This document shows, piece after piece, positions 1-64,000 of a stretch of DNA of 64,000 nucleotides (position 1 is the first letter of the stretch; every line of letters starts with the position of its first letter). A program made the translations under genes and the position numbers. The notes under the pieces are model-generated. The model saw nothing but the letters and a program-made list of their open reading frames with translations, did not search any database and was not told the DNA's origin. This DNA is from Nakamurella antarctica. GTDB lineage: Bacteria > Actinomycetota > Actinomycetes > Mycobacteriales > Nakamurellaceae. Location of the stretch: positions 682,001 through 746,000 of the forward strand of contig NZ_CP034170.1 in NCBI RefSeq assembly GCF_003860405.1, given 5' to 3'.

Positions 1-522
1 GAGTTCCAAAAGTGGAATTTGCCAGGCGACACCCCGCTGTCGGTCCCCGTAGTAGTGGAATTCGTCCATGACGACCATGCCCGCGTCGGTGTCTGGTCCT
101 GTGCGCAACGTGACTGATGCGAGAATTTCTGCGGTGCAACAGATGATGGGCGCATCGGAGTTGACCGAACTGTCGCCGGTGACCATGCCAACGTTGTCGG
201 CGCCGAAAATGGCAACGAGGTCGAAGAACTTTTCGGATACCAGGGCCTTGATAGGGGCCGTGTAGTAGGACCGGCGCCCCGTCGCGAGCGCGGTGAAGAG
301 TGCGGCAGTGGCGATCAGGCTCTTGCCGGAACCGGTGGGGGTAGCCACGATCACGTTGGAGTCGGCCACAATTTCCAGTAGCGCCTCTTCCTGATGGGAG
401 TACAGGGGCAGCCCGCGCGCCATCGCCCAGCGGACAAATATGTCGTAGAGGGCGTCGGGATCGGTGCCGCCGACCTCGTCCACATGATGGGTGGGCGTGG
501 GGATGAGGTCAGCAAGAGTCAC
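1..522 (-). CDS. DUF3516-type DEAD/DEAH-box helicase (5' part, runs off left edge)
   Basis: The reading frame is open on the minus strand from a GTG at 522 to the window edge, giving about 174 codons of the N-terminus. It carries the Walker A motif VATPTGSGKS, then TAPIKALVSEKFF, then the helicase motif II VVMDEFHYYGD. This order and spacing match superfamily 2 helicases of the actinobacterial DUF3516 type, related to Ski2/Mtr4-like RNA helicases. The rest of the helicase core and the C-terminal DUF3516 part lie outside the window. The GTG start is inferred because no earlier in-frame ATG is evident. It is divergent from pdxH, with about 220 bp between them. The family assignment is from remembered sequence similarity, and the substrate is unknown. 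Confidence 0.85.
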   Translation of the reverse strand, partial: MTLADLIPTPTHHVDEVGGTDPDALYDIFVRWAMARGLPLYSHQEEALLEIVADSNVIVATPTGSGKSLIATAALFTALATGRRSYYTAPIKALVSEKFFDLVAIFGADNVGMVTGDSSVNSDAPIICCTAEILASVTLRTGPDTDAGMVVMDEFHYYGDRQRGVAWQIPLLEL

Positions 523-745
523 GCCGCCAACCCTGCCACACCGATGATGGAGGGTAGGCGGCTCTTCCAGCGCTTCTGCTGCGCCGCAAGGCTGACAATG
601 AAATTGGGCTTCGTGGGTGCGTCGGCTCGTCGTCGGTGGACCCGCGTAGCGTCCTGCGGAGGCGTCGGCGCTGACTCGGGCAAGCTAGCTGCCTACGCAA
701 AGAATGCCAGCAGAGCCTGCAGGCATCACAGGAAAGGTAGTGAGG

Positions 746-1444
746 ATGAGCGCTCCGAATGATGATGGCGTGGACTTGGCGAGGATGCGTCGCAGCTACG
801 CCGGCGCAGGATTGGCCGAGGAAGACTTGGCGCAGGACTGGTTAGTGCAATTCCAGTTGTGGCTATCCCAAGCCGTCGCCGGCGGTTTGACGGAACCCAA
901 CGCGATGGTGCTGGCCACCGTCGACATTAATGGTGCGCCGTCGGCGCGGACCGTTTTGTGCAAAGGCGTCGACCACACGGGCGTGGTGTTCTACACGAAT
1001 TACACCTCTACGAAATCGGCGGATCTACGGTCCAATCCCGCGGCAGCGGTGACGTTTCCCTGGATTGATCTACAGCGCCAAGTGCACTTTCGAGGTCTCG
1101 TCACCAAAGTCGATGCAGCCACCACCGCTGCCTACTGGCGGACGCGTCCGCGCGGATCGCAGTTGGGTGCGTGGGCCAGCCCCCAGTCCACCGTGCTTGG
1201 TTCCAGGCGCGCACTGGACGATCTTCAAACCGCGCTGGAAGTTCGGTTCGGTGGCGGCCCGGATGCTGTTGACGCACCCGCTATCCCTGTCCCACCACAT
1301 TGGGGTGGATGGCGGCTGATGCCCGAGACTGTCGAGTTCTGGCAAGGCAGACTTTCCCGCATGCACGACAGGCTGCGCTATCGTCTCAACGGCCAAAACA
1401 CGGACGGCACCGCACGCTGGGTGATCGAAAGGCTGGCGCCCTAA
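746..1444 (+). CDS. pdxH: pyridoxine/pyridoxamine 5'-phosphate oxidase
   Basis: PdxH oxidises pyridoxine 5'-phosphate and pyridoxamine 5'-phosphate to pyridoxal 5'-phosphate using FMN and oxygen in the cytosol. The 232-residue protein has the split-barrel FMN domain (NAMVLATVDINGAPSARTVL near the N-terminus, then VVFYTNYTSTKSADL) and the typical C-terminal signature PETVEFWQGRLSRMHDR ending in WVIERLAP. A longer frame from 704 exists, but the ATG at 746 is preceded by GAAAGG about eight bases upstream and gives the normal family length. A hairpin follows the gene closely. It is encoded near citrate synthase, a neighbourhood I recall from other actinobacteria. Confidence 0.95.
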   Translation: MSAPNDDGVDLARMRRSYAGAGLAEEDLAQDWLVQFQLWLSQAVAGGLTEPNAMVLATVDINGAPSARTVLCKGVDHTGVVFYTNYTSTKSADLRSNPAAAVTFPWIDLQRQVHFRGLVTKVDAATTAAYWRTRPRGSQLGAWASPQSTVLGSRRALDDLQTALEVRFGGGPDAVDAPAIPVPPHWGGWRLMPETVEFWQGRLSRMHDRLRYRLNGQNTDGTARWVIERLAP

Positions 1445-1453
1445 CTAGCACCT

Positions 1454-1488
1454 CGGCACCTGCGGCCCTTCGCGAGCTGCAGGTGCCG
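1454..1488 (+). terminator. hairpin downstream of pdxH
   Basis: A perfect nine-base inverted repeat, GGCACCTGC at 1455-1463 and GCAGGTGCC at 1479-1487, lies ten bases after the pdxH stop. The stem extends by one further pair. There is no T-tract, as is usual for many actinobacterial terminators, so the role is inferred from position and stem strength. Confidence 0.55.
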
Positions 1489-1564
1489 GAGCCTGGCTGG
1501 TTAGGGCACAATCAGCGCTGGCGGCCGTCACAAACACGGCGAACTGATTAAGGGAGGTTTGTCC

Positions 1565-2332
1565 ATGACGCAGGGCTGGAACGGCGGCACCCAGGACCCG
1601 AAGATTGGGCATACCGATGCGGCCTCCCCGACCATGGGTGGGGAAGGGCCGCAACGGGGGTACCCCCACATGGGAGTGCCAGCGGGGAATTCACCGCATG
1701 GTGGCCACTCACCAACCGGATACCCTCAGCAGGTATCTGCCCAACCGGGGACAGAGCAGCACCCTTATGCCCAGCCCGGGTATGCCCAGCCCGGGTATGC
1801 CCAGCCCGGGTATGCCCAGCCCGGGTATGCCCAGCCCGGTTATGCTCCCGGGTATCAACAGGCGGGGTATTTGCACGCTGCTTACGGACAGCAGTATTCG
1901 CCCCTTCCGCCCGAGGCCAGGAAGCCAGGTGTGGTCAACGGCGCCGCGGTGCTCGCTTTTGTTCAGGCTGGAATCATCATCGTTGCTGGAATCGTCGCAG
2001 TGAGCGGCGGTAGCGCCTTAAGCAACCTCGACTACAGAACACGCAACTGGCAGGACACCCAGTTGCTCATCATGGGTGTTCTCACGCTGGTTGCGGGTGG
2101 GCTGCTGATCGCTGGCGGAGTAGCTGCGTACAACAAGAAATTCGCCCTACTCCTCGGCGGTGCGGGGCTTTCCCTGGCCCTGTCGGTGTGGTGGGCGATT
2201 CTCGTCAGCAAGATGCCTTTTGCCAGCACCTGGTTGGTCTGGGTACTGCTCTTGGCGGTGATGCCCATCATCTCCACTGCATTGGTTCTGGGAACGACGG
2301 CCCAACGTTGGTCGAAAACCCCCACTGCTTAA
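1565..2332 (+). CDS. membrane protein with N-terminal Pro/Gly/Tyr/Gln repeats
   Basis: The 255-residue protein is bipartite. The first ~120 residues are a low-complexity, Gly/Pro/Gln/Tyr-rich cytoplasmic-type segment with five exact or near-exact AQPGY repeats. The remainder holds four predicted membrane helices (around VNGAAVLAFVQAGIIIVAGI, LLIMGVLTLVAGGLLIAGGV, LLLGGAGLSLALSVWWAIL and WLVWVLLLAVMPIISTALVL). Such Pro-rich tails on small four-helix membrane proteins are common in actinobacteria, but I cannot assign a function. The ATG at 1565 is chosen over an in-frame TTG at 1559 because GGGAGG at 1552-1557 is ideally spaced from it. Confidence 0.8.
   Translation: MTQGWNGGTQDPKIGHTDAASPTMGGEGPQRGYPHMGVPAGNSPHGGHSPTGYPQQVSAQPGTEQHPYAQPGYAQPGYAQPGYAQPGYAQPGYAPGYQQAGYLHAAYGQQYSPLPPEARKPGVVNGAAVLAFVQAGIIIVAGIVAVSGGSALSNLDYRTRNWQDTQLLIMGVLTLVAGGLLIAGGVAAYNKKFALLLGGAGLSLALSVWWAILVSKMPFASTWLVWVLLLAVMPIISTALVLGTTAQRWSKTPTA
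1769..1843 (+). repeat. five 15-bp tandem repeats inside the membrane protein gene
   Basis: Five consecutive units of GCCCAGCCCGGGTAT run head to tail. The first four are identical and the fifth has one change. They encode AQPGY five times. Because the period is a multiple of three, copy-number change would lengthen or shorten the tail without a frameshift. Confidence 0.95.
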
Positions 2333-2392
2333 GCTCGATAGCGTTTCCAGGACGACAGCCTGCGACACTTTCAGGCACGGAAGGTTTGTGAC

Positions 2393-2965
2393 ATGAGTGA
2401 CCCAGTTCCGATGTCGGAAGATTGGGCGGTCTACCAGGGGGTGGAAGACGGTTTGCGCGCGTATCTGCGCGACGCCGATCTTGCATTGGACGCGATAGCG
2501 GGCGTCATAAACCTTGCCGATGTCCAGGCTTTCACCTGCGAGCGGGTTGCGACGACCCGAAGCTGGGGTGAGTCGCTGTGGCAGGAAGTGGCGCTCACTG
2601 ACGGTCAGCGCTTGATCCTCTGGCACGGGGATGACGAAGAAAGCGACGAGGCTCCTGGCTCGCTGATGTTCACATCATCTGTGCGGACTGTTCCGCTGAC
2701 AGCCATTGTGGATCAAGGACTTCGGACCCGATACAGCGTCGAGCCCAATGGCATGAGATCCCTTCACGCAGTGATGTTGTACTTGGCGACGCAAACGCCG
2801 GAGCGGTCTTTGACCGAGCTCACCGATGAAGCCGGAACGAAGACCGTGCAGTTCGTTGAGACATATCGTTTCTCAAAATCGGTGACCGACGGAGGTAGGG
2901 GACAAATGCAGCGACTCACGCAGTTCGGGAGAGCGCTGTCTCGTTTCTCGGGCCAAGGCAGCTGA
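2393..2965 (+). CDS. conserved hypothetical protein, coupled to aldose epimerase
   Basis: I do not recognise a characterised family. The 190-residue protein is soluble in appearance, acidic, has no signal peptide or membrane segment, and contains a basic C-terminal stretch. The start at 2393 is supported by GGAAGG about eight bases upstream. Its stop overlaps the start of the next gene by one base (TGATG at 2963-2967), so the two are very likely translationally coupled and may act together. No catalytic motif is visible. Confidence 0.75.
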   Translation: MSDPVPMSEDWAVYQGVEDGLRAYLRDADLALDAIAGVINLADVQAFTCERVATTRSWGESLWQEVALTDGQRLILWHGDDEESDEAPGSLMFTSSVRTVPLTAIVDQGLRTRYSVEPNGMRSLHAVMLYLATQTPERSLTELTDEAGTKTVQFVETYRFSKSVTDGGRGQMQRLTQFGRALSRFSGQGS

Positions 2966-3870
2966 TGGGCGCGGCCACGGGAGCGCAGTTTGTCCTGACC
3001 AGAGGTGATGCCCGTGCGCGGGTGGGAGCCGTCGCGGCCGTGCTACGCGAGTTCTCTGTCGCGGGAGTCAATTTCACCGAAACGTGGCCGGAAAACGATC
3101 AGACGCCCCACGGTTGCGGCATTGTGTTGGTGCCGTGGCCGAACCGGATCGAAGCGGGTGCGTGGCTGCACGAAGGGAAAAAGCTGCAGCTCGACATCAC
3201 AGATGTGGGCAACAACTGCGCCATCCACGGGCTGCTTCGCAACACCGCATATACGGCGGTGGAACAGAGCCCGGAATCGGTAACACTGCACGCCAACGTT
3301 TTCCCTCAGCACGGCTATCCATTTCAGTTGGATACCAGCGTGACCTACTCGCTCAGTGATCAGGGCCTGCAGGTTACTCACCGCCTACGCAACGAAGGGG
3401 CCGCTCCTGCGCCGTTCGGGGTGGGCGCCCATCCTTACCTGAGGGTGGGCGCGTATGACACAGCTGATCTCACGGTGGTGGTCGATGCCGCCAGCTACTT
3501 GCCGCTCAACGAGCGGAAGGTCCCGCTGGGTGCGCAACCGGTCAGCGGGACCGAGTGGGATCTGCGGCCTGGGAAGTCGCTTGCCTCGATAGATCTCGAT
3601 ACTGCCTACACGGACCTCACCCCCGTAGATGGCCGCCAACAGGTCACGTTGGGCGCGCCGGACGGCTCCGGAATCCTGCTGTGGGCAGACAAAATCTTTG
3701 GCTACATACAGGTCTTCACTCCCCGCGATTTCCCTGTACGTGGGCACGCTGTCGCGGTAGAACCGATGACCTGCCCGGCCAATGCCTTCAACTCGGGCAA
3801 CGGGCTGCTCTGGCTAGAGCCGGGGGCAAGCTTCGAGGCATCGTGGGGGCTCGCCCCATTCGGTTTCTGA
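2965..3870 (+). CDS. aldose 1-epimerase (galactose mutarotase) family protein
   Basis: Members interconvert alpha and beta anomers of aldoses in the cytosol. The 301-residue protein shows the family landmarks in order: IVLVPWPNRIE, AIHGLLRN, the catalytic-histidine region GVGAHPYLRVG, and the C-terminal VAVEPMTCPANAFNSG with the conserved acidic residue. The length is normal for the family. The sugar substrate cannot be read from the sequence; related 'GalM-like' proteins also act on other hexoses or hexose phosphates. The start overlaps the preceding stop by one base, indicating coupled translation with the unknown protein upstream. Confidence 0.88.
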   Translation: MGAATGAQFVLTRGDARARVGAVAAVLREFSVAGVNFTETWPENDQTPHGCGIVLVPWPNRIEAGAWLHEGKKLQLDITDVGNNCAIHGLLRNTAYTAVEQSPESVTLHANVFPQHGYPFQLDTSVTYSLSDQGLQVTHRLRNEGAAPAPFGVGAHPYLRVGAYDTADLTVVVDAASYLPLNERKVPLGAQPVSGTEWDLRPGKSLASIDLDTAYTDLTPVDGRQQVTLGAPDGSGILLWADKIFGYIQVFTPRDFPVRGHAVAVEPMTCPANAFNSGNGLLWLEPGASFEASWGLAPFGF

Positions 3871-3889
3871 TCCAGCCTGGTGGGGTGCT

Positions 3890-3924
3890 CTAGCGAGCGC
3901 CCGTCTTGCGGCCGTGCGCGCTAG
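3890..3924. terminator. possible hairpin between convergent genes
   Basis: CTAGCG at 3890-3895 and CGCTAG at 3919-3924 form a perfect six-base inverted repeat with further GC-rich pairing potential in the loop. It sits just after the epimerase stop and before the convergent photolyase stop. The role as terminator is inferred from position only. Confidence 0.35.
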
Positions 3925-3954
3925 TGCTCCACGTCTTGCTGGATGCTCCACGAG

Positions 3955-3986
3955 CACATGGAACTTCACTCACATGGAACTTCACT
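3955..3986. repeat. two tandem copies of a 16-bp sequence
   Basis: CACATGGAACTTCACT occurs twice in perfect tandem (3955-3970 and 3971-3986) in the short non-coding stretch between the convergent epimerase and photolyase genes. The surroundings also repeat TGCTCCACG twice. No function is evident. Confidence 0.9.
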
Positions 3987-4025
3987 TACGAGGTGGAGCT
4001 TGCAGGCGAGAAGTGGGGAAACGGA

Positions 4026-5546
4026 TCAGGAAGGGTGATCGGTCGCCCGTTCGGCTACTTCCTTCGCCGCTAATCTGGCAGCGTGTTTTGCGGCCTGCTG
4101 AACCTGCTGGCTCGACAACGGTTTGGGCGGACGTGCCGCCCAGCGGCGCAGCGTTTCCTCGCGTTCGGCTTGGTGGTCGATGATTGGCATCGGATAGCCG
4201 TTGGGCGGGCCCCCCGGTAGGTCCCAGGGGGTGTGGATCATGGCGCCGGGGATATCGGCGAGCTCTGGAACGAACTTGCGGACGTAATCACCATCCGGGT
4301 CGAACTTCAGTCCCTGGGTTATGGGATGAAAGATCCGGAAGAATGGGGACGCCTGCGGCCCGCCCCCAGCGACCCACAGCCAGCCCTGATTGTTGGAGGC
4401 AATGTCCCCGTCCACCAAGTAATCCATGAAATGCGCGGCGCCCAACTGCCAGCGCAAATGCAGATCTTTGACGAGAAACGATCCGACGGACATCCGGAGC
4501 CGGTTATGCATCCACCCCTGCGTAAGCAGTTGGCGCATCGCGGCGTCGATATAGGGGAATCCGGTTCGTCCTTGTTTCCACGCCTCGAAATGTTGATCTG
4601 CCACGGTGCCGGTGTCCCAGGGAAGATCGTCGATGATGGGGTTGAGTGACCACTTCAGCGATTCGGGCTTATGAAACACCAAGTCCGCGAAGAACTCTCG
4701 CCAGGCGATTTCACGTCGGTAGGACGCAGGTCCCGTCCCTGGAAGGCCCTTGACATCAGCCAGCAAGGTCCGAGGATGGATGCAGCCCCACTTGAGGTAA
4801 GGCGACAACCGGCTGGTGCCTTCATGATCGGGGCGGTTGCGGTCGTCGTGGTAGTCGGTAATAGGCCCGGCGAGAAATTCCTTCCACGTCGCGGCTGCTG
4901 CTGCTTCGCCAGCCACAGGAAGTTCGGCGACGGTGCTTAAGTTCGCGTTTGGAACACCGGAAAGCTGGTGCTCCAACAGATCTGCGGGCAGGACGCGGTC
5001 AGGAAAGCCTGCCGGATCGAAGACACCATCGATATCAGCCCAGACAATGCCAGAACCCGACCCGGCGGGGCCGCGGTAACCGTGTTCGGTCCAGCCGCCG
5101 AAGTAGGGGGTGAACACCGAATAGTTGCTACCGTCCGGCTTGCGAACGCGCCCGGGGGCCACGGCGTAAGGGGATCCCGTTGCCACGAGGGCGACGCCGG
5201 AGGTGGCGAGTGCATCGCGGACGCGGTCGTCGCGTTTGCGGCCGTACGGCATGTAGTCAGCGCTGATGTGCACCTCGTCGGCAGCTACCGCGGCGGCGAC
5301 GGCGGGAACCACCACCACCGGGTCGCCAGTGATAACGAGGAGTTTGCCGCCGATTGCCGCGTCCAAAGCTGCAAGACACCGCAACAGGAACACGGTGCGT
5401 GGGCCACCGGCGTCGCGCAGTAGCGTCGGATCGAGGACGAAAAGGCCGACAACATCGTGATTTTCGCCTGCAGCAAGCAACGCTGGGTGATCGTTGATGC
5501 GCAGGTCCCGTCGAAACCACAGAATCCGGCGGGGGCTCTCTGTCAT
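4026..5546 (-). CDS. phr: deoxyribodipyrimidine photolyase / cryptochrome family
   Basis: Photolyases use light and FADH- to split cyclobutane pyrimidine dimers in DNA. The 506-residue protein has the N-terminal antenna-binding alpha/beta domain beginning ILWFRRDLRINDHPAL, and the C-terminal FAD domain with WREFFADLVFHKPES, GFPYIDAAMRQLLTQGWMHN, then DYLVDGDIASNNQGWLW and FRIFHPITQG. These match class I CPD photolyases of actinobacteria, including the conserved tryptophans of the FAD domain. The length is slightly above the usual ~450-480 residues because of an alanine/lysine-rich C-terminal tail. A signalling cryptochrome cannot be excluded, but the motif set favours repair. Confidence 0.92.
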   Translation of the reverse strand: MTESPRRILWFRRDLRINDHPALLAAGENHDVVGLFVLDPTLLRDAGGPRTVFLLRCLAALDAAIGGKLLVITGDPVVVVPAVAAAVAADEVHISADYMPYGRKRDDRVRDALATSGVALVATGSPYAVAPGRVRKPDGSNYSVFTPYFGGWTEHGYRGPAGSGSGIVWADIDGVFDPAGFPDRVLPADLLEHQLSGVPNANLSTVAELPVAGEAAAAATWKEFLAGPITDYHDDRNRPDHEGTSRLSPYLKWGCIHPRTLLADVKGLPGTGPASYRREIAWREFFADLVFHKPESLKWSLNPIIDDLPWDTGTVADQHFEAWKQGRTGFPYIDAAMRQLLTQGWMHNRLRMSVGSFLVKDLHLRWQLGAAHFMDYLVDGDIASNNQGWLWVAGGGPQASPFFRIFHPITQGLKFDPDGDYVRKFVPELADIPGAMIHTPWDLPGGPPNGYPMPIIDHQAEREETLRRWAARPPKPLSSQQVQQAAKHAARLAAKEVAERATDHPS

Positions 5547-5795
5547 CTGCCGCGTCTTTCTCGTCAGTAAAAATGAATCGGTAATTAATTCACTGCAAAA
5601 TGGTCACCCATGGTGCGCCAGCGACATCGTTCAAGAGGACTCTTGCTGGCGAAATTCCTCCTGTGAAGTGGCACCAAGAAGCTCGTGCCACAGAAATCCT
5701 TGGTTCGGCCGGGACTCGTCTCATTGAGCGGAGGTCGAAGGCAATCTGCAATCTAGCCCCGATTCAGTTTCCGGTAAGTCACCAGATCTTCCGGC

Positions 5796-7112
5796 TCAGC
5801 GACCGTCGATCTCCGTGTAATCACGCGCGGTGGAACCGGTATAAACCTGGCGAGGTCGGCCAATTTTAGTCGCCGGGTCTTTGATCATTTCCTGCCACTG
5901 GGCGATCCAGCCGGGCAACCGGCCAATAGTGAACAGGGCGGTAAACATGCGATCAGGGAAGCCCATCGCGCGGTAGATCAGCCCGGTGTAGAAGTCGACA
6001 TTCGGGTAGAGCTTACGTGAAATGAAGTAGTCGTCCGAGAGCGCGATTTCCTCGAGTTGCTTTGCTAAATCGAGCATCTCGTCGTTTCCGCCCAGCTTGG
6101 ACAACACCTCGTCGGCCGTTGCCTTTACCAGTGTGGCCCGCGGATCGTAGTTTTTGTACACCCGGTGGCCGAAGCCCATCAGCTTGACGCCCGGCTCCTT
6201 ATTCTTGACCCGGTCGACGAAGGATTTGATGTTGCCGTCGGAGCTCTTGATGGTTGCCAGCATTTCCAACACCTGCTGGTTCGCGCCACCGTGCAGCGGA
6301 CCCGACAATGCCTGGATACCAGCAGAGATCGAGGCGAACAAATTAGCGTGTGACGAACCTACGAGGCGCACCGTGGACGTTGAGCAGTTTTGCTCGTGGT
6401 CGGCGTGCAAGATCAGCAGCTGGTCCAGCGCCTTCACCATCAACGGGTCTGCTTCATAATCCTCGGCCGGAAACCCAAAGCTGAGTCGAAGGAAATTCTC
6501 CACCAGGCCGCGGCTGTTGTCCGGGTAGAGCAACGGTTGGCCAACGGACTTCTTGTACGCGTACGCAGCGATCGTCGGGACCTTTGCGAGTAACCGAATG
6601 GTTGAAAGCTCCACCTGCTCCTCGTTAAACGGATCCAGCGAATCTTGGTAAAAGGTAGACAGGGCAGATACTGCCGAAGAGAGCACTGGCATGGGATGCG
6701 CATCGCGGGGGAAGCCGTCGAAGAAACGCTTGAGATCTTCGTGCAGCATCGTGTGTCGGCTGATGCGTTGTGTGAAGTCTTCTAATTCTGTAGCGGAAGG
6801 CAACTCACCCTTGATCAGCAGGTAGCTAGTCTCCAAAAAAGTGGACTTGGCTGCGAGCTGTTCGATCGGATACCCGCGGTAGCGCAATATGCCCGCGTCG
6901 CCGTCGATGTAGGTGACGGCAGACGTCGTCGATCCGGTGTTGGTGAAACCGGGGTCCAACGTGATGAGGCCGGTGGTCGACAGTAACTTCGAAATCTCGA
7001 CACCTGACGACCCTTCGGTGGCGGGCACGACCTTGAGCGGCAGCACCTCGGAACCGTAGGTGAGCGTTGCAGCGTCTGGGCGCTGTTCGGGGGCTGCGTT
7101 GACCTCGGACAT
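5796..7112 (-). CDS. gltA: citrate synthase (type II)
   Basis: The enzyme condenses oxaloacetate and acetyl-CoA into citrate at the entry of the TCA cycle. The 438-residue protein carries the catalytic residues in their usual contexts: His in GPLHGGANQQ, His in MGFGHRVYKNYDP, and Asp in NVDFYTGLIYRAMG. The long N-terminal part with DPGFTNTGSTTSAVTYIDGD is typical of hexameric type II enzymes. The open frame extends upstream to 7283, but the ATG at 7112 is preceded by GAAAGG at suitable distance and yields the standard family length. It is divergent from the acyl-CoA ligase gene. Confidence 0.96.
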   Translation of the reverse strand: MSEVNAAPEQRPDAATLTYGSEVLPLKVVPATEGSSGVEISKLLSTTGLITLDPGFTNTGSTTSAVTYIDGDAGILRYRGYPIEQLAAKSTFLETSYLLIKGELPSATELEDFTQRISRHTMLHEDLKRFFDGFPRDAHPMPVLSSAVSALSTFYQDSLDPFNEEQVELSTIRLLAKVPTIAAYAYKKSVGQPLLYPDNSRGLVENFLRLSFGFPAEDYEADPLMVKALDQLLILHADHEQNCSTSTVRLVGSSHANLFASISAGIQALSGPLHGGANQQVLEMLATIKSSDGNIKSFVDRVKNKEPGVKLMGFGHRVYKNYDPRATLVKATADEVLSKLGGNDEMLDLAKQLEEIALSDDYFISRKLYPNVDFYTGLIYRAMGFPDRMFTALFTIGRLPGWIAQWQEMIKDPATKIGRPRQVYTGSTARDYTEIDGR

Positions 7113-7413
7113 ATGCGTCAAGCCTTTCGTTGGACGACCCACGCTTGACCGGGCTGGCGCGGGGGGTTGCCCAGCGGCCACGGATGAGCGCAACTGCATT
7201 CTCTTGGCCTCGAGGTTACTTGCCCGTAGCTCTCCCTGTCGCCGTGGGAGTGCCCAGAGGGGGCTGGGGGAGACCCGAATCACCCCCAGTCTGCAATCGG
7301 AGGCCCAAGACTGCCAGAGCCAGCGTCGTCACGTACCGTGGAAATCTGTGACGTGGACCATATTCTCGGGCACCTCACGGAACCTGAAGAGCACAAGATC
7401 AAAGGAGCTTCGC
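7113..7413. other. divergent intergenic region between gltA and the acyl-CoA ligase
   Basis: These 301 bases hold the promoters of two divergent genes. I see no convincing small gene. A TATTCT hexamer near 7361-7366 could be a -10 element for the rightward gene. An inverted repeat CGTCAC / GTGACG lies just upstream of it. GC-rich blocks at 7240-7285 may form weak hairpins. Confidence 0.5.
7327..7353. promoter_or_regulatory. inverted repeat CGTCAC-N15-GTGACG
   Basis: CGTCAC at 7327-7332 and GTGACG at 7348-7353 are exact inverted copies. They lie 61-87 bases upstream of the ligase ATG and next to a TATTCT-like -10 hexamer. GTGAC half-sites resemble those of cAMP-receptor-like regulators, but the 15-base spacer is longer than the classical CRP site. 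The regulatory role is a guess. Confidence 0.3.
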
Positions 7414-8931
7414 ATGGGGTTGTCATTGGCCAGCATCCTTGCCGAATCGGCTGCGCGCTTCCCGAAACGGTCCGCTGTCGTGATGGGGCAGGACACCACC
7501 AGTTACGAGGACCTGTGGTTGCAGACCCGCAGGTACGCGGCTGTCTTGCGGGATAAAGGCATCAGGCCGGGTGACAGGGTGGCGGTACTGCTGCCGAATG
7601 TGCCGGACTTCCCCCGCGCCTATTATGCGATTTTGTCGCTGGGGGCGGTCGTGGTTCCGATCCACGCATTATTGATTGCGCGCGAAATGGCATACGTACT
7701 CAGTGATTCCGGCGCAAAGATGCTGATCGCAGCAGGGCCGTTGTTGGCTGAGGGCGCGCCAGCTGCAGAGCAGGCTGGGGTCGACCTGATGGCCGTCATG
7801 GGCGGGGAAGGCGTCGATCGGCTTGATATCCTGGCATCTGACGCGGGCCCCATCGACAGTTACGTGGCTCGCGAACCAGAGGACGAAGCTGTCATCCTCT
7901 ATACCTCCGGTACCACCGGCGCGCCCAAGGGCGCCGTGCTGACACAGCTCAACATGCTGATGAATGCGCAGATTAGCGCATCGACGGTGATCCAGCTCGC
8001 GCCGGATGACGTGATCCTAGGGTGCCTGCCGCTCTTCCACTCGTTCGGTCAGACCTGCGCAATGAACGCCGGCTTCTACGCTGGCGCGACGCTGGTATTG
8101 CTGCCGCGATTCGAGCCTGCCGCGGCCCTCGACACCATGATGACCGCGGGGGTTAACGTCTTCATGGGTGTCCCGACCATGTACATCGGACTGCTCGCGG
8201 CAGCGCGAAATGACGACAGGCGTCCGGTGTTGCGCACCGCTGTGTCCGGTGGTGCGAGCCTGCCGGTGACCGTGATCGACAAATTCGCCGAAGTTTTTAG
8301 CGCCGACATCTACGAGGGCTACGGCCTCAGCGAGACCTCCCCGGTGGCAACGTTTAACCAACCCGCCTTCGGCCGGAAGCCGGGCACGGTGGGGCGCGCC
8401 ATTTGGGGTGTTGATTGCGATATTGCGGCAGCGGAAATCGAGGGCCGGATTGAACTGATGCCACAAGGGGAAATCGGCGAAGTGGTGGTGCGGGGCCACA
8501 ATATTTTCGCCGGATATCTGAATAACCCGGAGGCCACAGCCGCTGTCAAGGTAGACGGTTGGTTTCGCACGGGCGACCTCGGAACGAAAGACGAAGACGG
8601 CTTCATCACCATCGTGGACCGAAAGAAAGACCTGATTCTGCGCGGTGGTTACAACGTGTATCCCCGCGAGGTGGAGGAGATTCTGCTGACCCATCCCGGT
8701 GTCGCCCAGGTTGCGGTAGTAGCGGTCCCTGATGCCGAGTACGGCGAGGAAATCTGCGCTGTGGTGGTCCGCAGCGCAGAGGGCAGCGACCTTGACGAAT
8801 CCAGTTTGATTGCCTGGTCCCAGCTCAATATGGCCAAATACAAATACCCTAGGCGCATCGAATTTGTCGACGCTTTTCCGCTCGGACCGAGCGGGAAGGT
8901 GTTGAAACGGGAGATCGTCAAGGGTCTGTGA
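7414..8931 (+). CDS. long-chain fatty acid--CoA ligase (AMP-forming)
   Basis: The protein belongs to the ANL superfamily, which activates carboxylic acids as acyl-adenylates and then transfers them to CoA. Its 505 residues contain the P-loop ILYTSGTTGAPKGA, the adenylate motif YEGYGLSETSPV, the hinge-region WFRTGDLG and DRKKDLILRGGYNVYPREVE, and the C-terminal catalytic lysine in PLGPSGKVLKRE. The frame is open upstream to 7060, but AAAGGAG at 7401-7407 fixes the start at 7414 and removes an overlap with gltA. Chain-length specificity is not visible; FadD-like medium or long-chain acids are likely. Confidence 0.9.
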   Translation: MGLSLASILAESAARFPKRSAVVMGQDTTSYEDLWLQTRRYAAVLRDKGIRPGDRVAVLLPNVPDFPRAYYAILSLGAVVVPIHALLIAREMAYVLSDSGAKMLIAAGPLLAEGAPAAEQAGVDLMAVMGGEGVDRLDILASDAGPIDSYVAREPEDEAVILYTSGTTGAPKGAVLTQLNMLMNAQISASTVIQLAPDDVILGCLPLFHSFGQTCAMNAGFYAGATLVLLPRFEPAAALDTMMTAGVNVFMGVPTMYIGLLAAARNDDRRPVLRTAVSGGASLPVTVIDKFAEVFSADIYEGYGLSETSPVATFNQPAFGRKPGTVGRAIWGVDCDIAAAEIEGRIELMPQGEIGEVVVRGHNIFAGYLNNPEATAAVKVDGWFRTGDLGTKDEDGFITIVDRKKDLILRGGYNVYPREVEEILLTHPGVAQVAVVAVPDAEYGEEICAVVVRSAEGSDLDESSLIAWSQLNMAKYKYPRRIEFVDAFPLGPSGKVLKREIVKGL

Positions 8932-9034
8932 AGGCCGACGTGAGCCCGCGCACCTAGACAACTCTCATTATTGCGGCGTAGGAGTTGTAGCTGTATTTGC
9001 CCAAGGTGGGCAGAGGATGAGGGTTTCGCTACCG

Positions 9035-10384
9035 ATGAAGCACACAAAGTGGTTGGTGTTGGGGTTGGTTCTGGCCTTAGTGGCTGTGACGGGGGTGCTG
9101 ATTTATCAGAACCGCTCCACGGACACGTCGGCAGCCGGCAGTGACCTGGTCACTGAGACGGTTGTCGTCACGCCCACCGCGGAACTTTATGGCAAGCCGA
9201 GCGCGGACGGTACCGAATCGCTGGCACCGGACGCTCCGACGAGCGTGCCCGGGACGTCCATCTCGCCGGTGCCCGCGAGCCCCTCTGCCACTCCCGCCTC
9301 CTCTGCCACTCCCGAGGTGTCGGCAGCGCCCTCGTCGCTGGCACCCGGTCAGGTTCCGGCCGATGGATCGCGCAAACCCACGAACATCCCGATGACGAAA
9401 CTGAAGCCGGGGGAGAAGGCTCCGCAGTTCATCATCTTCTCTTTTGACGGAGTAGGTAGTTCCGAGAAAATCAACGCCTTCATGGATGCCGCTGCGCCCA
9501 CCAACTCGCGAATGGATGGCTTCCTCACGGACCTCTACCTCCTGACCGACGATAAAGCTGATCTCTACACCGCCCCCGGCGGCACCAAGGGCAAGGCGGC
9601 TGCTGGATTCGGGGGCGACGCGGCTGAAGTTATCAAGCGGGTCAACGACCTCAACAAGTTCTATGCGCTGGGCAACGAGGTGGGCACCCATTACAACGGG
9701 CACTTCTGCGAACTGGGTGCGAACTGGTCCACCGATCAGTGGAACAACGAAATTGACCAGGCCATGGATTTCTTCCAGAACTGGAAGAAGCTCGATAACC
9801 TGCCCGATGCACCGGACCTTGCTATCCCCGTCAGCGAAATCAAGGGGGGGCGTACGCCATGCCTGGCCGGTCGCTTCGACCAGCTGACTCCGGCGTGGAA
9901 GAAGCATGGGTGGACGTACGATTCCTCCGGTGAAAATAAGTTCACCGGCATCGCCTGGCCGCAGCAGGAGGACGGCATCTGGCAGTTCCCCATCCCCACC
10001 GTGTATTCACCAGGTTTCGACGTTCCGGGCTGGAAAAACCCGCTCGTAAAGGCGATGGATTATAACTTTTGGGCCAAGTTCAACAATGCGGTGAACGACC
10101 CTTCGAGCCAGCCCCAGATGACCAAAATTGTGGCTGACACTTATAGCTACATGTACGACCAGGCATATAATGGCAACCGCGCTCCCGTCATTGTGGCTAA
10201 CCATTTCAACAATTGGAACGGCAACTCCTTCAATCCCGCCGCCCTGCAATTCATGTCTGAGAAATGCGGCCAGCCCGATACGTACTGCGCCACATTTGGC
10301 GATGTCATCTCCTGGATGCAATTGCAGGATCCCGCGGTACTCAAGTCGCTGCAAGACGCGGCCCCCGTGGCCGCTGGCCCCTGA
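9035..10384 (+). CDS. membrane-anchored NodB-like polysaccharide deacetylase family protein, paralogue 1 of 3
   Basis: The 449-residue protein starts with a signal anchor (residues ~6-25), then a Ser/Thr/Pro/Ala-rich linker to about residue 110, then a catalytic-type domain outside the membrane. The domain shows NodB-like landmarks: IIFSFDGVGS (Asp138), the HxxxH pair in GTHYNGHFC (His219, His223), GGRTPCL in the position of the R-x-P motif, and VIVANHFNNWNGNSF. In classical NodB the first motif is TFDD; here the second, metal-binding Asp is Gly. The substrate is presumably a cell-envelope glycan (inference). The start at 9035 aligns with paralogue 2 (MKQSKW); an in-frame ATG at 9017 is the alternative. 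Confidence 0.8.
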   Translation: MKHTKWLVLGLVLALVAVTGVLIYQNRSTDTSAAGSDLVTETVVVTPTAELYGKPSADGTESLAPDAPTSVPGTSISPVPASPSATPASSATPEVSAAPSSLAPGQVPADGSRKPTNIPMTKLKPGEKAPQFIIFSFDGVGSSEKINAFMDAAAPTNSRMDGFLTDLYLLTDDKADLYTAPGGTKGKAAAGFGGDAAEVIKRVNDLNKFYALGNEVGTHYNGHFCELGANWSTDQWNNEIDQAMDFFQNWKKLDNLPDAPDLAIPVSEIKGGRTPCLAGRFDQLTPAWKKHGWTYDSSGENKFTGIAWPQQEDGIWQFPIPTVYSPGFDVPGWKNPLVKAMDYNFWAKFNNAVNDPSSQPQMTKIVADTYSYMYDQAYNGNRAPVIVANHFNNWNGNSFNPAALQFMSEKCGQPDTYCATFGDVISWMQLQDPAVLKSLQDAAPVAAGP

Positions 10385-10413
10385 GCGAATCGGGCCAGCG
10401 CGCCCACATTCGC
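10385..10413 (+). terminator. hairpin after NodB-like paralogue 1
   Basis: GCGAAT at 10385-10390 pairs with ATTCGC at 10408-10413, and an inner GGGC/GCCC pair (10392-10395, 10402-10405) strengthens the stem. It begins directly after the stop codon. There is no T-tract. It suggests that the second paralogue has its own promoter in the ~120 bases that follow. Confidence 0.55.
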
Positions 10414-10534
10414 CACACCGTCTCGTCCCGCGATTGCGCCCGCTCTCTCCATTTAATGGCGATAGCGGCCACAATCGTGCGAAACTGAGGTCCTTCTATA
10501 GCTGCGGTGTCGTCGAGCGAAGGATTTAAGAGAG

Positions 10535-11824
10535 ATGAAGCAGTCCAAATGGGTCATCCTGGCGTTGGTGATGGCCTTGGTTGTGGTCACGGGAATTTTG
10601 ATTTATCGCAACACGGCCACTGATAATTCCGCCTCTGGCCCGCTCGTGACTGAGACTGTGATGGTCACTCCCACACCAAATATCTACGACAAGCCGACAG
10701 AAACGGTGTCGTCAGAGCCGCCAGCCACCACCCAGGCGGCCGTGAGCTCAGTTCCTGTTCCCAGCGCCGAGACAACGCCGATTGCATCGGCCGAGACCTC
10801 CGCTGCCACGCCGGTTGACGGCTCGCGCAAACCCACCAACATTCCGATGACGAAGTTGGCGCCGGGCGAAAAGCCGCCGCAGTTCATTATTTTTAGCTTC
10901 GATGGGGTGGGCAGCAGCCAAAAACTCAACGAGTTTATGGATGCCGCGGCCCCGAATGACGCACGCTTTACCGGATTTCTGACCGGTCTTTACTTGTTGA
11001 CCGACGATAACAACAATGCCTACACGGCCCCCGGCGCCAGCCAGGGCAGCTCACAGGTGGGTTTCGGTGGCCCCGCCAGCGAAGTCATCAAGCGCGTGAC
11101 GGATCTCAATACCTTTTACCAGCGCGGTAACGAGGTGGGCACCCACTACAACGGGCATTTCTGCGAATTAGGCCAGAATTGGTCGACCGGTCAGTGGAAC
11201 GGTGAGTTGAGCCAGTTCTTCGACTACTTCACCAACTGGAAGACCATCAACGGGTTGCCGGATGCTCCTGATCTGGTGATCCCGGCCTCCGAGGTCAAGG
11301 GCGGGCGTACCCCCTGCTTAAAGCACACGTGGAACCAGGTCGTGCAGTCCTGGAAAGACAACAACATGACGTACGACTCCTCCGACCCCGCCCCCCGCGA
11401 CGGTATTTTCTGGCCGCAACGCGTTGATGGCATCTGGGAGTTCTACATGCCGTATATCTACTCACCAGCATTCGGCGGCAAGGTGACCGCGATGGACTAC
11501 AACTTCTGGGTCAAGTTCAACGGTGCCAAGGAAGAACCGCAAACCCAGCCCGAGCTAACGCAAAAGGTCATTGATACCTACAACTTCATGTACAGCGAGG
11601 CCTATAACGGCAACAGGGCGCCCATCTTGGTGGCCAATCACCTGAACAATTGGAACGGCAACTCATTCAACCCGGCTGCCAAGCAGTTCATGTCGGAAAA
11701 GTGCGGGCTGGCCAATACTTTCTGTGCCACCTACACCGACGTGATTGCGTGGATGGAGATGCAGGACCCCGCAGTGTTGGATGACTTGCTGAACTCGTTC
11801 CCGGTCGCCTACCAGGCCCCCTGA
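10535..11824 (+). CDS. membrane-anchored NodB-like polysaccharide deacetylase family protein, paralogue 2 of 3
   Basis: This 429-residue paralogue has the same architecture as its neighbours: a signal anchor at residues ~6-25, a shorter Ser/Thr/Pro-rich linker to ~95, then the NodB-like domain. Key residues are Asp123 in FSFDGVGS and His204/His208 in GTHYNGHFC, with GGRTPCL and ILVANHLNNWNGNSF further on. It differs in a shortened loop around the region after TYDSS (SDPAPRDGIFWPQR instead of a Gly-Glu-Asn loop) and a shorter stretch before KVTAMDYNFW. The anchor MKQSKWVILALVMAL is very like that of paralogue 1, pointing to recent duplication of those two. Confidence 0.8.
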   Translation: MKQSKWVILALVMALVVVTGILIYRNTATDNSASGPLVTETVMVTPTPNIYDKPTETVSSEPPATTQAAVSSVPVPSAETTPIASAETSAATPVDGSRKPTNIPMTKLAPGEKPPQFIIFSFDGVGSSQKLNEFMDAAAPNDARFTGFLTGLYLLTDDNNNAYTAPGASQGSSQVGFGGPASEVIKRVTDLNTFYQRGNEVGTHYNGHFCELGQNWSTGQWNGELSQFFDYFTNWKTINGLPDAPDLVIPASEVKGGRTPCLKHTWNQVVQSWKDNNMTYDSSDPAPRDGIFWPQRVDGIWEFYMPYIYSPAFGGKVTAMDYNFWVKFNGAKEEPQTQPELTQKVIDTYNFMYSEAYNGNRAPILVANHLNNWNGNSFNPAAKQFMSEKCGLANTFCATYTDVIAWMEMQDPAVLDDLLNSFPVAYQAP

Positions 11825-11994
11825 CCGCACATCGGGAACTGGCGGCCCCCGTTGGGCGCGTCCTTTGCGTTGGCACGTTAAAGCCGTGAGAACCTGAAAC
11901 CTGAGCGCTTCACCTGCATGAACCTGAGAAGCGCCTGCCGATTCGGCGCTCGCTGGGCATGTGCGGCGCTGCTTGATCAGGAGCGAAGAGGGTT

Positions 11995-13338
11995 ATGAAC
12001 CGGGACAGCAACCGCGATACCGATTACCGGGATGAGGATTACGAGCTGGGTGCGTATCCGGAACCGCGGCCCGGTGATTACTTCGGTAGGCCAGGGCGTG
12101 GCAACACTGCCGGCAGCGCTGTGGGCGGCGGCCGTCGTTGGTTGGCCGTTGCGGTGGCCTTTGCGCTAGCTGTGACAACAGGCATTCTCATCTCCCAGAG
12201 TTCGCGCGAGCCAGAAGCTGTTGCGGCGTCGGATCTTTCTACAGACCCAGTGTCCCTGGCCGCCGATGAATCTCTCGCCGAGCAGCCTTCTGGGGCTGCT
12301 GTTCCTGTTGCAGGTGCCCGCAAGGCCACCAACATCCCGATGACAAAGTTGGCGCCGGGCGATAAGGCCCCCCAGTTCATCATCTTTTCTTTCGACGGGG
12401 TCGGCAGCCACACCAAACTTGTCGATTTTATGGCGGCCGCTGCGCCTACAAATTCGCGCTTCGTCGGATTCCTCACGGGCCTTTACTTACTCGAGGACAG
12501 CAAGGGTGGTCTTTACCATGCGCCCGGGGCCGACCCGGGGTCCTCCGATGTGGGGTTCGGTGGAAATACGGCGGAGGTTCTGACCAGGGTGGACGATTTG
12601 AACACGTTCTACCTCGGCGGCAACGAGGTCGGCAGCCACTACAACGGTCATTTCTGCGGTCTTGGAGCCAACTGGTCAACGGCTGAGTGGAACGACGAGC
12701 TCGACCAGTTCTACTCCATCGTTGCCAACTGGCAAAGCATGAACGAGATCCCCAATGCGCCTGCCCTCGCGTTTACCGGTGCCGATATCAAGGGCGGCCG
12801 AACCCCTTGTCTTGCAGGCAAGTTCGACCAGCTGACGCCTTCCTGGAAGGCGCACAACATGACGTACGACTCCTCGGGCGAAAACGAGTTTAGCGGCATG
12901 GCATGGCCTGAGCAGCGAGACGGCATCTGGCAGTTCCCGATTCCGACCATCTACTCTCAGGCCTACGTCGACGCTGGCTGGGGCAACGGCATGGTGAAGG
13001 CGATGGACTACAACTTTTGGTACAAGTTCAACGATGCCACCGACGACCCGGCTTCGGCGGCGCAGCTCACTCCCATGGTCCTGTCGACCTATGAGTACAT
13101 GTACCAGCGGGCCTTTGAGGGCAACCGAGCACCCATCATCGTGGCGAACCACTTCAACGACTGGAACGGCAACTCCTTCAACCCTGCGACCCTGCAGTTC
13201 ATGACGCAAGCGTGCGGGCAGCCCGAGACCTACTGCGCCACTTATCAAGACGTGATCGCGTGGATGGAACTCCAAGATCCGGACGTGCTCTCGGGGCTGC
13301 AGGAACAACGCCCAGTCGCGGACTCCGCCTCGTCCTGA
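11995..13338 (+). CDS. membrane-anchored NodB-like polysaccharide deacetylase family protein, paralogue 3 of 3
   Basis: This 447-residue member has a longer, charged, Asp/Tyr/Arg-rich cytoplasmic N-terminus (residues 1-47) ahead of the membrane helix (~48-67), and a linker that is acidic rather than Ser/Pro-rich. The extracellular domain again has Asp134 in FSFDGVGS, His215 and His219 in GSHYNGHFC, GGRTPCL and IIVANHFNDWNGNSF. GAGGG just upstream supports the start at 11995. It is the most divergent of the three at the N-terminus. The altered cytoplasmic part could mean a different localisation or partner (inference). Confidence 0.8.
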   Translation: MNRDSNRDTDYRDEDYELGAYPEPRPGDYFGRPGRGNTAGSAVGGGRRWLAVAVAFALAVTTGILISQSSREPEAVAASDLSTDPVSLAADESLAEQPSGAAVPVAGARKATNIPMTKLAPGDKAPQFIIFSFDGVGSHTKLVDFMAAAAPTNSRFVGFLTGLYLLEDSKGGLYHAPGADPGSSDVGFGGNTAEVLTRVDDLNTFYLGGNEVGSHYNGHFCGLGANWSTAEWNDELDQFYSIVANWQSMNEIPNAPALAFTGADIKGGRTPCLAGKFDQLTPSWKAHNMTYDSSGENEFSGMAWPEQRDGIWQFPIPTIYSQAYVDAGWGNGMVKAMDYNFWYKFNDATDDPASAAQLTPMVLSTYEYMYQRAFEGNRAPIIVANHFNDWNGNSFNPATLQFMTQACGQPETYCATYQDVIAWMELQDPDVLSGLQEQRPVADSASS

Positions 13339-13430
13339 GCTGGCGCAGCTAGCTCGGGTACCTAGGCTTCTGCGGTACGTCACGGCAATGCTGGGAACTG
13401 CACGCAGTGCTTTCGTGGAAAGCTAGAGAC

Positions 13431-14861
13431 ATGCGGAAATCTTGGTTGCCGAAAGTGCCCGCCAGCACTGCTTCTTGTATGGAAAGCAAACCTGCTACGG
13501 CTGGTGCTGGTGATTCGGGCGGGTTTGGACCGCGCGCATCCGCGATGGACTTCAATTCTTGGTTCAAATGCCGCAGCGTGGCCGGCTATGTTCTGGCGGC
13601 CGCTGGAGTCGCGGCTGCCGGCTTCGCTAGTTACTTTGTCGCCTCGCTGTGGGGATCACCGCGAAATCAGTTCGATCTGAAGATTTACTACAGTGCGGTG
13701 AAATATTGGGTCGGTGGCGGAAACTTGTATTCCTATGCGCAGCCTGACGCAGTGATGGGCACTTTGGGGTTTACCTACCCCCCGTTCGCTGCGACGCTGA
13801 TGACGCCTATGACTCTTCTCAGTTTGGGCGGGGCGCGGCTGTTTGCAGTGTGCACAATAGTTTTGGCCGTAGTGCTGTTGACTTGGGCCATTCTTGCCCA
13901 AAGCGCAGACCTTCGGGGCCCGAGGGGCATTCTCATTGTCGGTACGGTAGCCGCCTTCGGTCTAACGTTGGAGCCTCTTCGGGAAAACGTCACCTACGGG
14001 CAGGTAAACACCTATTTGGTGCTGCTTGTTGTAGTCGATCTTGCGGTGGTCTCCCGATACGCCCCACGATGGGGGGGGGTAGGTATAGGGCTTGCGGCGG
14101 CCATCAAGATTACACCAGGCATCTTCGTCTTGTACTTGATTGCCACAGGTAGGTGGCGTGCAGCGGGGGTGGCAGTTGGGGCTGCCGCAGCGGCAACACT
14201 TCTCAGTGCCATCATCGCGCCTGCGGAAACGTGGGAATACTTCCTGCGCACATTGTGGGACACCTCCAGAGTGGGCTTCCCAGATAGCTTGTTCAATCAG
14301 TCGATCAACGGCTTACTCGCGCGCCTAGTTTCTCCCGAGGTGCCAAACAAAATTCTGTGGATCGTTTGCGCTGCATTCATTTTGGCATTCGGATTGTGGA
14401 GAGCTAGGCATCTTTTCCGTCTGGGGGATGACCTTGCCGGGGGTGTCATAGTGGGCACAACGGGGTTGTTGATTAGCCCCGTTAGCTGGACCCACCATGC
14501 GGTGTGGGCGCTGCCAACCGTCATAGTGCTAGTCATCGTGATCAGTCAAAGGACGAAGGGCTCCCATCCTAGTAGGGGCGGGTGGCTCGGTTCGATTGGC
14601 TTGGCCTCATTGGCCATCGCAGCATTCGGATGGATCGTTGAGCCAAGTCGCTACGTTGACGACTTGATACCAGACTGGTCCAGCGCAGGCTGGACATCGC
14701 AGCTGTTGGCGTGCCTTCCGACGCTGTGGATGGTTCTCGTTGTCGTGTTTCTTCCCGCGCGCTCATTCGATCGCTATGGGGAGGGTCCTAGTACTCCTCG
14801 GCGGTCAGCAGCAGCCACTGCGCCAAGTGCGCCGCGAACGATGCCCGCACCAAAACCCTGA
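13431..14861 (+). CDS. GT87 family (DUF2029) membrane glycosyltransferase
   Basis: The 476-residue protein has about ten hydrophobic segments and the GT87 hallmarks: an early Asp in NQFDLKIYYSAVKYWVGGG, GFTYPPFAATLM, LRENVTYGQVNTYLVLL, and the C-terminal LLISPVSWTHHAVWALP. Actinobacterial GT87 enzymes, such as PimE, use polyprenyl-phosphate sugars to mannosylate lipids at the outer face of the membrane; the actual acceptor here is unknown. The start at 13431 has GGAAAG eight bases upstream; an in-frame GTG at 13407 is the alternative. Its 3' end overlaps the convergent soxAG gene by 74 bases. Position next to the NodB-like array suggests an envelope-glycan theme (inference). Confidence 0.85.
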   Translation: MRKSWLPKVPASTASCMESKPATAGAGDSGGFGPRASAMDFNSWFKCRSVAGYVLAAAGVAAAGFASYFVASLWGSPRNQFDLKIYYSAVKYWVGGGNLYSYAQPDAVMGTLGFTYPPFAATLMTPMTLLSLGGARLFAVCTIVLAVVLLTWAILAQSADLRGPRGILIVGTVAAFGLTLEPLRENVTYGQVNTYLVLLVVVDLAVVSRYAPRWGGVGIGLAAAIKITPGIFVLYLIATGRWRAAGVAVGAAAAATLLSAIIAPAETWEYFLRTLWDTSRVGFPDSLFNQSINGLLARLVSPEVPNKILWIVCAAFILAFGLWRARHLFRLGDDLAGGVIVGTTGLLISPVSWTHHAVWALPTVIVLVIVISQRTKGSHPSRGGWLGSIGLASLAIAAFGWIVEPSRYVDDLIPDWSSAGWTSQLLACLPTLWMVLVVVFLPARSFDRYGEGPSTPRRSAAATAPSAPRTMPAPKP

Positions 14862-17800
14862 CCTGGTCGGCATCTTCGCCCGGTGCGAACCCATCGGTAA
14901 TCAGGATGACCGCGCACTGGGCCAGCATGGTCTGAGCGCAACCGGTGCCCGTCATCATCGCCAGGTCGAGTGCGCAACCGTGGGCCAACACCCGCCGTGC
15001 GTTGCGACCGGAAATCCGGAGTGTGGTGCGGGAAGCCGAAACGTCAGTGACGGCAAACAGTTCTGCTTCGTCGCGGGCCAACATGCCCAATCGCGACGTC
15101 AGCTCCGCGGTCCGACCAGGGCCGGCCAACATCAAGAACTCATTGGGACCCAGAGCGAGAAACTCGACGTCGGCGCCCTCGGAGATTTTCCCGGTGCTCG
15201 TCGGTAGAGCAGCACCGAACTCCGCTTCCAGTGCGGCTGCGGCACTACCGCCCCGATAAAGACGCAGGTTCAGCATCGTCGTGAGAGGCTGCTCTGCTAC
15301 CCGGACACCCGTGGCGGGACGTCGAGAAAGCGCTGTGAGGCTGCGATTCCACTCCATCAGGGGTGACTTCGGCAAGCTAGCGGGGCCGTGGAACGGCGCG
15401 AGCGGCTCGGGTTCGCCAGCCGGGTCTCCATCTCGACGTAGACCCTCCGGGTCGAAGAGTACTGACGCTGTGACGGTCGCTGGCACGGGGACTCCATCGA
15501 CCACCGCGTACACGGTGCTGCCCATCCGGTGGTGCCCGTTGATTAACAGAGCGAGAGCAAAACTGGATGCCAAGGCCGCGGAGGGGTAGGAGGACGTGAT
15601 GTGGCCGAGCATTGCCACTGGCGGCGTCAGTGGGCCCCGGTCATCGACCAGCTGGGAGCCTTCGGGGAGGATCCGAGCCCGGTCGTGGGGAAGGAGCCCC
15701 ACCAGTTGTTTCCGGTCGGTCCGCTGGTTCTCCGGCCGCGAGTGTGAACGCTTGCCGAGATAGTCGACCTTTTTCTTAGAAACAGCCCAGCCCATCCCCA
15801 AATCCTGCGGTGTGATGGTGCCATCGGTGTCCTGACCGATGATGGGGTAACCCTTCTCAGCGCGCAGCACGTGCATGGTCTCAGTGCCATAGGGGGTGAG
15901 GCCAATCGGTTCGCCAGCCGCCCAGACACTTCCCCAGAGCGCCGCGGCGTCGAACCACGGCACGTTGATCTCGTAGGCAAGCTCGCCGGAGAAGGAAATT
16001 CGCGCCACTCGGGCGGTAAGACCCGCAACCACCGCGTCCCGCCATGCCATAAACGGAAAGTCGACGTTGTCGACGGTCAGATCGGGGGCAAGTGCGGCGA
16101 GAAGTGAGCGCGATCGTGGTCCGACCAACGCCATGGTGGCCCACTGCTCGGTCACTGAGGTGCACGCAACCCGAAGGTGCGGCCACTCGGTCTGCAGCCA
16201 CTCCTCCATCCAGTCCAGGATTTTCGCGGCGTTGCCAGTGGTCGTGGTGACGAGGAAGCGTTCGGTGGCGAGCCGGAACACGGTGCCATCGTCGAGGGTC
16301 ATCCCGTCGACGTTGCACATCACCCCGTATCGGATGGAGCCGACCTTCAGGGTCGACATCATGTTGGTGTACAGCATGTCCAGGAAGAACCCGGCATCCG
16401 GTCCCGAGACGTCGATCTTGCCGAGAGTGGAACCGTCCATGAACGCGACGGTGGTGCGTGCGGCGATGGTTTCGCGGCGAACGGCCGCGTCCATGTGTTC
16501 GCCGTCCTTCGGGTAGAACCATGGCCGCTTCCACTGCCCGACGTTCTCGAACTCCGCACCGTGTTCCACGTGCCAGCCGTGGGCGCCCGTGGTCCGCACG
16601 GGGTCGTACAGGTCGCCGCGCTCACGCCCGGCAAGGGCGGCAAACGAAATGGAGGTGTACGGGGCCCGAAACTTGGTCACACCCAGCTCGCTGATGTCAA
16701 CGCCTTGCAGCGCCGCCAATACCGCGCTGGTGACCACTCCGGAAGTCTTGCCTTGATCATGTGCGGTGCCGGCGGTGGTGTACCGCTTGACGTGTTCTAC
16801 CGAGAGCAACCCGGCGCCGCTAGCGACGGCAATCTCGGCCACGGTGACATCGCGCTGGATGTCGACGTAGTGGCCGTCAAGGGTGCGCGGGTCGACACCC
16901 GCCGGGAGCACCGCGTAGAGGGCGGCGGACGGGGCGGAAGCTTCTGGCAGGGTGTCTGCGAGGATGCCCACATCAACAGCATCACCGGCGAAAAGTGCTT
17001 GTGCCGCAGCTATTCCCGCTCGGACGGCTTGAGCGTTGGTCCGAGTGCCGGCGACGGAGCCCGCCACCGAGATGGCCTGGGTGGCCTCGCCGGGCACAAA
17101 GGCTCCGGTTCCGGGATCGAAGACCGTGTTTCCACCCGATTGGGAGAACAGCTGGACTGCTGGGTTCCAGCCGCCGCTGATAGCCAAAACCTCAGCCGTA
17201 ATGCGTTGGTAGGAGGCGTTATCCGATCCGGAAGCTGCGCCATTCGCACCGACGAGCACCGCGGACAAAGTCCCCGAGCTGTCGACCTCGGTGCCGGTCA
17301 CCACCGAATGCGCCAGGACCGTGCCCGTGAAACCCGCGGGCACGGTTGCCCCGGAAGCGCGCGGGTCCACCACACTCACGTTGGCGCCAGCGGCTTGCAG
17401 ATCTGCAGCAACCCAATAAGCGTCGTCATTTTCGGTGAATACAACGATATTGTCGCCAGCGAGAACGCCGTACCGGTGCAGGTAAACCCGAACAGATTCG
17501 GCGAGCATGACCCCGGGCACGTCGTTGCCGGCGAAGGCGATGCTGCGTTCGTGGGCGCCGGTAGCCAGGATCACGTGGCCGGCGCGAATGCGCCAGATGC
17601 GTTCGCGGACAGCGTCTTCGCCAAGTCCATGACCGGGATGATCGGTGCGGTGTTCAACGGCGATCAGGTAGTTCTTGTCGTAGTACCCGGTAACGGTGCT
17701 GCGCTGCAGGTGCGTCACGGAGGGCAGAGAGACTAGCGCCGACGTCATGTCTGCAACCCAGGCGAGCTCGGCAGGCGTGAGCAGGGCGCCACCTGCTTCT

Positions 17801-18258
17801 GGTCGGTCGTCGATCAGCAAAACTCGCACGCCTTGGCTGCCTGCCTGCAGAGCGGCGGCGAGACCGGCGGGGCCAGCTCCGACGACCAGCAGCTCGCAGT
17901 GGAAGTGAAACGCGTCGTAGCTGGCGGGGTCTGCGACCGTGGCCAGTCGGCCCTGTCCGCGGAGGGACCGCGCGACAAGACCCTCTCTCAGCTCCACGGT
18001 GGTGGCAGTCAGCATCGGCTCGGGAAACGGCTCTTCGATCTGAATGATGGCCGTACTTTCCTCGGGGCCCGCGCTGGTGATGCCGCGCGGACGGCCTTTC
18101 ATGATGGAACTTCCAACGATGCTCACGCCGTTGCCGAGCAAGGCGGAAGCTACAGTGTCGCCAGCGAAACCCTTCAATGGGGCGCCGTCAAACATGAAGG
18201 CCAGCGGCTGGTTTCGGTCGATGCGGCTACCGAAGGCGGGAAGGCGGGAGGCGCTCAT
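14788..18258 (-). CDS. soxA: sarcosine oxidase alpha-gamma fusion (SoxA-SoxG)
   Basis: This 1156-residue protein is the large subunit of heterotetrameric sarcosine oxidase, which demethylates sarcosine to glycine and passes the methyl carbon to tetrahydrofolate. Residues ~1-110 form the N-terminal ferredoxin-like domain; ~123-500 the dinucleotide-binding oxidoreductase part with LLVVGAGPAGLAAAL; then an aminomethyltransferase (GcvT-like) domain ending around GVPVPATVTASVLFDPEG. Instead of stopping there, as SoxA does at roughly 960-1000 residues, the frame continues into ~190 residues (from SPLMEWNRSLTAL) that match the separate gamma subunit SoxG. The start at 18258 overlaps the soxD stop as ATGA; an upstream extension of the frame is rejected. 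Confidence 0.9.
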   Translation of the reverse strand: MSASRLPAFGSRIDRNQPLAFMFDGAPLKGFAGDTVASALLGNGVSIVGSSIMKGRPRGITSAGPEESTAIIQIEEPFPEPMLTATTVELREGLVARSLRGQGRLATVADPASYDAFHFHCELLVVGAGPAGLAAALQAGSQGVRVLLIDDRPEAGGALLTPAELAWVADMTSALVSLPSVTHLQRSTVTGYYDKNYLIAVEHRTDHPGHGLGEDAVRERIWRIRAGHVILATGAHERSIAFAGNDVPGVMLAESVRVYLHRYGVLAGDNIVVFTENDDAYWVAADLQAAGANVSVVDPRASGATVPAGFTGTVLAHSVVTGTEVDSSGTLSAVLVGANGAASGSDNASYQRITAEVLAISGGWNPAVQLFSQSGGNTVFDPGTGAFVPGEATQAISVAGSVAGTRTNAQAVRAGIAAAQALFAGDAVDVGILADTLPEASAPSAALYAVLPAGVDPRTLDGHYVDIQRDVTVAEIAVASGAGLLSVEHVKRYTTAGTAHDQGKTSGVVTSAVLAALQGVDISELGVTKFRAPYTSISFAALAGRERGDLYDPVRTTGAHGWHVEHGAEFENVGQWKRPWFYPKDGEHMDAAVRRETIAARTTVAFMDGSTLGKIDVSGPDAGFFLDMLYTNMMSTLKVGSIRYGVMCNVDGMTLDDGTVFRLATERFLVTTTTGNAAKILDWMEEWLQTEWPHLRVACTSVTEQWATMALVGPRSRSLLAALAPDLTVDNVDFPFMAWRDAVVAGLTARVARISFSGELAYEINVPWFDAAALWGSVWAAGEPIGLTPYGTETMHVLRAEKGYPIIGQDTDGTITPQDLGMGWAVSKKKVDYLGKRSHSRPENQRTDRKQLVGLLPHDRARILPEGSQLVDDRGPLTPPVAMLGHITSSYPSAALASSFALALLINGHHRMGSTVYAVVDGVPVPATVTASVLFDPEGLRRDGDPAGEPEPLAPFHGPASLPKSPLMEWNRSLTALSRRPATGVRVAEQPLTTMLNLRLYRGGSAAAALEAEFGAALPTSTGKISEGADVEFLALGPNEFLMLAGPGRTAELTSRLGMLARDEAELFAVTDVSASRTTLRISGRNARRVLAHGCALDLAMMTGTGCAQTMLAQCAVILITDGFAPGEDADQVRVLVRASFAAHLAQWLLLTAEEY

Positions 18259-18536
18259 GCTCGTGCTCCAGGTTGCGGCGTGCCCGCGGGGTAGATGGCG
18301 GAGAACTCGTAGGTCACGGTGTCGCGAACAGCGTTGAACCAGCGGCGGCAGCCGGCGGAATGGACCCACCGTTCGGCGAAGGGCCCCCGCGTGTTGTCGC
18401 GGTAGAACAGAAACTGCGCCCACTCCTCATCCGTAAGTTCCGCCGAGTTTTCCGGGTAAGCCACATGCGCGGCGCCGCCGTAGTGGAACTCTGTCTCGTC
18501 CCGCGGCCCGCATTCGGGGCAGTCGATGAGCATCAT
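18255..18536 (-). CDS. soxD: sarcosine oxidase delta subunit
   Basis: SoxD is the small zinc-binding subunit of heterotetrameric sarcosine oxidase. The 93-residue protein has the expected ligands: Cys6 and Cys9 in DCPECG, and His59 and Cys63 in WVHSAGC. The FHYGG and EEWAQFLFYRDNTRG motifs are also typical. The gene lies 42 bases downstream of soxB and its stop overlaps the soxA start by four bases, so delta and alpha-gamma are translationally coupled. The start may be either of two adjacent ATGs (18536 or 18533). Confidence 0.93.
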   Translation of the reverse strand: MMLIDCPECGPRDETEFHYGGAAHVAYPENSAELTDEEWAQFLFYRDNTRGPFAERWVHSAGCRRWFNAVRDTVTYEFSAIYPAGTPQPGARA

Positions 18537-18578
18537 GATGTGGGATTCCCCTTTTGCAAGAGCAGTGAAGTGAAGAAA

Positions 18579-19811
18579 CTAATGAGCGACGGCAGCGGCG
18601 CCGTGCTCGTCAACGAGGAGCCCGGTGGTGAACCTGTCCAGGCTGAACGGCTGGGCGAGGGGGTGCACAGACCCAGCAGCAATGGTCGCAGCCAGAACGT
18701 CGCCTATTCCGGGGGTTGCCTTGAAACCGCCGGTGCCCCAACCGCAATTGACGTAGAGGTTTTCGACGGGCGTTTCGCCGACGATGGGGGAGGCGTCGGG
18801 GGTGGTGTCGACGATGCCGCCCCAGGTGCGGAGCACGTGGGCGCGCGCAAAGATGGGGAAAAGTTCGACGGCGGCCGACATTTGACGCTCGATAACGTGG
18901 AAGGCGCCGCGCTGGCCGTAGCCGTTGTAGGAGTCGACCCCGGCGCCCATCACGAGTTCGCCCTTATGGGCCTGCGAGACGTAAACATGCACCGCGTTGG
19001 ACATGACGACGGTGGGATGAACCTGCTCGACAAGTTCAGAAACCAAAGCCTGCAACGGATGCGACTGGATAGGCAGCCGGAAGCCAGCCATTTCCGCCAG
19101 CACCGAGGAATTGCCCGCACCGCACAGCGCCACCACGTCGGCAGTAATAGGACCGAGGTTGGTCTGCACCCCGGTCACTTTGCCGCCCGACTGGTCGATG
19201 CCTTGCACCTGGCACCCTTGAATCAAATCGACACCGGCTGCGTCGGCGGATCTGGCGAAACCCCAAGCCACGTAATCATGTTTGGCGATGCCGGCGCGCG
19301 GCTGATACGAGCCACCCATCACGGGGTAGCGGATGTTATCCGACGTATTAACGATGGGGCATAGCTCGCGAACACCGTCGAGGTCTACCCATTCGGCATC
19401 GACCCCGTTCAGCTTGTTGGCCTCGACGCGTCGCTTGGAGTCGCGGATGTCTTGCAACGAGTGGTCCAGGTTCAACACCCCGCGCTGGGAGAACAGGACC
19501 GGGTAGTCGAGCTCTTCTTCGAGGGTCTCCCACAGTTTCAGCGAGTGCTCGTAGATGCCGGCGGAGGCGTCCCAGAGATAGTTGGACCGAATAATGGTGG
19601 TGTTCCGCGCCATGTTCCCGCCGGCTAGCCAGCCCTTCTCCAGCACCGCAACATCATGAATGCCATAGCGCGTCGCGAGGTAGTGCGCGGTTGCGAGACC
19701 ATGACCGCCGCCGCCGACTATCACTACCCGGTAGTGCTTTTTGGGCGCGGGGTTGCGCCAGAGAAAGTCGGGATGACCCGGTAGATCTGCCCCGGGGGGT
19801 GGTGTCGACAT
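18579..19811 (-). CDS. soxB: sarcosine oxidase beta subunit
   Basis: SoxB carries the FAD site where sarcosine is oxidised. The 410-residue protein begins its Rossmann fold with [18 protein letters not shown], contains the region [12 protein letters not shown] with His178, which by family knowledge corresponds to the covalent FMN attachment site, and ends with [22 protein letters not shown] six bases upstream fixes the start at 19811 rather than an earlier in-frame codon at 19856. It is 62 bases downstream of the dimethylglycine oxidase gene and transcribed with it. Confidence 0.95.
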
Positions 19812-19873
19812 CACGTACTCCTTCACAGCAGTAATCTTTAGTGCAGGAATTTTCACAGCGGGGAACTGGCGAG

Positions 19874-22360
19874 CTAGCAGCGAATCTTCTTCATCTCCGG
19901 GTCGAAGCCGGGTTCGGCGGTGACCACGGCCGAATAGCGGTGTTCGAAATAGCCTACTTCTACAGCGGTTCCGGGTTCCGTGAGCGCTACTGGTAGCCAG
20001 GCAAGGGCCAGCGAAACGCCGAGGGTGTAGCTGTACGCGGCGCTCGTGACGTACCCGACTGGTTCGCCGGAGCAGTAGACGGGTTCGTTACCCAGGACCA
20101 ACGCGTCGGTGGCCGCTGTGTTCGACGCGTTTTCGAGTGCGAGGAGCACCAACCTGCGGGTGACGTGTTTTGCGCGCTCGATCAGCGCCTCGCGGCCAAT
20201 GAAGTCGCCTTTGTCGAGTTTGACCGCGAACGCCAACCCGGCCTCGTACGGATCGTGTTCGAACGTCATGTCGGTGCCGAAGGACCGGTATCCCTTTTCG
20301 ATCCGCAGCGAGTTGAACGCACCGCGGCCCGCGGCAATAATTCCATGGGGTGCACCGGTTTTCATCAATAAGTCCCAGAGCGCGAGACCTTGGTCGGCGG
20401 TGGTGTAAAGCTCCCAGCCCAGCTCGCCGACGTAGCTCAGGCGCATCGCCGTCACCTCAACGGCGCCGAGGTAGGCCTGCTTGGAGCGGAAGTATGTGAA
20501 ACCGTCATTCGAGAAGTCGGTGCTCGTGAGGGATTGCACCACATCGCGGGCCTTCGGTCCCCAGATTCCGATACAGCACGTGCCAGCGGTGATATCGCGT
20601 ATCTGGATGGGAGAGTTCGCGGGCAGGTGGCGCCGGAGCCAATCAATATCCATCGCGCCGTTCGCGCCGATTTGGTAGAGCTCGGTTTCCAGCCGGGCGA
20701 CAGTAATATCAGACCGGATCCCGCCGTCGGTGTCTAGCATGAGGCAATAAGTCACGCCGCCAACGGTTTTGGCAATATTCGCGGTGACGAGACCTTGCAG
20801 GAAATCGGTAGCACCCGGCCCGCTGACCTCGAGGCGCTTGAGGGCTGTCATGTCGTAGATGGCGACATCGTTGCGAGTAATTGCGGCCTCGGCGGCGACG
20901 GTGGGTGATGAGAACATGGCAGACCACGGGTCGGGATTCGGGACATGCCAACCGGTGTTGCGATCGGACCTAACGAGATCGTCATTGGCGGTATACCACT
21001 GCGGGCGCTCCCAGCCGCTGGCCTCGAGAAACTGCCCACCCAATTCAATCTCGCGCATGTAGAACGGCGAGGTACGCAGCGGCCGCGAATGTTCCATGGG
21101 TTGCAACGGGTGCAAAATGTCGTACACCTCGACAAAGTTCTGGCAGTCCTTTGCCAGTACGTAGGCGGGGGCGAGTTGGTGGCGCTCAAACCGGTTGACG
21201 TCCAAGGCGTGCAGGTCGAAGCTGCTGCAGTGGCCGTCGATGATCCATTCGGCCATCGCTTTACCCACTCCCGCCGAGTGCGTGACCCATACTGCTTCGG
21301 CGACCCAAAACCCTTCCACATCAGGCGACGGCCCGAGGAGCGGCAGGTTGTCCGTCGTGAAGGAGAAGACGCCGTTAATTGCTTCGGCGATCTCGATACC
21401 TTGAGCTTCTATGCGGACGGCGGACGGGATGAGCGCGGCGGTCTCGGCGAGCGGGAACTCGAAATCTTCCTGCGTGAACGGCAGGACACTGGGCATCACT
21501 TCGCCGCCCCAGGGCAGGAGTTCCTCAGCGGTGAGCGGCATCGGACGGTGCCGGTAGGAGCCAATTGCGATGCCCTCGAAGTTCTCGCGGTAGTACAGAT
21601 CCGCGTCTTGATGCCGCAGCACCGGCCGGGTGGCTTCTCGCGTGTGGCCGGTGAGACTGGGCAGCGGCTTCGTCCACGCCAATTGGTGCGCCAAGGGAGT
21701 AAGAGGCAGCGCCATCCCGACCATCTTGGCGATCTTTGGACCCCAGATACCAGCGCAGCACAGCACGATATCGGCAGGTAGGAATCCGGTGCTGGTTTTT
21801 ACTCCCGTCACCTTGCCAGCTTCGACGAGAATGTCGAGTACTTCGCAGTTGTCCTTGATGGTCACGCCGCGACTGCGGGCCCGTTCTACCTGCGCTGCAA
21901 CAGCATTGACGGCTTTTGCGATCCCATCGGTGGGGACGAAGAGGCCGCCGAGCACCATCTCCGGGTTCAGCAGATCCCACATGTGCACAGCCTCTTCGGC
22001 GGATAGCAGGCGCGCATCGGGGATACCCCACGACTGGGCGTAGCCAAATCTGCGGTTCAATTCAGCGAGACGTTCTGGTGTGGTGGCGATCTCAAGCCCG
22101 CCGACGGCGAGGTAACAGGGCTCGTCTTCCCACTGAAGTGCGGTGAACTTCTCGACCGTATACATGGCGAGGTCGCTCATCACCTTCGTTCCATTCGTCT
22201 GGAACACGACTCCGGGGGCATGTGATGTCGAGCCCCCCGCGGCTGGCAAAGTGCCTGCGTCGACAAGCGTCACGTTCGTCCAGCCACGTTCAGAAAGTTC
22301 GTCGGCCGTAGAGGCGCCAACGATCCCGCCACCAATGATGACCACCTGCGGTCCAGCCAT
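19874..22360 (-). CDS. dmg: dimethylglycine oxidase (FAD oxidoreductase plus folate-binding domain)
   Basis: The enzyme oxidises N,N-dimethylglycine to sarcosine and forms 5,10-methylene-tetrahydrofolate. The 828-residue protein closely follows Arthrobacter globiformis dimethylglycine oxidase, as I remember it, in length and motif order. The FAD fold starts [32 protein letters not shown] contains His47, corresponding to the covalent FAD histidine; [10 protein letters not shown] lies in the C-terminal folate domain, along with [15 protein letters not shown] and [20 protein letters not shown] directly upstream supports the ATG at 22360. It is 34 bases after betB. A sarcosine dehydrogenase is a less likely alternative because a full sarcosine oxidase is encoded next door. 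Confidence 0.93.
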
Positions 22361-22394
22361 GATTCCTCCGGGTTACAACGCGTCTACGAGACAA

Positions 22395-23927
22395 CTAGAT
22401 GGCGTGGTGCGAGTCTGCTTTAACTACGTTCGTCATTGATGTCGGGGAGGGCGGGTTCAGCGGGGCGAACCAGTTCTGTACGGAAGGGGCGATGTTGTGC
22501 CAGATGTGCTTGATTTCGCGGTACTCGGCCAAGCCGGTGGGGCCGAGTTCACGCCCGTTTCCCGACTGGCCGAAGCCACCCCACTCTGCCTGCGGCAAGT
22601 AGGGGTGGTAGTCGTTGATCCAGACGGTGCCATGCCGCAGGGCTTCGGCGACGCGTTGGCCGCGCCCGGCGTCATTCGTCCAGACCGCGCCGGCAAGCCC
22701 GTAGACGGTGTCGTTCGCGATGTGGATGGCCTCAGCCTCGGTGGTGAAAGTCTCCACTGTCAGCACTGGTCCGAAGGATTCGGTCTGAACCACGTCCATT
22801 GCAGTGGTGCAGCCGTCGAGCACTGTTGGCAAGTAGAAGAACCCGCTCTCGAACTCCGCTCCTTCGGGCGCCTTGCCGCCGCAACGCAGGATCGCGCCTT
22901 CGGCAACACCAGCCTGCACGTAGGCGTCGACCTTGGCCCGGTGTGCAGCCGAGATGAGGGTGCCGGTTTCGGCGTCGTTATCGAAGGGGCCGCCAAGCCT
23001 GATGTGCTCGGCGCGGGCGACGACCGCGTCAACGAATGCGTCATGGATTGATTCGTGCACAATAAGCCGTGCGCCAGCGGAGCACACTTGGCCGGAGTGC
23101 AGGAATATCGCGGTAATCGCGAAGTCCACCGCGGTATTAAAATCCGCATCCGGAAAAACAATGTTCGGGTTTTTGCCACCGAGTTCCAGCGCGACCTTCT
23201 TCACGGTGGTTGCTGCGGCAGCCATGATGGCTTTGCCGGTTTCGAGGCCGCCCGTGAATGAGATCAGGTCGACGCCTGGGTGTTCTGTCAGAGTTGCACC
23301 TACGCCGCGACCGGTTCCGGTCACTAGGTTCGCAACCCCGGCGGGCAGGCCCGCCTCTGCGAGGGTATCCATCAGCAGCATGGCCGTTGACGGGGTGAGT
23401 TCGCTCGGTTTCAGGACAAAAGTGTTGCCTGCCAACAATGCTGGTGCAACTTTCCAACTGACCTGGAGGAGCGGATAGTTCCACGGGGTGATGAGCGAGC
23501 ACACGCCGACGGGTGCGACCGTAATGCGGCTGATCGCGTCCGGCCTGCCGGTGTCGACCACTCGGCCCACATCGACGCCTGCACTGGCGGCGTAATACCG
23601 GAAAGAGGCCGCGATGTCGTCCATGTCGTACTCGGCTTCGACGAGACGCTTGCCCGTGTCGAGGGCCTCGGCCCGCGCGTAAATCGCCTTATCGCGTACG
23701 AGGAGGTCGGCCACGCGCGAAAGAAGTGCTCCCCGTTCGCGTTCCGGGGTACGTGGCCACGGCCCGTCGTCGAAGGCTTTGCGCGCTGCTGCAATGGCAG
23801 CCACCCCGTGCTCCGCGGTGGCGTCTGCGACGACGCCTACCAAGGTTCCGTCTGCGGGGCAACGGATCTCGCGGGGTATCGCGCCCACGGCCTCCACCCA
23901 GGATCCGCCGATGTAGACCTTCGACAC
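22395..23927 (-). CDS. betB: betaine aldehyde dehydrogenase
   Basis: The enzyme oxidises betaine aldehyde to glycine betaine with NAD(P)+. Its 510 residues show the aldehyde dehydrogenase set: VCSLITPWNYPL, ISFTGGLETGK, the catalytic Glu in VALELGGKNPNIVF, the catalytic Cys in HSGQVCSAGARL, and ESFGPVLTVETF. The frame is open to 24035, but the GTG at 23927 has AGGAG eight bases upstream and gives the family length. It heads the operon betB - dmg - soxB - soxD - soxAG. A possible operator lies 63-79 bases upstream. Specificity is inferred from context with choline dehydrogenase. Confidence 0.9.
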   Translation of the reverse strand: MSKVYIGGSWVEAVGAIPREIRCPADGTLVGVVADATAEHGVAAIAAARKAFDDGPWPRTPERERGALLSRVADLLVRDKAIYARAEALDTGKRLVEAEYDMDDIAASFRYYAASAGVDVGRVVDTGRPDAISRITVAPVGVCSLITPWNYPLLQVSWKVAPALLAGNTFVLKPSELTPSTAMLLMDTLAEAGLPAGVANLVTGTGRGVGATLTEHPGVDLISFTGGLETGKAIMAAAATTVKKVALELGGKNPNIVFPDADFNTAVDFAITAIFLHSGQVCSAGARLIVHESIHDAFVDAVVARAEHIRLGGPFDNDAETGTLISAAHRAKVDAYVQAGVAEGAILRCGGKAPEGAEFESGFFYLPTVLDGCTTAMDVVQTESFGPVLTVETFTTEAEAIHIANDTVYGLAGAVWTNDAGRGQRVAEALRHGTVWINDYHPYLPQAEWGGFGQSGNGRELGPTGLAEYREIKHIWHNIAPSVQNWFAPLNPPSPTSMTNVVKADSHHAI

Positions 23928-23989
23928 GTCATCTGCTCCTGTTCCAGGTGCACTTGGGCGGCTGCAAGCCGTAGCCAGGAGAAGCATAC

Positions 23990-24006
23990 GTTGCGTATTA
24001 CGCGAC
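23990..24006 (-). promoter_or_regulatory. 17-bp near-perfect palindrome upstream of betB
   Basis: GTTGCGTATTACGCGAC is symmetric at all but one pair around the central T, with the core GCGTA-T-TACGC perfect. It sits in the promoter region of the betB-dmg-sox operon and resembles sites upstream of the ferredoxin operon and of purU. An IclR regulator gene is adjacent, so it is a candidate IclR operator (inference). Confidence 0.5.
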
Positions 24007-24110
24007 GCATGTGCCTCCAGAGCAACAGCATCCAATCCAGATCAGGGAGTGTCAAGGGGTAGGACAGGTTTTTGACGAAGCTGTAGCCAAATGCGCGAGC
24101 CTCTGGCAAG

Positions 24111-24920
24111 TCAGGTGCGGCGGCCCAAGCGGGGCACAGCGAAACCCATGCGGGCTGAAATCTGGCCTGCAGCTTCCACTACCAGGGCCGCGGTTGCGTC
24201 TATACGGTCGGCGGTTAACCGGAAACTGGGTCCAGAAACTGAGAGCGACGCGATTACATCGCCGTCGCCGCCGCGAATGGGCGCGGCAATCGCGGTGAGC
24301 CCTTCCTCGAGCTCATCGATGGCGACCGCGTACCCGCGCTTGGCGACGGTGTCGAGTTTGGACCGAAGGGTCTCGGGGTCCAGAACGGTGTGGCTGGTCA
24401 ACGCTGTGAAGTGTCCGGCGTTGTCGAGAATGGAGTCGATCAGCTCGTCCCGGGCCCGGAGGGATTGGTGGGCCAAGAGCACCTGGCCGTTCGCCGTGGC
24501 GTGCAGCGGGTTTCGGCGCCCCACCCAGTTGTGTATCTGAAGTGCGGATGGCCCGGCCACTTGGTCAAGGTAGAGAGTTTCACTATTTGCAAGAATCACC
24601 AGATTCACGGTTTCGCCGATGCTGTTGGCCAGATCACCTGTCACATATCGACTTTCCCGAACAACATCGAGGCGGCCGCGAGTGGCTCCGGCCAGTCGAA
24701 GGACCCCCACCCCGAGGCGGTACCGACTGTTGTGGGACACCTGTTCTACCAGGCCATGATTTTCGAGCGTGGCCACCAGCCGGAAGGCGGTTGACTTGTG
24801 CACCTTGAGAATCCCGGCCATTTCCGTGACGCCCAACTCCCCGTCGGCAGCGAGCAGCTGCAGGATAGTAAGCGCGCGGTCCACCGACTGTACGGAAGCG
24901 CCGTCGTTGGTGGAGGCCAT
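24111..24920 (-). CDS. IclR-family transcriptional regulator
   Basis: The 269-residue protein has an N-terminal winged helix-turn-helix (VQSVDRALTILQLLAADGEL, then ILKVHKSTAFRLVATLENHG) and a C-terminal effector-binding domain (HATANGQVLLAH, GYAVAIDELEEGLTAIAAPI, ASLSVSGPSFRL). IclR proteins often control nearby catabolic operons and respond to a pathway intermediate. The frame is open to 25094, but the ATG at 24920 aligns with the second IclR protein here (MGND...VQSVDRA). No strong ribosome site precedes it. It lies between betB and purU, divergent from purU, and probably controls the betaine island. The effector is unknown. Confidence 0.9.
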   Translation of the reverse strand: MASTNDGASVQSVDRALTILQLLAADGELGVTEMAGILKVHKSTAFRLVATLENHGLVEQVSHNSRYRLGVGVLRLAGATRGRLDVVRESRYVTGDLANSIGETVNLVILANSETLYLDQVAGPSALQIHNWVGRRNPLHATANGQVLLAHQSLRARDELIDSILDNAGHFTALTSHTVLDPETLRSKLDTVAKRGYAVAIDELEEGLTAIAAPIRGGDGDVIASLSVSGPSFRLTADRIDATAALVVEAAGQISARMGFAVPRLGRRT

Positions 24921-25085
24921 GGAAAATATCGGTGTTTTGGCCAGGGCAAACCCTGCTGGCGCGGGTGAATCACTGTTCGGTGGAGGGGTCGCAGGTGTCG
25001 CGTTCGGACTGTGGGTCCCGGGTGGCATTCGGGCAGCATATCGCCCCTTGACCGATCCGGAAGGAGACGGAATCATCAGACGGAA

Positions 25086-25121
25086 GTTGCGCATTGTGCT
25101 GTTCGTTGCACGGTGTGCACT
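25086..25121 (+). promoter_or_regulatory. two GTTGC-type operator-like sites upstream of purU
   Basis: GTTGCGCATTGTGCTGT at 25086-25102 matches 11 of 17 positions of the palindrome upstream of betB. A second element, GTTGCACGGTGTGCACT at 25105-25121, starts 19 bases later and contains the inverted repeat TGCAC-ggt-GTGCA. Both lie in the divergent region between the IclR gene and purU. They may bind that IclR protein (inference). Confidence 0.4.
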
Positions 25122-25196
25122 GTGGTGTCACGCTGTTTGGACGATCGCAGCGTAGAAAAGTTCGTCACTGCTCCGTCCGAATCTTTTGGAGGTCCC

Positions 25197-26068
25197 ATGT
25201 CCCCCGTCCCGCCGCTGGGCGTGAATACATACTGACGCTGACATGCACGGACGGCCCAGGGCTGGTGCACGCCGTCACCGGGTATCTGATGAAGTTCGGC
25301 GCAAACATCATGGCCAGCCAGCAGTTTGACGACAGGCTGACAGGAAAGTTCTTCATGCGGGTGCATTTCGACGCGATGGGTGCACCCGTCACATTGGAGG
25401 AATTGCGGCACGGCTTCGAGGAAGTATCGCAGGCTCACGCCATGGAGTTCGCGCTCGTCGACGTCGCTACTCCGACTCGGACGTTGATTATGGTTTCCAA
25501 GTTCGGTCACTGCCTCAACGACCTGCTGTTCCGGGCACGCGTTGGCACCTTGAATATCGATATTGCGGGGATTGTTTCCAACCATCAGGACTACGAGTCC
25601 CTTGCCGCATCCTACGAAATCCCGTATCACCACATCCCTGTTACCGCTGATACCAAGCCAGCTGCGGAGGCTGCGCTGCTTGATCTCATCGACACGGAAA
25701 ACGTCGATCTGATTGTGCTCGCTCGGTACATGCAGGTGCTGTCAGGGTCTGCCAGTAGGGCACTTTCCGGCCGCGCCATCAACATTCATCACTCGTTCTT
25801 ACCTTCCTTCAAAGGCGCCAAGCCGTATCACCAAGCGCACGAGCGCGGCGTGAAACTCATTGGTGCCACGGCGCATTACATCAATGACGACTTGGACGAA
25901 GGACCCATCATTGAGCAGGACGTGGTGCGCGTGGACCACTATTTTGATCCCGAGGAGTTGGTTGCCGCGGGCCGGGATGTGGAAACCCAAGTGCTCTCGC
26001 GCGCGGTCAAATGGCATTGCGAGCGCAGGGTCTTTCCCAACGATGGCCGAACTGTGGTCTTTCGCTAG
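25197..26068 (+). CDS. purU: formyltetrahydrofolate deformylase, apparently frameshifted at the 5' end
   Basis: PurU hydrolyses 10-formyl-THF to formate and THF, which recycles folate charged by the demethylating oxidases next door. An N-terminal ACT domain (ILTLTCTDGPGLVHAVTGYL) is followed by the formyltransferase domain with INIHHSFLPSFKGA and HYINDDLDEGPII, holding the Asn, His and Asp of the active site. The only well-placed ribosome site (TTTTGGAGG) precedes the ATG at 25197, but that frame stops after 12 codons. The PurU frame is shifted by one base and has no good start of its own. Adding one C to the run at 25201-25205 restores a protein beginning MSPRPAAGREYILTL. So one base appears lost, by mutation or sequencing error. 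Confidence 0.85.
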
Positions 26069-26155
26069 AACAATCCCGCCGAGCGGTGCCCTATCGCGCA
26101 AACGCCGCGCGTTTTCGGTCAACGTCCCACCGCTGAGCGAAATTTTTGGCCGCCA

Positions 26156-27823
26156 TCAGGCGCCGTGACGGTAGAACGGCTCGTGGGAGGGGGCCAGCGG
26201 TGCGGCGCCGAGGATTATATCGGCCGCCTTCTCCGCGAGCATCATCACGGGAGCGTAGATATTGCCGTTGGTGACGTAGGGCATCACGGAAGCATCAATC
26301 ACCCGCAGGCCAGCCGTCCCATGCACGCGTAGGGACTCTGGGTCCGTGACCGCCATCGGATCCGATTCCGGTCCCATCTTCGCGGTGCACGAAGGGTGCA
26401 GTGCGGTCTCTGCATCCTCAGCCACCCACCTGAGGATCTCTTCGTCAGTTTCCACTCGCGGTCCGGGGGAGGTTTCGCCGCCGTTGAAGGGCGTCATCGC
26501 CGGCTGATTCAAGATGTTGCGCGCAACCCGTATCGACTCGATCCATTCGCGGCGGTCTTGGTCGGTCGACAAGTAGTTGAAGCGCAGCGCCGGGTGCACG
26601 CGCGGGTCCTGTGACGTGATCTTGAGGCTGCCACGCGCATCGGAATACATCGGCCCCACGTGGACCTGATAGCCGTGGCCGGTCCGCTTCACCTCCTGGC
26701 TGACGCTGCCGTCATAGCGGACGGCGATAGGTAGGAAGTGGAACATCAGGTTGGGGTAGGCGACATCATCATTGGAGCGGACGAAACCACCGCCCTCAAA
26801 ATGGTTGGTGGAAGCGGGGCCCTTGCGCTGCAGGATCCATTTCAGACCGACGAACGGTTGCCGCCACTTCGCCAGATAGGGCTGCATGGTGACGGGCTGG
26901 GTGCACGCGTACTGGATGTACACCTCCAGGTGGTCCTGCAGGTTCTCGCCGACGCCGGGCAGGTCGACCACCGAGGTGATCCCCAGCGCCGAGAGTTCAG
27001 CGGCATTACCGATTCCCGAAAGTTGCAGCAGCTGCGGGGAATTGATCGCACCCCCGCACAAAATTACCTCGGCGGCCCTGACGACATGGTTTTTACCGTT
27101 GCGGTGGTACTCCACTCCCGTCGCTGTGGTGCCCTGGAAGACCACTCGGTTGGCCCGCGCGCGCGTGAGGACGGTCAGATTCTTGCGACGCATCACTGGG
27201 CGCAAATAGGCGCGTGAGGCCGAAAGTCGTTGCCCTCGATACACATTGCGATCGAAAGCGGCGAAACCCTCCTGTCGAAACCCGTTGACGTCGTCTGTGA
27301 GGGGGTAGCCGGCCTGCTGCGCGGCAGCAAAGAAGGCGCCGAACAGTGGGTTGGTGGCGGGACCGCGTTCCATGATGAGTGGCCCGGACTTGCCGCGGAA
27401 CTGATCGTCCGGGGCGGCGGCCAAGCAGTTCTCCATCCGACGGAAATACGGCAAACAATGAGCGAAATCCCAGTTCTCCATACCCTTTTCAGCGCCCCAG
27501 CGCTCGTAGTCAAGCGGGTTGCCACGTTGAAAGATCATGCCGTTAATCGATGATGAACCACCGAGCACCTTGCCGCGGGCGTGCGCTATCCGCCTATTGT
27601 TCAGGTTCGCCTCTGGTTCGGATTTATAACGCCAGTCGTACAGCGGGTTGCCGCTGGGGAATGTCAACGCCGCCGGCATTTGGATGAAAAGGTCCCAGGG
27701 ATAGTCGCTGCGGCCAGCCTCCAACACCAGCACCGAGGTTTCAGGGTTGGCGGAAAGCCGATTGGCCAGCACGCTTCCGGCGCTGCCTCCGCCCACGATG
27801 ACGTAGTCGTAGCTGTTCTTCAT
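26156..27823 (-). CDS. betA: choline dehydrogenase (GMC oxidoreductase)
   Basis: BetA oxidises choline to betaine aldehyde using FAD. The 555-residue protein starts with [19 protein letters not shown], contains [19 protein letters not shown], the GMC signature [16 protein letters not shown], the catalytic His in [11 protein letters not shown], and the conserved Asn in [12 protein letters not shown]. These fit BetA more than general GMC alcohol oxidases. GGGGAG precedes the ATG at 27823. The gene is divergent from the second IclR gene and convergent with purU. Confidence 0.92.
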
Positions 27824-27877
27824 CGACGCACTCCCCAGGGTGAACGAGCGGGAAAACTTCTGGCTAACTTTGCACCG

Positions 27878-27894
27878 GGCAACCTGGTGTTGCC
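27878..27894. promoter_or_regulatory. perfect 17-bp inverted repeat between betA and an IclR gene
   Basis: GGCAACCTGGTGTTGCC consists of GGCAAC and GTTGCC separated by five bases. It lies between the divergent betA (start 27823) and the second IclR gene (start 27931), where an autoregulatory IclR site would be expected. It is a candidate operator for both genes; binding is inferred. Confidence 0.5.
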
Positions 27895-27930
27895 GGTCGG
27901 CGCACAGAGGTGATCGCCTATCGTTGCGCT

Positions 27931-28701
27931 ATGGGCAACGACAGCAGCGCGGGTGGTGTGCAGTCTGTAGACCGGGCGATCACCACTTTGGAGATTTTGG
28001 CGCGTGACGGCGAGGCCGGGGTGGGCGAGGTCGCTGCGATCCTGGGTGTGCATAAGTCCACAGCCTCCAGGCTTCTCGGCGCTCTCGAGGCTCGTGGCTT
28101 GGTCGAGCAAGCCGGTGACCGGGGCAGATACACGCTCGGATTTGGCCTGCTGCGCCTGGCTGGCGCCATTCCGGGGCAGCTCGACCTGACCAAGCAGGGC
28201 TCCGCTATTTGTGCCGAACTTGCCGAACAGGCCGGCGAAACGGTCAATCTGGCTGTGCTGCAGGGCAGCCAGGTGGTCAACGTGCACCAGGTGCACGGGC
28301 AGTCCACCATTACCGTCAACAATTGGGTCGGCCGACCTACGCCCCTGCATGCAACCTCGTCGGGTAAGGCGCTGCTCGCCGAACTGAGCCACCGCGCGCG
28401 GGCCGCACTTCTGGGCCCCGAACTTCAGGCCTATACGCCAGCTACCCTGACTGATCTTGTTGCCCTGCAACAGGAAATAGACGTCGGGCTGAGTAACGGA
28501 TACGCAGTGACCATCGGCGAGTACGAAGCGGGCCTGAACGCCATTGCCGCGGGAATCCGAAGCTTTGGCGGCGCGATCATAGGGGCGGTTTCGGTGTCCG
28601 GCCCTGCCTATCGACTCGGACCGCAAGAGCTGTCCCAGGTAGCGCCCGCCGTAGTCGCGGCCGCCGCCAAGATCAGCGAGCGAATGGGGTATCTGGGCTG
28701 A
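27931..28701 (+). CDS. IclR-family transcriptional regulator (second)
   Basis: The 256-residue protein has a winged helix-turn-helix (VQSVDRAITTLEILARDGEA, ILGVHKSTASRLLGALEARG) and the IclR effector domain (HATSSGKALLAEL, GYAVTIGEYEAGLNAIAAGI, AVSVSGPAYRL). It is clearly related to the other IclR protein at 24111-24920, so the island carries a pair of paralogous regulators. It is divergent from betA with a perfect palindrome between them. The start may alternatively be a GTG at 27910; the ATG at 27931 aligns better with the paralogue. Its role in choline or betaine sensing is inferred from position. Confidence 0.9.
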   Translation: MGNDSSAGGVQSVDRAITTLEILARDGEAGVGEVAAILGVHKSTASRLLGALEARGLVEQAGDRGRYTLGFGLLRLAGAIPGQLDLTKQGSAICAELAEQAGETVNLAVLQGSQVVNVHQVHGQSTITVNNWVGRPTPLHATSSGKALLAELSHRARAALLGPELQAYTPATLTDLVALQQEIDVGLSNGYAVTIGEYEAGLNAIAAGIRSFGGAIIGAVSVSGPAYRLGPQELSQVAPAVVAAAAKISERMGYLG

Positions 28702-28717
28702 CACGGGGTCCACCGCC

Positions 28718-29836
28718 TCAGGCCAGCGCTTCGGTCACCCAGTCGTGAAACGCGCCGATGTGGTGTTCGTTCGGAACCAATACCCCGCCGTCCTTGTACA
28801 TCCGGGACGACATCGCTGGCTGGCACCGTTCGCAAGCGTCGAAGTCCTGTCGGTTGACGCGGTCGAAGAGTTCGACAGACTTGGTGAGGTCTTTGCCCGA
28901 GGCGACAACGCTGGGAAGGTAGAGCCAATCGCATTCGACGATGGTGCGGTCTGCTGCAATCGGGTACATCCGGTGGAAAATAATGTGGTCGGGGACCATG
29001 TTGATGAACACCTGCGGCTTGACGGTAATCGCGTAGTACTTGCGGTCTTGATCCTCGTCGATGCCGGGAAGTACGTCGAGTCCAACAGAGCCGTCAATCG
29101 TGAAACCCTTGATTTCAGGGCCGAAGTCGGCGCCGTGGTTGACGTAGTACTGGGCTGCGTAGCCATCGGCGAACTCGGGCAGCACCTCTGTGAGTTCCGG
29201 GTGGATGGTTGCGCAGTGATAGCACTCCATAAAGTTTTCGATGATGAGCTTCCAGTTCGCCTTGACGTCGTAGACGATCCGGCGGCCGACGGCGAGCGTG
29301 TCGACTTCGTAGTGGTCCAAGTTAGCGACTTCGCCGAGTCGGTCCACCACTTCTTTGAGGACGGTGTCCTCGAACGTCGGTGGGGTATCAGCGAGGCACA
29401 CCCATACGTATCCGAGCCATTCGCGCACCGCGATCTTGCGCAGGCCATATTCGACACGGTCGACGTCGGGCATCTTCGTCAGATTGGGGGCAGCGATCAA
29501 TTTGCCCTCAAAGTCATAGGTCCACGCGTGATACGGGCACTGGAAAGCGCGCTTGGCCTCGCCTTCCGGCTCGGTGCAGAGGGTGGCGCCGCGGTGCCGG
29601 CAGATGTTGAAGAAGGCATTGATATTTCCATGGCGGCTACGCGTGAGCAGTACTGATTCCGAACCAACCTGGACGGTTTTGAAAGAACCGGTTTTCGGCA
29701 TGTCGGTGGCGCGGGCGGCACAGAACCACATGGCTTCGAAGATCCGTTCCTGCTCCCGGGCGAAGTACGCCGGGTCGGTATAGGTGTGGCCCGGCAGGGT
29801 GGAGATCAACGATTCAGGGAGAATGGTGCTTGGCAT
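28718..29836 (-). CDS. Rieske-type oxygenase alpha subunit, probable glycine betaine monooxygenase
   Basis: The 372-residue protein has the Rieske 2Fe-2S ligands in CRHRGATLC and CPYHAW, and the mononuclear iron histidines in ENFMECYHCATIHPEL. This is the architecture of aromatic-ring-hydroxylating oxygenases and of the glycine betaine demethylase GbcA, which yields dimethylglycine and formaldehyde. The betaine role is inferred from its place among betA, betB, dmg and sox genes. It is the last gene of the operon ferredoxin - reductase - oxygenase. GGAG six bases upstream supports the ATG at 29836. Another quaternary-amine substrate such as carnitine or stachydrine cannot be excluded. Confidence 0.88.
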   Translation of the reverse strand: MPSTILPESLISTLPGHTYTDPAYFAREQERIFEAMWFCAARATDMPKTGSFKTVQVGSESVLLTRSRHGNINAFFNICRHRGATLCTEPEGEAKRAFQCPYHAWTYDFEGKLIAAPNLTKMPDVDRVEYGLRKIAVREWLGYVWVCLADTPPTFEDTVLKEVVDRLGEVANLDHYEVDTLAVGRRIVYDVKANWKLIIENFMECYHCATIHPELTEVLPEFADGYAAQYYVNHGADFGPEIKGFTIDGSVGLDVLPGIDEDQDRKYYAITVKPQVFINMVPDHIIFHRMYPIAADRTIVECDWLYLPSVVASGKDLTKSVELFDRVNRQDFDACERCQPAMSSRMYKDGGVLVPNEHHIGAFHDWVTEALA

Positions 29837-29863
29837 TGCGCGCTCCGAAAGTGTTGGCAGAAC

Positions 29864-31042
29864 CTATCGTGGTTGGCTGAAAACTGCTTGCAAAGCTTTG
29901 CGGTGCTTAGTGAATGCCCGGGGCTGGTTGAGTCCCAGAACAGCGACGATGCGGCCCTCGCGCCGCCATGTCGCCAGCATATTGTCCGAGCCGAGCTCCC
30001 CGTCTTCGATGACGAGTTCGTCTGTGTCGAGTCGATGGCCAGCGAACTGAATCGTCACGCCGTACTGATCGGACCAGAAATAGGGTGCCTTGAGGGTGGC
30101 TGGTTCTGCAGGATTGGCCCCGCTCAGCCAGCCCTTGACCGCTAATGCTGGCCGCTGCTGTGAGTCGGTCCAGTGTTCAACGCGATGCGCCCGGCCAAGA
30201 GTCGCATCGAACCACGCTGAGCAGTCGCCGACGGCGAACACCCCCGGTGCCGAGGTGGCGCCCTGGGCATCGCACAGCACGCCGTTACCTACACTCAGAC
30301 CAGAGCTGACCAGCCAGCCCGTCTCTGCGTCCGCCCCAATGCCCGCGACGACGACGTCCGCTGGCAGCACGCGTCCGCTGGCCAGTTCAACTGCGTGGAC
30401 GCGGTCGGTGCCCTTGAGAGCAACGACGGGGTCGCCGACGAGTAGGTTGACGCCGTTGCGCGAGTGGAGCCCTGCTACGGCCGCTCCGACCTCGATCCCC
30501 AACTGGCGAAGCAGTGGTGCGGGAGCAGCTTCGAGTACGGTGACATCGAGGCCGAGACCCTTTGCGGTGGAGGCAACTTCGGCCCCAATAAATCCAGCAC
30601 CGATGACGACCAGTCGGGCGCCCGACTGCAATTCGGCCTTCAATGAGCGGGCATCGGACAGCGTGCGCAGCGAGTGCACTCCGGACAGTTCGGTGGCCAT
30701 CCGCCGCGCGCGCGAACCGGTGGCAATGAAGACAGCAGCGCCGCTCACCTTGTCCCCGCTGGCAAGGCTAACAGTGGTGGTAGCGGGGTCGAGAGCGATT
30801 GCCTCGGCGCCGAGAATCCAGTCAGCGTCAATCGTTTCGCCTGCCGTCTCTAAACTCAGGTCCGCCTCGGTGGCGGTGCCCGCGAGGTATTCCTTCGACA
30901 ACGGCGGTCTGTCGTACGGTCGCTCGGTTTCGGCCCCGATGATGCGAATGACGCCCTCAAAACCCTGCTGCCGCAGCGCCTTTGCGGTTGCGTGCCCGGC
31001 AAGTGCGGCGCCGACGATGACGGCTGAGGCCTTGGCCGTCAT
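29864..31042 (-). CDS. NAD(P)H ferredoxin reductase (FAD)
   Basis: The 392-residue flavoprotein resembles reductases of Rieske oxygenase systems. It contains the FAD-binding AVIVGAALAGHATAKAL, ERPYDRPPLSKEYLAG, the NAD-binding LVVIGAGFIGAEVAS, and the C-terminal GVFAVGDCSAW with YFWSDQYGVTIQFAG. It would pass electrons to the Rieske ferredoxin encoded just upstream, and so to the oxygenase downstream. The start at 31042 overlaps the ferredoxin stop (ATGA). The upstream extension of this frame lies inside the ferredoxin gene and is not coding. Confidence 0.9.
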   Translation of the reverse strand: MTAKASAVIVGAALAGHATAKALRQQGFEGVIRIIGAETERPYDRPPLSKEYLAGTATEADLSLETAGETIDADWILGAEAIALDPATTTVSLASGDKVSGAAVFIATGSRARRMATELSGVHSLRTLSDARSLKAELQSGARLVVIGAGFIGAEVASTAKGLGLDVTVLEAAPAPLLRQLGIEVGAAVAGLHSRNGVNLLVGDPVVALKGTDRVHAVELASGRVLPADVVVAGIGADAETGWLVSSGLSVGNGVLCDAQGATSAPGVFAVGDCSAWFDATLGRAHRVEHWTDSQQRPALAVKGWLSGANPAEPATLKAPYFWSDQYGVTIQFAGHRLDTDELVIEDGELGSDNMLATWRREGRIVAVLGLNQPRAFTKHRKALQAVFSQPR

Positions 31043-31359
31043 GGCGCCGGCAGGGTGGATAGCTCCACGTAAATCTCGTCGTTGGTCACGGTGACGAGGT
31101 GGGTTCGAACCCCGCGCTTGGCCGGAGGTGCGTCCACGACGCCGGTCCGAAGGTTGAATTTGCTGGCGTGCAAGGGGCATTCAACTTCGCAGCCCTCGAG
31201 CCAGCCATCGGCGAGGGAAGCATCTTGGTGCGTACAGGTGTCGTCGATGGCGAGCACTTCGCCATTCTCGGTATGGAAAATGGCGATTGGCGGATCGACC
31301 TGGGTAATGCGCAGCGCCTCGCCGCGGGGGAGGGCGGCGAGGGAACAGATATGTTGCAC
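31039..31359 (-). CDS. Rieske [2Fe-2S] ferredoxin
   Basis: The 106-residue protein is a small Rieske electron carrier, with ligands in CTHQDASLADG (Cys-x-His) and ECPLHASKFN (Cys-x-x-His). It begins MQHICSLAALPRGEAL from a GTG at 31359, which has GAGG at a good distance; GTG at 31368 is an alternative. It is the first gene of the three-component oxygenase operon and overlaps the reductase start. In Pseudomonas the GbcAB system combines ferredoxin and reductase in one protein; here they are separate. Confidence 0.88.
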   Translation of the reverse strand: MQHICSLAALPRGEALRITQVDPPIAIFHTENGEVLAIDDTCTHQDASLADGWLEGCEVECPLHASKFNLRTGVVDAPPAKRGVRTHLVTVTNDEIYVELSTLPAP

Positions 31360-31443
31360 GGTGCACACCTCGTTACTGGTGAAGACGTTTTCGGCGTGGT
31401 GATGAGGGTTTGAGTACGGCGCACTTTGCGTAGAGCACAACTC

Positions 31444-31460
31444 GATTCGTAGTACGCAAC
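31444..31460 (-). promoter_or_regulatory. GTTGCGTA-type operator-like site upstream of the ferredoxin operon
   Basis: Read on the minus strand the site is GTTGCGTACTACGAATC, which matches the betB palindrome at 13 of 17 positions, including the first eight. It lies about 85 bases upstream of the ferredoxin start. Sharing this motif suggests common control of the oxygenase and the betB-sox operons (inference). Confidence 0.45.
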
Positions 31461-31623
31461 AGCATCGACTGAGGACACCTTGTCTGTCAAGACGTTTGCG
31501 CTGATTGTGACCTGCTGGGAACCGCTCCTCTTGGAGGCCATTGACGGTCTAATCCCCGGTCGGGCCTGAAATCAGGGTGTCGGTCGGAATAGTGCGCAGG
31601 CACAGAGCCGTCATACTTGCGCC

Positions 31624-32904
31624 ATGGTTCCGGATCTTGGCAAGTGGTCTTTTCGGCTGCCGCGGGTATTTGCATCGTTGTCGACGGCGATTCCAATTTT
31701 GATTCTGGTGATCCTGGAAACTTTGGCCGAAATTTGTTCGGTGATTAACCCATGCAGGCCCGGGCTGGATTCAGTGGGTTACTGGGTAGCAACTCCGACC
31801 GTGATGGCGTTGACAGTTCTGATGGTGCTGTGCTTCTTCGCACCCTGGATGGCGGTGTGGTCCAGCTCCGTGTTGTGTGTGGTCGTCGCGGTGACGCCCG
31901 GCTTTAGTGTGTACTCACAATGGTGGCTTCTTTTGACGCTGGGACTCGTCGTCATGGGGCTCATCGGTGTCGACGATCGGCGACGTCAGCGGTTCCATGT
32001 GGCCAGTTGGGGTGCGCCCCTCGAAAGTCCGCGCCTTCCTGCTGAGGTGGTTCGACGCAACATCGGGCATCGGCGGCCCTGGGGTATCACCGGCTTCCTC
32101 ATTGCCTCTTGCGCTTTGCTCCTGACCGTTCACGGCGAAGAGCTCGATGCTCAGAGGCTGTTTGAATCCTCTTTCCAGCAAGTTTCCGGCACCGTTGTAG
32201 AGCAGGGGGCGGATGGGACCCTGATCGTTGAAAGTGCGGGGGAAAGCTTTACCATCGAGTCTTTGAACGAGAGCTATCCAGTCGGTTCGAAAGTACTTTT
32301 CCGGGCCGACCCGGCAACCGGACGCGCAGAGTTGGTGGCCGAGCCTAGCGACCCCAGCTACCTGATGGGGCTGGGCCTGGTCGCACTAGCGGCTGCCGCC
32401 TGTCTCGCTGGCCACGAGGCTCTTCGAAGACGGCGCCGTGCATCGCTTCTCCGGGACGGCGGAACGGCAGTGCAGCTGTATAGGCGCACCGACTCGGCCA
32501 CCACACTCACCTTCTCCTTGGCCGACTCTCCGGAGGCAAAAAAGCACCGTTTCCTCTGTGGCGAGGTGGTGCCGATCGCGACACGGGGCGCCGGAATTGG
32601 CGCTGCAGAGTGGCAAGAGTGGCAGCCACCGGAGGTGGATCGGTCCGACCCGGGTGCCGCACCAGAGTCAGGGTGGCCGCGCGATCGCCGAAGCGCCGAA
32701 TCGGAGGATGTGACGTCCACACCTCTTGGAAACCCCGAGTTGGTGACGGTGATCGGCCGCCTCACCGATGGCTACCCAATTCTTGTGGTGGATGGCGACA
32801 CGCTGTTCATTTCCGCAGGCGTGGTGCGAGATCCGTGGCGTCTGCGGCGTTTGTTGCCTTACCTCTTCGAACAGGTCCTCAACCCGTTCACTTGGTGGAA
32901 TTAA
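31624..32904 (+). CDS. hypothetical multi-pass membrane protein
   Basis: I do not recognise the family. The 426-residue protein has about three hydrophobic segments in the first 115 residues, a charged loop, one more near residues 156-170 (GITGFLIASCALLLTVHG), an ~80-residue soluble stretch with beta-rich SGTVVEQGADGTLIVESAG, a further helix (LMGLGLVALAAAACLAGHEA) and a ~165-residue soluble C-terminal part. The architecture resembles actinobacterial DUF-type membrane proteins with an extracellular loop. It stands alone between the island and arfB. The start at 31624 is the first ATG; no strong ribosome site is visible. Confidence 0.65.
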   Translation: MVPDLGKWSFRLPRVFASLSTAIPILILVILETLAEICSVINPCRPGLDSVGYWVATPTVMALTVLMVLCFFAPWMAVWSSSVLCVVVAVTPGFSVYSQWWLLLTLGLVVMGLIGVDDRRRQRFHVASWGAPLESPRLPAEVVRRNIGHRRPWGITGFLIASCALLLTVHGEELDAQRLFESSFQQVSGTVVEQGADGTLIVESAGESFTIESLNESYPVGSKVLFRADPATGRAELVAEPSDPSYLMGLGLVALAAAACLAGHEALRRRRRASLLRDGGTAVQLYRRTDSATTLTFSLADSPEAKKHRFLCGEVVPIATRGAGIGAAEWQEWQPPEVDRSDPGAAPESGWPRDRRSAESEDVTSTPLGNPELVTVIGRLTDGYPILVVDGDTLFISAGVVRDPWRLRRLLPYLFEQVLNPFTWWN

Positions 32905-32946
32905 ATTCATTCGGAACAGGGAGGTGGCTCCGTTAGCGTCAACGGT

Positions 32947-33414
32947 ATGACGACAGCCGAGCACTCCGGGGATCGCGTAAGTGATCCGCTGCGCGTCGCC
33001 CCATTTTTGACCCTTGGAGTCCAAGAGCTGTCGTGGCGGTTTTCTCGCTCTTCGGGTCCTGGCGGGCAGGGTGTAAACACCGCGGATTCCCGGGTTGAGC
33101 TCAGCTGGAACCCCGCCTCGTCAGCGGCGTTTTCTCACCTCTCGCCGGCGCTGCAGGCACGGTTCTGGATGCAGATTGGGCCCGCCCTCGTCAACGGTGA
33201 GGTAACGGTGGCGGCGTCAGAGTTTCGCGCGCAGCTTCGGAACCGGGAGGCGGCCAGGAAACGCCTCGCACAAATCATCGCCCGCGCATTCGCTCCGCCG
33301 TCGGCGCCGCGCCGCGCGACGAGACCGTCACGCGGCGCGGTGGAACGCCGGCTTGCGGGGAAGCGGGCACGCGGTCAGACCAAAGCCGGGCGCACAAAAC
33401 CGTTGCAGGACTAA
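32947..33414 (+). CDS. arfB: peptidyl-tRNA hydrolase ArfB (ribosome rescue)
   Basis: ArfB (YaeJ) releases peptides from ribosomes stalled on truncated mRNA. The 155-residue protein has the release-factor GGQ motif in RSSGPGGQGVN (residues ~35-44), lacks the stop-codon-recognition domains of full release factors, and ends in a basic tail (RRLAGKRARGQTKAGRTK) that in the family enters the mRNA channel. The length and layout fit ArfB. Its stop overlaps by four bases with the stop of the convergent MerR gene. Confidence 0.9.
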   Translation: MTTAEHSGDRVSDPLRVAPFLTLGVQELSWRFSRSSGPGGQGVNTADSRVELSWNPASSAAFSHLSPALQARFWMQIGPALVNGEVTVAASEFRAQLRNREAARKRLAQIIARAFAPPSAPRRATRPSRGAVERRLAGKRARGQTKAGRTKPLQD

Positions 33415-34178
33415 ACGTTTCGGGTCTTCGCATTGGCGATGATGCCATCATGCAGCCACTGGGTGAGCCCGGGCGCCAGGTCTTCATATGTCTTTGTAAA
33501 CCGCTCGTCCGCGAGATACATGTGCGCCAAGTTGACTTGCATATCGTAGCCACAGTCGTAAAAGACGTTGATGCTGGCGCGATGCTCCTCGGCTATCTCG
33601 TTGGCCTCGTTGCTGCCGGGTAGCGCACCAGAATTGAAGACAGCAACCATCCGGGCATTGCCCGCGTCTGTGTCAGCTTTGACCTTTTGCCAGTCGGCTT
33701 TGCTGAACGTCGCGGTACGAGCGCTCGACTGCGCCCATGCCTGAGTGTCGCTCCACCTCTGTTTCGCTTCGACCTCGTAAGCGGGGTCGTAGGATTGGCC
33801 GAAAATTTCGAACTTCTCCTCGGCGGTGAGTTCAATTCCGCTCATGTGTGTGTTCCTTTCTCGTTCTACGGCTGCGATCATGGCCTGTACGCGACGCAGT
33901 CGCTCGGAGAGCAGTGCGTGTTGCCGGTTCAGGTGCTCGATGGGGTTGCTGGAAGCGTCATCGAGTAGGGACGCGATTTCTTCGAGGGGGAATCCGAGTT
34001 CCCGGTAGTACAGGATCTGACTCAGCCGGTCTAGCTCTGCAGTGGTGTACTGCCGGTAGCCGGCGGAGTTGCGATTCTCGGCAGGCAGAAGGCCGATCTC
34101 GCCGTAGTGATGCAAAGTCCGCACCGTGACACCGGAAAGCTTCGCCACCGCGCCGACGGACATCAGTGTGGGTTCCAT
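33411..34178 (-). CDS. MerR-family regulator of the TipA type
   Basis: The 255-residue protein has an N-terminal MerR winged helix (MSVGAVAKLSGVTVRTLHHY, GYRQYTTAELDRL), a coiled-coil segment (ERLRRVQAMIAAVERE) and a C-terminal TipAS-like antibiotic-recognition domain (FYDCGYDMQVNLAHMYLAD). This matches Streptomyces TipAL in length and order. TipAL proteins bind thiopeptides and some other compounds and switch on their own promoter. The start at 34178 follows GGAGAG closely. A promoter dyad typical of MerR control lies just upstream. The ligand here is unknown. Confidence 0.88.
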   Translation of the reverse strand: MEPTLMSVGAVAKLSGVTVRTLHHYGEIGLLPAENRNSAGYRQYTTAELDRLSQILYYRELGFPLEEIASLLDDASSNPIEHLNRQHALLSERLRRVQAMIAAVERERNTHMSGIELTAEEKFEIFGQSYDPAYEVEAKQRWSDTQAWAQSSARTATFSKADWQKVKADTDAGNARMVAVFNSGALPGSNEANEIAEEHRASINVFYDCGYDMQVNLAHMYLADERFTKTYEDLAPGLTQWLHDGIIANAKTRNV

Positions 34179-34224
34179 TTCTCTCCTCGAATCCGGACCG
34201 TTCGGTAGGGCCGGGCAATTGCCT

Positions 34225-34255
34225 ACTGTGCTGCCTGACGTTAGGTCAGGGTCAA
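34225..34255 (-). promoter_or_regulatory. MerR-type promoter with dyad in a long spacer
   Basis: On the minus strand a TTGACC -35 hexamer (34255-34250) is followed by a spacer containing CCTGAC-ctaac-GTCAGG, a perfect dyad at 34234-34250, and a weak -10 (CACAGT) after 19 bases. MerR regulators bind such dyads inside overlong spacers. It lies 47 bases upstream of the TipA-like gene, suggesting autoregulation. The -10 assignment is uncertain. Confidence 0.5.
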
Positions 34256-34277
34256 GCACAAGGGCAGAAAAGAAATT

Positions 34278-34883
34278 TCAGTCGTCAACACCGCGCGCCG
34301 TCAACGCTTCGCCCAGGGAGTCGGCCGTGCGCAGCGCACGCACCACCGCTGGGGCGGCCAGCGCCACCATCGTCCCGCGGATCCCCGTAATGCCGCGAGC
34401 CTTTCGCGCCTGCGAGACGTCGTGCACGATTCCGGCCACCAATGGAATACATCGAATTGTCAGGGCCAACATCAGGCCGACGCGGTCAGGGTCCAGCCCG
34501 AAGCGGCGCAGCGGACGAAGAACCCGTTGCACCACATCGAGTATGGCCGTCACCTTGGTCGTTACCGTGACCAGCGCGGCCAGCGCAACGTTGATTACGA
34601 GCGAACCCGTAGTCATTACCGCGGTGTGCCAAGTGGCCAGAATCAGCTGAAAGGCCAGTAGTGCCAGCACAACCCAGAGAAGTGGTCGGAGCTGGGCCAG
34701 CGCTGTCCGCCAGCCAATTCCCGCCACCCCGTACATCGCCCCCACTACGAGCAGGGCAGCGCCAACCTGCCACGGGCGATCCAACCAGATGACGGCAAAG
34801 ATCCCGGTAGCGAGCAGCAGCAGTTTTAGTCCGGCCGACATCCGGTGGATCACGGAGGTGCCCGGCTGGTAGAGCCCGATCAT
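34278..34883 (-). CDS. energy-coupling factor transporter transmembrane protein EcfT (BioN-like)
   Basis: EcfT couples the ATPase to a substrate-binding S component. The 201-residue protein has several membrane helices and the two short Ala-Arg-Gly-type coupling motifs, ARKARGI and, at the C-terminus, EALTARGVDD. With BioY and EcfA in the same operon it should form a biotin transporter, equivalent to BioN of the BioMNY system. Its start overlaps the ecfA stop by four bases. Confidence 0.88.
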   Translation of the reverse strand: MIGLYQPGTSVIHRMSAGLKLLLLATGIFAVIWLDRPWQVGAALLVVGAMYGVAGIGWRTALAQLRPLLWVVLALLAFQLILATWHTAVMTTGSLVINVALAALVTVTTKVTAILDVVQRVLRPLRRFGLDPDRVGLMLALTIRCIPLVAGIVHDVSQARKARGITGIRGTMVALAAPAVVRALRTADSLGEALTARGVDD

Positions 34884-35569
34884 GACGGGAGCTCCAAAAG
34901 CGCCCGGTAGCGCGAGATGGCTTTTGCTGGAGCGTCATCGCCGGCGACCTTGCCCTCTTCGATAACGATGACGCGGTCGAAATCGGTGAGCAACTCCAAT
35001 TGATGGGTCACCACCACAACTTGCTCTGGCAGGTCGGTCAGCACCTGCGCGATCATCCTGGCATTGCGGGCATCCAGCAGGGTGGTTGGCTCGTCCGCGA
35101 CAAGCACCGCCGGCTCACCGACCATCACCGACGCAAGCGCCAGCAGTTGCTTTTGCCCCCCGGACAACAGGTGCGCCGGATGTTCCAGATGGTCGGTGAG
35201 CCCGAAGCGGTGCGCAATCGCCGAAACCTTCGCCGAAACTTCGGCTTTGGACAGCTTGGTCCGCCGTAGCGTGAACGCGATATCTTCGCCGACCGTCGGC
35301 ATCACGATCTGGTTGTCGGGGTCGGTGAAGATAAAACCCACCTTGCGGCGAACGTCTTTTCCGTGGTGTGCAACATCCATGCCGTCGAAGGTGACACTGC
35401 CCTCGGTGGGGGTTACCAGGCCGTTAATCATCCGAGCGAGAGTGGATTTGCCAGAGCCGTTTGCCCCTATGATCCCGATGCGCTGTTCACTCAGACGCAA
35501 GTCGATGCCATCGAGCACCACACGGGCACCGTAGGCGTGTTGCACTCCGGTGAAGCAGATCTCGCTCAT
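34880..35569 (-). CDS. energy-coupling factor transporter ATPase EcfA (BioM-like)
   Basis: The 229-residue ABC ATPase has Walker A GANGSGKST (residues ~35-43), Q-loop region FIFTDPDNQIVMPTV, signature LSGGQKQ, Walker B VLVADEPTT and the switch His in VVTHQ. The FTDPDNQ form of the Q loop is typical of ECF and cobalt-type importers. The true start is 35569, preceded by AAGG, and overlaps the thiolase stop (ATGA); the upstream extension is discarded. A single ATPase gene suggests a homodimer, as in BioM systems. Confidence 0.9.
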   Translation of the reverse strand: MSEICFTGVQHAYGARVVLDGIDLRLSEQRIGIIGANGSGKSTLARMINGLVTPTEGSVTFDGMDVAHHGKDVRRKVGFIFTDPDNQIVMPTVGEDIAFTLRRTKLSKAEVSAKVSAIAHRFGLTDHLEHPAHLLSGGQKQLLALASVMVGEPAVLVADEPTTLLDARNARMIAQVLTDLPEQVVVVTHQLELLTDFDRVIVIEEGKVAGDDAPAKAISRYRALLELPS

Positions 35570-36750
35570 TGGTGAACCTTCTTGACCAGGACGGCGATGC
35601 CTTGGCCACCGCCAATAGCGCAGGCGGCCAGGCCTAGCTCGGGTCCATCGACGCGCACCATCCGGCTGAACAACCGCACCATCAGGATCGCCCCCGACGC
35701 GCCCCATGGGTGGCCCATCGCGATGGCGCCGCCGTCGCTGCACACGAGGTTCTCCTCCAAGCCCAGCTCGTCAACCACCGCAATGATCTGCGCGGCAAAG
35801 GCTTCGGTGATTTCGATGGCGCCGATGTCGTTTGTGTGAAGCCGGTGGCGCTGCAGAAGTTTACGAATGGCGCCGATGGGTCCGAGGCCGGGAAGGGCCG
35901 GATCGCAGCCGGAAACGGCGGAGCCCACCACCTGCAGACCCGGCGTACCGCCCGTGGCCCAGTGATCGAACGAGGTCAGGGCAACCGCGGCCGCCCCGTC
36001 GGAGATCCCGCACGAATTCCCTGCCGTCACCGTGCCCGTTGCGCTTAAGCCGGGCATAAAGGCGCCGGGTAGCCTCGCCAGTCGCTGCGTCGTCATCCCG
36101 CTGCGGGGGCGTTCGTCACGCGACAACCGGCCAACAGTCACCATTTCGGCGTCGAAAACTCCGTGTTGTTGCGACCGGACAGCGCGCTCATGGGAGCGGA
36201 CCGCCCACTCGTCCTGCCGCTCCCGGCTGATGCCGAGTGCGACGGCAAGAGCCTCGGCAGCTGGTCCCATTTCGGGGTCCGGGTACCCAACAGGAGCAAA
36301 AGGTGCTCGGGTATAGCGAGTCTTGGGGGTCGCGGGGTGTTCAGCTGTCGCCGGAGCTGCTGGCCAGTAGCGATGCGGGGCCGTTGAGGCGGATTCGGCG
36401 CCGCCGGCCACGATCAGCTCCGCGTCACCGCCAGCGATCCGGGAGGCCCCCTGCATGATGGCGTCGAGACCCGAACCGCACTGCCGGTCCACTGTCACGC
36501 CGGGCACCGCGTCGCCGAGATCTGCGGCAAGCGCGGTGATTCGGCCGAGGTTCCCGCCGGGGCCAAGGCAGTTTCCCAGCACCACGTCGTCCACGGCAAG
36601 ACCAAGGAAGGCGGCGTCGGCAGCGACAGCCCTCAGTATCGGAGCGGCCAACTGGTCCACACGCAGGGTCGCCAGGCTGTGTCCAGCGGTTCCGATCGGG
36701 GAGCGGCGTGCAGCAACAATGACGGGCCTCGCGCGGTTGGAAGTTGCCAC
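35566..36750 (-). CDS. thiolase family acetyl-CoA acyltransferase
   Basis: Thiolases catalyse reversible Claisen condensation of acyl-CoAs. The 394-residue protein has the nucleophilic Cys91 in VDRQCGSGLDA, the His in GGAIAMGHPWGASGA, and the second Cys in AACAIGGGQG, so it should be active. The start is a GTG at 36750. It is embedded between an AMP-ligase-like gene and the EcfA gene in the bioY operon, which suggests a role in making or using a biotin precursor such as a dicarboxylyl-CoA rather than general beta-oxidation (inference). Confidence 0.85.
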   Translation of the reverse strand: MATSNRARPVIVAARRSPIGTAGHSLATLRVDQLAAPILRAVAADAAFLGLAVDDVVLGNCLGPGGNLGRITALAADLGDAVPGVTVDRQCGSGLDAIMQGASRIAGGDAELIVAGGAESASTAPHRYWPAAPATAEHPATPKTRYTRAPFAPVGYPDPEMGPAAEALAVALGISRERQDEWAVRSHERAVRSQQHGVFDAEMVTVGRLSRDERPRSGMTTQRLARLPGAFMPGLSATGTVTAGNSCGISDGAAAVALTSFDHWATGGTPGLQVVGSAVSGCDPALPGLGPIGAIRKLLQRHRLHTNDIGAIEITEAFAAQIIAVVDELGLEENLVCSDGGAIAMGHPWGASGAILMVRLFSRMVRVDGPELGLAACAIGGGQGIAVLVKKVHQ

Positions 36751-36756
36751 GTTGTC

Positions 36757-37974
36757 CTACGCTAGCCTTCTCGCGGTGGGCGCCGCCCCCGAAATCGCGG
36801 CTCGAATCTCACCTCGCGCTAGCTTGCCGCTGCCGGTTCGCGGCAGCTGGTCACACTGAAACCACAGCCGGGGGAGAGCCGCTGGTCCGAGCACCTGACG
36901 CGCCGCTGTTCGGATACCAGCGAAGTCTGCATCGACACTTAACTCTAGGACGGCGGCGACCACGTGCCCGAATCGCGGATGTTCGACTCCCGTCACTGCG
37001 GCGGCGGTGATTCCGACAAGCTTTTCCAGCGCAGCCTCGACGTCCTCGGCGATGACGGTCGTCCCGCCGGTGGTGATGGCGGCGTCGGCGCGGCCCACAA
37101 TGCGAAGGCCGCCGCCGGGGGCGTGCGTTGCCATGTCTCCGACGCTGGCAAAACCGTTGGCGTCGCGGGCGAGTGCGCCCGTAGTCTCGCCCGCAGTCTC
37201 GCCCGCGTAACCGAGGCTGAGATACGGCGAACGTGACCACAGCTGCCCCTGGCGCAGCTCGATCTCGACGCCGGGGAATGCCGTCATAGGCGCGGGCACG
37301 CGGCTTGCAGCAACGAACGAGAGCTCGGCTGCGCCGTAGTACTCGACTACCGCGATCCCCCTGCTGACGGCCTTAGCCGCCAATGCGTCCGGCAGGCCGG
37401 CGCCTGCCACGATGGCGCGGCGCAACGAATCCGGCGGGTCAATCAGGATCTCGGAGAGTTTGGTCGGCACACAGTGCACGGCGGATGCCTGCGTCAAGTT
37501 ATCCGTCACCTGTGCTCCGATGCTGAGCGCGTGTACCGCCGCGAACAGGTGCATCGTTGCGTGCAGCGGGCCCGTCAGACAGACCTGATCTGAGGCGGTC
37601 AAGCTGGTGATTTCGGTGAAGGGTGCGAAGGAATCGCTCCAGGAGGCGGCGGTTCTGGCGATGGTGCGCGCTCGACCAGCCGACCCGGAGGTCTGAGCGA
37701 GCAGAAAGGTGCCCGCCGGCAGGCTATCTGGAACGCGGGCGGGTGATCCGGGCTCGGCCACCAACACCGGTAAGCCAGCGGCGAGCGCGGCGTAGAAGGC
37801 AATGAGAGTTTCGAGCGGATCGGGCGACGCCGTGATGGTCGAAGCTTCGGGTTTCGGAACCCCAGCTATGTGTCCCCGTAATTGGCCGTAGGTCAGCTGC
37901 CTACCAGCCAAGTTAAGAGCCGCAGTGTCATCGGCGCCGCCCAGCCACGCGCCCCACCTGACGTTCCCTGCCAT
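36757..37974 (-). CDS. short AMP-dependent synthetase/ligase with degenerate P-loop
   Basis: This 405-residue protein is an ANL-superfamily acyl-CoA synthetase-like enzyme, shorter than the usual ~500 residues. The P-loop reads LLAQTSGSAGRARTI instead of the usual TSGTTGxPKG, so the invariant lysine is missing. Other motifs remain: VEYYGAAELSF, GRADAAITTGGTTVIAEDVE and the C-terminal catalytic lysine in LPRTGSGKLARGE. A GETAGETTG micro-repeat is present near residue 255. It lies nine bases after bioY and six before the thiolase. A MenE-like length is notable, but the biotin context argues for activation of a biotin-related acid (inference). Confidence 0.75.
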   Translation of the reverse strand: MAGNVRWGAWLGGADDTAALNLAGRQLTYGQLRGHIAGVPKPEASTITASPDPLETLIAFYAALAAGLPVLVAEPGSPARVPDSLPAGTFLLAQTSGSAGRARTIARTAASWSDSFAPFTEITSLTASDQVCLTGPLHATMHLFAAVHALSIGAQVTDNLTQASAVHCVPTKLSEILIDPPDSLRRAIVAGAGLPDALAAKAVSRGIAVVEYYGAAELSFVAASRVPAPMTAFPGVEIELRQGQLWSRSPYLSLGYAGETAGETTGALARDANGFASVGDMATHAPGGGLRIVGRADAAITTGGTTVIAEDVEAALEKLVGITAAAVTGVEHPRFGHVVAAVLELSVDADFAGIRTAARQVLGPAALPRLWFQCDQLPRTGSGKLARGEIRAAISGAAPTARRLA

Positions 37975-37983
37975 CTCGAAAGC

Positions 37984-38616
37984 TCAGCTTCGGCTGGTGC
38001 CGAATGCGGGCGCCATCGTTGTCGCACCAGCGATGAGGCCGGGGTAGGCGCGGTGGACCTGCCGGGCGATCAAGACGGTCACCGCGACCTTGACGGTATC
38101 CAGGAGGACGAACCACGCGGACTGCCCGAGAACGAACAAAAAGGTTTTATCGTCCGCGGGGCTCGCATTTCTGGAGATATTGATCCAGTTCACCGGGATA
38201 CCGACGGCGTAGACCACCGCGATCCCGCCCAGAGCGGTGATCAACAGCGCCAAGGGAAGCGGGTAGCGCGGCAAAATCCTCGCCGTGAAGTAGCCGATGA
38301 ACAGTGCTCCCAGCAGCCAGCCGTAGGGGTATCCGGCCGAAGGCGCCGTGGTCAGCCAGGTCAGACCGCCTCGACCGCCGGAGAGCAGGGGTAAGCCCGC
38401 CGCGACGAGCACCATAAACAGGAGCACCGCGGCGGCTGCTTTACGGGCGCCCAGAATGGCGCCAGCCAACATCACCCCCAGCGTTTGCAGGGTGATCGAA
38501 ACCCCAATCGGACCGATGAGGATGGCGCCGGGCAGACCGAGCGCGGCGATGAATGCGGCAAAAATTGCGATGTGGGCGAGGTCACGGGCAACGAAACGCT
38601 TCTGTGGCACGAGCAT
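37984..38616 (-). CDS. bioY: biotin transporter BioY (ECF S component)
   Basis: BioY binds biotin in the membrane and works with EcfA and EcfT. The 210-residue protein has about six hydrophobic segments and the family features LGLPGAILIGPIGVSITLQT, LGARKAAAAVLLFMVL, and GGRGGLTWLTTAPSAGYPYG. The frame is open to 38703, but the ATG at 38616 gives the normal BioY length. It heads the operon bioY - ligase - thiolase - ecfA - ecfT. A palindrome lies about 105 bases upstream. Confidence 0.93.
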   Translation of the reverse strand: MLVPQKRFVARDLAHIAIFAAFIAALGLPGAILIGPIGVSITLQTLGVMLAGAILGARKAAAAVLLFMVLVAAGLPLLSGGRGGLTWLTTAPSAGYPYGWLLGALFIGYFTARILPRYPLPLALLITALGGIAVVYAVGIPVNWINISRNASPADDKTFLFVLGQSAWFVLLDTVKVAVTVLIARQVHRAYPGLIAGATTMAPAFGTSRS

Positions 38617-38719
38617 CCTTGTCCGAAATTGTGGCGCTGAATCTCGCAGCGGGGGCTGCGAACGAGAAGCTGGCGCAGGGCTAGCAGCTCTCGCTACTGG
38701 CACTCGGTCCGAGACTATT

Positions 38720-38737
38720 ACCTACCGCTTGGTAGGT
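38720..38737. promoter_or_regulatory. palindromic operator-like site upstream of the bioY operon
   Basis: ACCTACC at 38720-38726 and GGTAGGT at 38731-38737 form a perfect seven-base inverted repeat with a four-base spacer. It overlaps a TAATAGT-like -10 sequence on the bioY strand. The form resembles TetR-family operators; the known actinobacterial biotin repressor BioQ is TetR-like, but I recall a different consensus for it. The site also faces the divergent hydrolase gene. Confidence 0.5.
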
Positions 38738-38802
38738 CGAACTACTGGGATCTGGGTTGCCGGGTGGTTCACGCGCAGCGCGAAGTTTGCAACGATGGGG
38801 CG

Positions 38803-39687
38803 GTGACCTCGCCTCTTGCCGTGTCTATGTCGTGGCACATCGCTGTTGCCGCCGATGGCATCTCGATTCGCTACGGCGTCACGAATGGCGCGCAGACGGG
38901 TGTCCCGATCTTGCTGGTGCACGGCTTTGGTACCGATGCGACTACCAACTGGGTGATCAGCGGTTGGGTCCGGACGTTGCACACCAGGCTGGGCCGTCCG
39001 ATCATCGTGGTGGACCTGCGCGGCCACGGCGGCAGCGGGCGGCCGAGAGATCCGGCTCTTTACCGGATTCATGAGATGGTCAGCGACCTCCGGCTGGTGC
39101 TGGACGCGAGCGTTCCGGCAAATACCGAATTCGACGCGATTGGCTACTCCCTGGGCGCGCGCCTGGTCGCAGAACTTGCGGCCGTGCTGGAGGCGGAGGC
39201 TCGCTCCACAACTGTTCCCCCGCAACGCTTACGGCGCATTGTGCTCGGAGGTAGCGATGGGGAACCGTTGCTGCAAAGCGTTCGTATGGAGCAGTTTCTT
39301 GCTGCTTTTAATGGTGGCGAGGTGCCCGCAGACACCGAGACCAGGCGAGTGGTGCGGATCGCTCACGCGCTGCCGAGCAACGATCCGGCCGCGTTGTCGG
39401 CTCTGGTGCAGGGTCTCTCGGTATCGGACCCGCACATGGCTCGCCGGGCGCCGGACCCGAGTCAGCCGACACTGCTGGCTCTCGGAGGTAAGGACGATTA
39501 CCTGCCACGGGCTCGGCAGTGGGCTGCGGACCTTCCAGCTGGCGCGCTCGTGGAAATCCCAGGGCGCGACCACTTGACAGCGGTACCGTCGGCGATCTTC
39601 CGAACTGCGGCGGCGGAGTTTCTCCGCGTAGCTCGCGAAGTTCATGTGATCCTGCCGGAGCCACGGGCGCCGCGGCCACTAGGCTGA
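38803..39687 (+). CDS. alpha/beta hydrolase
   Basis: The 294-residue protein has the alpha/beta hydrolase fold: oxyanion region ILLVHGFGTDATTNW, the nucleophile elbow AIGYSLGARL, an acid in LALGGKDDYLPRA and the catalytic His in IPGRDHLTAV. The triad is intact, so it is an active esterase, lipase or similar enzyme of unknown substrate. The start is uncertain (GTG 38803, or ATG 38764 or 38827). It is divergent from bioY and shares the intergenic palindrome, so co-regulation with biotin genes is possible. Confidence 0.8.
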   Translation: MTSPLAVSMSWHIAVAADGISIRYGVTNGAQTGVPILLVHGFGTDATTNWVISGWVRTLHTRLGRPIIVVDLRGHGGSGRPRDPALYRIHEMVSDLRLVLDASVPANTEFDAIGYSLGARLVAELAAVLEAEARSTTVPPQRLRRIVLGGSDGEPLLQSVRMEQFLAAFNGGEVPADTETRRVVRIAHALPSNDPAALSALVQGLSVSDPHMARRAPDPSQPTLLALGGKDDYLPRARQWAADLPAGALVEIPGRDHLTAVPSAIFRTAAAEFLRVAREVHVILPEPRAPRPLG

Positions 39688-39769
39688 ACTTCGCAGCATA
39701 TTGTGTGCTGAGAACCGCCGATCCGGGCTCGATCAGCCCGGTGCGACCGCTATCCGCGAAAGGCACACC

Positions 39770-40273
39770 ATGCCCTCCACCATTGCAGGTCACGCTGGCC
39801 GCGCCCTCATCGTGACAGTCTCCGACAGGCTTTTTCACGGTGAGGAAGACGACGGCATTGGCGCGCTAGTCACGGAATTGCTGGTCGAGGCCGGTTTTGC
39901 TGTCGATGGGATCGTGGTGGTGCCTTCGGATTCTGTGATGGTGCGGAATGCATTGAACACCGCCGTTATCGGCGGTGTCGACCTTGTGATCACCACCGGC
40001 GGCACCGGGGTGTCGGCGCGAGATGTGGTTCCCGACGTCACCAGCGAAGTGCTCGATCGCGAATTGGACGGTGTCGCGCAGGCGATCCGCTGGTCCGGTA
40101 CGACGGCAGGGGTGCTGGAGGCTGTGGTTTCTCGCGGTGTTGTTGGTGTTTCCGGATCTACCCTGGTGGCAAACATCGCCGGTTCTCGGGCCGCAATTCG
40201 CGACGGGCTCGCTACTTTCTGTCCGTTGGCCCGGTATTTGATCGGCGAACTGTCCACGTTCCAAGAAATCTGA
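39770..40273 (+). CDS. moaB: MogA/MoaB family molybdopterin-binding protein
   Basis: Members adenylate molybdopterin in molybdenum cofactor biosynthesis. The 167-residue protein begins ALIVTVSDRLFHGEEDDGIG and contains the GGTG signature DLVITTGGTGVSARDVVPDV and a GSTLVANIAGSRAA segment. GAAAGG six bases before 39770 fixes the start. Its order next to mscL matches the moaB2-mscL pair of mycobacteria. Confidence 0.9.
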   Translation: MPSTIAGHAGRALIVTVSDRLFHGEEDDGIGALVTELLVEAGFAVDGIVVVPSDSVMVRNALNTAVIGGVDLVITTGGTGVSARDVVPDVTSEVLDRELDGVAQAIRWSGTTAGVLEAVVSRGVVGVSGSTLVANIAGSRAAIRDGLATFCPLARYLIGELSTFQEI

Positions 40274-40286
40274 AAAATCTACCGGA

Positions 40287-40538
40287 ATGTTGGAAGAACA
40301 CGGGATCAGCGATACCGAAGACTGGGAGGTCGCTCCTGATGGCCTGAGCGAAGGGGACGCCGGCGGCCATATCGCCCAGAATCCGTTGAAACCGCCACTA
40401 GATCAGCAGGAGCTGGACCGTATCTTTGGCGAAGTGCTGCCGGAAAGCACCAGTGACGATAGAGACGTCGATCGGCGTGGGAGTGGCGGCTTGGACGACT
40501 GGTATCGAGCGAACCGCCCACCACACCACGGGGGCTGA
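40287..40538 (+). CDS. small acidic hypothetical protein
   Basis: The 83-residue acidic protein follows moaB by 13 bases and is convergent with mscL. It has no hydrophobic segment. The C-terminal DDWYRANRPPHHGG resembles a short tail found in small unnamed actinobacterial proteins. I cannot assign a function. Coding is supported by close spacing and base composition but not by a strong ribosome site. Confidence 0.6.
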   Translation: MLEEHGISDTEDWEVAPDGLSEGDAGGHIAQNPLKPPLDQQELDRIFGEVLPESTSDDRDVDRRGSGGLDDWYRANRPPHHGG

Positions 40539-40542
40539 GATT

Positions 40543-40950
40543 TTAACCCTGGTTTGTTCCCCTCTGCGCCTTGAGCAAATCCCGGATTTCTGAGAGCAGC
40601 TCGCTGTCGGTCGGAGCCACTTCGCTTGGCTGCATGTTGCGCTTGCGTCGTTCTGAGATCTTGTTCATCGGCACCACAAACACGAAGTAGACGACAGCGG
40701 CGGTAATCACGAAGGTGATGCCTGCGGTGATGAGGCCGCCGAAGTCGATGAACTTGGTCTTGTCGTCCTGTGATCCCAGCTGAATGCCAAGTCCCAAGCT
40801 GTTGGTTCCACCGACGGCTGCAAGGATCGGGTTGATCACGTAGTCGCTGAACTGCTTGACCAGAGCGGTGAAGGCAGTTCCAATCACCACAGCGATCGCA
40901 AGTTCGATGATGTTGCCGCGCAGGATGAAATCTCTGAAACCTTTGAGCAT
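40543..40950 (-). CDS. mscL: large-conductance mechanosensitive channel
   Basis: MscL opens under membrane tension and releases solutes on osmotic downshock. The 135-residue protein starts MLKGFRDFILRGNIIELAIA, has two membrane helices (VVIGTAFTALVKQFSDYVI region and FVITAAVVYFVFVVPM) and a charged C-terminal helix. GAAAGG upstream marks the start at 40950; the frame extends to 41022 but that part is not coding. A betaine-degrading strain would need osmotic safety valves, but the link is only thematic. Confidence 0.95.
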   Translation of the reverse strand: MLKGFRDFILRGNIIELAIAVVIGTAFTALVKQFSDYVINPILAAVGGTNSLGLGIQLGSQDDKTKFIDFGGLITAGITFVITAAVVYFVFVVPMNKISERRKRNMQPSEVAPTDSELLSEIRDLLKAQRGTNQG

Positions 40951-41043
40951 GGCGAGCCTTTCGAGGTGCGGAGGGAGCCGGGCAGGCTTGCCTGCGGCAG
41001 GACTGCCGCTGGGCCATCCCAAACGGTACTCACCACGAAGGCG

Positions 41044-41721
41044 TCAAGTCGCGAAGCGCAGCGCGATTTCCCCCGTTAGGGTGGCGGCGGTAACTCGGTC
41101 CGCGTCAGGTTCCGCGACAGAGAGCAGGACAGGCTCGCTCCGGTTACTCGCTGACCCGACAGCGGGCATCCAAAGGACGATGGCCTGCGGGGTCAGCACC
41201 ACCGGCGCACCCGTCTGATCGATGCCGATTACAGCAACTCTGGCTCCTGCTGACAACACCTCGGCGATGGCGGGGTCTGCGGGCCGGACAGCGACCGCAC
41301 GTCGGCCGGGCCCAGCGCGGGGTCCGTCTGTCGGCACCAATCGGGCGTCGGTGAGAATCTCCCCACGACGTACAGGGCTGGAAAGCACTTGACCGACAGC
41401 TCTCTCGACGTCGGTGATCACGCCGTCCGGTGGATCCAGGGTCGCCAACGTGGTGACGTCCGCACTTTCTAAAACGCTGCCCACGGCCAGCTCTCGGGCT
41501 GCGATGACCACGTATCCTTCGGTGGGTGTCGCGGTCTGCCACGTCGCGGCAATACCTGCTGCGACCAGGAGAAGGAGAGCGCAAACGCGGCGCAATACAC
41601 GCCTTTTGCGAGCGCCCGTGCGCCCGGACCAGCGCGAGTTTGCTGGCGACATCGCAGCACCTGCCCGGTCCTGCCATGTGGGTTGAAGTGGCCGCGCCGA
41701 GCCGCGGGTCGTACTGACCAT
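41044..41721 (-). CDS. SAF-domain protein (CpaB/RcpC-like)
   Basis: The 225-residue protein has a basic N-terminus, one membrane helix (VCALLLLVAAGIAATW, residues ~47-62) and an extracytoplasmic SAF domain (GYVVIAARELAVGSVLESAD, VGQVLSSPVRRGEILTDARL). SAF domains occur in Flp pilus assembly protein CpaB and in other envelope proteins; no pilus genes are nearby. GGGGGG just upstream supports the ATG at 41721. It sits between mscL and the FmdB gene, as similar proteins do in related genomes. Confidence 0.8.
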   Translation of the reverse strand: MVSTTRGSARPLQPTWQDRAGAAMSPANSRWSGRTGARKRRVLRRVCALLLLVAAGIAATWQTATPTEGYVVIAARELAVGSVLESADVTTLATLDPPDGVITDVERAVGQVLSSPVRRGEILTDARLVPTDGPRAGPGRRAVAVRPADPAIAEVLSAGARVAVIGIDQTGAPVVLTPQAIVLWMPAVGSASNRSEPVLLSVAEPDADRVTAATLTGEIALRFAT

Positions 41722-41847
41722 GTGTCCCCCCTGGGTGTCCGAACGCCGGATTCCCAGTAGATGGCCTCTTACCGGTGCAGTGGGCTGCAGAGCAGGCGAC
41801 TGTGGATAAATTCAGGCTTGTGGATCAGTGCAGGCTTGAAGCTGGGC

Positions 41848-42219
41848 CTACTTGGCAGGCGAAGACGAACTGGTCGAGCCGCTCGACTTGCCGGAGCCAG
41901 GAGCGGCGGCAGTGGAGGAGCTTGTGCTGGTAGTAGCGGGCGCGGGTGCTGGCGTCGAGGCGGCGGTTGAGCCTTCCGACTTGGCCGCGGCGCCCTCCTT
42001 GGCCGACTCCTTCTTAACCGGATTCAAGGTTTCGCTGTTACTGGTCCGAGAGTCGTTGCGGTAGAAGCCACTTCCCTTAAAGACGACGCCGACAGAGCCG
42101 TAGACTTTACGCAGTTTGCCCTGGCAAATGGGACATTCGGTGAGGGCGTCATCAGTGAATGCCTGGAACGCCTCGAGCTCGTGGCCGCACTCGGTGCAGA
42201 TGTATTGGTAAGTGGGCAC
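41848..42219 (-). CDS. FmdB family zinc-ribbon protein
   Basis: The 123-residue protein begins MPTYQYICTECGHELEAFQA, with a zinc ribbon formed by CTEC and, about 20 residues later, CPIC. It continues KVYGSVGVVFKGSGFYRND and ends in a long Ser/Ala/Pro/Lys low-complexity tail. FmdB-family proteins are putative regulators, widespread and poorly understood. Its position next to the cyclo-ligase gene matches the mycobacterial Rv0991c-Rv0992c pair. Confidence 0.88.
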   Translation of the reverse strand: MPTYQYICTECGHELEAFQAFTDDALTECPICQGKLRKVYGSVGVVFKGSGFYRNDSRTSNSETLNPVKKESAKEGAAAKSEGSTAASTPAPAPATTSTSSSTAAAPGSGKSSGSTSSSSPAK

Positions 42220-42384
42220 TGCTTTACCTCCGGGCGGCGGCGATCAACTCCGGCATGGCCGGCGATTCTCGATGGTGGTTCAGATTAATTGGCACTCGTC
42301 ACTGCAGACTGCTAATCCGATAATGCGCCAACGGTCCTGCCATGCGCAAACGATGGCGCTGTGACGTCTGTGAAACGCGTCGGC

Positions 42385-43161
42385 TCAGTTCAGCACTTTC
42401 AATCCGCCGTCAGGACTGACCACATGCGTCACCGGTGCGTCCAGAACTCCGCTAGGTACCTCGTCGAATAGTTCGTCATCGAAGACCACGGCTATCAGCG
42501 CCGGAGCGTAGTCAAGGTTGGCCATTTCGATCAAGGCAAGCGTGCGGTCATAATGACCGCCACCGCGTCCCAGCCGATAGCCCTGCCGATCGACAGCCAG
42601 CGCTGGGACCAAAACCGCAGCTGCCTCCAGGACGGCTAACTCTCCAAGGCGTGCGCCGGTGGGCTCGCTGATTCCAAGTCGGCCGACGGCGATTTCGTCT
42701 GGGGAGTAAGCAGACCACTCGAGCGGAGCTGCTCCGGTGACGACAGGCACCAACACGGTGACGCCGAATTTCACGAGAAGGTCGAGGAGTTCGATTCCCA
42801 GCGGCTCGCTGGCCAGCGGAAGGAAGGCGCAGACGGTGTCCACTTCCGCCAAGGGGGCAGCGAGGTGTGCGAGAACCTTGTTGCGGGCGACAGTGCGGTC
42901 CGCGTTCGATCGGGCCTTGCGGGCAGCGATCAAACGCTCACGCCAGGGCCACTTTTCCTCCTCGCCGAGACCTTCAGCGCCTGAGTCAAAGCTGCCCGGA
43001 CCAAAGCTGCCCGGGTCAAGGTTGCTAAAGCCCAGTTCGTCCAGTTGATCCGGCGTCAGGTCCGCTAGCATCGGGTCGGCAGCATGCCATTCAAACTCAA
43101 TGCCGTGAGGTACGCCCGCGTCTTCCTCAGGCCGGTCTGCGGTGTCATCGGTGTTGCTCAT
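42385..43161 (-). CDS. 5-formyltetrahydrofolate cyclo-ligase
   Basis: The enzyme converts 5-formyl-THF to 5,10-methenyl-THF with ATP. The 258-residue protein has the core from WPWRERLIAARKARS onward, VCAFLPLASEPLGIELLD, and the nucleotide and Mg-binding signature GYRLGRGGGHYDRTLA. The first ~70 residues form an acidic extension not present in typical ~190-residue enzymes. The start at 43161 is preceded by GGTGG; a longer frame to 43245 is less likely. Divergent from glp. Confidence 0.88.
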   Translation of the reverse strand: MSNTDDTADRPEEDAGVPHGIEFEWHAADPMLADLTPDQLDELGFSNLDPGSFGPGSFDSGAEGLGEEEKWPWRERLIAARKARSNADRTVARNKVLAHLAAPLAEVDTVCAFLPLASEPLGIELLDLLVKFGVTVLVPVVTGAAPLEWSAYSPDEIAVGRLGISEPTGARLGELAVLEAAAVLVPALAVDRQGYRLGRGGGHYDRTLALIEMANLDYAPALIAVVFDDELFDEVPSGVLDAPVTHVVSPDGGLKVLN

Positions 43162-43330
43162 GGGACCACCGTAGGCAATCGCGCCGACACTTGCAGACTG
43201 TGATGGCGCAGACTCGCGGGCGTTTAGTCTCCGAGCTTCGTCCAACCAAGCCGTTGCACCCAGTAGGTTGGGGTGTCATGTGGACTATCACCGTCATCGG
43301 ATGCTGCTCGTGGGGAATGAGTTCCCGCTG

Positions 43331-44554
43331 ATGCGCTCGGTAACCGAACAACTTGACCTCGTCCTGTCGGCATCGCTGACACCGGCGCCGGTACGGACGG
43401 CCATCTCGGAGGCGCAGGGGTTGCTCTGCGCCGAGGAAGTCGTTGCTTCGGCCGCCCTGCCGTCATTCGACCAGGCAGCGGTGGATGGGTATGCCGTCCG
43501 CAGCGTCGACGTTGCCGGCGCGAGTGAGCAAAATCCCGTGGTGCTACCGGTTGTGGGCGAGATTGCGGCTGGCTCACGGACCGCGAACAGGTTGCAGCCA
43601 GGCCAGGCTGTCTACGTGGCGACCGGTGCTCCACTGCCGACTATCGCCGACGCTGTGATTCCGCGTTATTCCACCGACGGGCATACTGCGCGAGTCACCA
43701 TCACAAAAGCGGTGCCCGGTGGTGGGTATGTGCGCCGGACTGGCGAGGACGTGCAACCGGGGGACGTGGCCGTTCGATCTGGGGCGTTCATCGGCTCCGC
43801 TCAGGTCGGCCTGCTCGCGGCGGTGGGTCGCGACAAAGTTTTGGTGCATCCTCGGCCGCGGCTTTCGATCATCTCCATCGGGGAGGAGCTCGTCGATGTG
43901 GCCCGCACGCCGGGGCCCGGCCAGGTGTACGACGTCAACTCGTATGCGTTGGCTGCTGCGGCCCGCGACGCTGGCGCCGATGTGATTCGAGTCGGTATTG
44001 CGCCGAGCGATTTGCGTCGCCTGCGGGAAATGGTGGAGGCACGATTGCTGGTCAGCGAAGCCGTCATCATCTCCGGAGCAGCTGGTGGGTCGAATGCCGA
44101 ACTGGTAGTGGAAGCGTTGGCCGATCTGGGGGTGTTGGATCTGACCAGAGTCGCAATGCAGCCCGGTTCGGCCCAGGGCTACGGCGTCCTCGGCCCGGAT
44201 AAGGTGCCCACATTCCTGCTACCGGCTAATCCGGTCAGCGCGCTGGTCATCTTCGAGATCATCGTCCGGCCCGCGCTTCGGGTGATGCTCGGTCGACGAA
44301 ACCCCTACCGTCGCACCGTTACCGCCCGCACGCTGGCCCCTATCAGCTCGCCGTTCGGTCGGCGTTCGTTCCTTCGTGGCCAGTTGATGCGTGACGATGA
44401 CGACGACTATTTGGTCCACATACTCGGCGCGGGTGGCACTCACCTGCTTGCCTCCCTTGCGGAGGCAAACTGCCTGGTGCTGATTGATGAGGACGTCACC
44501 GACGTTCCAGTCGGCTCCGAGGTAGCAGTGTCCTTCCTCGCGCAACGGGCATAA
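43331..44554 (+). CDS. glp: MoeA-like gephyrin homologue Glp
   Basis: The 407-residue protein has MoeA domains (SFDQAAVDGYAVRSVD, GEIAAGSRTANRLQPGQAVY, SIISIGEELVD, LPANPVSALVIFEIIVRPAL). The molybdopterin-binding loop, usually SGGVSVGxxD, reads ISGAAGGSNAELV, so the catalytic acid appears lost. In Corynebacteriales the equivalent protein Glp binds FtsZ and the membrane protein GlpR, acting in cell division. The same order glp - rimJ - glpR occurs here. The start MRSVTEQLDLVL at 43331 matches the family; longer frames upstream are rejected. A remaining role in molybdenum cofactor synthesis is possible. Confidence 0.87.
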   Translation: MRSVTEQLDLVLSASLTPAPVRTAISEAQGLLCAEEVVASAALPSFDQAAVDGYAVRSVDVAGASEQNPVVLPVVGEIAAGSRTANRLQPGQAVYVATGAPLPTIADAVIPRYSTDGHTARVTITKAVPGGGYVRRTGEDVQPGDVAVRSGAFIGSAQVGLLAAVGRDKVLVHPRPRLSIISIGEELVDVARTPGPGQVYDVNSYALAAAARDAGADVIRVGIAPSDLRRLREMVEARLLVSEAVIISGAAGGSNAELVVEALADLGVLDLTRVAMQPGSAQGYGVLGPDKVPTFLLPANPVSALVIFEIIVRPALRVMLGRRNPYRRTVTARTLAPISSPFGRRSFLRGQLMRDDDDDYLVHILGAGGTHLLASLAEANCLVLIDEDVTDVPVGSEVAVSFLAQRA

Positions 44555-44560
44555 CCAATC

Positions 44561-45208
44561 ATGTCGACCTTCGATCGACTGTTCGGTACCGCGAACCCGG
44601 GGTGGCCAGCCCACTTGGGATCAGTCAGCACGCCGATTGGTGACGTTGCTCTCCGGCCGCTACGACGATCAGATGGTCAACTCTGGCGCGCGGCGCGCAC
44701 TCGCGATCAGTCGCTGATTCAGCGGTGGGATCCGTCATCGGTGCTGACTTGGCAGCAACGTCATACGGCCGGGCAATGGTCGATACATCGCCGGATGCTG
44801 ACCCGCGGCGCGCGGCTGGGGAGCGCCTTGCCCTTTGCGATCATCGTTGACGGACATTTCTGCGGCCAAGTAACAGTGGGCGGGATCGCGCGCGGGCCGC
44901 TGCACTCTGGCTGGATCGGGTATTGGGTTGATTCCGAATTTGCTGGCCACGGCGTCGCAACCGCTGCCACCGCACTGGCTGCCGCACATGCATTTGGTGC
45001 AGGCGGCTTACATCGCCTGGAGGCCACAGTGGCGCCGGCCAATGTGGCCAGCCAAAAGGTCCTGGCGCACCTGGGCTTTCGGCAAGAAGGCCTCTTGCAG
45101 AGGTATCTCGATATAGACGGAGCCTGGATGGACCACCAGCTCTGGGCCATGACGGCCGAGGAAGTACCGCAAGGGCTCGATTCGCTATTGCAGCAGTGGC
45201 GCCGTTAG
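44561..45208 (+). CDS. rimJ: GNAT family N-acetyltransferase, RimJ/RimL type
   Basis: The 215-residue protein has the GNAT acetyl-CoA fold: VALRPLRRSDGQLW, AIIVDGHFCGQVTVGGI, GYWVDSEFAGHGVATAATAL, and the terminal ASQKVLAHLGFRQEGLLQRY with DHQLWAM. It resembles RimJ, which acetylates ribosomal protein N-termini, but the target in actinobacteria is not established. It follows glp by six bases and precedes glpR, a conserved arrangement. Confidence 0.88.
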   Translation: MSTFDRLFGTANPGWPAHLGSVSTPIGDVALRPLRRSDGQLWRAARTRDQSLIQRWDPSSVLTWQQRHTAGQWSIHRRMLTRGARLGSALPFAIIVDGHFCGQVTVGGIARGPLHSGWIGYWVDSEFAGHGVATAATALAAAHAFGAGGLHRLEATVAPANVASQKVLAHLGFRQEGLLQRYLDIDGAWMDHQLWAMTAEEVPQGLDSLLQQWRR

Positions 45209-45442
45209 CGAAGAGAAGTTGCGCGGGTCTGATGGGCTTCCGCGTGTCCTACGTGGCCTTTGGTACTGGTGTGGCTAGCGTGACAACTTGAGGGTTTGCT
45301 CTGACGCACGGCTGCTTCTGGCCGGGTTGATGCGACTTACTACCGCGCTTTCCATGCCGATTCTGCTCTCAGATTCTCACCACACAGGTGTAGTCACAAC
45401 GTTGTTTCCAATTCTCGCGTGGGTTCGGAAGGGGTGGGCGGT

Positions 45443-46588
45443 ATGACTGTTCCGCAGTCGTTGCTCGTCGTCGGCCTCGCGCTGGCGTGGTTGATCGTTT
45501 TGGTGCCGATGATCTCCCGCAGGTCCCGCGAAGTGAACGAAAGCGTTGAGGGCAGAGGGTTTCGAGTGCTGCAACGCAATAAAGCCGTCACCGGCCGTAA
45601 TCGATTGCGCCGCAACTCGTTTGCCAGTGAGATCAACTCGGACGCTGGTGAACCTGTGGGCTCCGATCACCCGGAAACGGTGGCGGCCAAGTACCGGCTG
45701 ACGCAGCAAACGCAGGCGGAACGGGATATGGCCGGGGAGTTTGGTATGGCAAAGAAGAACGAGACGAGTGAGCAGGCAACAGCTTTCATGAACGCAGAAA
45801 CGCACCAGTTCGCCCGGATTTCCGGAGATGTCGAGTTCGAAGCCGACAAATTGGCTCCCTCGGATAGTACGGACTCTGACGGCAGCAACTCTGACGGCAG
45901 CAACTCTGACGACAGCAACTCTGACGACAGCGCCTTTGATGGCAGCGCCCCCTACAGCGGTGACCCCGAAGAGGAAGAGGCCGTCGATTTCGAAACTGTT
46001 GACGCTGACTTCGGTGACGACGACCCCGATTACCATTCGGGCACTGAAGATTTCGAATATGACGAAGAAGCCGTGGTTTCCCACCAAACCCATCGTCGTC
46101 AGGGTCGCGGTGGATTCGATCCGGAGGCGGCGGAAGCGGCCCGTCGTTTCCGTTACGCGCAGCGTCAACGAGTCGCGCTGATCCTCCTGGTTGCAACAGT
46201 TGCGTTCACTGCCACGGCAATCATGCTGTCTCCGATGCTGTGGACCGGGGCCGGTGTCAGCGCGGTACTGCTCGCCCTGTACTTGACGTATCTGCGTCGC
46301 CAGGTGCGGGTCGAGCAGGACGTGCAGGAGAGGCGGCTGGCAAGAATGCGGCGTGCTCGGCAGATCCGGCCAGGACGCTACGACGGTGATTACACCGAGT
46401 TCGATGCCGCGCACGAGGACGCGCCGTCCTATGCCGGGGTTGGTCACGGGCACATGGTGAGCCAGGTGCCTTCGCCATCCCACGATCGACGCGGCCGTGT
46501 GGTTGTTGACCTCGAGGATGACGACCCAGGATTCGACGACCTGGAGTACTACGAGCCGATCGTGTACAAGAAGGCTTCCGGCCAGTAG
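45443..46588 (+). CDS. glpR: divisome membrane protein SepX/GlpR
   Basis: The 381-residue protein starts MTVPQSLLVVGLALAWLIVL, a membrane helix typical of the family, followed by a long acidic cytoplasmic region, two further helices (RVALILLVATVAFTATAIML and a second ending ALYLTYLRRQVR), and a C-terminal VVDLEDDDPGFDDLEYYEP. SepX in Streptomyces and GlpR in corynebacteria are partners of the division machinery and of Glp. The acidic region carries a run of Ser/Asp/Asn/Gly repeats. The ATG at 45443 is chosen over a GTG at 45419. The gene order next to glp and rimJ strengthens the call. Confidence 0.85.
   Translation: MTVPQSLLVVGLALAWLIVLVPMISRRSREVNESVEGRGFRVLQRNKAVTGRNRLRRNSFASEINSDAGEPVGSDHPETVAAKYRLTQQTQAERDMAGEFGMAKKNETSEQATAFMNAETHQFARISGDVEFEADKLAPSDSTDSDGSNSDGSNSDDSNSDDSAFDGSAPYSGDPEEEEAVDFETVDADFGDDDPDYHSGTEDFEYDEEAVVSHQTHRRQGRGGFDPEAAEAARRFRYAQRQRVALILLVATVAFTATAIMLSPMLWTGAGVSAVLLALYLTYLRRQVRVEQDVQERRLARMRRARQIRPGRYDGDYTEFDAAHEDAPSYAGVGHGHMVSQVPSPSHDRRGRVVVDLEDDDPGFDDLEYYEPIVYKKASGQ
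45881..45940 (+). repeat. 15-bp Ser/Asp/Asn/Gly-coding repeats in glpR
   Basis: Four consecutive 15-base units of the type GGCAGCAACTCTGAC and GACAGCAACTCTGAC encode the acidic DGSNS/DDSNS repeats of the cytoplasmic region. The unit length keeps the frame, so copy number can vary. Confidence 0.8.
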
Positions 46589-46673
46589 CGTTTGAGTGTC
46601 GCCACTTCGCTGAGCGTCGGACCGCCGTTCAGCGCCGACCCCGTCCCCCAAGAAAGCTGAGGCTCCGTTCCGT

Positions 46674-47456
46674 ATGACAGCTCATGCGCGCGGGGTGTAC
46701 AAGCAGGGCGCCTCCGACATCCGCTTCGACTGGGGACTTGAGGGCGCCGGAGTAATTTCTTCCGGAGCCGGAATAGTGGTGGTCGTGGACGTTCTTTCGT
46801 TCACCACAACGCTGTCTGTAGCGATGGATTACGGAGTCGACGTCTATCCGTATCGCCTGCGGGATGCCTCCGCCGCAGCGTTTGCCGCGTCCAAACACGC
46901 GATCCTTGCCGTGGGCCGGAGCGAAGCAGGCGCATCAGGTGTGTCGCTATCGCCGGCATCGGTTCGGGCGTCCGCATCCGGCGCAGGTCCGCTGGCTAAG
47001 TCGCGGCGGCTAGTGCTGCCGTCACCTAATGGTTCGGCCATTTCCAAAGCGATGGCCGAGCAGGGGGCTGTAGTCCTTGGAGCCAGCTTGCGCAACGCTG
47101 CCGCGGTCGCTGCTTGGATCGATAAGAATCGGCAGGGGCAGTCCGTGGCAATCATCGCTTCCGGTGAGCGTTGGCCGGGAGATCTCCTGCGGCCCGCCAT
47201 CGAAGATATGTGGGGCGCGGGCGCTGTAATCGCTGAGCTGCAATCGTTCCGGAAGATTACGTGTTCGCCCGAGGCTTCCGCTGCTGCTGCCGCGTATCTG
47301 CACGTGAAGGGCACGCTCTTAGAGTCGTTGCAGCAGTGTGCTTCTGGCCGCGAGCTGATCGAAGATGGCCACGGTAATGAGATCGAGGTTGCTGCCGAAG
47401 CTCGCTCATCGATGGTGGTTCCGGTGCTCCGCGGGGAAGCGTTTACCGCTGCCTGA
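46674..47456 (+). CDS. 2-phosphosulfolactate phosphatase family (ComB-like)
   Basis: The 260-residue protein shows the ComB family landmarks: VVVVDVLSFTTTLSVAMDYG, LVLPSPNGSAISKAM, VIASGERWPGD and LRPAIEDMWGAGAV. ComB hydrolyses 2-phosphosulfolactate in coenzyme M synthesis in archaea; bacterial homologues are common where coenzyme M is absent, so the real substrate is open. The start at 46674 has a weak GAGG upstream. It lies between glpR and tRNA-Ala. Confidence 0.85.
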   Translation: MTAHARGVYKQGASDIRFDWGLEGAGVISSGAGIVVVVDVLSFTTTLSVAMDYGVDVYPYRLRDASAAAFAASKHAILAVGRSEAGASGVSLSPASVRASASGAGPLAKSRRLVLPSPNGSAISKAMAEQGAVVLGASLRNAAAVAAWIDKNRQGQSVAIIASGERWPGDLLRPAIEDMWGAGAVIAELQSFRKITCSPEASAAAAAYLHVKGTLLESLQQCASGRELIEDGHGNEIEVAAEARSSMVVPVLRGEAFTAA

Positions 47457-47576
47457 CGTGCTTTCCGCCAGCTTTCTGATGTGGTTCGGCTACGGCTGCG
47501 GCGGCTAGGCCAGCGGATTCGGAGCACCCGCCTCTGGCTGATACTCTAATCTTCGCTCGTGGGTAACTCCACGTGC

Positions 47577-47652
47577 GGGGCTGTAGCGCAGTTGGTAGCG
47601 CGCTTCGTTCGCATCGAAGAGGTCCGGGGTTCGATTCCCCGCAGCTCCACCA
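47577..47652 (+). tRNA. tRNA-Ala (CGC), 76 nt with encoded CCA
   Basis: The sequence folds as a complete cloverleaf: acceptor GGGGCTG/CAGCTCC, D arm GCGC-AGTTGGTA-GCGC, anticodon stem CTTCG/CGAAG with loop TTCGCAT (anticodon CGC, codon GCG), T arm CGGGG-TTCGATT-CCCCG, discriminator A and encoded CCA. The third acceptor pair is G-U, the alanine identity element. A strong terminator starts inside the CCA. Confidence 0.98.
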
Positions 47653-47695
47653 AAAGACCGTTCGAGCCAGCTTTATCGGCTTGGGCGGTCTTTTG
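47651..47695 (+). terminator. intrinsic terminator of tRNA-Ala (copy 1)
   Basis: CAAAAGACCG (47651-47660) pairs perfectly with CGGTCTTTTG (47686-47695), with an inner AGCC/GGCT stem. The T-run makes a classic terminator, readable on both strands. The stem begins two bases before the end of the tRNA CCA. Confidence 0.9.
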
Positions 47696-47761
47696 ATTTA
47701 ACCGGTGAATCGAGTGGGCCCACGGCGAGCGTTAGCGAGGTGGGGATCCCCGCAGCTCCAC

Positions 47762-47806
47762 CAAAAGACCGTTCGAGCCAGCTTTATCGGCTTGGGCGGT
47801 CTTTTG
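47762..47806 (+). terminator. terminator copy 2
   Basis: This is an exact copy of the tRNA-Ala terminator, displaced by 111 bases and carried within the tandem repeat. It would stop any read-through past the first terminator. Confidence 0.85.
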
Positions 47807-47872
47807 ATTTAACCGGTGAATCGAGTGGGCCCACGGCGAGCTTTAGCGAGGTGGGGATCCCCGCAGCTCCAC

Positions 47873-47917
47873 CAAAAGACCGTTCGAGCCAGCTTTATCG
47901 GCTTGGGCGGTCTTTTG
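47873..47917 (+). terminator. terminator copy 3
   Basis: A third exact copy of the hairpin, again displaced by 111 bases. Three in a row give redundant insulation of the downstream region. Confidence 0.85.
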
Positions 47918-48014
47918 ATTTAACCGGTGAATCGAGTGGGCCCATCCGCGAACCCTCTTTGAACCCGAACAGCGGGTCGCCGCCAGCCCAGCGGATCCAG
48001 GAAGATGTGATGTT

Positions 48015-48260
48015 GTGGGCACCTACGCAGTCCAGTCGCCGGCGACAAACCCAGAGCCCACCGTGTGGAGCTTCGACGTCACGGTGAGCACGAATGAGGC
48101 ACTCACCCGCGGGGTGACGGCAGTGCAAGCTCACGGATCCGAAACGACCCACCACAGGGTCGTCATCGGTGGTGAAGCCTCGCTTGAGGAAGCCCACCTC
48201 ATCGCAGCCCAGATGTCGTCGTGTCAGGGCATGTGCACCGGCGTTTATCTCCGCTTGTAA
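48015..48260 (+). CDS. small conserved-looking hypothetical protein
   Basis: The 81-residue protein begins at a GTG preceded by GGAAG and reads like a genuine small actinobacterial protein: WSFDVTVSTNEALTRGVTAV, then HHRVVIGGEASLEEAHLIAA and a C-terminal QMSSCQGMCTGVYLRL with two Cys. No membrane segment is present. I vaguely associate such short 'HRV...AAQM' proteins with mobile or plasmid-borne genes but cannot name a family. It sits directly after the tRNA repeat region, a usual place for integrated DNA. Confidence 0.55.
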   Translation: MGTYAVQSPATNPEPTVWSFDVTVSTNEALTRGVTAVQAHGSETTHHRVVIGGEASLEEAHLIAAQMSSCQGMCTGVYLRL

Positions 48261-48466
48261 GGGCTTCCAAGCTCGGTGAAGTGCTGATCGGTAGTGAAAG
48301 GGGCGTTAGTCCCAGGGCGCAGCGCGAATGGGAGCCGTTCGACCCTGTCTACCACCCGTTGATTCAGAAATTATTAGCACCTACAGGTCGTCCGGATGGG
48401 ATGGCCGCTTCTGCGTCTGAGTGGTGTTTGAATGCAGTCAAAGATCCTACTTAGCAACAACATTCA

Positions 48467-49843
48467 ATGACGCGTACGGGCCAGGTGCGCCTGATCCAGC
48501 GAACCACCAGCAACGATCTCATGGCGTTGGCAACCGAATCTGCGGTAGCCCCGATGCAGGTCGCGGCCATCCTTGTGGTGGATCGTCTGATCACGGTGTC
48601 AGCGCTGCGCGTGGCTCTTGCCGAGCGGATCCTCGCTATTCCTCGGCTCCGGCAGCGGCTGCAGCGGGCGCCTTTCGGGTGCGGCCGCCCGGTGTGGATC
48701 GACGACGCAAACTTCGCCATGGACCGTCATGTTGATGCTCTGGCATGCCCAGCGCCGGGCACAGAAGACGCTCTGCTGGCAGTTGCGGCAACTGCTGCAA
48801 CTCGCCCCTTGCCGCGGGACCACCCACTCTGGTCGCTCACCCTCGTCACAGGATTAGAAGGTGAGAAGAACGCGGCGATCCTCGTCATCCATCACGTTCT
48901 CGCCGACGGCATCGGGGGGTTGGCCGCACTTGCGCTGCTCATCGACGGTGCACCAGCACATCACAAGATCCCGTTCCCGACGCCGCCGCCAACCCGTAGG
49001 GAACTATTTGCCGATGCGACGACCACGCGAATACGTGCGCTCGGGCACCTGCCCGCTGGCATCCGGCTGGCTCTGGATGCCGTTGCCGAGCTGCGCGGGG
49101 GCAAAGTTGGCCGCCTCGCTCGGTGCACCCTCAACCAGCCGACGGGTTCGCGTCGGCAACTAGCGGTGGCCCGTACTGATATGGCCGGGATGGCCGCCGT
49201 CGCCCATGCGCGCGGTGCAACGATCAACGATGTCCTGCTGACAGCCGTCGCCGGTTCGCTGGCTGCTGTGCTGCGGCAGCGGGGCGAATCGGCCGAGACG
49301 TTGGTGCTGTCTGTCCCCGTGTCCAGTAGGGGGGAAAAGGTTTCAACCGCACTGGGAAACCACGTCGGGGCGATGCTGGTCCGGGTATCGACTCGCGGCG
49401 AACCGATCCCTCGGCTACAGGAGATCGCGTGCACCACGCGCGTTCGCCGCCAAGCGGTAGGGCGGGGCGCATCGGCCATCTTGTTGGCCCCCGCCTTTCG
49501 GATGCTTCGGATGGGCCTTTTCCGCTGGCTGGTAGACCGCCAACGGCTGGTGACCACTTTCGTGACGAACCTGTCAGGTTTTCCTTCGCCACTGACTCTC
49601 CTTGGAGCCGTCATCACCGACATCATTCCCATCACTGCTATCACTGGGAATGTGACCGTTGGTTTCGCCGCTCTTTCCTACGCGGGCACCTTCGCGGTAA
49701 CGGTGGTCGCAGACCCGGAACGCTGCCCTGACCTACCCTTTTTAGTGAGTGAGCTGCAGAACCAGCTGACCGATCTCACCGCAGATCGCGGCTATGCCTC
49801 AACCTCCGCCCGCCCGGTCCCCGAGGTGTTCACCCATGAATAG
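48467..49843 (+). CDS. wax ester synthase/diacylglycerol acyltransferase (WS/DGAT) family
   Basis: These enzymes esterify long-chain alcohols or diacylglycerol with acyl-CoA, making storage lipids. The 458-residue protein has the active-site motif VIHHVLADGIGGLAAL (HHxxxDG type) at about residues 140-155, the central GATINDVLLTAVAGSLA and the C-terminal VTNLSGFPSPLTLLGA. The N-terminus (TTSNDLMALATESAVAPMQV) fits the family. The start at 48467 has little ribosome-site support. Its 3' end overlaps the CPBP gene. Confidence 0.87.
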   Translation: MTRTGQVRLIQRTTSNDLMALATESAVAPMQVAAILVVDRLITVSALRVALAERILAIPRLRQRLQRAPFGCGRPVWIDDANFAMDRHVDALACPAPGTEDALLAVAATAATRPLPRDHPLWSLTLVTGLEGEKNAAILVIHHVLADGIGGLAALALLIDGAPAHHKIPFPTPPPTRRELFADATTTRIRALGHLPAGIRLALDAVAELRGGKVGRLARCTLNQPTGSRRQLAVARTDMAGMAAVAHARGATINDVLLTAVAGSLAAVLRQRGESAETLVLSVPVSSRGEKVSTALGNHVGAMLVRVSTRGEPIPRLQEIACTTRVRRQAVGRGASAILLAPAFRMLRMGLFRWLVDRQRLVTTFVTNLSGFPSPLTLLGAVITDIIPITAITGNVTVGFAALSYAGTFAVTVVADPERCPDLPFLVSELQNQLTDLTADRGYASTSARPVPEVFTHE

Positions 49844-50657
49844 TGCGCCGCATGACGCAATCGCCCACCCGTGGATTCAGCGTCACCAGTTCGTCACTTT
49901 CGTAGCGCTCGCATACGCGTTCTCCTGGACGCTGTGGTTGCTGGCCGCGGTGGGAGGTGGGCAGGTGCCGTTCTTGATCGGGGGGCTCGGTCCGATGGTT
50001 GCCGCAGCAACGGTCATTCGATGGACCGGTGGTTCGTTGCGCACCTGGATCAGGCCCGTCTGGCGTTGGCGGGTACCCGTGCGCTGGTGGGCATATTCAC
50101 TCGGCCTGCCGGCTTTGTTGTACGGCGTTATCAGCCTCGTTCTGCAGTTGACCGGCGCGCCGGTCAACTGGTCGCTAGCGTTCTCCCGACTGCCTGACTA
50201 CGCCGCCGCCTTCGCCTTCGTTCTGATCCTCGGCGGGGGATTGGAGGAGCCGGGCTGGCGAGGCTTTGGTCTCCCGCTGCTGCAGAAGCGGCTCCCGCCG
50301 GTCCGCGCGACTTTGTTGCTCGGCTTCGTCTGGGGCGTATGGCATGTGCCGCTCTACGGGCCCGCCGGGTTCGTCATTCCCATGGTGCTGGCCTTCTTCT
50401 ACACGGTGCTGTGGAACCGTACTCGGAGTGTGGGATTGTGCATTTTGCTGCATGCCAGCTTCACACCGGCCCAAGACCAACTGATCCTGATGGCGCGAGA
50501 CAGGGCCTACACGCAGGCGTTGGACGCGCCGGACTTCGTCATCCTCGGTGTCTATGCCGCGGCGGTCATTGTCCTCATTGCACTCACCCAAGGCCGCCTC
50601 GGCGCAGCGCCAGCTATCGTCGAAGCGCTCTCATCACCGAACTCCGAAGAAGCCTGA
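49836..50657 (+). CDS. CPBP family intramembrane metalloprotease
   Basis: The 273-residue membrane protein has about seven hydrophobic segments and the CPBP (Abi/CAAX-like) motifs: EEPGWRGFGLPLLQ, a His in GVWHVPLYGPAG, and LHASFTPAQDQ. The family includes eukaryotic Rce1; bacterial members process peptides or act in bacteriocin immunity. Its start overlaps the WS/DGAT stop by eight bases, with GAGGTG upstream, so translation is likely coupled. It is end to end with a convergent ABC permease gene. Confidence 0.88.
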   Translation: MNSAPHDAIAHPWIQRHQFVTFVALAYAFSWTLWLLAAVGGGQVPFLIGGLGPMVAAATVIRWTGGSLRTWIRPVWRWRVPVRWWAYSLGLPALLYGVISLVLQLTGAPVNWSLAFSRLPDYAAAFAFVLILGGGLEEPGWRGFGLPLLQKRLPPVRATLLLGFVWGVWHVPLYGPAGFVIPMVLAFFYTVLWNRTRSVGLCILLHASFTPAQDQLILMARDRAYTQALDAPDFVILGVYAAAVIVLIALTQGRLGAAPAIVEALSSPNSEEA

Positions 50658-51881
50658 CTATCCCGACTTCCTTGCCAAAGCTGTTTTCAGCGAGACCTTT
50701 TTAGTGTACGAGATGGACCCGTACTGGAACAGGGTTACCGCTAGCCGCAGCATCCCGCCCGCGCAGACGAATAGGAGGGCGATGACTGCAATCGACTCAG
50801 TAAGACCCAGGGTGCCAAGGCCATTGCGCAGCAGCGCGGTGGTGGGCGCGGAGAACGGGAAATAAGTGAAGATCTGCACGATGGCCGAATGCGGATCCGA
50901 GACCACCAGTCCGGCGACGTACAGGGGCACGAAGATCAGCGCCATCAAAACGCCGATAAAGCTGCCAGCTTCTTTTGCGGTCGGCATGGCTGCTCCCACA
51001 GCCACCAAAGTAGTGGTGTACAGGGAGAATCCGCCGAGCAAGAGGAAAAACCCAACAGTGACTCGGGCGGGGTCAATGATGAGGTGCGATAAATCCACAG
51101 ACGGAAGACTCAGCGCATCGCGGAAAAATAGGTAGCCGATTACCACTGGCACAGAGAAGACAATTGCTTGGACAAGTCCCACGAGAAACAACGTAATCAC
51201 CTTGCCGGTGATGAGCGTGGTGGGTTTTAAGGTGGTCAGAATCATCTCTGTGACCCGATTTTCCTTTTCCTCCAGCGTAGAATTTACCATTTGGCCTGCC
51301 AGCAGCATCATGAGTCCGTAGAAGATCAAGATGAACATCAAGGGCGGTATGGCGGAATTGAGACCGCCCGACTCTGTGGCGCCCTGAAAGGTAATGACAG
51401 TAATAGCCGCAGGACGCTCGGCGATGAGGGCCAACTGCGCCGAACCGATCTTTTGCTGCACCGCTTGGCTGAGCATTTCCTGTGCCACCGCGGAGTATTT
51501 TCCGTTTTCGAAAATTCCCCGGTCCGATGCGTAGACCTCGATGGTGTCGACGGTCGGATCGGCGGGGAAGGCAAAGTACGCCTCCGTGGTGCCATCCTTC
51601 ACGCCTTCGATGCCCTGGCCAGGGCTACTGGCCAGTGTGGCCCCGAATCTCAAGGCGATTTGGTCCGAGATCAGGTGAGAATCATCTGTGTACGCAACAC
51701 TAAACTGGGCGCTTTTCTGAGCGTCGGCGGTGCTGCTGGTGGTCGAGTTGCTGATGGAGATCAGTACAAAAATAACCGCGATGGCAGCGGGGAAGGCCAA
51801 TGTCCCGATCCAAAATCTTTTCCTGGAGATGGTCCTAAAAAACTCGAAGGAAATGACAGTGCCTAGGTTGTGGTGGGCCAT
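50658..51881 (-). CDS. ABC-2 type transporter permease (NatB-like)
   Basis: The 407-residue permease has a first helix (FWIGTLAFPAAIAVIFVLIS), a large extracytoplasmic domain of ~160 residues, and five to six helices in the C-terminal half, including the conserved LEEKENRVTEMILTTLKP loop. It pairs with the ATPase gene four bases upstream. NatAB-type exporters extrude Na+ or drugs; the substrate is unknown here. The start at 51881 directly follows the ATPase stop. Confidence 0.87.
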   Translation of the reverse strand: MAHHNLGTVISFEFFRTISRKRFWIGTLAFPAAIAVIFVLISISNSTTSSTADAQKSAQFSVAYTDDSHLISDQIALRFGATLASSPGQGIEGVKDGTTEAYFAFPADPTVDTIEVYASDRGIFENGKYSAVAQEMLSQAVQQKIGSAQLALIAERPAAITVITFQGATESGGLNSAIPPLMFILIFYGLMMLLAGQMVNSTLEEKENRVTEMILTTLKPTTLITGKVITLFLVGLVQAIVFSVPVVIGYLFFRDALSLPSVDLSHLIIDPARVTVGFFLLLGGFSLYTTTLVAVGAAMPTAKEAGSFIGVLMALIFVPLYVAGLVVSDPHSAIVQIFTYFPFSAPTTALLRNGLGTLGLTESIAVIALLFVCAGGMLRLAVTLFQYGSISYTKKVSLKTALARKSG

Positions 51882-51885
51882 CGCT

Positions 51886-52815
51886 TTATACCCCCGAAAG
51901 TTCGCGCTGGTAGGCGACGTTTTGATCCCCGTAGACCCGCAAGAAAACATCGTCGAGCGAGACTTTGGTGACCTCGAAGCCGCGCACCGTCACTCCCGCA
52001 TCGAGCAGTTGCCGCAGGATGTTCGATTCGTCCACGTCCGTGGTCAGGACTAACTCCGCATAGTTTTGCTCCACCAGAGATATCTCGTAGGCCGGAGACG
52101 GCGGGATGCGGCCGGAATATTTGAGCCGAACGATTCTGCCTCCGTAGCGATTCTGAACCTCGTCGACAGTGCCGTAGGCCTCCGTTGTTCCGTTCTTCAG
52201 CAAGAGAACTCGATCGCAGAGCCGTTCCACCTCTTCCATCTGGTGGGTAATCATCACGACTGTCGCGCCAGCCGTTTTCTGGTCGGCGATGATGTCCATC
52301 AAAAGGCGACGATTAACCGGGTCAAAACCCTTGGTGGGCTCGTCCAGAATCAACAGTTCGGGGTCGTTCATAATTGTCACTCCGAGTTGGATCTTTTGCT
52401 GCTGGCCGCCGGACAGCTTGTCCAATTGAAGGCTGGATTTATCCCCGAGAGCCACACGATCCAGGTAACTCAGGGACCACGCTTTGGCCGCGTTGCGATC
52501 CATTCCTTTGAGCCGACCGAAATACGTCATGATGTCGATGACGGGTTCTTTCTTGTACAGGCCACGCTCCTCGGGGAGGTAGCCGAGACGGCTTCCATTC
52601 TCGGGGCTAAACGGCTTGCCATTGATGTGGAGCGTGCCGGACGTCGGCCGGTAGATACCCAGTAACGCCCTGATGGTCGTGGTTTTTCCGGAGCCGTTGC
52701 TGCCGAGGAAGCCGAAGGTCTCGCCCCGCCGGACATCGAAGGACAAATCACTGATCACGGTGTTGTCCCCGAAATCCATCCGAAACCGGTCAATGTGAAC
52801 AAGTGCTTCGTCCAT
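51886..52815 (-). CDS. ABC exporter ATP-binding protein (NatA-like)
   Basis: The 309-residue ATPase shows Walker A GSNGSGKTTTIRALLG, Q-loop LGYLPEERGLYKKEPV, signature LSGGQQQKIQLGV, Walker B LLILDEPTKGFDPV and the switch His in MITHQMEEVE, plus a C-terminal domain of ~90 residues typical of DUF4162-type exporters. GGTGGGGG precedes the ATG at 52815. The frame upstream to 52899 is judged non-coding. Confidence 0.9.
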   Translation of the reverse strand: MDEALVHIDRFRMDFGDNTVISDLSFDVRRGETFGFLGSNGSGKTTTIRALLGIYRPTSGTLHINGKPFSPENGSRLGYLPEERGLYKKEPVIDIMTYFGRLKGMDRNAAKAWSLSYLDRVALGDKSSLQLDKLSGGQQQKIQLGVTIMNDPELLILDEPTKGFDPVNRRLLMDIIADQKTAGATVVMITHQMEEVERLCDRVLLLKNGTTEAYGTVDEVQNRYGGRIVRLKYSGRIPPSPAYEISLVEQNYAELVLTTDVDESNILRQLLDAGVTVRGFEVTKVSLDDVFLRVYGDQNVAYQRELSGV

Positions 52816-53098
52816 AACCCCCACCGTCGTGTTCAGTCGCTCGTCGGGCACCGCCGAGGGCGAAACCTTGGTTCTGGCATCGCATCCCGCGACGGCCATG
52901 TGGGCGGCGATCCTGTCTGTGGCGACCTGACGCTGCCCCGTGCGTCCTTAAGTTTCGCAGGGACGGGCACGTGAGATCAGAGGCAAAAGTCCCCAACGGC
53001 GGCGCGTTGTCGCTCGCGCCGAGCAGACAACCGAGGGTGTCTGACATATTCGGCGGGCAACAAGGCGCCGCTGCTTTTTGGGGATCCGCGCCGAGAGT

Positions 53099-54310
53099 TC
53101 AGTCGCCTTTGACGTTGAGAATCTGGTGGAGTGTGTGCTCAATTGTCACGAGGTCGGCCGCATCTGCCATCACGACGTCGATATCCTTGTACGCCTGCGG
53201 GATCTCGTCGATAAATGCATCGGTGTGGCGGTACTCGATTCCAGCCATGGCCACTTCGAGGTCGGCGGCGGTGAACATCTTTTTTGTTTCGTTGCGGCTC
53301 CGTGAACGGCCTGCGCCGTGGGGTGAGGAGTTCAAGGACAACGGATTACCCTTACCGACGACAACGTAACTGGCGGTGCCCATGCTGCCTGGAATCAGAC
53401 CCCTATCGCCCTTTGCCGCTTTGATGGCGCCTTTGCGCGACACCCACACCTTCTTCCCGAAATGTTGTTCCTGTTCGGTGAAGTTGTGGTGGCAATTGAT
53501 GGTTTCCTTTCTGCACACGGCCACCCCGGTCAGATGTTCGATCTGGGCGCAAACGCGGTCCATCATCTCCTCCCGGTTTTCACGGGCGAACTCCTGGGCC
53601 CACCGAAGTTCCCGGATGTATTTCCAGAACTCGTCGGTCCCCTCTACCAAGTAGGCAAGGTCGGGGTCCGGCACGCTGATCCACCATTTCGTCATCTGTT
53701 GTTGCGCAACTTTGATGTGATGCTGGGCGATCTTGTTGCCGATTCCGCGGCTGCCGGAATGTAGGAACAGCCACACCCTGCTCGCTTCGTCGACTGTAAC
53801 TTCGATGAAGTGATTGCCGCTGCCGAGTGTTCCGAGTTGCAGTCTCCAATTCGCGGCATATGTTTCAGGGCTGAATCTGGCTGCCACGGCCGCTTCTTCC
53901 AGGGCCAGGATCCGGGCCGCGGTGGATTCGGCGATGATCTCGCTGTTGTACTGGCCAGCCGAAAGTGGGATCGCCGACTCGATGCTTTCGCGGAGCTGGG
54001 TCATAGATGGCCCGGTTCCTGGCCCGGTGGAAGGTCCGGGAAACAGGCCCCGAAACTCGGTTTCGGTCCATTGGGTGCGGACGGCGATCATCCCGCACCC
54101 GATGTCGACACCGACCGCGGCAGGGATGATAGCGCCGAGCGTGGGGATGACGCTTCCCACCGTGGCCCCCTTCCCCAGGTGCGCGTCGGGCATTAACGCG
54201 ACGTGCGGGTAGATGAAAGGCATGGTTGCCGACGTGATCGCTTGGTCGCGAGTGTTGTCGCCGATGATGCTGGCCCAGTTGATGAGCTTCTTGCTGAGGT
54301 GTTCTGGCAT
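53099..54310 (-). CDS. rtcB: RNA-splicing ligase RtcB
   Basis: RtcB joins 2',3'-cyclic phosphate and 5'-OH RNA ends using GTP and Mn2+. The 403-residue protein has GVDIGCGMIAVRT (metal Cys), GSGNHFIEV, WLFLHSGSRGIGNKI, and the guanylylated His in SSPHGAGRSRSR. The length fits the actinobacterial type. GGAAG before 54310 supports the start. No archease or RtcA gene lies next to it. Such stand-alone RtcB proteins may act in RNA repair. Confidence 0.93.
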   Translation of the reverse strand: MPEHLSKKLINWASIIGDNTRDQAITSATMPFIYPHVALMPDAHLGKGATVGSVIPTLGAIIPAAVGVDIGCGMIAVRTQWTETEFRGLFPGPSTGPGTGPSMTQLRESIESAIPLSAGQYNSEIIAESTAARILALEEAAVAARFSPETYAANWRLQLGTLGSGNHFIEVTVDEASRVWLFLHSGSRGIGNKIAQHHIKVAQQQMTKWWISVPDPDLAYLVEGTDEFWKYIRELRWAQEFARENREEMMDRVCAQIEHLTGVAVCRKETINCHHNFTEQEQHFGKKVWVSRKGAIKAAKGDRGLIPGSMGTASYVVVGKGNPLSLNSSPHGAGRSRSRNETKKMFTAADLEVAMAGIEYRHTDAFIDEIPQAYKDIDVVMADAADLVTIEHTLHQILNVKGD

Positions 54311-54598
54311 GGTCTTCCGTTCCGAGTGAACGGTCAGTCTCGCGCCGAAGTGGCTGAGGGGCAACTGGTTTTTCACACTTAATCAGCTCAACGGTGCCTA
54401 GTACGGGCCGAGTCGCCGTCCTGGATGGCTGCGCCAACGGGGTGTGTCGCCTGCCTTCGGCCTGGGCGTGGCCGGTGAGTGTCAAGACTGAGTGGCGCAG
54501 GTGCGTCACTTCAAAGCCTTCGTGCTGTGCAGCGCTCGAAAATTCGAAACTTCAGAGCAGCCCGAACCCCACTAGACCCGCGGACGTACGCTGGCGAA

Positions 54599-56299
54599 AT
54601 GGACATCGCCGATACCACCGCCGCATTTGCCGAGCTCGATAATCAGCTTGCCGCTGTGGCCAGCTGCGAAAAAGTGTGGGCAGCGACCAGTGTGCGACGA
54701 CGACGCGAACTTCTCCTTGCTGTGCGTGATCTTGTTGCACGCGATGCAGAGTTGTGGGCGCAGACGGCAGCAGGCCTGAAGCGGTTGCCGTCCCGCTCGC
54801 CGCTGGTGGGGGAGGAGTGGACCAGTGGCCCCTACGCGTTGATCACGGCATTGACGACTCTGGCGGAAAGTGCTGCTGCTCTCGAAGCCGGTCGTAGCCC
54901 GGTTGATGAGTACAAATTTTCTCGTGCGCCGGGTGGGCGAACCGCAGTAGATATATTGCCGCATCAGGTCTTTGACCATCTTCTGTTCAGTGGATTCAGC
55001 GCCCAGGTCTGGATGCCGCCGGGCGTCACACAGCAGCAAGTGCGGGAGCAGGCTGGCTTAGCTTTGCGTGATCCCGTCCAGACTCACGGTGTCGGAGTAG
55101 TTCTCGGCGCGGGAAACATCACTTCCATTGCCCCGCTTGATGTGCTCTCCGAGCTTTATGCCAGCAATCGCGTGGTGGTTCTCAAATTGAACCCGGTGAT
55201 GGACGCAATGCTGCCCGTGTACCAACGAGTGTTTGCGCCACTCATCGAACTTGGGGTCCTCTTCATCACGACCGGCGGCGCCGACGTCGGTCAGCATCTG
55301 GTGCAGCACCATCTCATCGACCATGTTCACATCACGGGCAGTGCAGCGACCCACGATGCCATCGTGTGGGGGACGGATGCTGCCGACGTCGCCGCGCGCA
55401 AATCCGCTCACAACCCGGTCTTGTCGAAGCCGATCACGAGTGAGCTCGGCGGCGTGTCGCCGATCATCGTCCTCCCCGGCACCTGGTCCAAAGCCGACTT
55501 GAGGTTTCAAGCCGAACACGTCGCTACAATGCGCCTGCATAACAACGGTTACAACTGCATCGCCGGGCAAGTGGTACTGATGGCCGAAAGCTGGCCGCAG
55601 AAAGAAGAGTTCGTCGAACAAATCCGATTGGCCCTTCGCCGCACTCCGGACCGCGATGATTACTACCCAGGTAGTGGCAGGCGCGTGCAAGCTGCTCGCA
55701 GCGCCTACCCAGAAGCCGAAACAATCTCGGGCGTCACGCTTATTAACGATCCAGCCGACACCGAGTATTTGCGCCAGCAGGAGACGTTCGCGCCCGTCCT
55801 CGGCATTATCGAACTGCCGGGCGCCGATTTCTTGCAAACGGCGGTTCGCAGCGCCAACGACGATTTCGTTGGCACACTCGGCGTCAACATTATTGCCCAC
55901 CCGCGCACCTTGGCGGCGCTGGGCGACAGGTTCGAAAACGCTCTGGCAGAACTGCGTTATGGCTGCATCGCCGTTAACGCCTGGACCGGCGTTGGATTTC
56001 TCAACGCCGCCGCTGCCTGGGGTGCGTTCCCCGGCCACACGCTCGCCGACGTGCAAAGCGGGATCGGCGCGGTGCATAACGCGTTGCTGCTGAAGGACCC
56101 AGAGCGCACCGTTGTCCGCGGACCTTTCCGGCCGTCGCCGCGGTCCATCCTGCAAGGGGAGTGGTCCATCAGTCCTAGGCCCCCATGGTTTGTGACCAAC
56201 AAAACGGCGGCTCGCACCGGGGAACTGTTGACCGCATTCGCCGCTTCGCCGAGCTGGGCAAAACTGCCCGGTATTTTTGCCTCAGCCTTGCGAGGCTGA
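54599..56299 (+). CDS. divergent aldehyde dehydrogenase family protein
   Basis: The 566-residue protein is a distant aldehyde dehydrogenase. It retains the nucleotide region HVHITGSAATHDAIV, the Glu in SKPITSELGGVSPIIVLP, the catalytic Cys in HNNGYNCIAGQVVLM and GVNIIAHPRTLAALG. It has an N-terminal extension and inserts compared with the usual ~500 residues. I cannot name its substrate. The start at 54599 is the first ATG with reasonable context; the ribosome site is weak. It is divergent from rtcB. Confidence 0.8.
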   Translation: MDIADTTAAFAELDNQLAAVASCEKVWAATSVRRRRELLLAVRDLVARDAELWAQTAAGLKRLPSRSPLVGEEWTSGPYALITALTTLAESAAALEAGRSPVDEYKFSRAPGGRTAVDILPHQVFDHLLFSGFSAQVWMPPGVTQQQVREQAGLALRDPVQTHGVGVVLGAGNITSIAPLDVLSELYASNRVVVLKLNPVMDAMLPVYQRVFAPLIELGVLFITTGGADVGQHLVQHHLIDHVHITGSAATHDAIVWGTDAADVAARKSAHNPVLSKPITSELGGVSPIIVLPGTWSKADLRFQAEHVATMRLHNNGYNCIAGQVVLMAESWPQKEEFVEQIRLALRRTPDRDDYYPGSGRRVQAARSAYPEAETISGVTLINDPADTEYLRQQETFAPVLGIIELPGADFLQTAVRSANDDFVGTLGVNIIAHPRTLAALGDRFENALAELRYGCIAVNAWTGVGFLNAAAAWGAFPGHTLADVQSGIGAVHNALLLKDPERTVVRGPFRPSPRSILQGEWSISPRPPWFVTNKTAARTGELLTAFAASPSWAKLPGIFASALRG

Positions 56300-56315
56300 G
56301 TCCCTCAGATTCGCA
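56289..56315 (+). terminator. hairpin overlapping the ALDH stop
   Basis: TGCGA at 56289-56293 pairs with TCGCA at 56311-56315, and CTGA at 56296-56299 with TCAG at 56305-56308, with symmetric two-base internal mismatches. The stop codon lies within the stem. There is no T-tract. Confidence 0.45.
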
Positions 56316-56666
56316 GGCAGTTCCAGCGGCACCCTTGTGGGTTGTGCGGGCTGGATTCCGAGCCCGTTCATAGCGACACAGCATCTAGTGCTCAGGTGAA
56401 AGCGCATCAGACTCGATATTTCGGATCAGGAGAACCTCGCCCTAACCGGCGTAGTTCAGCCGTGGGCCAAGCCGGAAAATGTGGGCGTGCGGGAGATCGC
56501 GACGGCAGCCCCGAGCGGTCAAGTCTGACCCCGAAAGTCCAGAGGGTGACCGCAATCAGGCCCCAAACACCCCCTTCATGCTAGGGAGGCGCCCGCCGCA
56601 TGACGGCCCGGTCTTGGCGCTGAGGATGCGGCTGCCGGCGGCTCGCGGCGTTACGGTGTGAGGGCC
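56300..56666. other. 367-bp stretch without a supported gene
   Basis: I searched this stretch for an upstream SWIM zinc-finger domain that often precedes the SNF2 helicase type found next. No Cys-x-Cys...Cys-x-His pattern appears in any frame. Short open frames here look non-coding. It presumably holds the helicase promoter. Confidence 0.5.
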
Positions 56667-57623
56667 ATGGACACGCCCGCCCCTGATGCCCCGCAGCCAG
56701 CCGCCGAATGGCGTTCCGCGCTGGACGGGCTGCTGCGGCCCGCGCAAAATACCGAGCACGTCGAGCAATCCGCGACTGCGATGGCGCTCCAGTTCGAGCT
56801 GCGGGAATTGGTGCCCCGCACGGCAAGTCGGTGGAATGGTCCGCCGTCCAAAGCCGCCACCTCCGTCAAGGCGGGAGTCGAGTATCGACTGGGGGTTCGG
56901 CCGGTGGCGCGAACCAGCCGCGGGTGGGCCCGTGGAACCCTGACATGGTCCAACATCGCTCGCCTGCGTAACCGGCTCAACCTGGAACCCGCCCAGCATC
57001 TGTGGTTCTGCCAGTTCGTGGCGCTACATCGGGCGGCGACGCCCGCAGCTGCCGGCCATGATGCCGACTGGGTGTTGCTCGACGAATTCGCCAACCCCCT
57101 GTTGTGGGCGATGCTGGCGCAAGCCTCGTCCTGTGGCGTGCAGTTGGTGGCTACCAAATCCGACACCGCCGTGCTGATTGGCGACGCGGCAACGTTGACG
57201 CTGGATGCGGTGGCAGCCGGAAATGCCATCATCATCAGCCCCTCCCTGACAGTTGACGGCCTGGCCGTGCCCGTGGAGTCTGCGGGTCCGATCGGTAATC
57301 ATGGCGTGTACGTTTTCGCGTTAGCCAGGCCGCGCAGCTTTCACTTGGCCCCCACCGCCGAACAGATGACGAGAGAGCAAATCTCGATCCTGAACAGTGG
57401 ATTTTCGCTGCGGATCCCACAGCAGAACTTCCAAGAATTTATTCAGACCGACCTCGACCAACTCCGCGAATCGATCGATATCGGCAGCAGTGACACCTCT
57501 GTTACGTTGCCCCAGTGCGCCCTCCGGTGCTGGTCCTCACGGCGACATTTGGCCCCAGGCATATCCTTTCGCTTGAGTGGCGCTGGGAAGAAGGCAGGAG
57601 GTCAGGAGCGCTTCCAGAGCTGA
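56667..57623 (+). pseudogene. SNF2-type helicase, N-terminal fragment (frameshifted)
   Basis: This frame encodes the N-terminal part of a large actinobacterial SNF2-family protein (WRSALDGLLRPAQNTEHVEQ, LALQFELRELVPR-like ALQFELRELVPR, GTLTWSNIARLR). Homology appears to end near LRESIDIGSSDTSVTLPQ at about 57513, after which the frame runs ~37 codons of unrelated sequence to a stop at 57623. The continuation of the protein lies one frame over, from about 57515. Adding one C to the CCCC run at 57510-57513 would join the halves as ...TLPPVRPPVLVLT, giving about 997 residues. Confidence 0.75.
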
Positions 57624-59659
57624 GGACTGTGATCGGGCAGGGCTTGTTGCCTGAAGAGTGGCTTCAAAACGGCGCGATTCCAGATTCGGCCATCCTGCGG
57701 GACCTAGAAGCAGCCGAATTCGCGTCCACCACACTGCAGCTGCTTCGGGGGTTGGCCGGTGTACGCGTCCAGACCCAGGGCGATATTCCAGATTATCGTG
57801 AGCTCACGGGCGTGCCACTTCTCACTGTCACCACAGTGCCGTCAGAGCGCCACGACTGGTTCAACTTGGGCGTCACCGTCACCGTGGACGGCAGGACAAT
57901 TCCGTTTGTCCCGCTGTTTCGAGCGCTCGCAAAAGGCCGCCGCAAGCTACTGATGGTGAACGGCAGTTATATGACGCTCAACCACCCGGCTTTCGAGCCG
58001 CTGCGGGAGCTGATCAACGAAGCCAAAGATATCGCCGAGTGGGAAACCGGCCCCGTCATTAGTCGCTACCAGACCGAACTGTGGTCTGATTTCGAGGATC
58101 TCGCCGACGAGGCAGTACCGGCGGTGACCTGGCGCGCCCAATTGGCCGAGGCCAGGAAAGATTCACCCCACCGCATCGATACGCCCCAAGGTCTACGCGC
58201 AGAGCTCCGTCCCTACCAGGCGGAGGGCTTGGGGTGGCTGGCATTCCTCTGGCGGCATCAGCTGGGCGGGATCCTCGCTGACGACATGGGCTTGGGTAAA
58301 ACTGTGCAGTGCCTGGGGCTTATCCAACACGCAACCGAAACTGGTTCGGCCTCAAGCCCATTCCTGGTAGTAGCCCCGACTTCGGTGGTACCGAACTGGG
58401 TTTCCGAATCGATGCGGTTCACGCCGGGTCTCGTGGTGCGAGAAATTGCTGCCACCCAAGCGAAGTCCGGTGTCGATCTAGCAGCGGTCGCCGCCGGCGC
58501 CGACATTCTGGTCACCAGCTACGCCCTGCTGCGTCTTGACTTCGATGCCTACCAGTCGATTGCCGTAAATACGGGGTGGGCCGGACTCATTCTGGACGAG
58601 GCGCAGTTCGTCAAGAACCCGGCTTCCAGAGTGCATGAGTGCGCACTGGATCTGGATATCCGGTTCAAGCTCGCCGTCACCGGCACGCCCATGGAGAATT
58701 CGCTGACCGAACTCCGCGCGCTGTTCACCATCGTTGCGCCGGGCCTTTTTGCCTCGTCAGCGCGGTTTGAAGCCGAATACGTGCGACCCATCGAGATGCC
58801 CGCCGTCGGTATCACCCGCGGCGTCGGAGCCGGCAACAGCGAACAGGTCGCGGCGGGCCTGCGTAGCAAGCGCCTCGCTAAATTGCGCAGCCGAATTAGG
58901 CCATACATGATGCGCCGCACCAAAGAATTGGTCGCCGCGGAGCTGCCGGCCAAACAGGAGCAGACCTTGACTATCCACCTGGCACCCGAGCACCGCGCGC
59001 TGTACGACGTGTACTTGCAGCGCGAGCGGCAGAAACTCCTTCACTTGCTTGACGACATGGAACGCAATCGGTTTGTGGTTTTCAGGTCGTTGACCCTGCT
59101 GCGGATTCTGGCTCTCGACGCCTCGCTGCTGGACGAGGAGTACTCCCACATCCCGTCAAGCAAGCTGGACGCGCTGTTCGAACAACTCGACGAGGTCCTA
59201 GCCGAGGGCCACCGTGCACTGGTCTTCAGTCAGTTCACCTCGTACCTGAAGAAAGCGGCGGCTCGGCTGGACGCGGCGGGCGTCGCATATGTCTACCTGG
59301 ACGGCAGCACGCGGCAGCGGGCCGAGGTGATCAATGAGTTCAAATCCGGTACCGCGCCCGTGTTCTTGATCAGCCTGAAGGCGGGCGGTTTCGGCCTCAA
59401 CCTGACCGAAGCCGACTACGTGTTCTTGCTGGATCCGTGGTGGAACCCGGCAACCGAGGAACAGGCCATTGACCGGACACATCGCATCGGGCAAACGAAA
59501 AACGTGATGGTGTATCGACTGATCGCCGCGGACACCATCGAGGAAAAGGTCATGAAGCTGAAGCAGCGCAAAGCCATACTTTTTGATGCCGTCATCGACG
59601 ACGAAGCGCTGTTCAGCTCCGCGCTCTCAGAAACAGATATTCGCGAACTACTCAGTTAG
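57515..59659 (+). CDS. SNF2-family helicase, C-terminal part with complete ATPase core
   Basis: This 714-residue frame has the whole SNF2 motor: ILADDMGLGKTVQCLGL (Walker A), LVVAPTSVVPNWV, LILDEAQFVKNP (motif II), KLAVTGTPMENSL (motif III), ALVFSQFTSYL, LISLKAGGFGLNLTEADYV and DRTHRIGQTKNVMVYRL (motif VI). The ~200 residues before the motor belong to the N-terminal domain that continues in the other frame upstream. The GTG at 57515 has no ribosome site, so it is probably not a natural start but a re-entry after a one-base deletion. If the deletion is real, the motor may be unexpressed or truncated. Confidence 0.85.
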   Translation: MRPPVLVLTATFGPRHILSLEWRWEEGRRSGALPELRTVIGQGLLPEEWLQNGAIPDSAILRDLEAAEFASTTLQLLRGLAGVRVQTQGDIPDYRELTGVPLLTVTTVPSERHDWFNLGVTVTVDGRTIPFVPLFRALAKGRRKLLMVNGSYMTLNHPAFEPLRELINEAKDIAEWETGPVISRYQTELWSDFEDLADEAVPAVTWRAQLAEARKDSPHRIDTPQGLRAELRPYQAEGLGWLAFLWRHQLGGILADDMGLGKTVQCLGLIQHATETGSASSPFLVVAPTSVVPNWVSESMRFTPGLVVREIAATQAKSGVDLAAVAAGADILVTSYALLRLDFDAYQSIAVNTGWAGLILDEAQFVKNPASRVHECALDLDIRFKLAVTGTPMENSLTELRALFTIVAPGLFASSARFEAEYVRPIEMPAVGITRGVGAGNSEQVAAGLRSKRLAKLRSRIRPYMMRRTKELVAAELPAKQEQTLTIHLAPEHRALYDVYLQRERQKLLHLLDDMERNRFVVFRSLTLLRILALDASLLDEEYSHIPSSKLDALFEQLDEVLAEGHRALVFSQFTSYLKKAAARLDAAGVAYVYLDGSTRQRAEVINEFKSGTAPVFLISLKAGGFGLNLTEADYVFLLDPWWNPATEEQAIDRTHRIGQTKNVMVYRLIAADTIEEKVMKLKQRKAILFDAVIDDEALFSSALSETDIRELLS

Positions 59660-59672
59660 TCGGCGCAGGGGT

Positions 59673-59688
59673 GGCCACCGCGGTGGCC
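59673..59688. repeat. perfect 16-bp palindrome between convergent genes
   Basis: GGCCACCGCGGTGGCC is fully self-complementary. It lies 14 bases after the helicase stop and before the convergent serine hydrolase. It could help end transcription in either direction, but has no loop or T-tract. Confidence 0.6.
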
Positions 59689-59763
59689 TAGAGCACCGCG
59701 GCACTCACGAGCGTCCTAGCTGTCGATTTCGAAGACGTACTGAGAAGACGACCTGCTCCTGGG

Positions 59764-61218
59764 TCAGCGCTTGCGGGCTCGCACCTGCTCCGGCAACTCG
59801 AACACTGCTTCCGGAACCAGCGTCATTCCGCTGGCGCCCCGAACCCGTGTGACGCTGCCGTCATCGCCGAATTCGAATTTCATCAGTTCGCCGCGTGCGC
59901 CGAAGCCCGACCCACCAATGATTTTCAGAGTGGCAGAGTCGACCACTTCGAGGAGCGCTGCATCGGTAGCCGGGTCCACATTGACAGGGTTGATGGCATA
60001 GAGCCTGCCGCCAAGAAGTACGAGGTCGAGAACCCCCCACAGGTGGACGTAGCGGCCCGTGAAGCGCGAGAGATCTACAGCAACGACATCGGGGGTGCTC
60101 AGGGATTCAGCGAGGTCGAGCAAGGTGAAAAATGCCCTCACACACTGCTCGGCGGGTCCGTCGATGCAGTTGGTTAACACCGAGACCGCAAGACCGGTGG
60201 CGGTATCTGTCAAGGAACGTGTGATGTGGCCGGGGTAGCCGCCGCCGTGCCCTATGAGGGTGCGGTCTCCGATGTTCTCAATCTCGAGGCCCAAGCCGTA
60301 CTGGCTCTTCGTACCTACTACGGTCGAAACAGGTTGCTGCATCATTCGTTTGTGTCGGTCGTCGAGCAGGCGGTCGTCACCAATGGCATGGGCGGCAAAG
60401 TAGTTGACCAGATCGCCCGCCGTGGAATAAAAGCCCGTCGCTGCGGCCATGGCTCGCGTATCGACGTGGTCGATGCGAACGCGATGCGGTGAATACGCCA
60501 ACGAGGAGTGTCCTGCGGCGTAGTCAGCAGCCCGGTCCGGGGCGAATTCTGGACCTGTATTCGGTAGGTGCAGGCGATCGATGATGTTGCACTGCACATA
60601 GTCTGCGTACGTCTGGCCGGAGGCCGCTTCGATAATGAGACCCAGCAGCGAGTAGCCGATATTTGAATACTTAAACTCGACGTTCGGCTCGAAAACGTCA
60701 GCGCCCGGATCCGCCGACTCCACGAGAAGAGCTGCCTCGTCGAGAAACTCGCCAACGAGTTGCCAGTAGTCACCGTTGCGGCCGTCTCGGATAACACCGC
60801 CTTGATGCGCTAGCAACTCCCGCACGGTGACTCCCGCTATCGGCGACGCTGCAGAAGTCAAAGACGGCAGCCACCGGCTTGCGGGATCGTCCAAGGCGAG
60901 GGTTCCGCCTGCAACCAGCTGGAGAACCGCGGTAGCGGTGAAGGTCTTGGAGTGCGAGGCAACGCGGAACAGGTGTGCGGGCGTCAAGGCAACACCAGCT
61001 GGGCCGCCCGAATCAGAGTCGTCCAGGCTTGCGCTGCCAAATGCCACATCCAAGAGGAGCTCGCCGCTGTCCAGCACCGCAGCCTGAATGCCCGGTATCT
61101 GCAGGTACCGCTGCCGAAAGTTCAGCCAACTTTCGAAGTAAGTAACGACGTCCGCAAGCCCTCTCCCGGGCGAGACGCCTCTCATTGAAGCTGACATCGC
61201 TTGCGGGTGTGCCGTCAT
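59764..61218 (-). CDS. serine hydrolase of the beta-lactamase family (class C-like)
   Basis: The 484-residue protein has the nucleophile motif SHSK in LFRVASHSKTFTATAVLQLV (SxxK), YSN in FKYSNIGYSLLG, and LIGHGGGYPGH in place of KTG. These define the EstB/beta-lactamase-related serine hydrolases (Pfam Beta-lactamase). No signal peptide is seen, so it is probably cytoplasmic. A C-terminal domain of ~120 residues follows. GAGGAG five bases upstream favours the ATG at 61218 over a GTG at 61221. Substrate unknown; esterase, peptidase or amidase are possible. Confidence 0.87.
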   Translation of the reverse strand: MTAHPQAMSASMRGVSPGRGLADVVTYFESWLNFRQRYLQIPGIQAAVLDSGELLLDVAFGSASLDDSDSGGPAGVALTPAHLFRVASHSKTFTATAVLQLVAGGTLALDDPASRWLPSLTSAASPIAGVTVRELLAHQGGVIRDGRNGDYWQLVGEFLDEAALLVESADPGADVFEPNVEFKYSNIGYSLLGLIIEAASGQTYADYVQCNIIDRLHLPNTGPEFAPDRAADYAAGHSSLAYSPHRVRIDHVDTRAMAAATGFYSTAGDLVNYFAAHAIGDDRLLDDRHKRMMQQPVSTVVGTKSQYGLGLEIENIGDRTLIGHGGGYPGHITRSLTDTATGLAVSVLTNCIDGPAEQCVRAFFTLLDLAESLSTPDVVAVDLSRFTGRYVHLWGVLDLVLLGGRLYAINPVNVDPATDAALLEVVDSATLKIIGGSGFGARGELMKFEFGDDGSVTRVRGASGMTLVPEAVFELPEQVRARKR

Positions 61219-61258
61219 CACAACTCCTCATTTCCTTTGAACCGCAACGTGGAAGCGC

Positions 61259-62215
61259 TCAAGATCCCACTATCTCGCCTCGGCGGACAGTGCTGAGCTG
61301 CTGCGCGATTTTGCCGATCTCAACCGGGCCGACCCGGCAACAGCCACCGATGACGGCGGCGCCCGCGGCAACCCACTCCTCAATCAGCGCGGGGCGGAAA
61401 GCGGCGCTGCCCTGCCACGAACGTCCGATGGCATCCCAGGTTTCGCCGCTATTGGGGTATACAACGACCGGCTTCCCAGAAGCCTGTCCTGCCAGGGGGA
61501 TGAGGTCAGCGAGCAATCTCGGGTCGGTGCAATTGAACCCTACGGCGATGATCTCGTCGACTTGAGCCGCGAGCTCGAAGATGGCTTCCAATGGCTCTCC
61601 CGCCCGCGTGGTTCGCGCATCACAGGTGAGTGCGAGCCAACTAGGTTGGCCCGTTCCGGCGATCTCCTCAAGGAGCGCGGTCGCCTCCGCGCGATTCGGG
61701 ATGGTCTCAAACGCCAGCAGGTCGGCGCCGGCATCGCGCAGGACCTCCAGTCTTGGTCGGTGCCACTCCCGCAGGGCGGTGACGGTGGCGCTGAAATTGC
61801 CGAGGTGGTAGTCGCCCCGGTATTCCGACCCATCTGCCAGCATCGCGCCGTACGGTCCAACGGAGGCGGCAACCCATCGCTCCCGACCGTCGGCCGCCAG
61901 CCCGTCGCGCGCATCGCCGACCAGCGTGACGCTCTCGCTGATTGCCGCTGCGGCCTCAGAACGAGCGAGACCGAGTGCGGCGAAACCCTCGAAAGTTGCT
62001 TGGTACGAACCAGAAATGACGATCTCGGCGCCAGCGGCAAAATACTCGGCATGCGCGCGGGTGAGGGATTCTGGGTCTTCCAGCAAGAACCGTGCGGACC
62101 ACAGCTCGGATGTCAGATCGTGCCCGTGGTGCTCCAGAAGACTGCCGAGACCGCCGTCAAGGACCACATTTCCACGGGCAATTCGATCCGCAACCGCGGT
62201 CTTGATGTGAGGCAT
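61259..62215 (-). CDS. mmuM: homocysteine S-methyltransferase
   Basis: MmuM transfers a methyl group from S-methylmethionine (or SAM) to homocysteine. The 318-residue protein has the expected zinc-binding cysteines, one in VGFNCTDPRL and two in IGGCCRVGP, and the N-terminal VLDGGLGSLLEHHGHDL. The length fits MmuM. It lies about 40 bases upstream of the serine hydrolase gene and is probably co-transcribed with it. No S-methylmethionine permease gene is next to it. Confidence 0.92.
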   Translation of the reverse strand: MPHIKTAVADRIARGNVVLDGGLGSLLEHHGHDLTSELWSARFLLEDPESLTRAHAEYFAAGAEIVISGSYQATFEGFAALGLARSEAAAAISESVTLVGDARDGLAADGRERWVAASVGPYGAMLADGSEYRGDYHLGNFSATVTALREWHRPRLEVLRDAGADLLAFETIPNRAEATALLEEIAGTGQPSWLALTCDARTTRAGEPLEAIFELAAQVDEIIAVGFNCTDPRLLADLIPLAGQASGKPVVVYPNSGETWDAIGRSWQGSAAFRPALIEEWVAAGAAVIGGCCRVGPVEIGKIAQQLSTVRRGEIVGS

Positions 62216-62307
62216 GGGTTCAGCATATTGGCTCTACCCACTCGGGGACGACTCGCAAAAGCCGGGTGCTAACCTCAGAAATCACCTCACCCCAGAAGGG
62301 GATGCTC

Positions 62308-64000
62308 CTAGTTTTTATACAAACTGTTGAGTAGTGACATGTTCTGTTGCTCAACGGTTTTACGTCGGACCTTGAGTGACGGAGTGATGGATCCATCTTC
62401 GATGGTGAGGTCCTTGGGCAGGATTTCGAACTTTTTGATGGTTTCCCAACGCTCGAGCTTGCTGTTGAGTTCTTGGACTTGGCCGTCGATGAGGTCGCGG
62501 ACCTGCGGCGCCTTCGTCAGCTCTGCGTAGCTCTTACCCTCCAGCCCGTTGGTCTTTGCCCAGTCGGTGATGGCGTCCGCATCCACGGTGATCAAAGCCG
62601 ATACGAAGTTACGTCCCTCACCGTGCACCACGATCTGACTGGCATAGGGCGAGATGGCCTTGAAGAGGATCTCGATCTTTTGAGGGGCGATGTATTTGCC
62701 ACCGGATGTTTTGATCAGGTCCTTCTTGCGGTCGGTCACCATCAACTTGCCGTCGACCATTTTTCCAATATCCCCCGTACAGAACCAGCCGTCGGCGTCG
62801 AGTACTTCTGCGGTGACGTCGGGGAGGTTGTGATAACCGCTCATCACGCCCGGTCCACGAACCAGAATCTCGCCGTCCTCGGCGATTTTTACTTCGGTAC
62901 CTGTCAGCGGCGGGCCAACGGTACCGAATACCAAATCGTCCGGTCGCCCCACGAATGTCGCGGCGCTGGTTTCGGACAGCCCATATCCCTCCACGAGTGG
63001 CATCCCCACTGCTGCGTACCACTGAGCCACCGGGCGTGAGAGGGCGGCGGATCCGGAAACGAAGAAGCGAATCCGACCACCCAGTCGAGCCTGAACCTTG
63101 GCAAACACCAGCTTCTGGGCGACCCCGTGCTGCAGCTTCAGAGTGGCCGGGACAGACTCGCCGGCGAGCGTGCGCCTTGAAACCTCGTGTCCGATCGTGA
63201 ATGCCCAGTTAAAGATCTTGGTCTTCAACCCACCCTCGCCCTGCGCGGTGAGCATGACTTTGGCGCGAACCTTCTCGAAGATCCTCGGTGCGCCAGCCAT
63301 GAAGGTCGGTTTTACCACCGCTAGATTCTCGACGATCCGATCGAGGTTGCCGTCGACAGCGGTGCTGAAACCGAGCCTCAGTTGCACGGCCAGCAGGACC
63401 TTGCCGAAAACGTGGGACAGCGGCAGCCACAGGTATTGCACATCGCTGTCGTCGAGGATGTTCATCTTCTCGACAGCCCAGCCCTCGTACGTCCAGCTGC
63501 TGTGCAGCAACCGCACCCCCTTGGGCTTTCCGGTGGTCCCGGAGGTGTAAATCAGGGTGGCCAGGCTATCGGGTCGGATCGCCGCGATAGCCTCGGTGAC
63601 CAATGCCGGGCTAGAAGCGAGCAGTTCGCGCCCGTGTTTTTCCAGCTCTGCGAGCGTGATGACGAGGTCGGAATCGCCGACGCCGTCTATCACGATGATT
63701 TTGAACAGGTCCGGCAGGTCCGCGAGCTTGGACTTGACCTTGTCGACCTGGGTTTGGTCTTCGACGATGACGATGCGCGAACCGGAATCGAAGGTTACGT
63801 ACGCGACGTCTTCGGCGGCAGTAGTCGGATAGATGGTGGTGGTGGCGGCGCCCGCGCACATAATCCCGAGGTCGGACAAGATCCATTCGATCCGGGTGCT
63901 GCAGATGATGGCGACCCGCTCTTCGGGCTTGATGCCGAGGCCGATCAAACCGGCAGAAATTGCGAAAACCCGGTCCTGTGTCTGGGCCCATGTCAGTGAT
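62308..64000 (-). CDS. long-chain acyl-CoA synthetase (FadD15-like), 5' end beyond the window
   Basis: The frame is open across the right edge (SLTWAQTQDRVFAISAGL just before the edge), so the true start is outside. It contains the P-loop LIYTSGTTGKPKGV, VEGYGLSETSAATFV, WFCTGDIGKM, DRKKDLIKTSGGKYIAPQKI and the C-terminal GSITPSLKVRRKTVEQQ. These features and the large size place it with the FadD15/plant-type AMP-dependent synthetases of actinobacteria, which activate long-chain fatty acids. It is the second ligase of this kind in the window. Confidence 0.92.
   Translation of the reverse strand, partial: SLTWAQTQDRVFAISAGLIGLGIKPEERVAIICSTRIEWILSDLGIMCAGAATTTIYPTTAAEDVAYVTFDSGSRIVIVEDQTQVDKVKSKLADLPDLFKIIVIDGVGDSDLVITLAELEKHGRELLASSPALVTEAIAAIRPDSLATLIYTSGTTGKPKGVRLLHSSWTYEGWAVEKMNILDDSDVQYLWLPLSHVFGKVLLAVQLRLGFSTAVDGNLDRIVENLAVVKPTFMAGAPRIFEKVRAKVMLTAQGEGGLKTKIFNWAFTIGHEVSRRTLAGESVPATLKLQHGVAQKLVFAKVQARLGGRIRFFVSGSAALSRPVAQWYAAVGMPLVEGYGLSETSAATFVGRPDDLVFGTVGPPLTGTEVKIAEDGEILVRGPGVMSGYHNLPDVTAEVLDADGWFCTGDIGKMVDGKLMVTDRKKDLIKTSGGKYIAPQKIEILFKAISPYASQIVVHGEGRNFVSALITVDADAITDWAKTNGLEGKSYAELTKAPQVRDLIDGQVQELNSKLERWETIKKFEILPKDLTIEDGSITPSLKVRRKTVEQQNMSLLNSLYKN

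Follow-up and report, generated by a model that had tools for sequence, protein, structure and literature searches.

The locus

The DNA analysed here, called the window below, is a stretch of 64,000 nucleotides (positions 682,001 to 746,000 of NZ_CP034170.1) from the genome of Nakamurella antarctica, which is a single contig of 3.38 Mb. On its reverse strand, the alpha (SoxA) and gamma (SoxG) parts of a sarcosine oxidase are found in one open reading frame, downstream of the genes for the beta (SoxB) and delta (SoxD) subunits, which are read in the same direction within a gene cluster of the choline/glycine-betaine type. The features are listed in Table 1.

Table 1. The fusion gene, its parts and the surrounding cluster (positions in the window)
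Feature	Position	Strand	Basis
soxA-soxG fusion gene, 1156 residues	14788..18258	(-)	Open frame, domains, and the same fusion in 5 further genomes of the genus
SoxG (gamma) domain, residues 965-1156	14791..15366	(-)	TIGR01375 (under cut-off); gamma chains 3ad7_C, 1vrq_C and 2gag_C by sequence; Foldseek of the model
Linker, residues 945-964, starting at the site of the soxA stop codon in separate relatives	15367..15426	(-)	Junction DNA
SoxA (alpha) body, residues 1-944, ending in RRDG as in separate SoxA	15427..18258	(-)	Alignments to 2gag_A and 1vrq_A
soxD (delta)	18255..18536	(-)	TIGR01374 over cut-off; match to 2gag_D; C6, C9, H59 and C63
soxB (beta), start codon uncertain	18579..19856	(-)	TIGR01373 over cut-off; alignments to 1vrq_B and 2gag_B
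Dimethylglycine-oxidase-like gene, same cluster	19874..22360	(-)	DAO, FAO_M, GCV_T, GCV_T_C
Betaine-aldehyde-dehydrogenase-like gene	22395..24035	(-)	Aldedh; top NCBIfam model BADH, below cut-off
IclR-type regulator	24111..25094	(-)	IclR_C, HTH_IclR
Formyltetrahydrofolate-deformylase-like gene (purU candidate)	25094..26068	(+)	Formyl_trans_N
GMC oxidoreductase, candidate choline oxidiser	26156..27823	(-)	GMC_oxred_N, GMC_oxred_C
Rieske oxygenase, glycine-betaine monooxygenase candidate	28718..29836	(-)	Rieske, Ring_hydroxyl_A
Ferredoxin-reductase-like gene, partner of the glycine-betaine monooxygenase candidate	29864..31180	(-)	Pyr_redox_2, Reductase_C

The translation of the fusion gene runs through all its residues without a stop and ends at TAG. 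Along the chain, the Pfam families occur in the order Fer2_4, Pyr_redox_2, SO_alpha_A3, GCV_T, GCV_T_C and SoxG. The five SoxA-type domains all exceed their gathering scores and occupy residues 17-936, and SoxG is placed at residues 1006-1150 (E = 8.7e-6; 26.4 bits, above the gathering score of 21). The NCBIfam soxG model (TIGR01375) is matched at residues 1003-1155 (E = 7.2e-23) with 81.1 bits, below the curated cut-off of 143.95, which is passed by just 4 of the 298 genomes surveyed in the order, and the soxA model (TIGR01372) reaches 1086.3 bits, below its cut-off of 1164. When the sequences of solved chains are aligned with the fusion, 2gag_A corresponds to residues 10-944, 1vrq_A to residues 7-944 and the gamma chain 1vrq_C to residues 964-1153. 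The initial annotation had described one SoxA-SoxG polypeptide with a complete gamma-like domain at about 14788-15366; its gene coordinates are exact, Pfam, NCBIfam and the solved chains agree on the polypeptide, and model positions 6-152 of the 152 in TIGR01375 are matched within the gamma domain. That is, the subunit genes number three here instead of four, with gamma continuing alpha in one frame.

A dimethylglycine oxidase or dehydrogenase, in which DAO and GCV_T domains share one chain, was also considered as the identity of the fusion and was rejected. The chain has no N-terminal DAO domain, PF01266 (DAO) not being found among its 13 Pfam families at E <= 0.001, and it is the dimethylglycine-oxidase-like neighbour that carries one.

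The stop codon of soxD overlaps the start codon of soxA by 4 bases (ATGA). SoxD passes its curated NCBIfam cut-off (126.1 against 116.5), and it retains all four of Cys6, Cys9, His59 and Cys63, which we take to be the zinc ligands of delta. SoxB passes its own (594.1 against 529.45); its residues 25-425 align to 1vrq_B with 701 bits and also to 2gag_B, where an offset of 20 brings H193 to the place of His173, the residue of the beta subunit that binds FMN covalently in the Stenotrophomonas enzyme 2GAG according to PMC9045290. From the family names of its members, the cluster may be read as a route from choline through glycine betaine, dimethylglycine and sarcosine to glycine, of which sarcosine oxidase would be the last step. 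A relative of the dimethylglycine-oxidase-like gene lies nearby at 5 of the 5 other fused Nakamurella loci, and soxB and soxD precede soxA on the same strand at all 17 of the other fused loci that were found in this study.

A conserved gene of the genus

Could the open frame be caused by a sequencing or assembly error, that is, by a base missed where soxA and soxG overlap, with two distinct genes in the living cell? The initial annotation allowed for such an error, with the proviso that it would have to preserve the frame into soxG. A single missing stop base would indeed suffice. When the first base of the soxA stop codon is deleted in silico, the frame opens into the whole of soxG at 101 of 103 separate actinobacterial loci (the exceptions being L056 and L091), a count that is mostly geometric, since a soxG that starts inside soxA must be open there; the real observation is the conserved frame relation. 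The proviso is therefore correct in that a one-base stop loss keeps the soxG frame, but frame preservation alone would not exclude an error.

Comparison within the genus decides the matter. A SoxA relative (E <= 1e-60) is present in 8 of the 17 Nakamurella genomes sampled, and in 6 of these 8 it belongs to an open SoxA-SoxG frame. The five genomes other than that of N. antarctica, among them the named species Nakamurella endophytica, carry the fused frame without a stop at 62-67% protein identity, over residues 1-1156 of the query (4-1156 in one), so one error cannot be common to all six; moreover, their junction DNA and linkers differ. Two further genomes, G005 and G009, have separate genes, which would be in favour of an error if they represented the unfused state of the same gene. 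However, their SoxA copies are located on other branches of the SoxA tree and are consequently not unfused versions of the gene in the window; besides, the G009 copy is without the first 178 residues, and soxB and soxD were not found near it within the 16 kb examined. An error is accordingly ruled out as the cause of the fused frame, for which we would leave hardly a few chances in a hundred.

The junction comparison in close relatives that had been proposed with the initial annotation thus returns the same fused frame in six genomes of the genus. In the SoxG part of these six genes, pN ranges from 0.13 to 0.37 and pS from 0.43 to 0.66, pN is smaller than pS in 15 of 15 pairs, and the third codon position is the most variable (0.49 vs. 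0.33 and 0.25 for the others); judged by these measures, the SoxG part is under purifying selection. Conservation along the fusion is lowest in the linker.

Distribution of the fusion

The survey was extended over Actinomycetota with samples of the order, the class and the phylum, which overlap, and with SoxG thresholds of E <= 1e-12 for the order and 1e-10 for the class of family f53. Among the 298 genomes of the order, at least 62 SoxG places were found, 6 of which are in frames of more than 1000 residues, all in Nakamurella. The class sample (394 genomes) yielded 52 SoxG places with 8 in long frames, one in the window and the other seven in genomes of family f103, and the phylum sample (396 genomes) yielded 38 with 5 in long frames, namely the window and four genomes of family f53, where all 4 of 4 genomes are fused. 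One more fusion, L120, appeared among 66 genomes in the class of family f53; it is a single row from G690, whose completeness is 53%, and may be artefactual. Family f103 probably corresponds to Streptosporangiaceae, since a further member of the family groups with Microbispora in the SoxA tree.

It should be noted that the alpha profile extended into the related gamma domain in L008, L009, L012, L102-L105, L109 and L112, where gamma was at first scored absent; gamma is in the same frame as alpha in L008, L009, L012 and L102-L105, and L109 and L112 cover the L008 and L009 loci with more flanking sequence. In L035 the contig ends before soxG. In total, the search for SoxG in long SoxA frames, another check suggested with the initial annotation, gave 18 genomes whose extracted frames all hold SoxA followed by SoxG, plus Nonomuraea gerenzanensis (NZ_LT559118.1, L147), which may coincide with one of the 18.

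Outside Actinomycetota, the coverage consists of plasmid records retrieved with the Microvirga SoxG as query. Among the 60 of 106 records listed, 47 name a gamma feature, one names a "hypothetical protein" and 12 are without a feature or annotation; the one inspected of these 12 is the fused N. gerenzanensis, itself an actinobacterium. The fusion is therefore not unique to Nakamurella, being present also in f103, f53, G690 and N. gerenzanensis, and it makes for an uncommon form of an enzyme that is otherwise well known.

The junction and the origin of the join

At the separate loci, 94 of 103 SoxA frames stop right after RRDG, the stop being TGA in 93 of 103, and soxG is in the +1 frame relative to soxA in 102 of 103, many of these loci being close relatives, above all from Streptomyces. 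A soxG start codon is readable inside the end of soxA wherever the junctions of separate loci were inspected, and on the annotated Microvirga plasmid the two genes share 8 bases (5954-5961 of L145) at the end of soxA. The junction DNA reads GGC TGA in separate relatives and GGA GAC CCG in the window. RRDG is followed by DP in 5 of the 6 fused Nakamurella genes, with GAC as the first codon in the window, L005, L006 and L009 and GAT in L008; the sixth gene, L007, has RRDG-VA.

The join would accordingly have started from an ancestor whose soxG began, in the +1 frame, within the final codons of soxA. If a single base then dropped out of the soxA stop codon (GGC TGA C to GGC GAC), the stop would disappear and soxA would at once run on into soxG in frame. 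Since RRDG-DP in five of the six genes is what the loss of one stop T would give, the junctions suggest a single lost base as the cause of the join.

Counted from RRDG, S-P-L, the first conserved motif of SoxG, lies at a median distance of 20 residues in the fused genes (n = 13) vs. 9 in the separate ones (n = 86), or 6 (n = 34) after dereplication of the separate loci. This comparison needs an SPL, SPA, SRL or SAL motif, so that 8 of the 94 separate RRDG loci, which are without it, were dropped; the match in L118 (5) is early and hence conservative, and rows from relatives do not count as independent data. The longer spacer of the fused genes reads as a later adaptation to the bridging of two domains.

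Because nearly all loci examined have soxG in the +1 frame, at the end of soxA or immediately past it, a single base lost from the stop is enough to join the two subunits. The overlap could therefore be a standing hot spot of fusion, whose joins have been kept in at least four actinobacterial lineages and whose spacer was lengthened afterwards, an explanation towards which we lean slightly. In a bolder form of this proposal, ribosomal frameshifting at this overlap would already yield a certain amount of alpha-gamma chain in unfused species.

Probable independent origins

A tree of SoxA alone (68 rows) was built by a quick method under LG+G4, with SH-aLRT as the only support measure and a midpoint root. 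The fused or separate state needs 4 changes on this tree, and 4 are forced by branches with support of at least 95, although under a midpoint root some of the 4 could be splits instead of fusions; the fourth fused lineage rests on the single genome G690. In the AU test (65 rows), a single clade of all fused rows is rejected (p = 0.0191), and so is the grouping of Nakamurella with f103 (p = 0.0201), the p values being weakened by the choice of these groups after the tree had been inspected. A single fusion event was consequently rejected as an explanation. The fusion seems to have originated several times independently, and Nakamurella and f103, both with RRDG junctions, seem each to have arrived at the same join on their own.

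As for the composition of the tree, 26 of the 79 loci L013-L091 are in it. The following were dropped: L035; L012 and L106-L112, which repeat other loci; L002-L004, GcvT-type paralogues from the genome of N. antarctica itself; L092-L101 and L131, with no SoxA frame within the limits of the script; and L141, which is too short. L138, L140 and L011 are also absent from the AU test, and L145-L147 are in no tree.

The product

Taken jointly, the best explanation is a genuine soxB-soxD-soxA::soxG fusion, which would have arisen through loss of a base in the soxA stop and whose alpha-gamma chain would act with beta and delta; we give it a probability of roughly 0.88. The product is likely a three-chain alpha-gamma/beta/delta enzyme. 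The alpha-gamma chain would assemble with beta and delta and perform the usual chemistry, that is, sarcosine would be oxidised at the flavin site of beta and the methylene group passed to folate at the GcvT-like domain of alpha. The fusion would fix the ratio of alpha to gamma at 1:1 and link the two by a spacer of about 20 residues.

Alternatively, the gene could be fused and yet release free gamma, by internal initiation or by proteolysis of the linker, so that an ordinary four-chain complex results. The variable linker does resemble a cleavable or idle spacer, and ATG, GTG or TTG codons occur in frame in or after the linker of fused genes, a few with a purine-rich match of 3-4 bases ahead; ATGs at 52 and 54 codons past RRDG, in the body of gamma, are partly common to the window, L005 and L006. 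However, no start codon in the linker was found to be common to all six fused Nakamurella genes, the TTG and ATG of the window at 21 and 27 codons from the start of RRDG are without a Shine-Dalgarno-like match in a simple scan, and a start at 52-54 would leave out the beginning of the gamma domain. Release of free gamma is thus improbable, and we prefer the three-chain enzyme.

The assignment of the substrate is a separate question. Among the other fused proteins compared with the NCBIfam cut-offs, SoxG is under in 7 of 7 and SoxA in 6 of 7 (L120 is over), and two separate SoxA proteins scanned alongside are over; these scores point to some divergence of the fused forms from the curated family. 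Because the SoxA and SoxG scores are below the cut-offs, sarcosine as the substrate is assumed here and the claim is lowered correspondingly. If the fused protein were related to sarcosine oxidase but acted on a different compound, such as another N-methyl amino acid, or had a changed role, this would agree with these low scores in the window and in most of the other fused proteins, and would be compatible with the fusion. Nevertheless, SoxB and SoxD pass their cut-offs, SoxB aligns with 1vrq_B over residues 25-425, and the cluster, with its adjoining dimethylglycine-oxidase-like gene, reads as a choline/glycine-betaine route, so that we regard another substrate as unlikely and sarcosine as the working assignment.

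A structural model of the fusion built from the 18 fused proteins has a pLDDT of 65.4 and a pTM of 0.55, with ten-residue blocks from residue 961 on at 69-88. Its top Foldseek matches are 1vrq_A and 2gag_A; 2gag_C (TMt 0.86, rmsd 2.8, 31% identity), which we take to match the gamma part, the matched range not being given, and 1vrq_C (TMt 0.84) were also found. VIA-align superimposes 804 residues on 2gag_A (Z 40.7, rmsd 13.9), and gamma chains were not found among its best 50 matches. The gamma part modelled alone has a pLDDT of 38.7. Because the confidence of the model is middling, the placement of gamma on alpha could not be read from it.

Comparison with known systems and significance

The solved heterotetrameric enzymes of Stenotrophomonas maltophilia (2GAG) and Corynebacterium sp. 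U-96 (1VRQ, 1X31, 3AD7-3ADA) are alike in alpha from end to end. Compared with 2GAG and 1VRQ, delta is the same, beta is the same including the FMN histidine, and gamma is matched over most of its length; the difference is that alpha and gamma, chains A and C there, are one chain in Nakamurella. The gene order is likewise that of the separate soxBDAG operons of actinobacteria and of the Microvirga plasmid pMVF16-5 (NZ_CP069359.1), in which, unlike in the fused gene, soxA is closed by a stop codon and soxG begins at a start of its own. As in Nakamurella, RRDG runs on without a stop in N. gerenzanensis and the seven f103 genomes, where DP, EP or IP comes next; however, the f103 fusions are on a different branch of the SoxA tree, from which L147 is absent, and their gamma part is shorter in several cases.

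A transferred soxBDAG operon has been presented with soxA and soxG as separate genes, and no mention of a fusion was found in the accessible text of that paper (PMC3691474). No description of a SoxA-SoxG fusion, nor the word "soxAG", was found in the open-access literature searched, which agrees with the statement of the initial annotation that the fusion is not known to have been described; it is weak evidence, subscription journals being mostly outside this scope. For another complex, PMC3510504 reports that an engineered HsdM-HsdS fusion of EcoKI, made by removing the frameshift between genes overlapping by 1 base, is functional. As with SoxA and SoxG, adjacent subunits of a complex with overlapping genes are joined there, but that fusion is made in the laboratory and the proteins are unrelated.

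The fusion is real and conserved, appears recurrent and is mechanistically simple, and from the sequence we infer expression as a single chain, assembly and activity. Sarcosine oxidase is used in creatinine assays, and a one-piece alpha-gamma chain may ease the assembly of this enzyme. For genome annotation, a call of "SoxG missing" in the fused genomes would be wrong. Since fused and separate junctions are about one base apart, the event seems recurrent and separate forms survive in related bacteria, these genes would provide a natural experiment on the loss of a chain by a four-chain flavoenzyme.

In one genome of the same genus with separate soxA and soxG (G009, locus L111), the soxA remnant looks like a broken, relocated copy, and neither soxB nor soxD is present in the 16 kb covered (see the table). 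Among the 103 actinobacterial loci with unfused genes, Streptosporangium minutum (L056) has an unusual junction, where soxG shares the soxA frame with stops intervening, whereas the other 102 differ. The translated insert in this junction appears repeated.

In the window, the fusion gene and its glycosyltransferase neighbour overlap tail to tail by 74 bases (14788-14861) at the 3' end of the former, and the C-terminal residues of the glycosyltransferase product appear to be of low complexity. For the 297-residue frame of the betaine cluster, no Pfam match was found at E <= 1e-8.

Coordinates of the features discussed
Feature	Sequence	Position	Strand	Remark
soxA remnant	L111 (G009)	6775-9712		first 178 residues missing; soxG separate
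soxA-soxG insert	L056 (S. minutum)	8740-8967		~200 bases
glycosyltransferase-family-87 gene	window	13407-14861	+	tail-to-tail neighbour of fusion gene
297-residue frame	window	27820-28713		between GMC oxidoreductase and Rieske oxygenase genes

The record with the fused locus of Nonomuraea gerenzanensis (NZ_LT559118.1, L147) is chromosome-sized (11.85 Mb). It is listed among the plasmids of that collection under the name 'plasmid I', and its annotation has 10 features.

The seven fused loci of family f103, probably Streptosporangiaceae (L113-L119), lack a stretch of the gamma part that is found in Nakamurella. Since the separate SoxG of L134 also looks short, this shortening need not be tied to the fusion.
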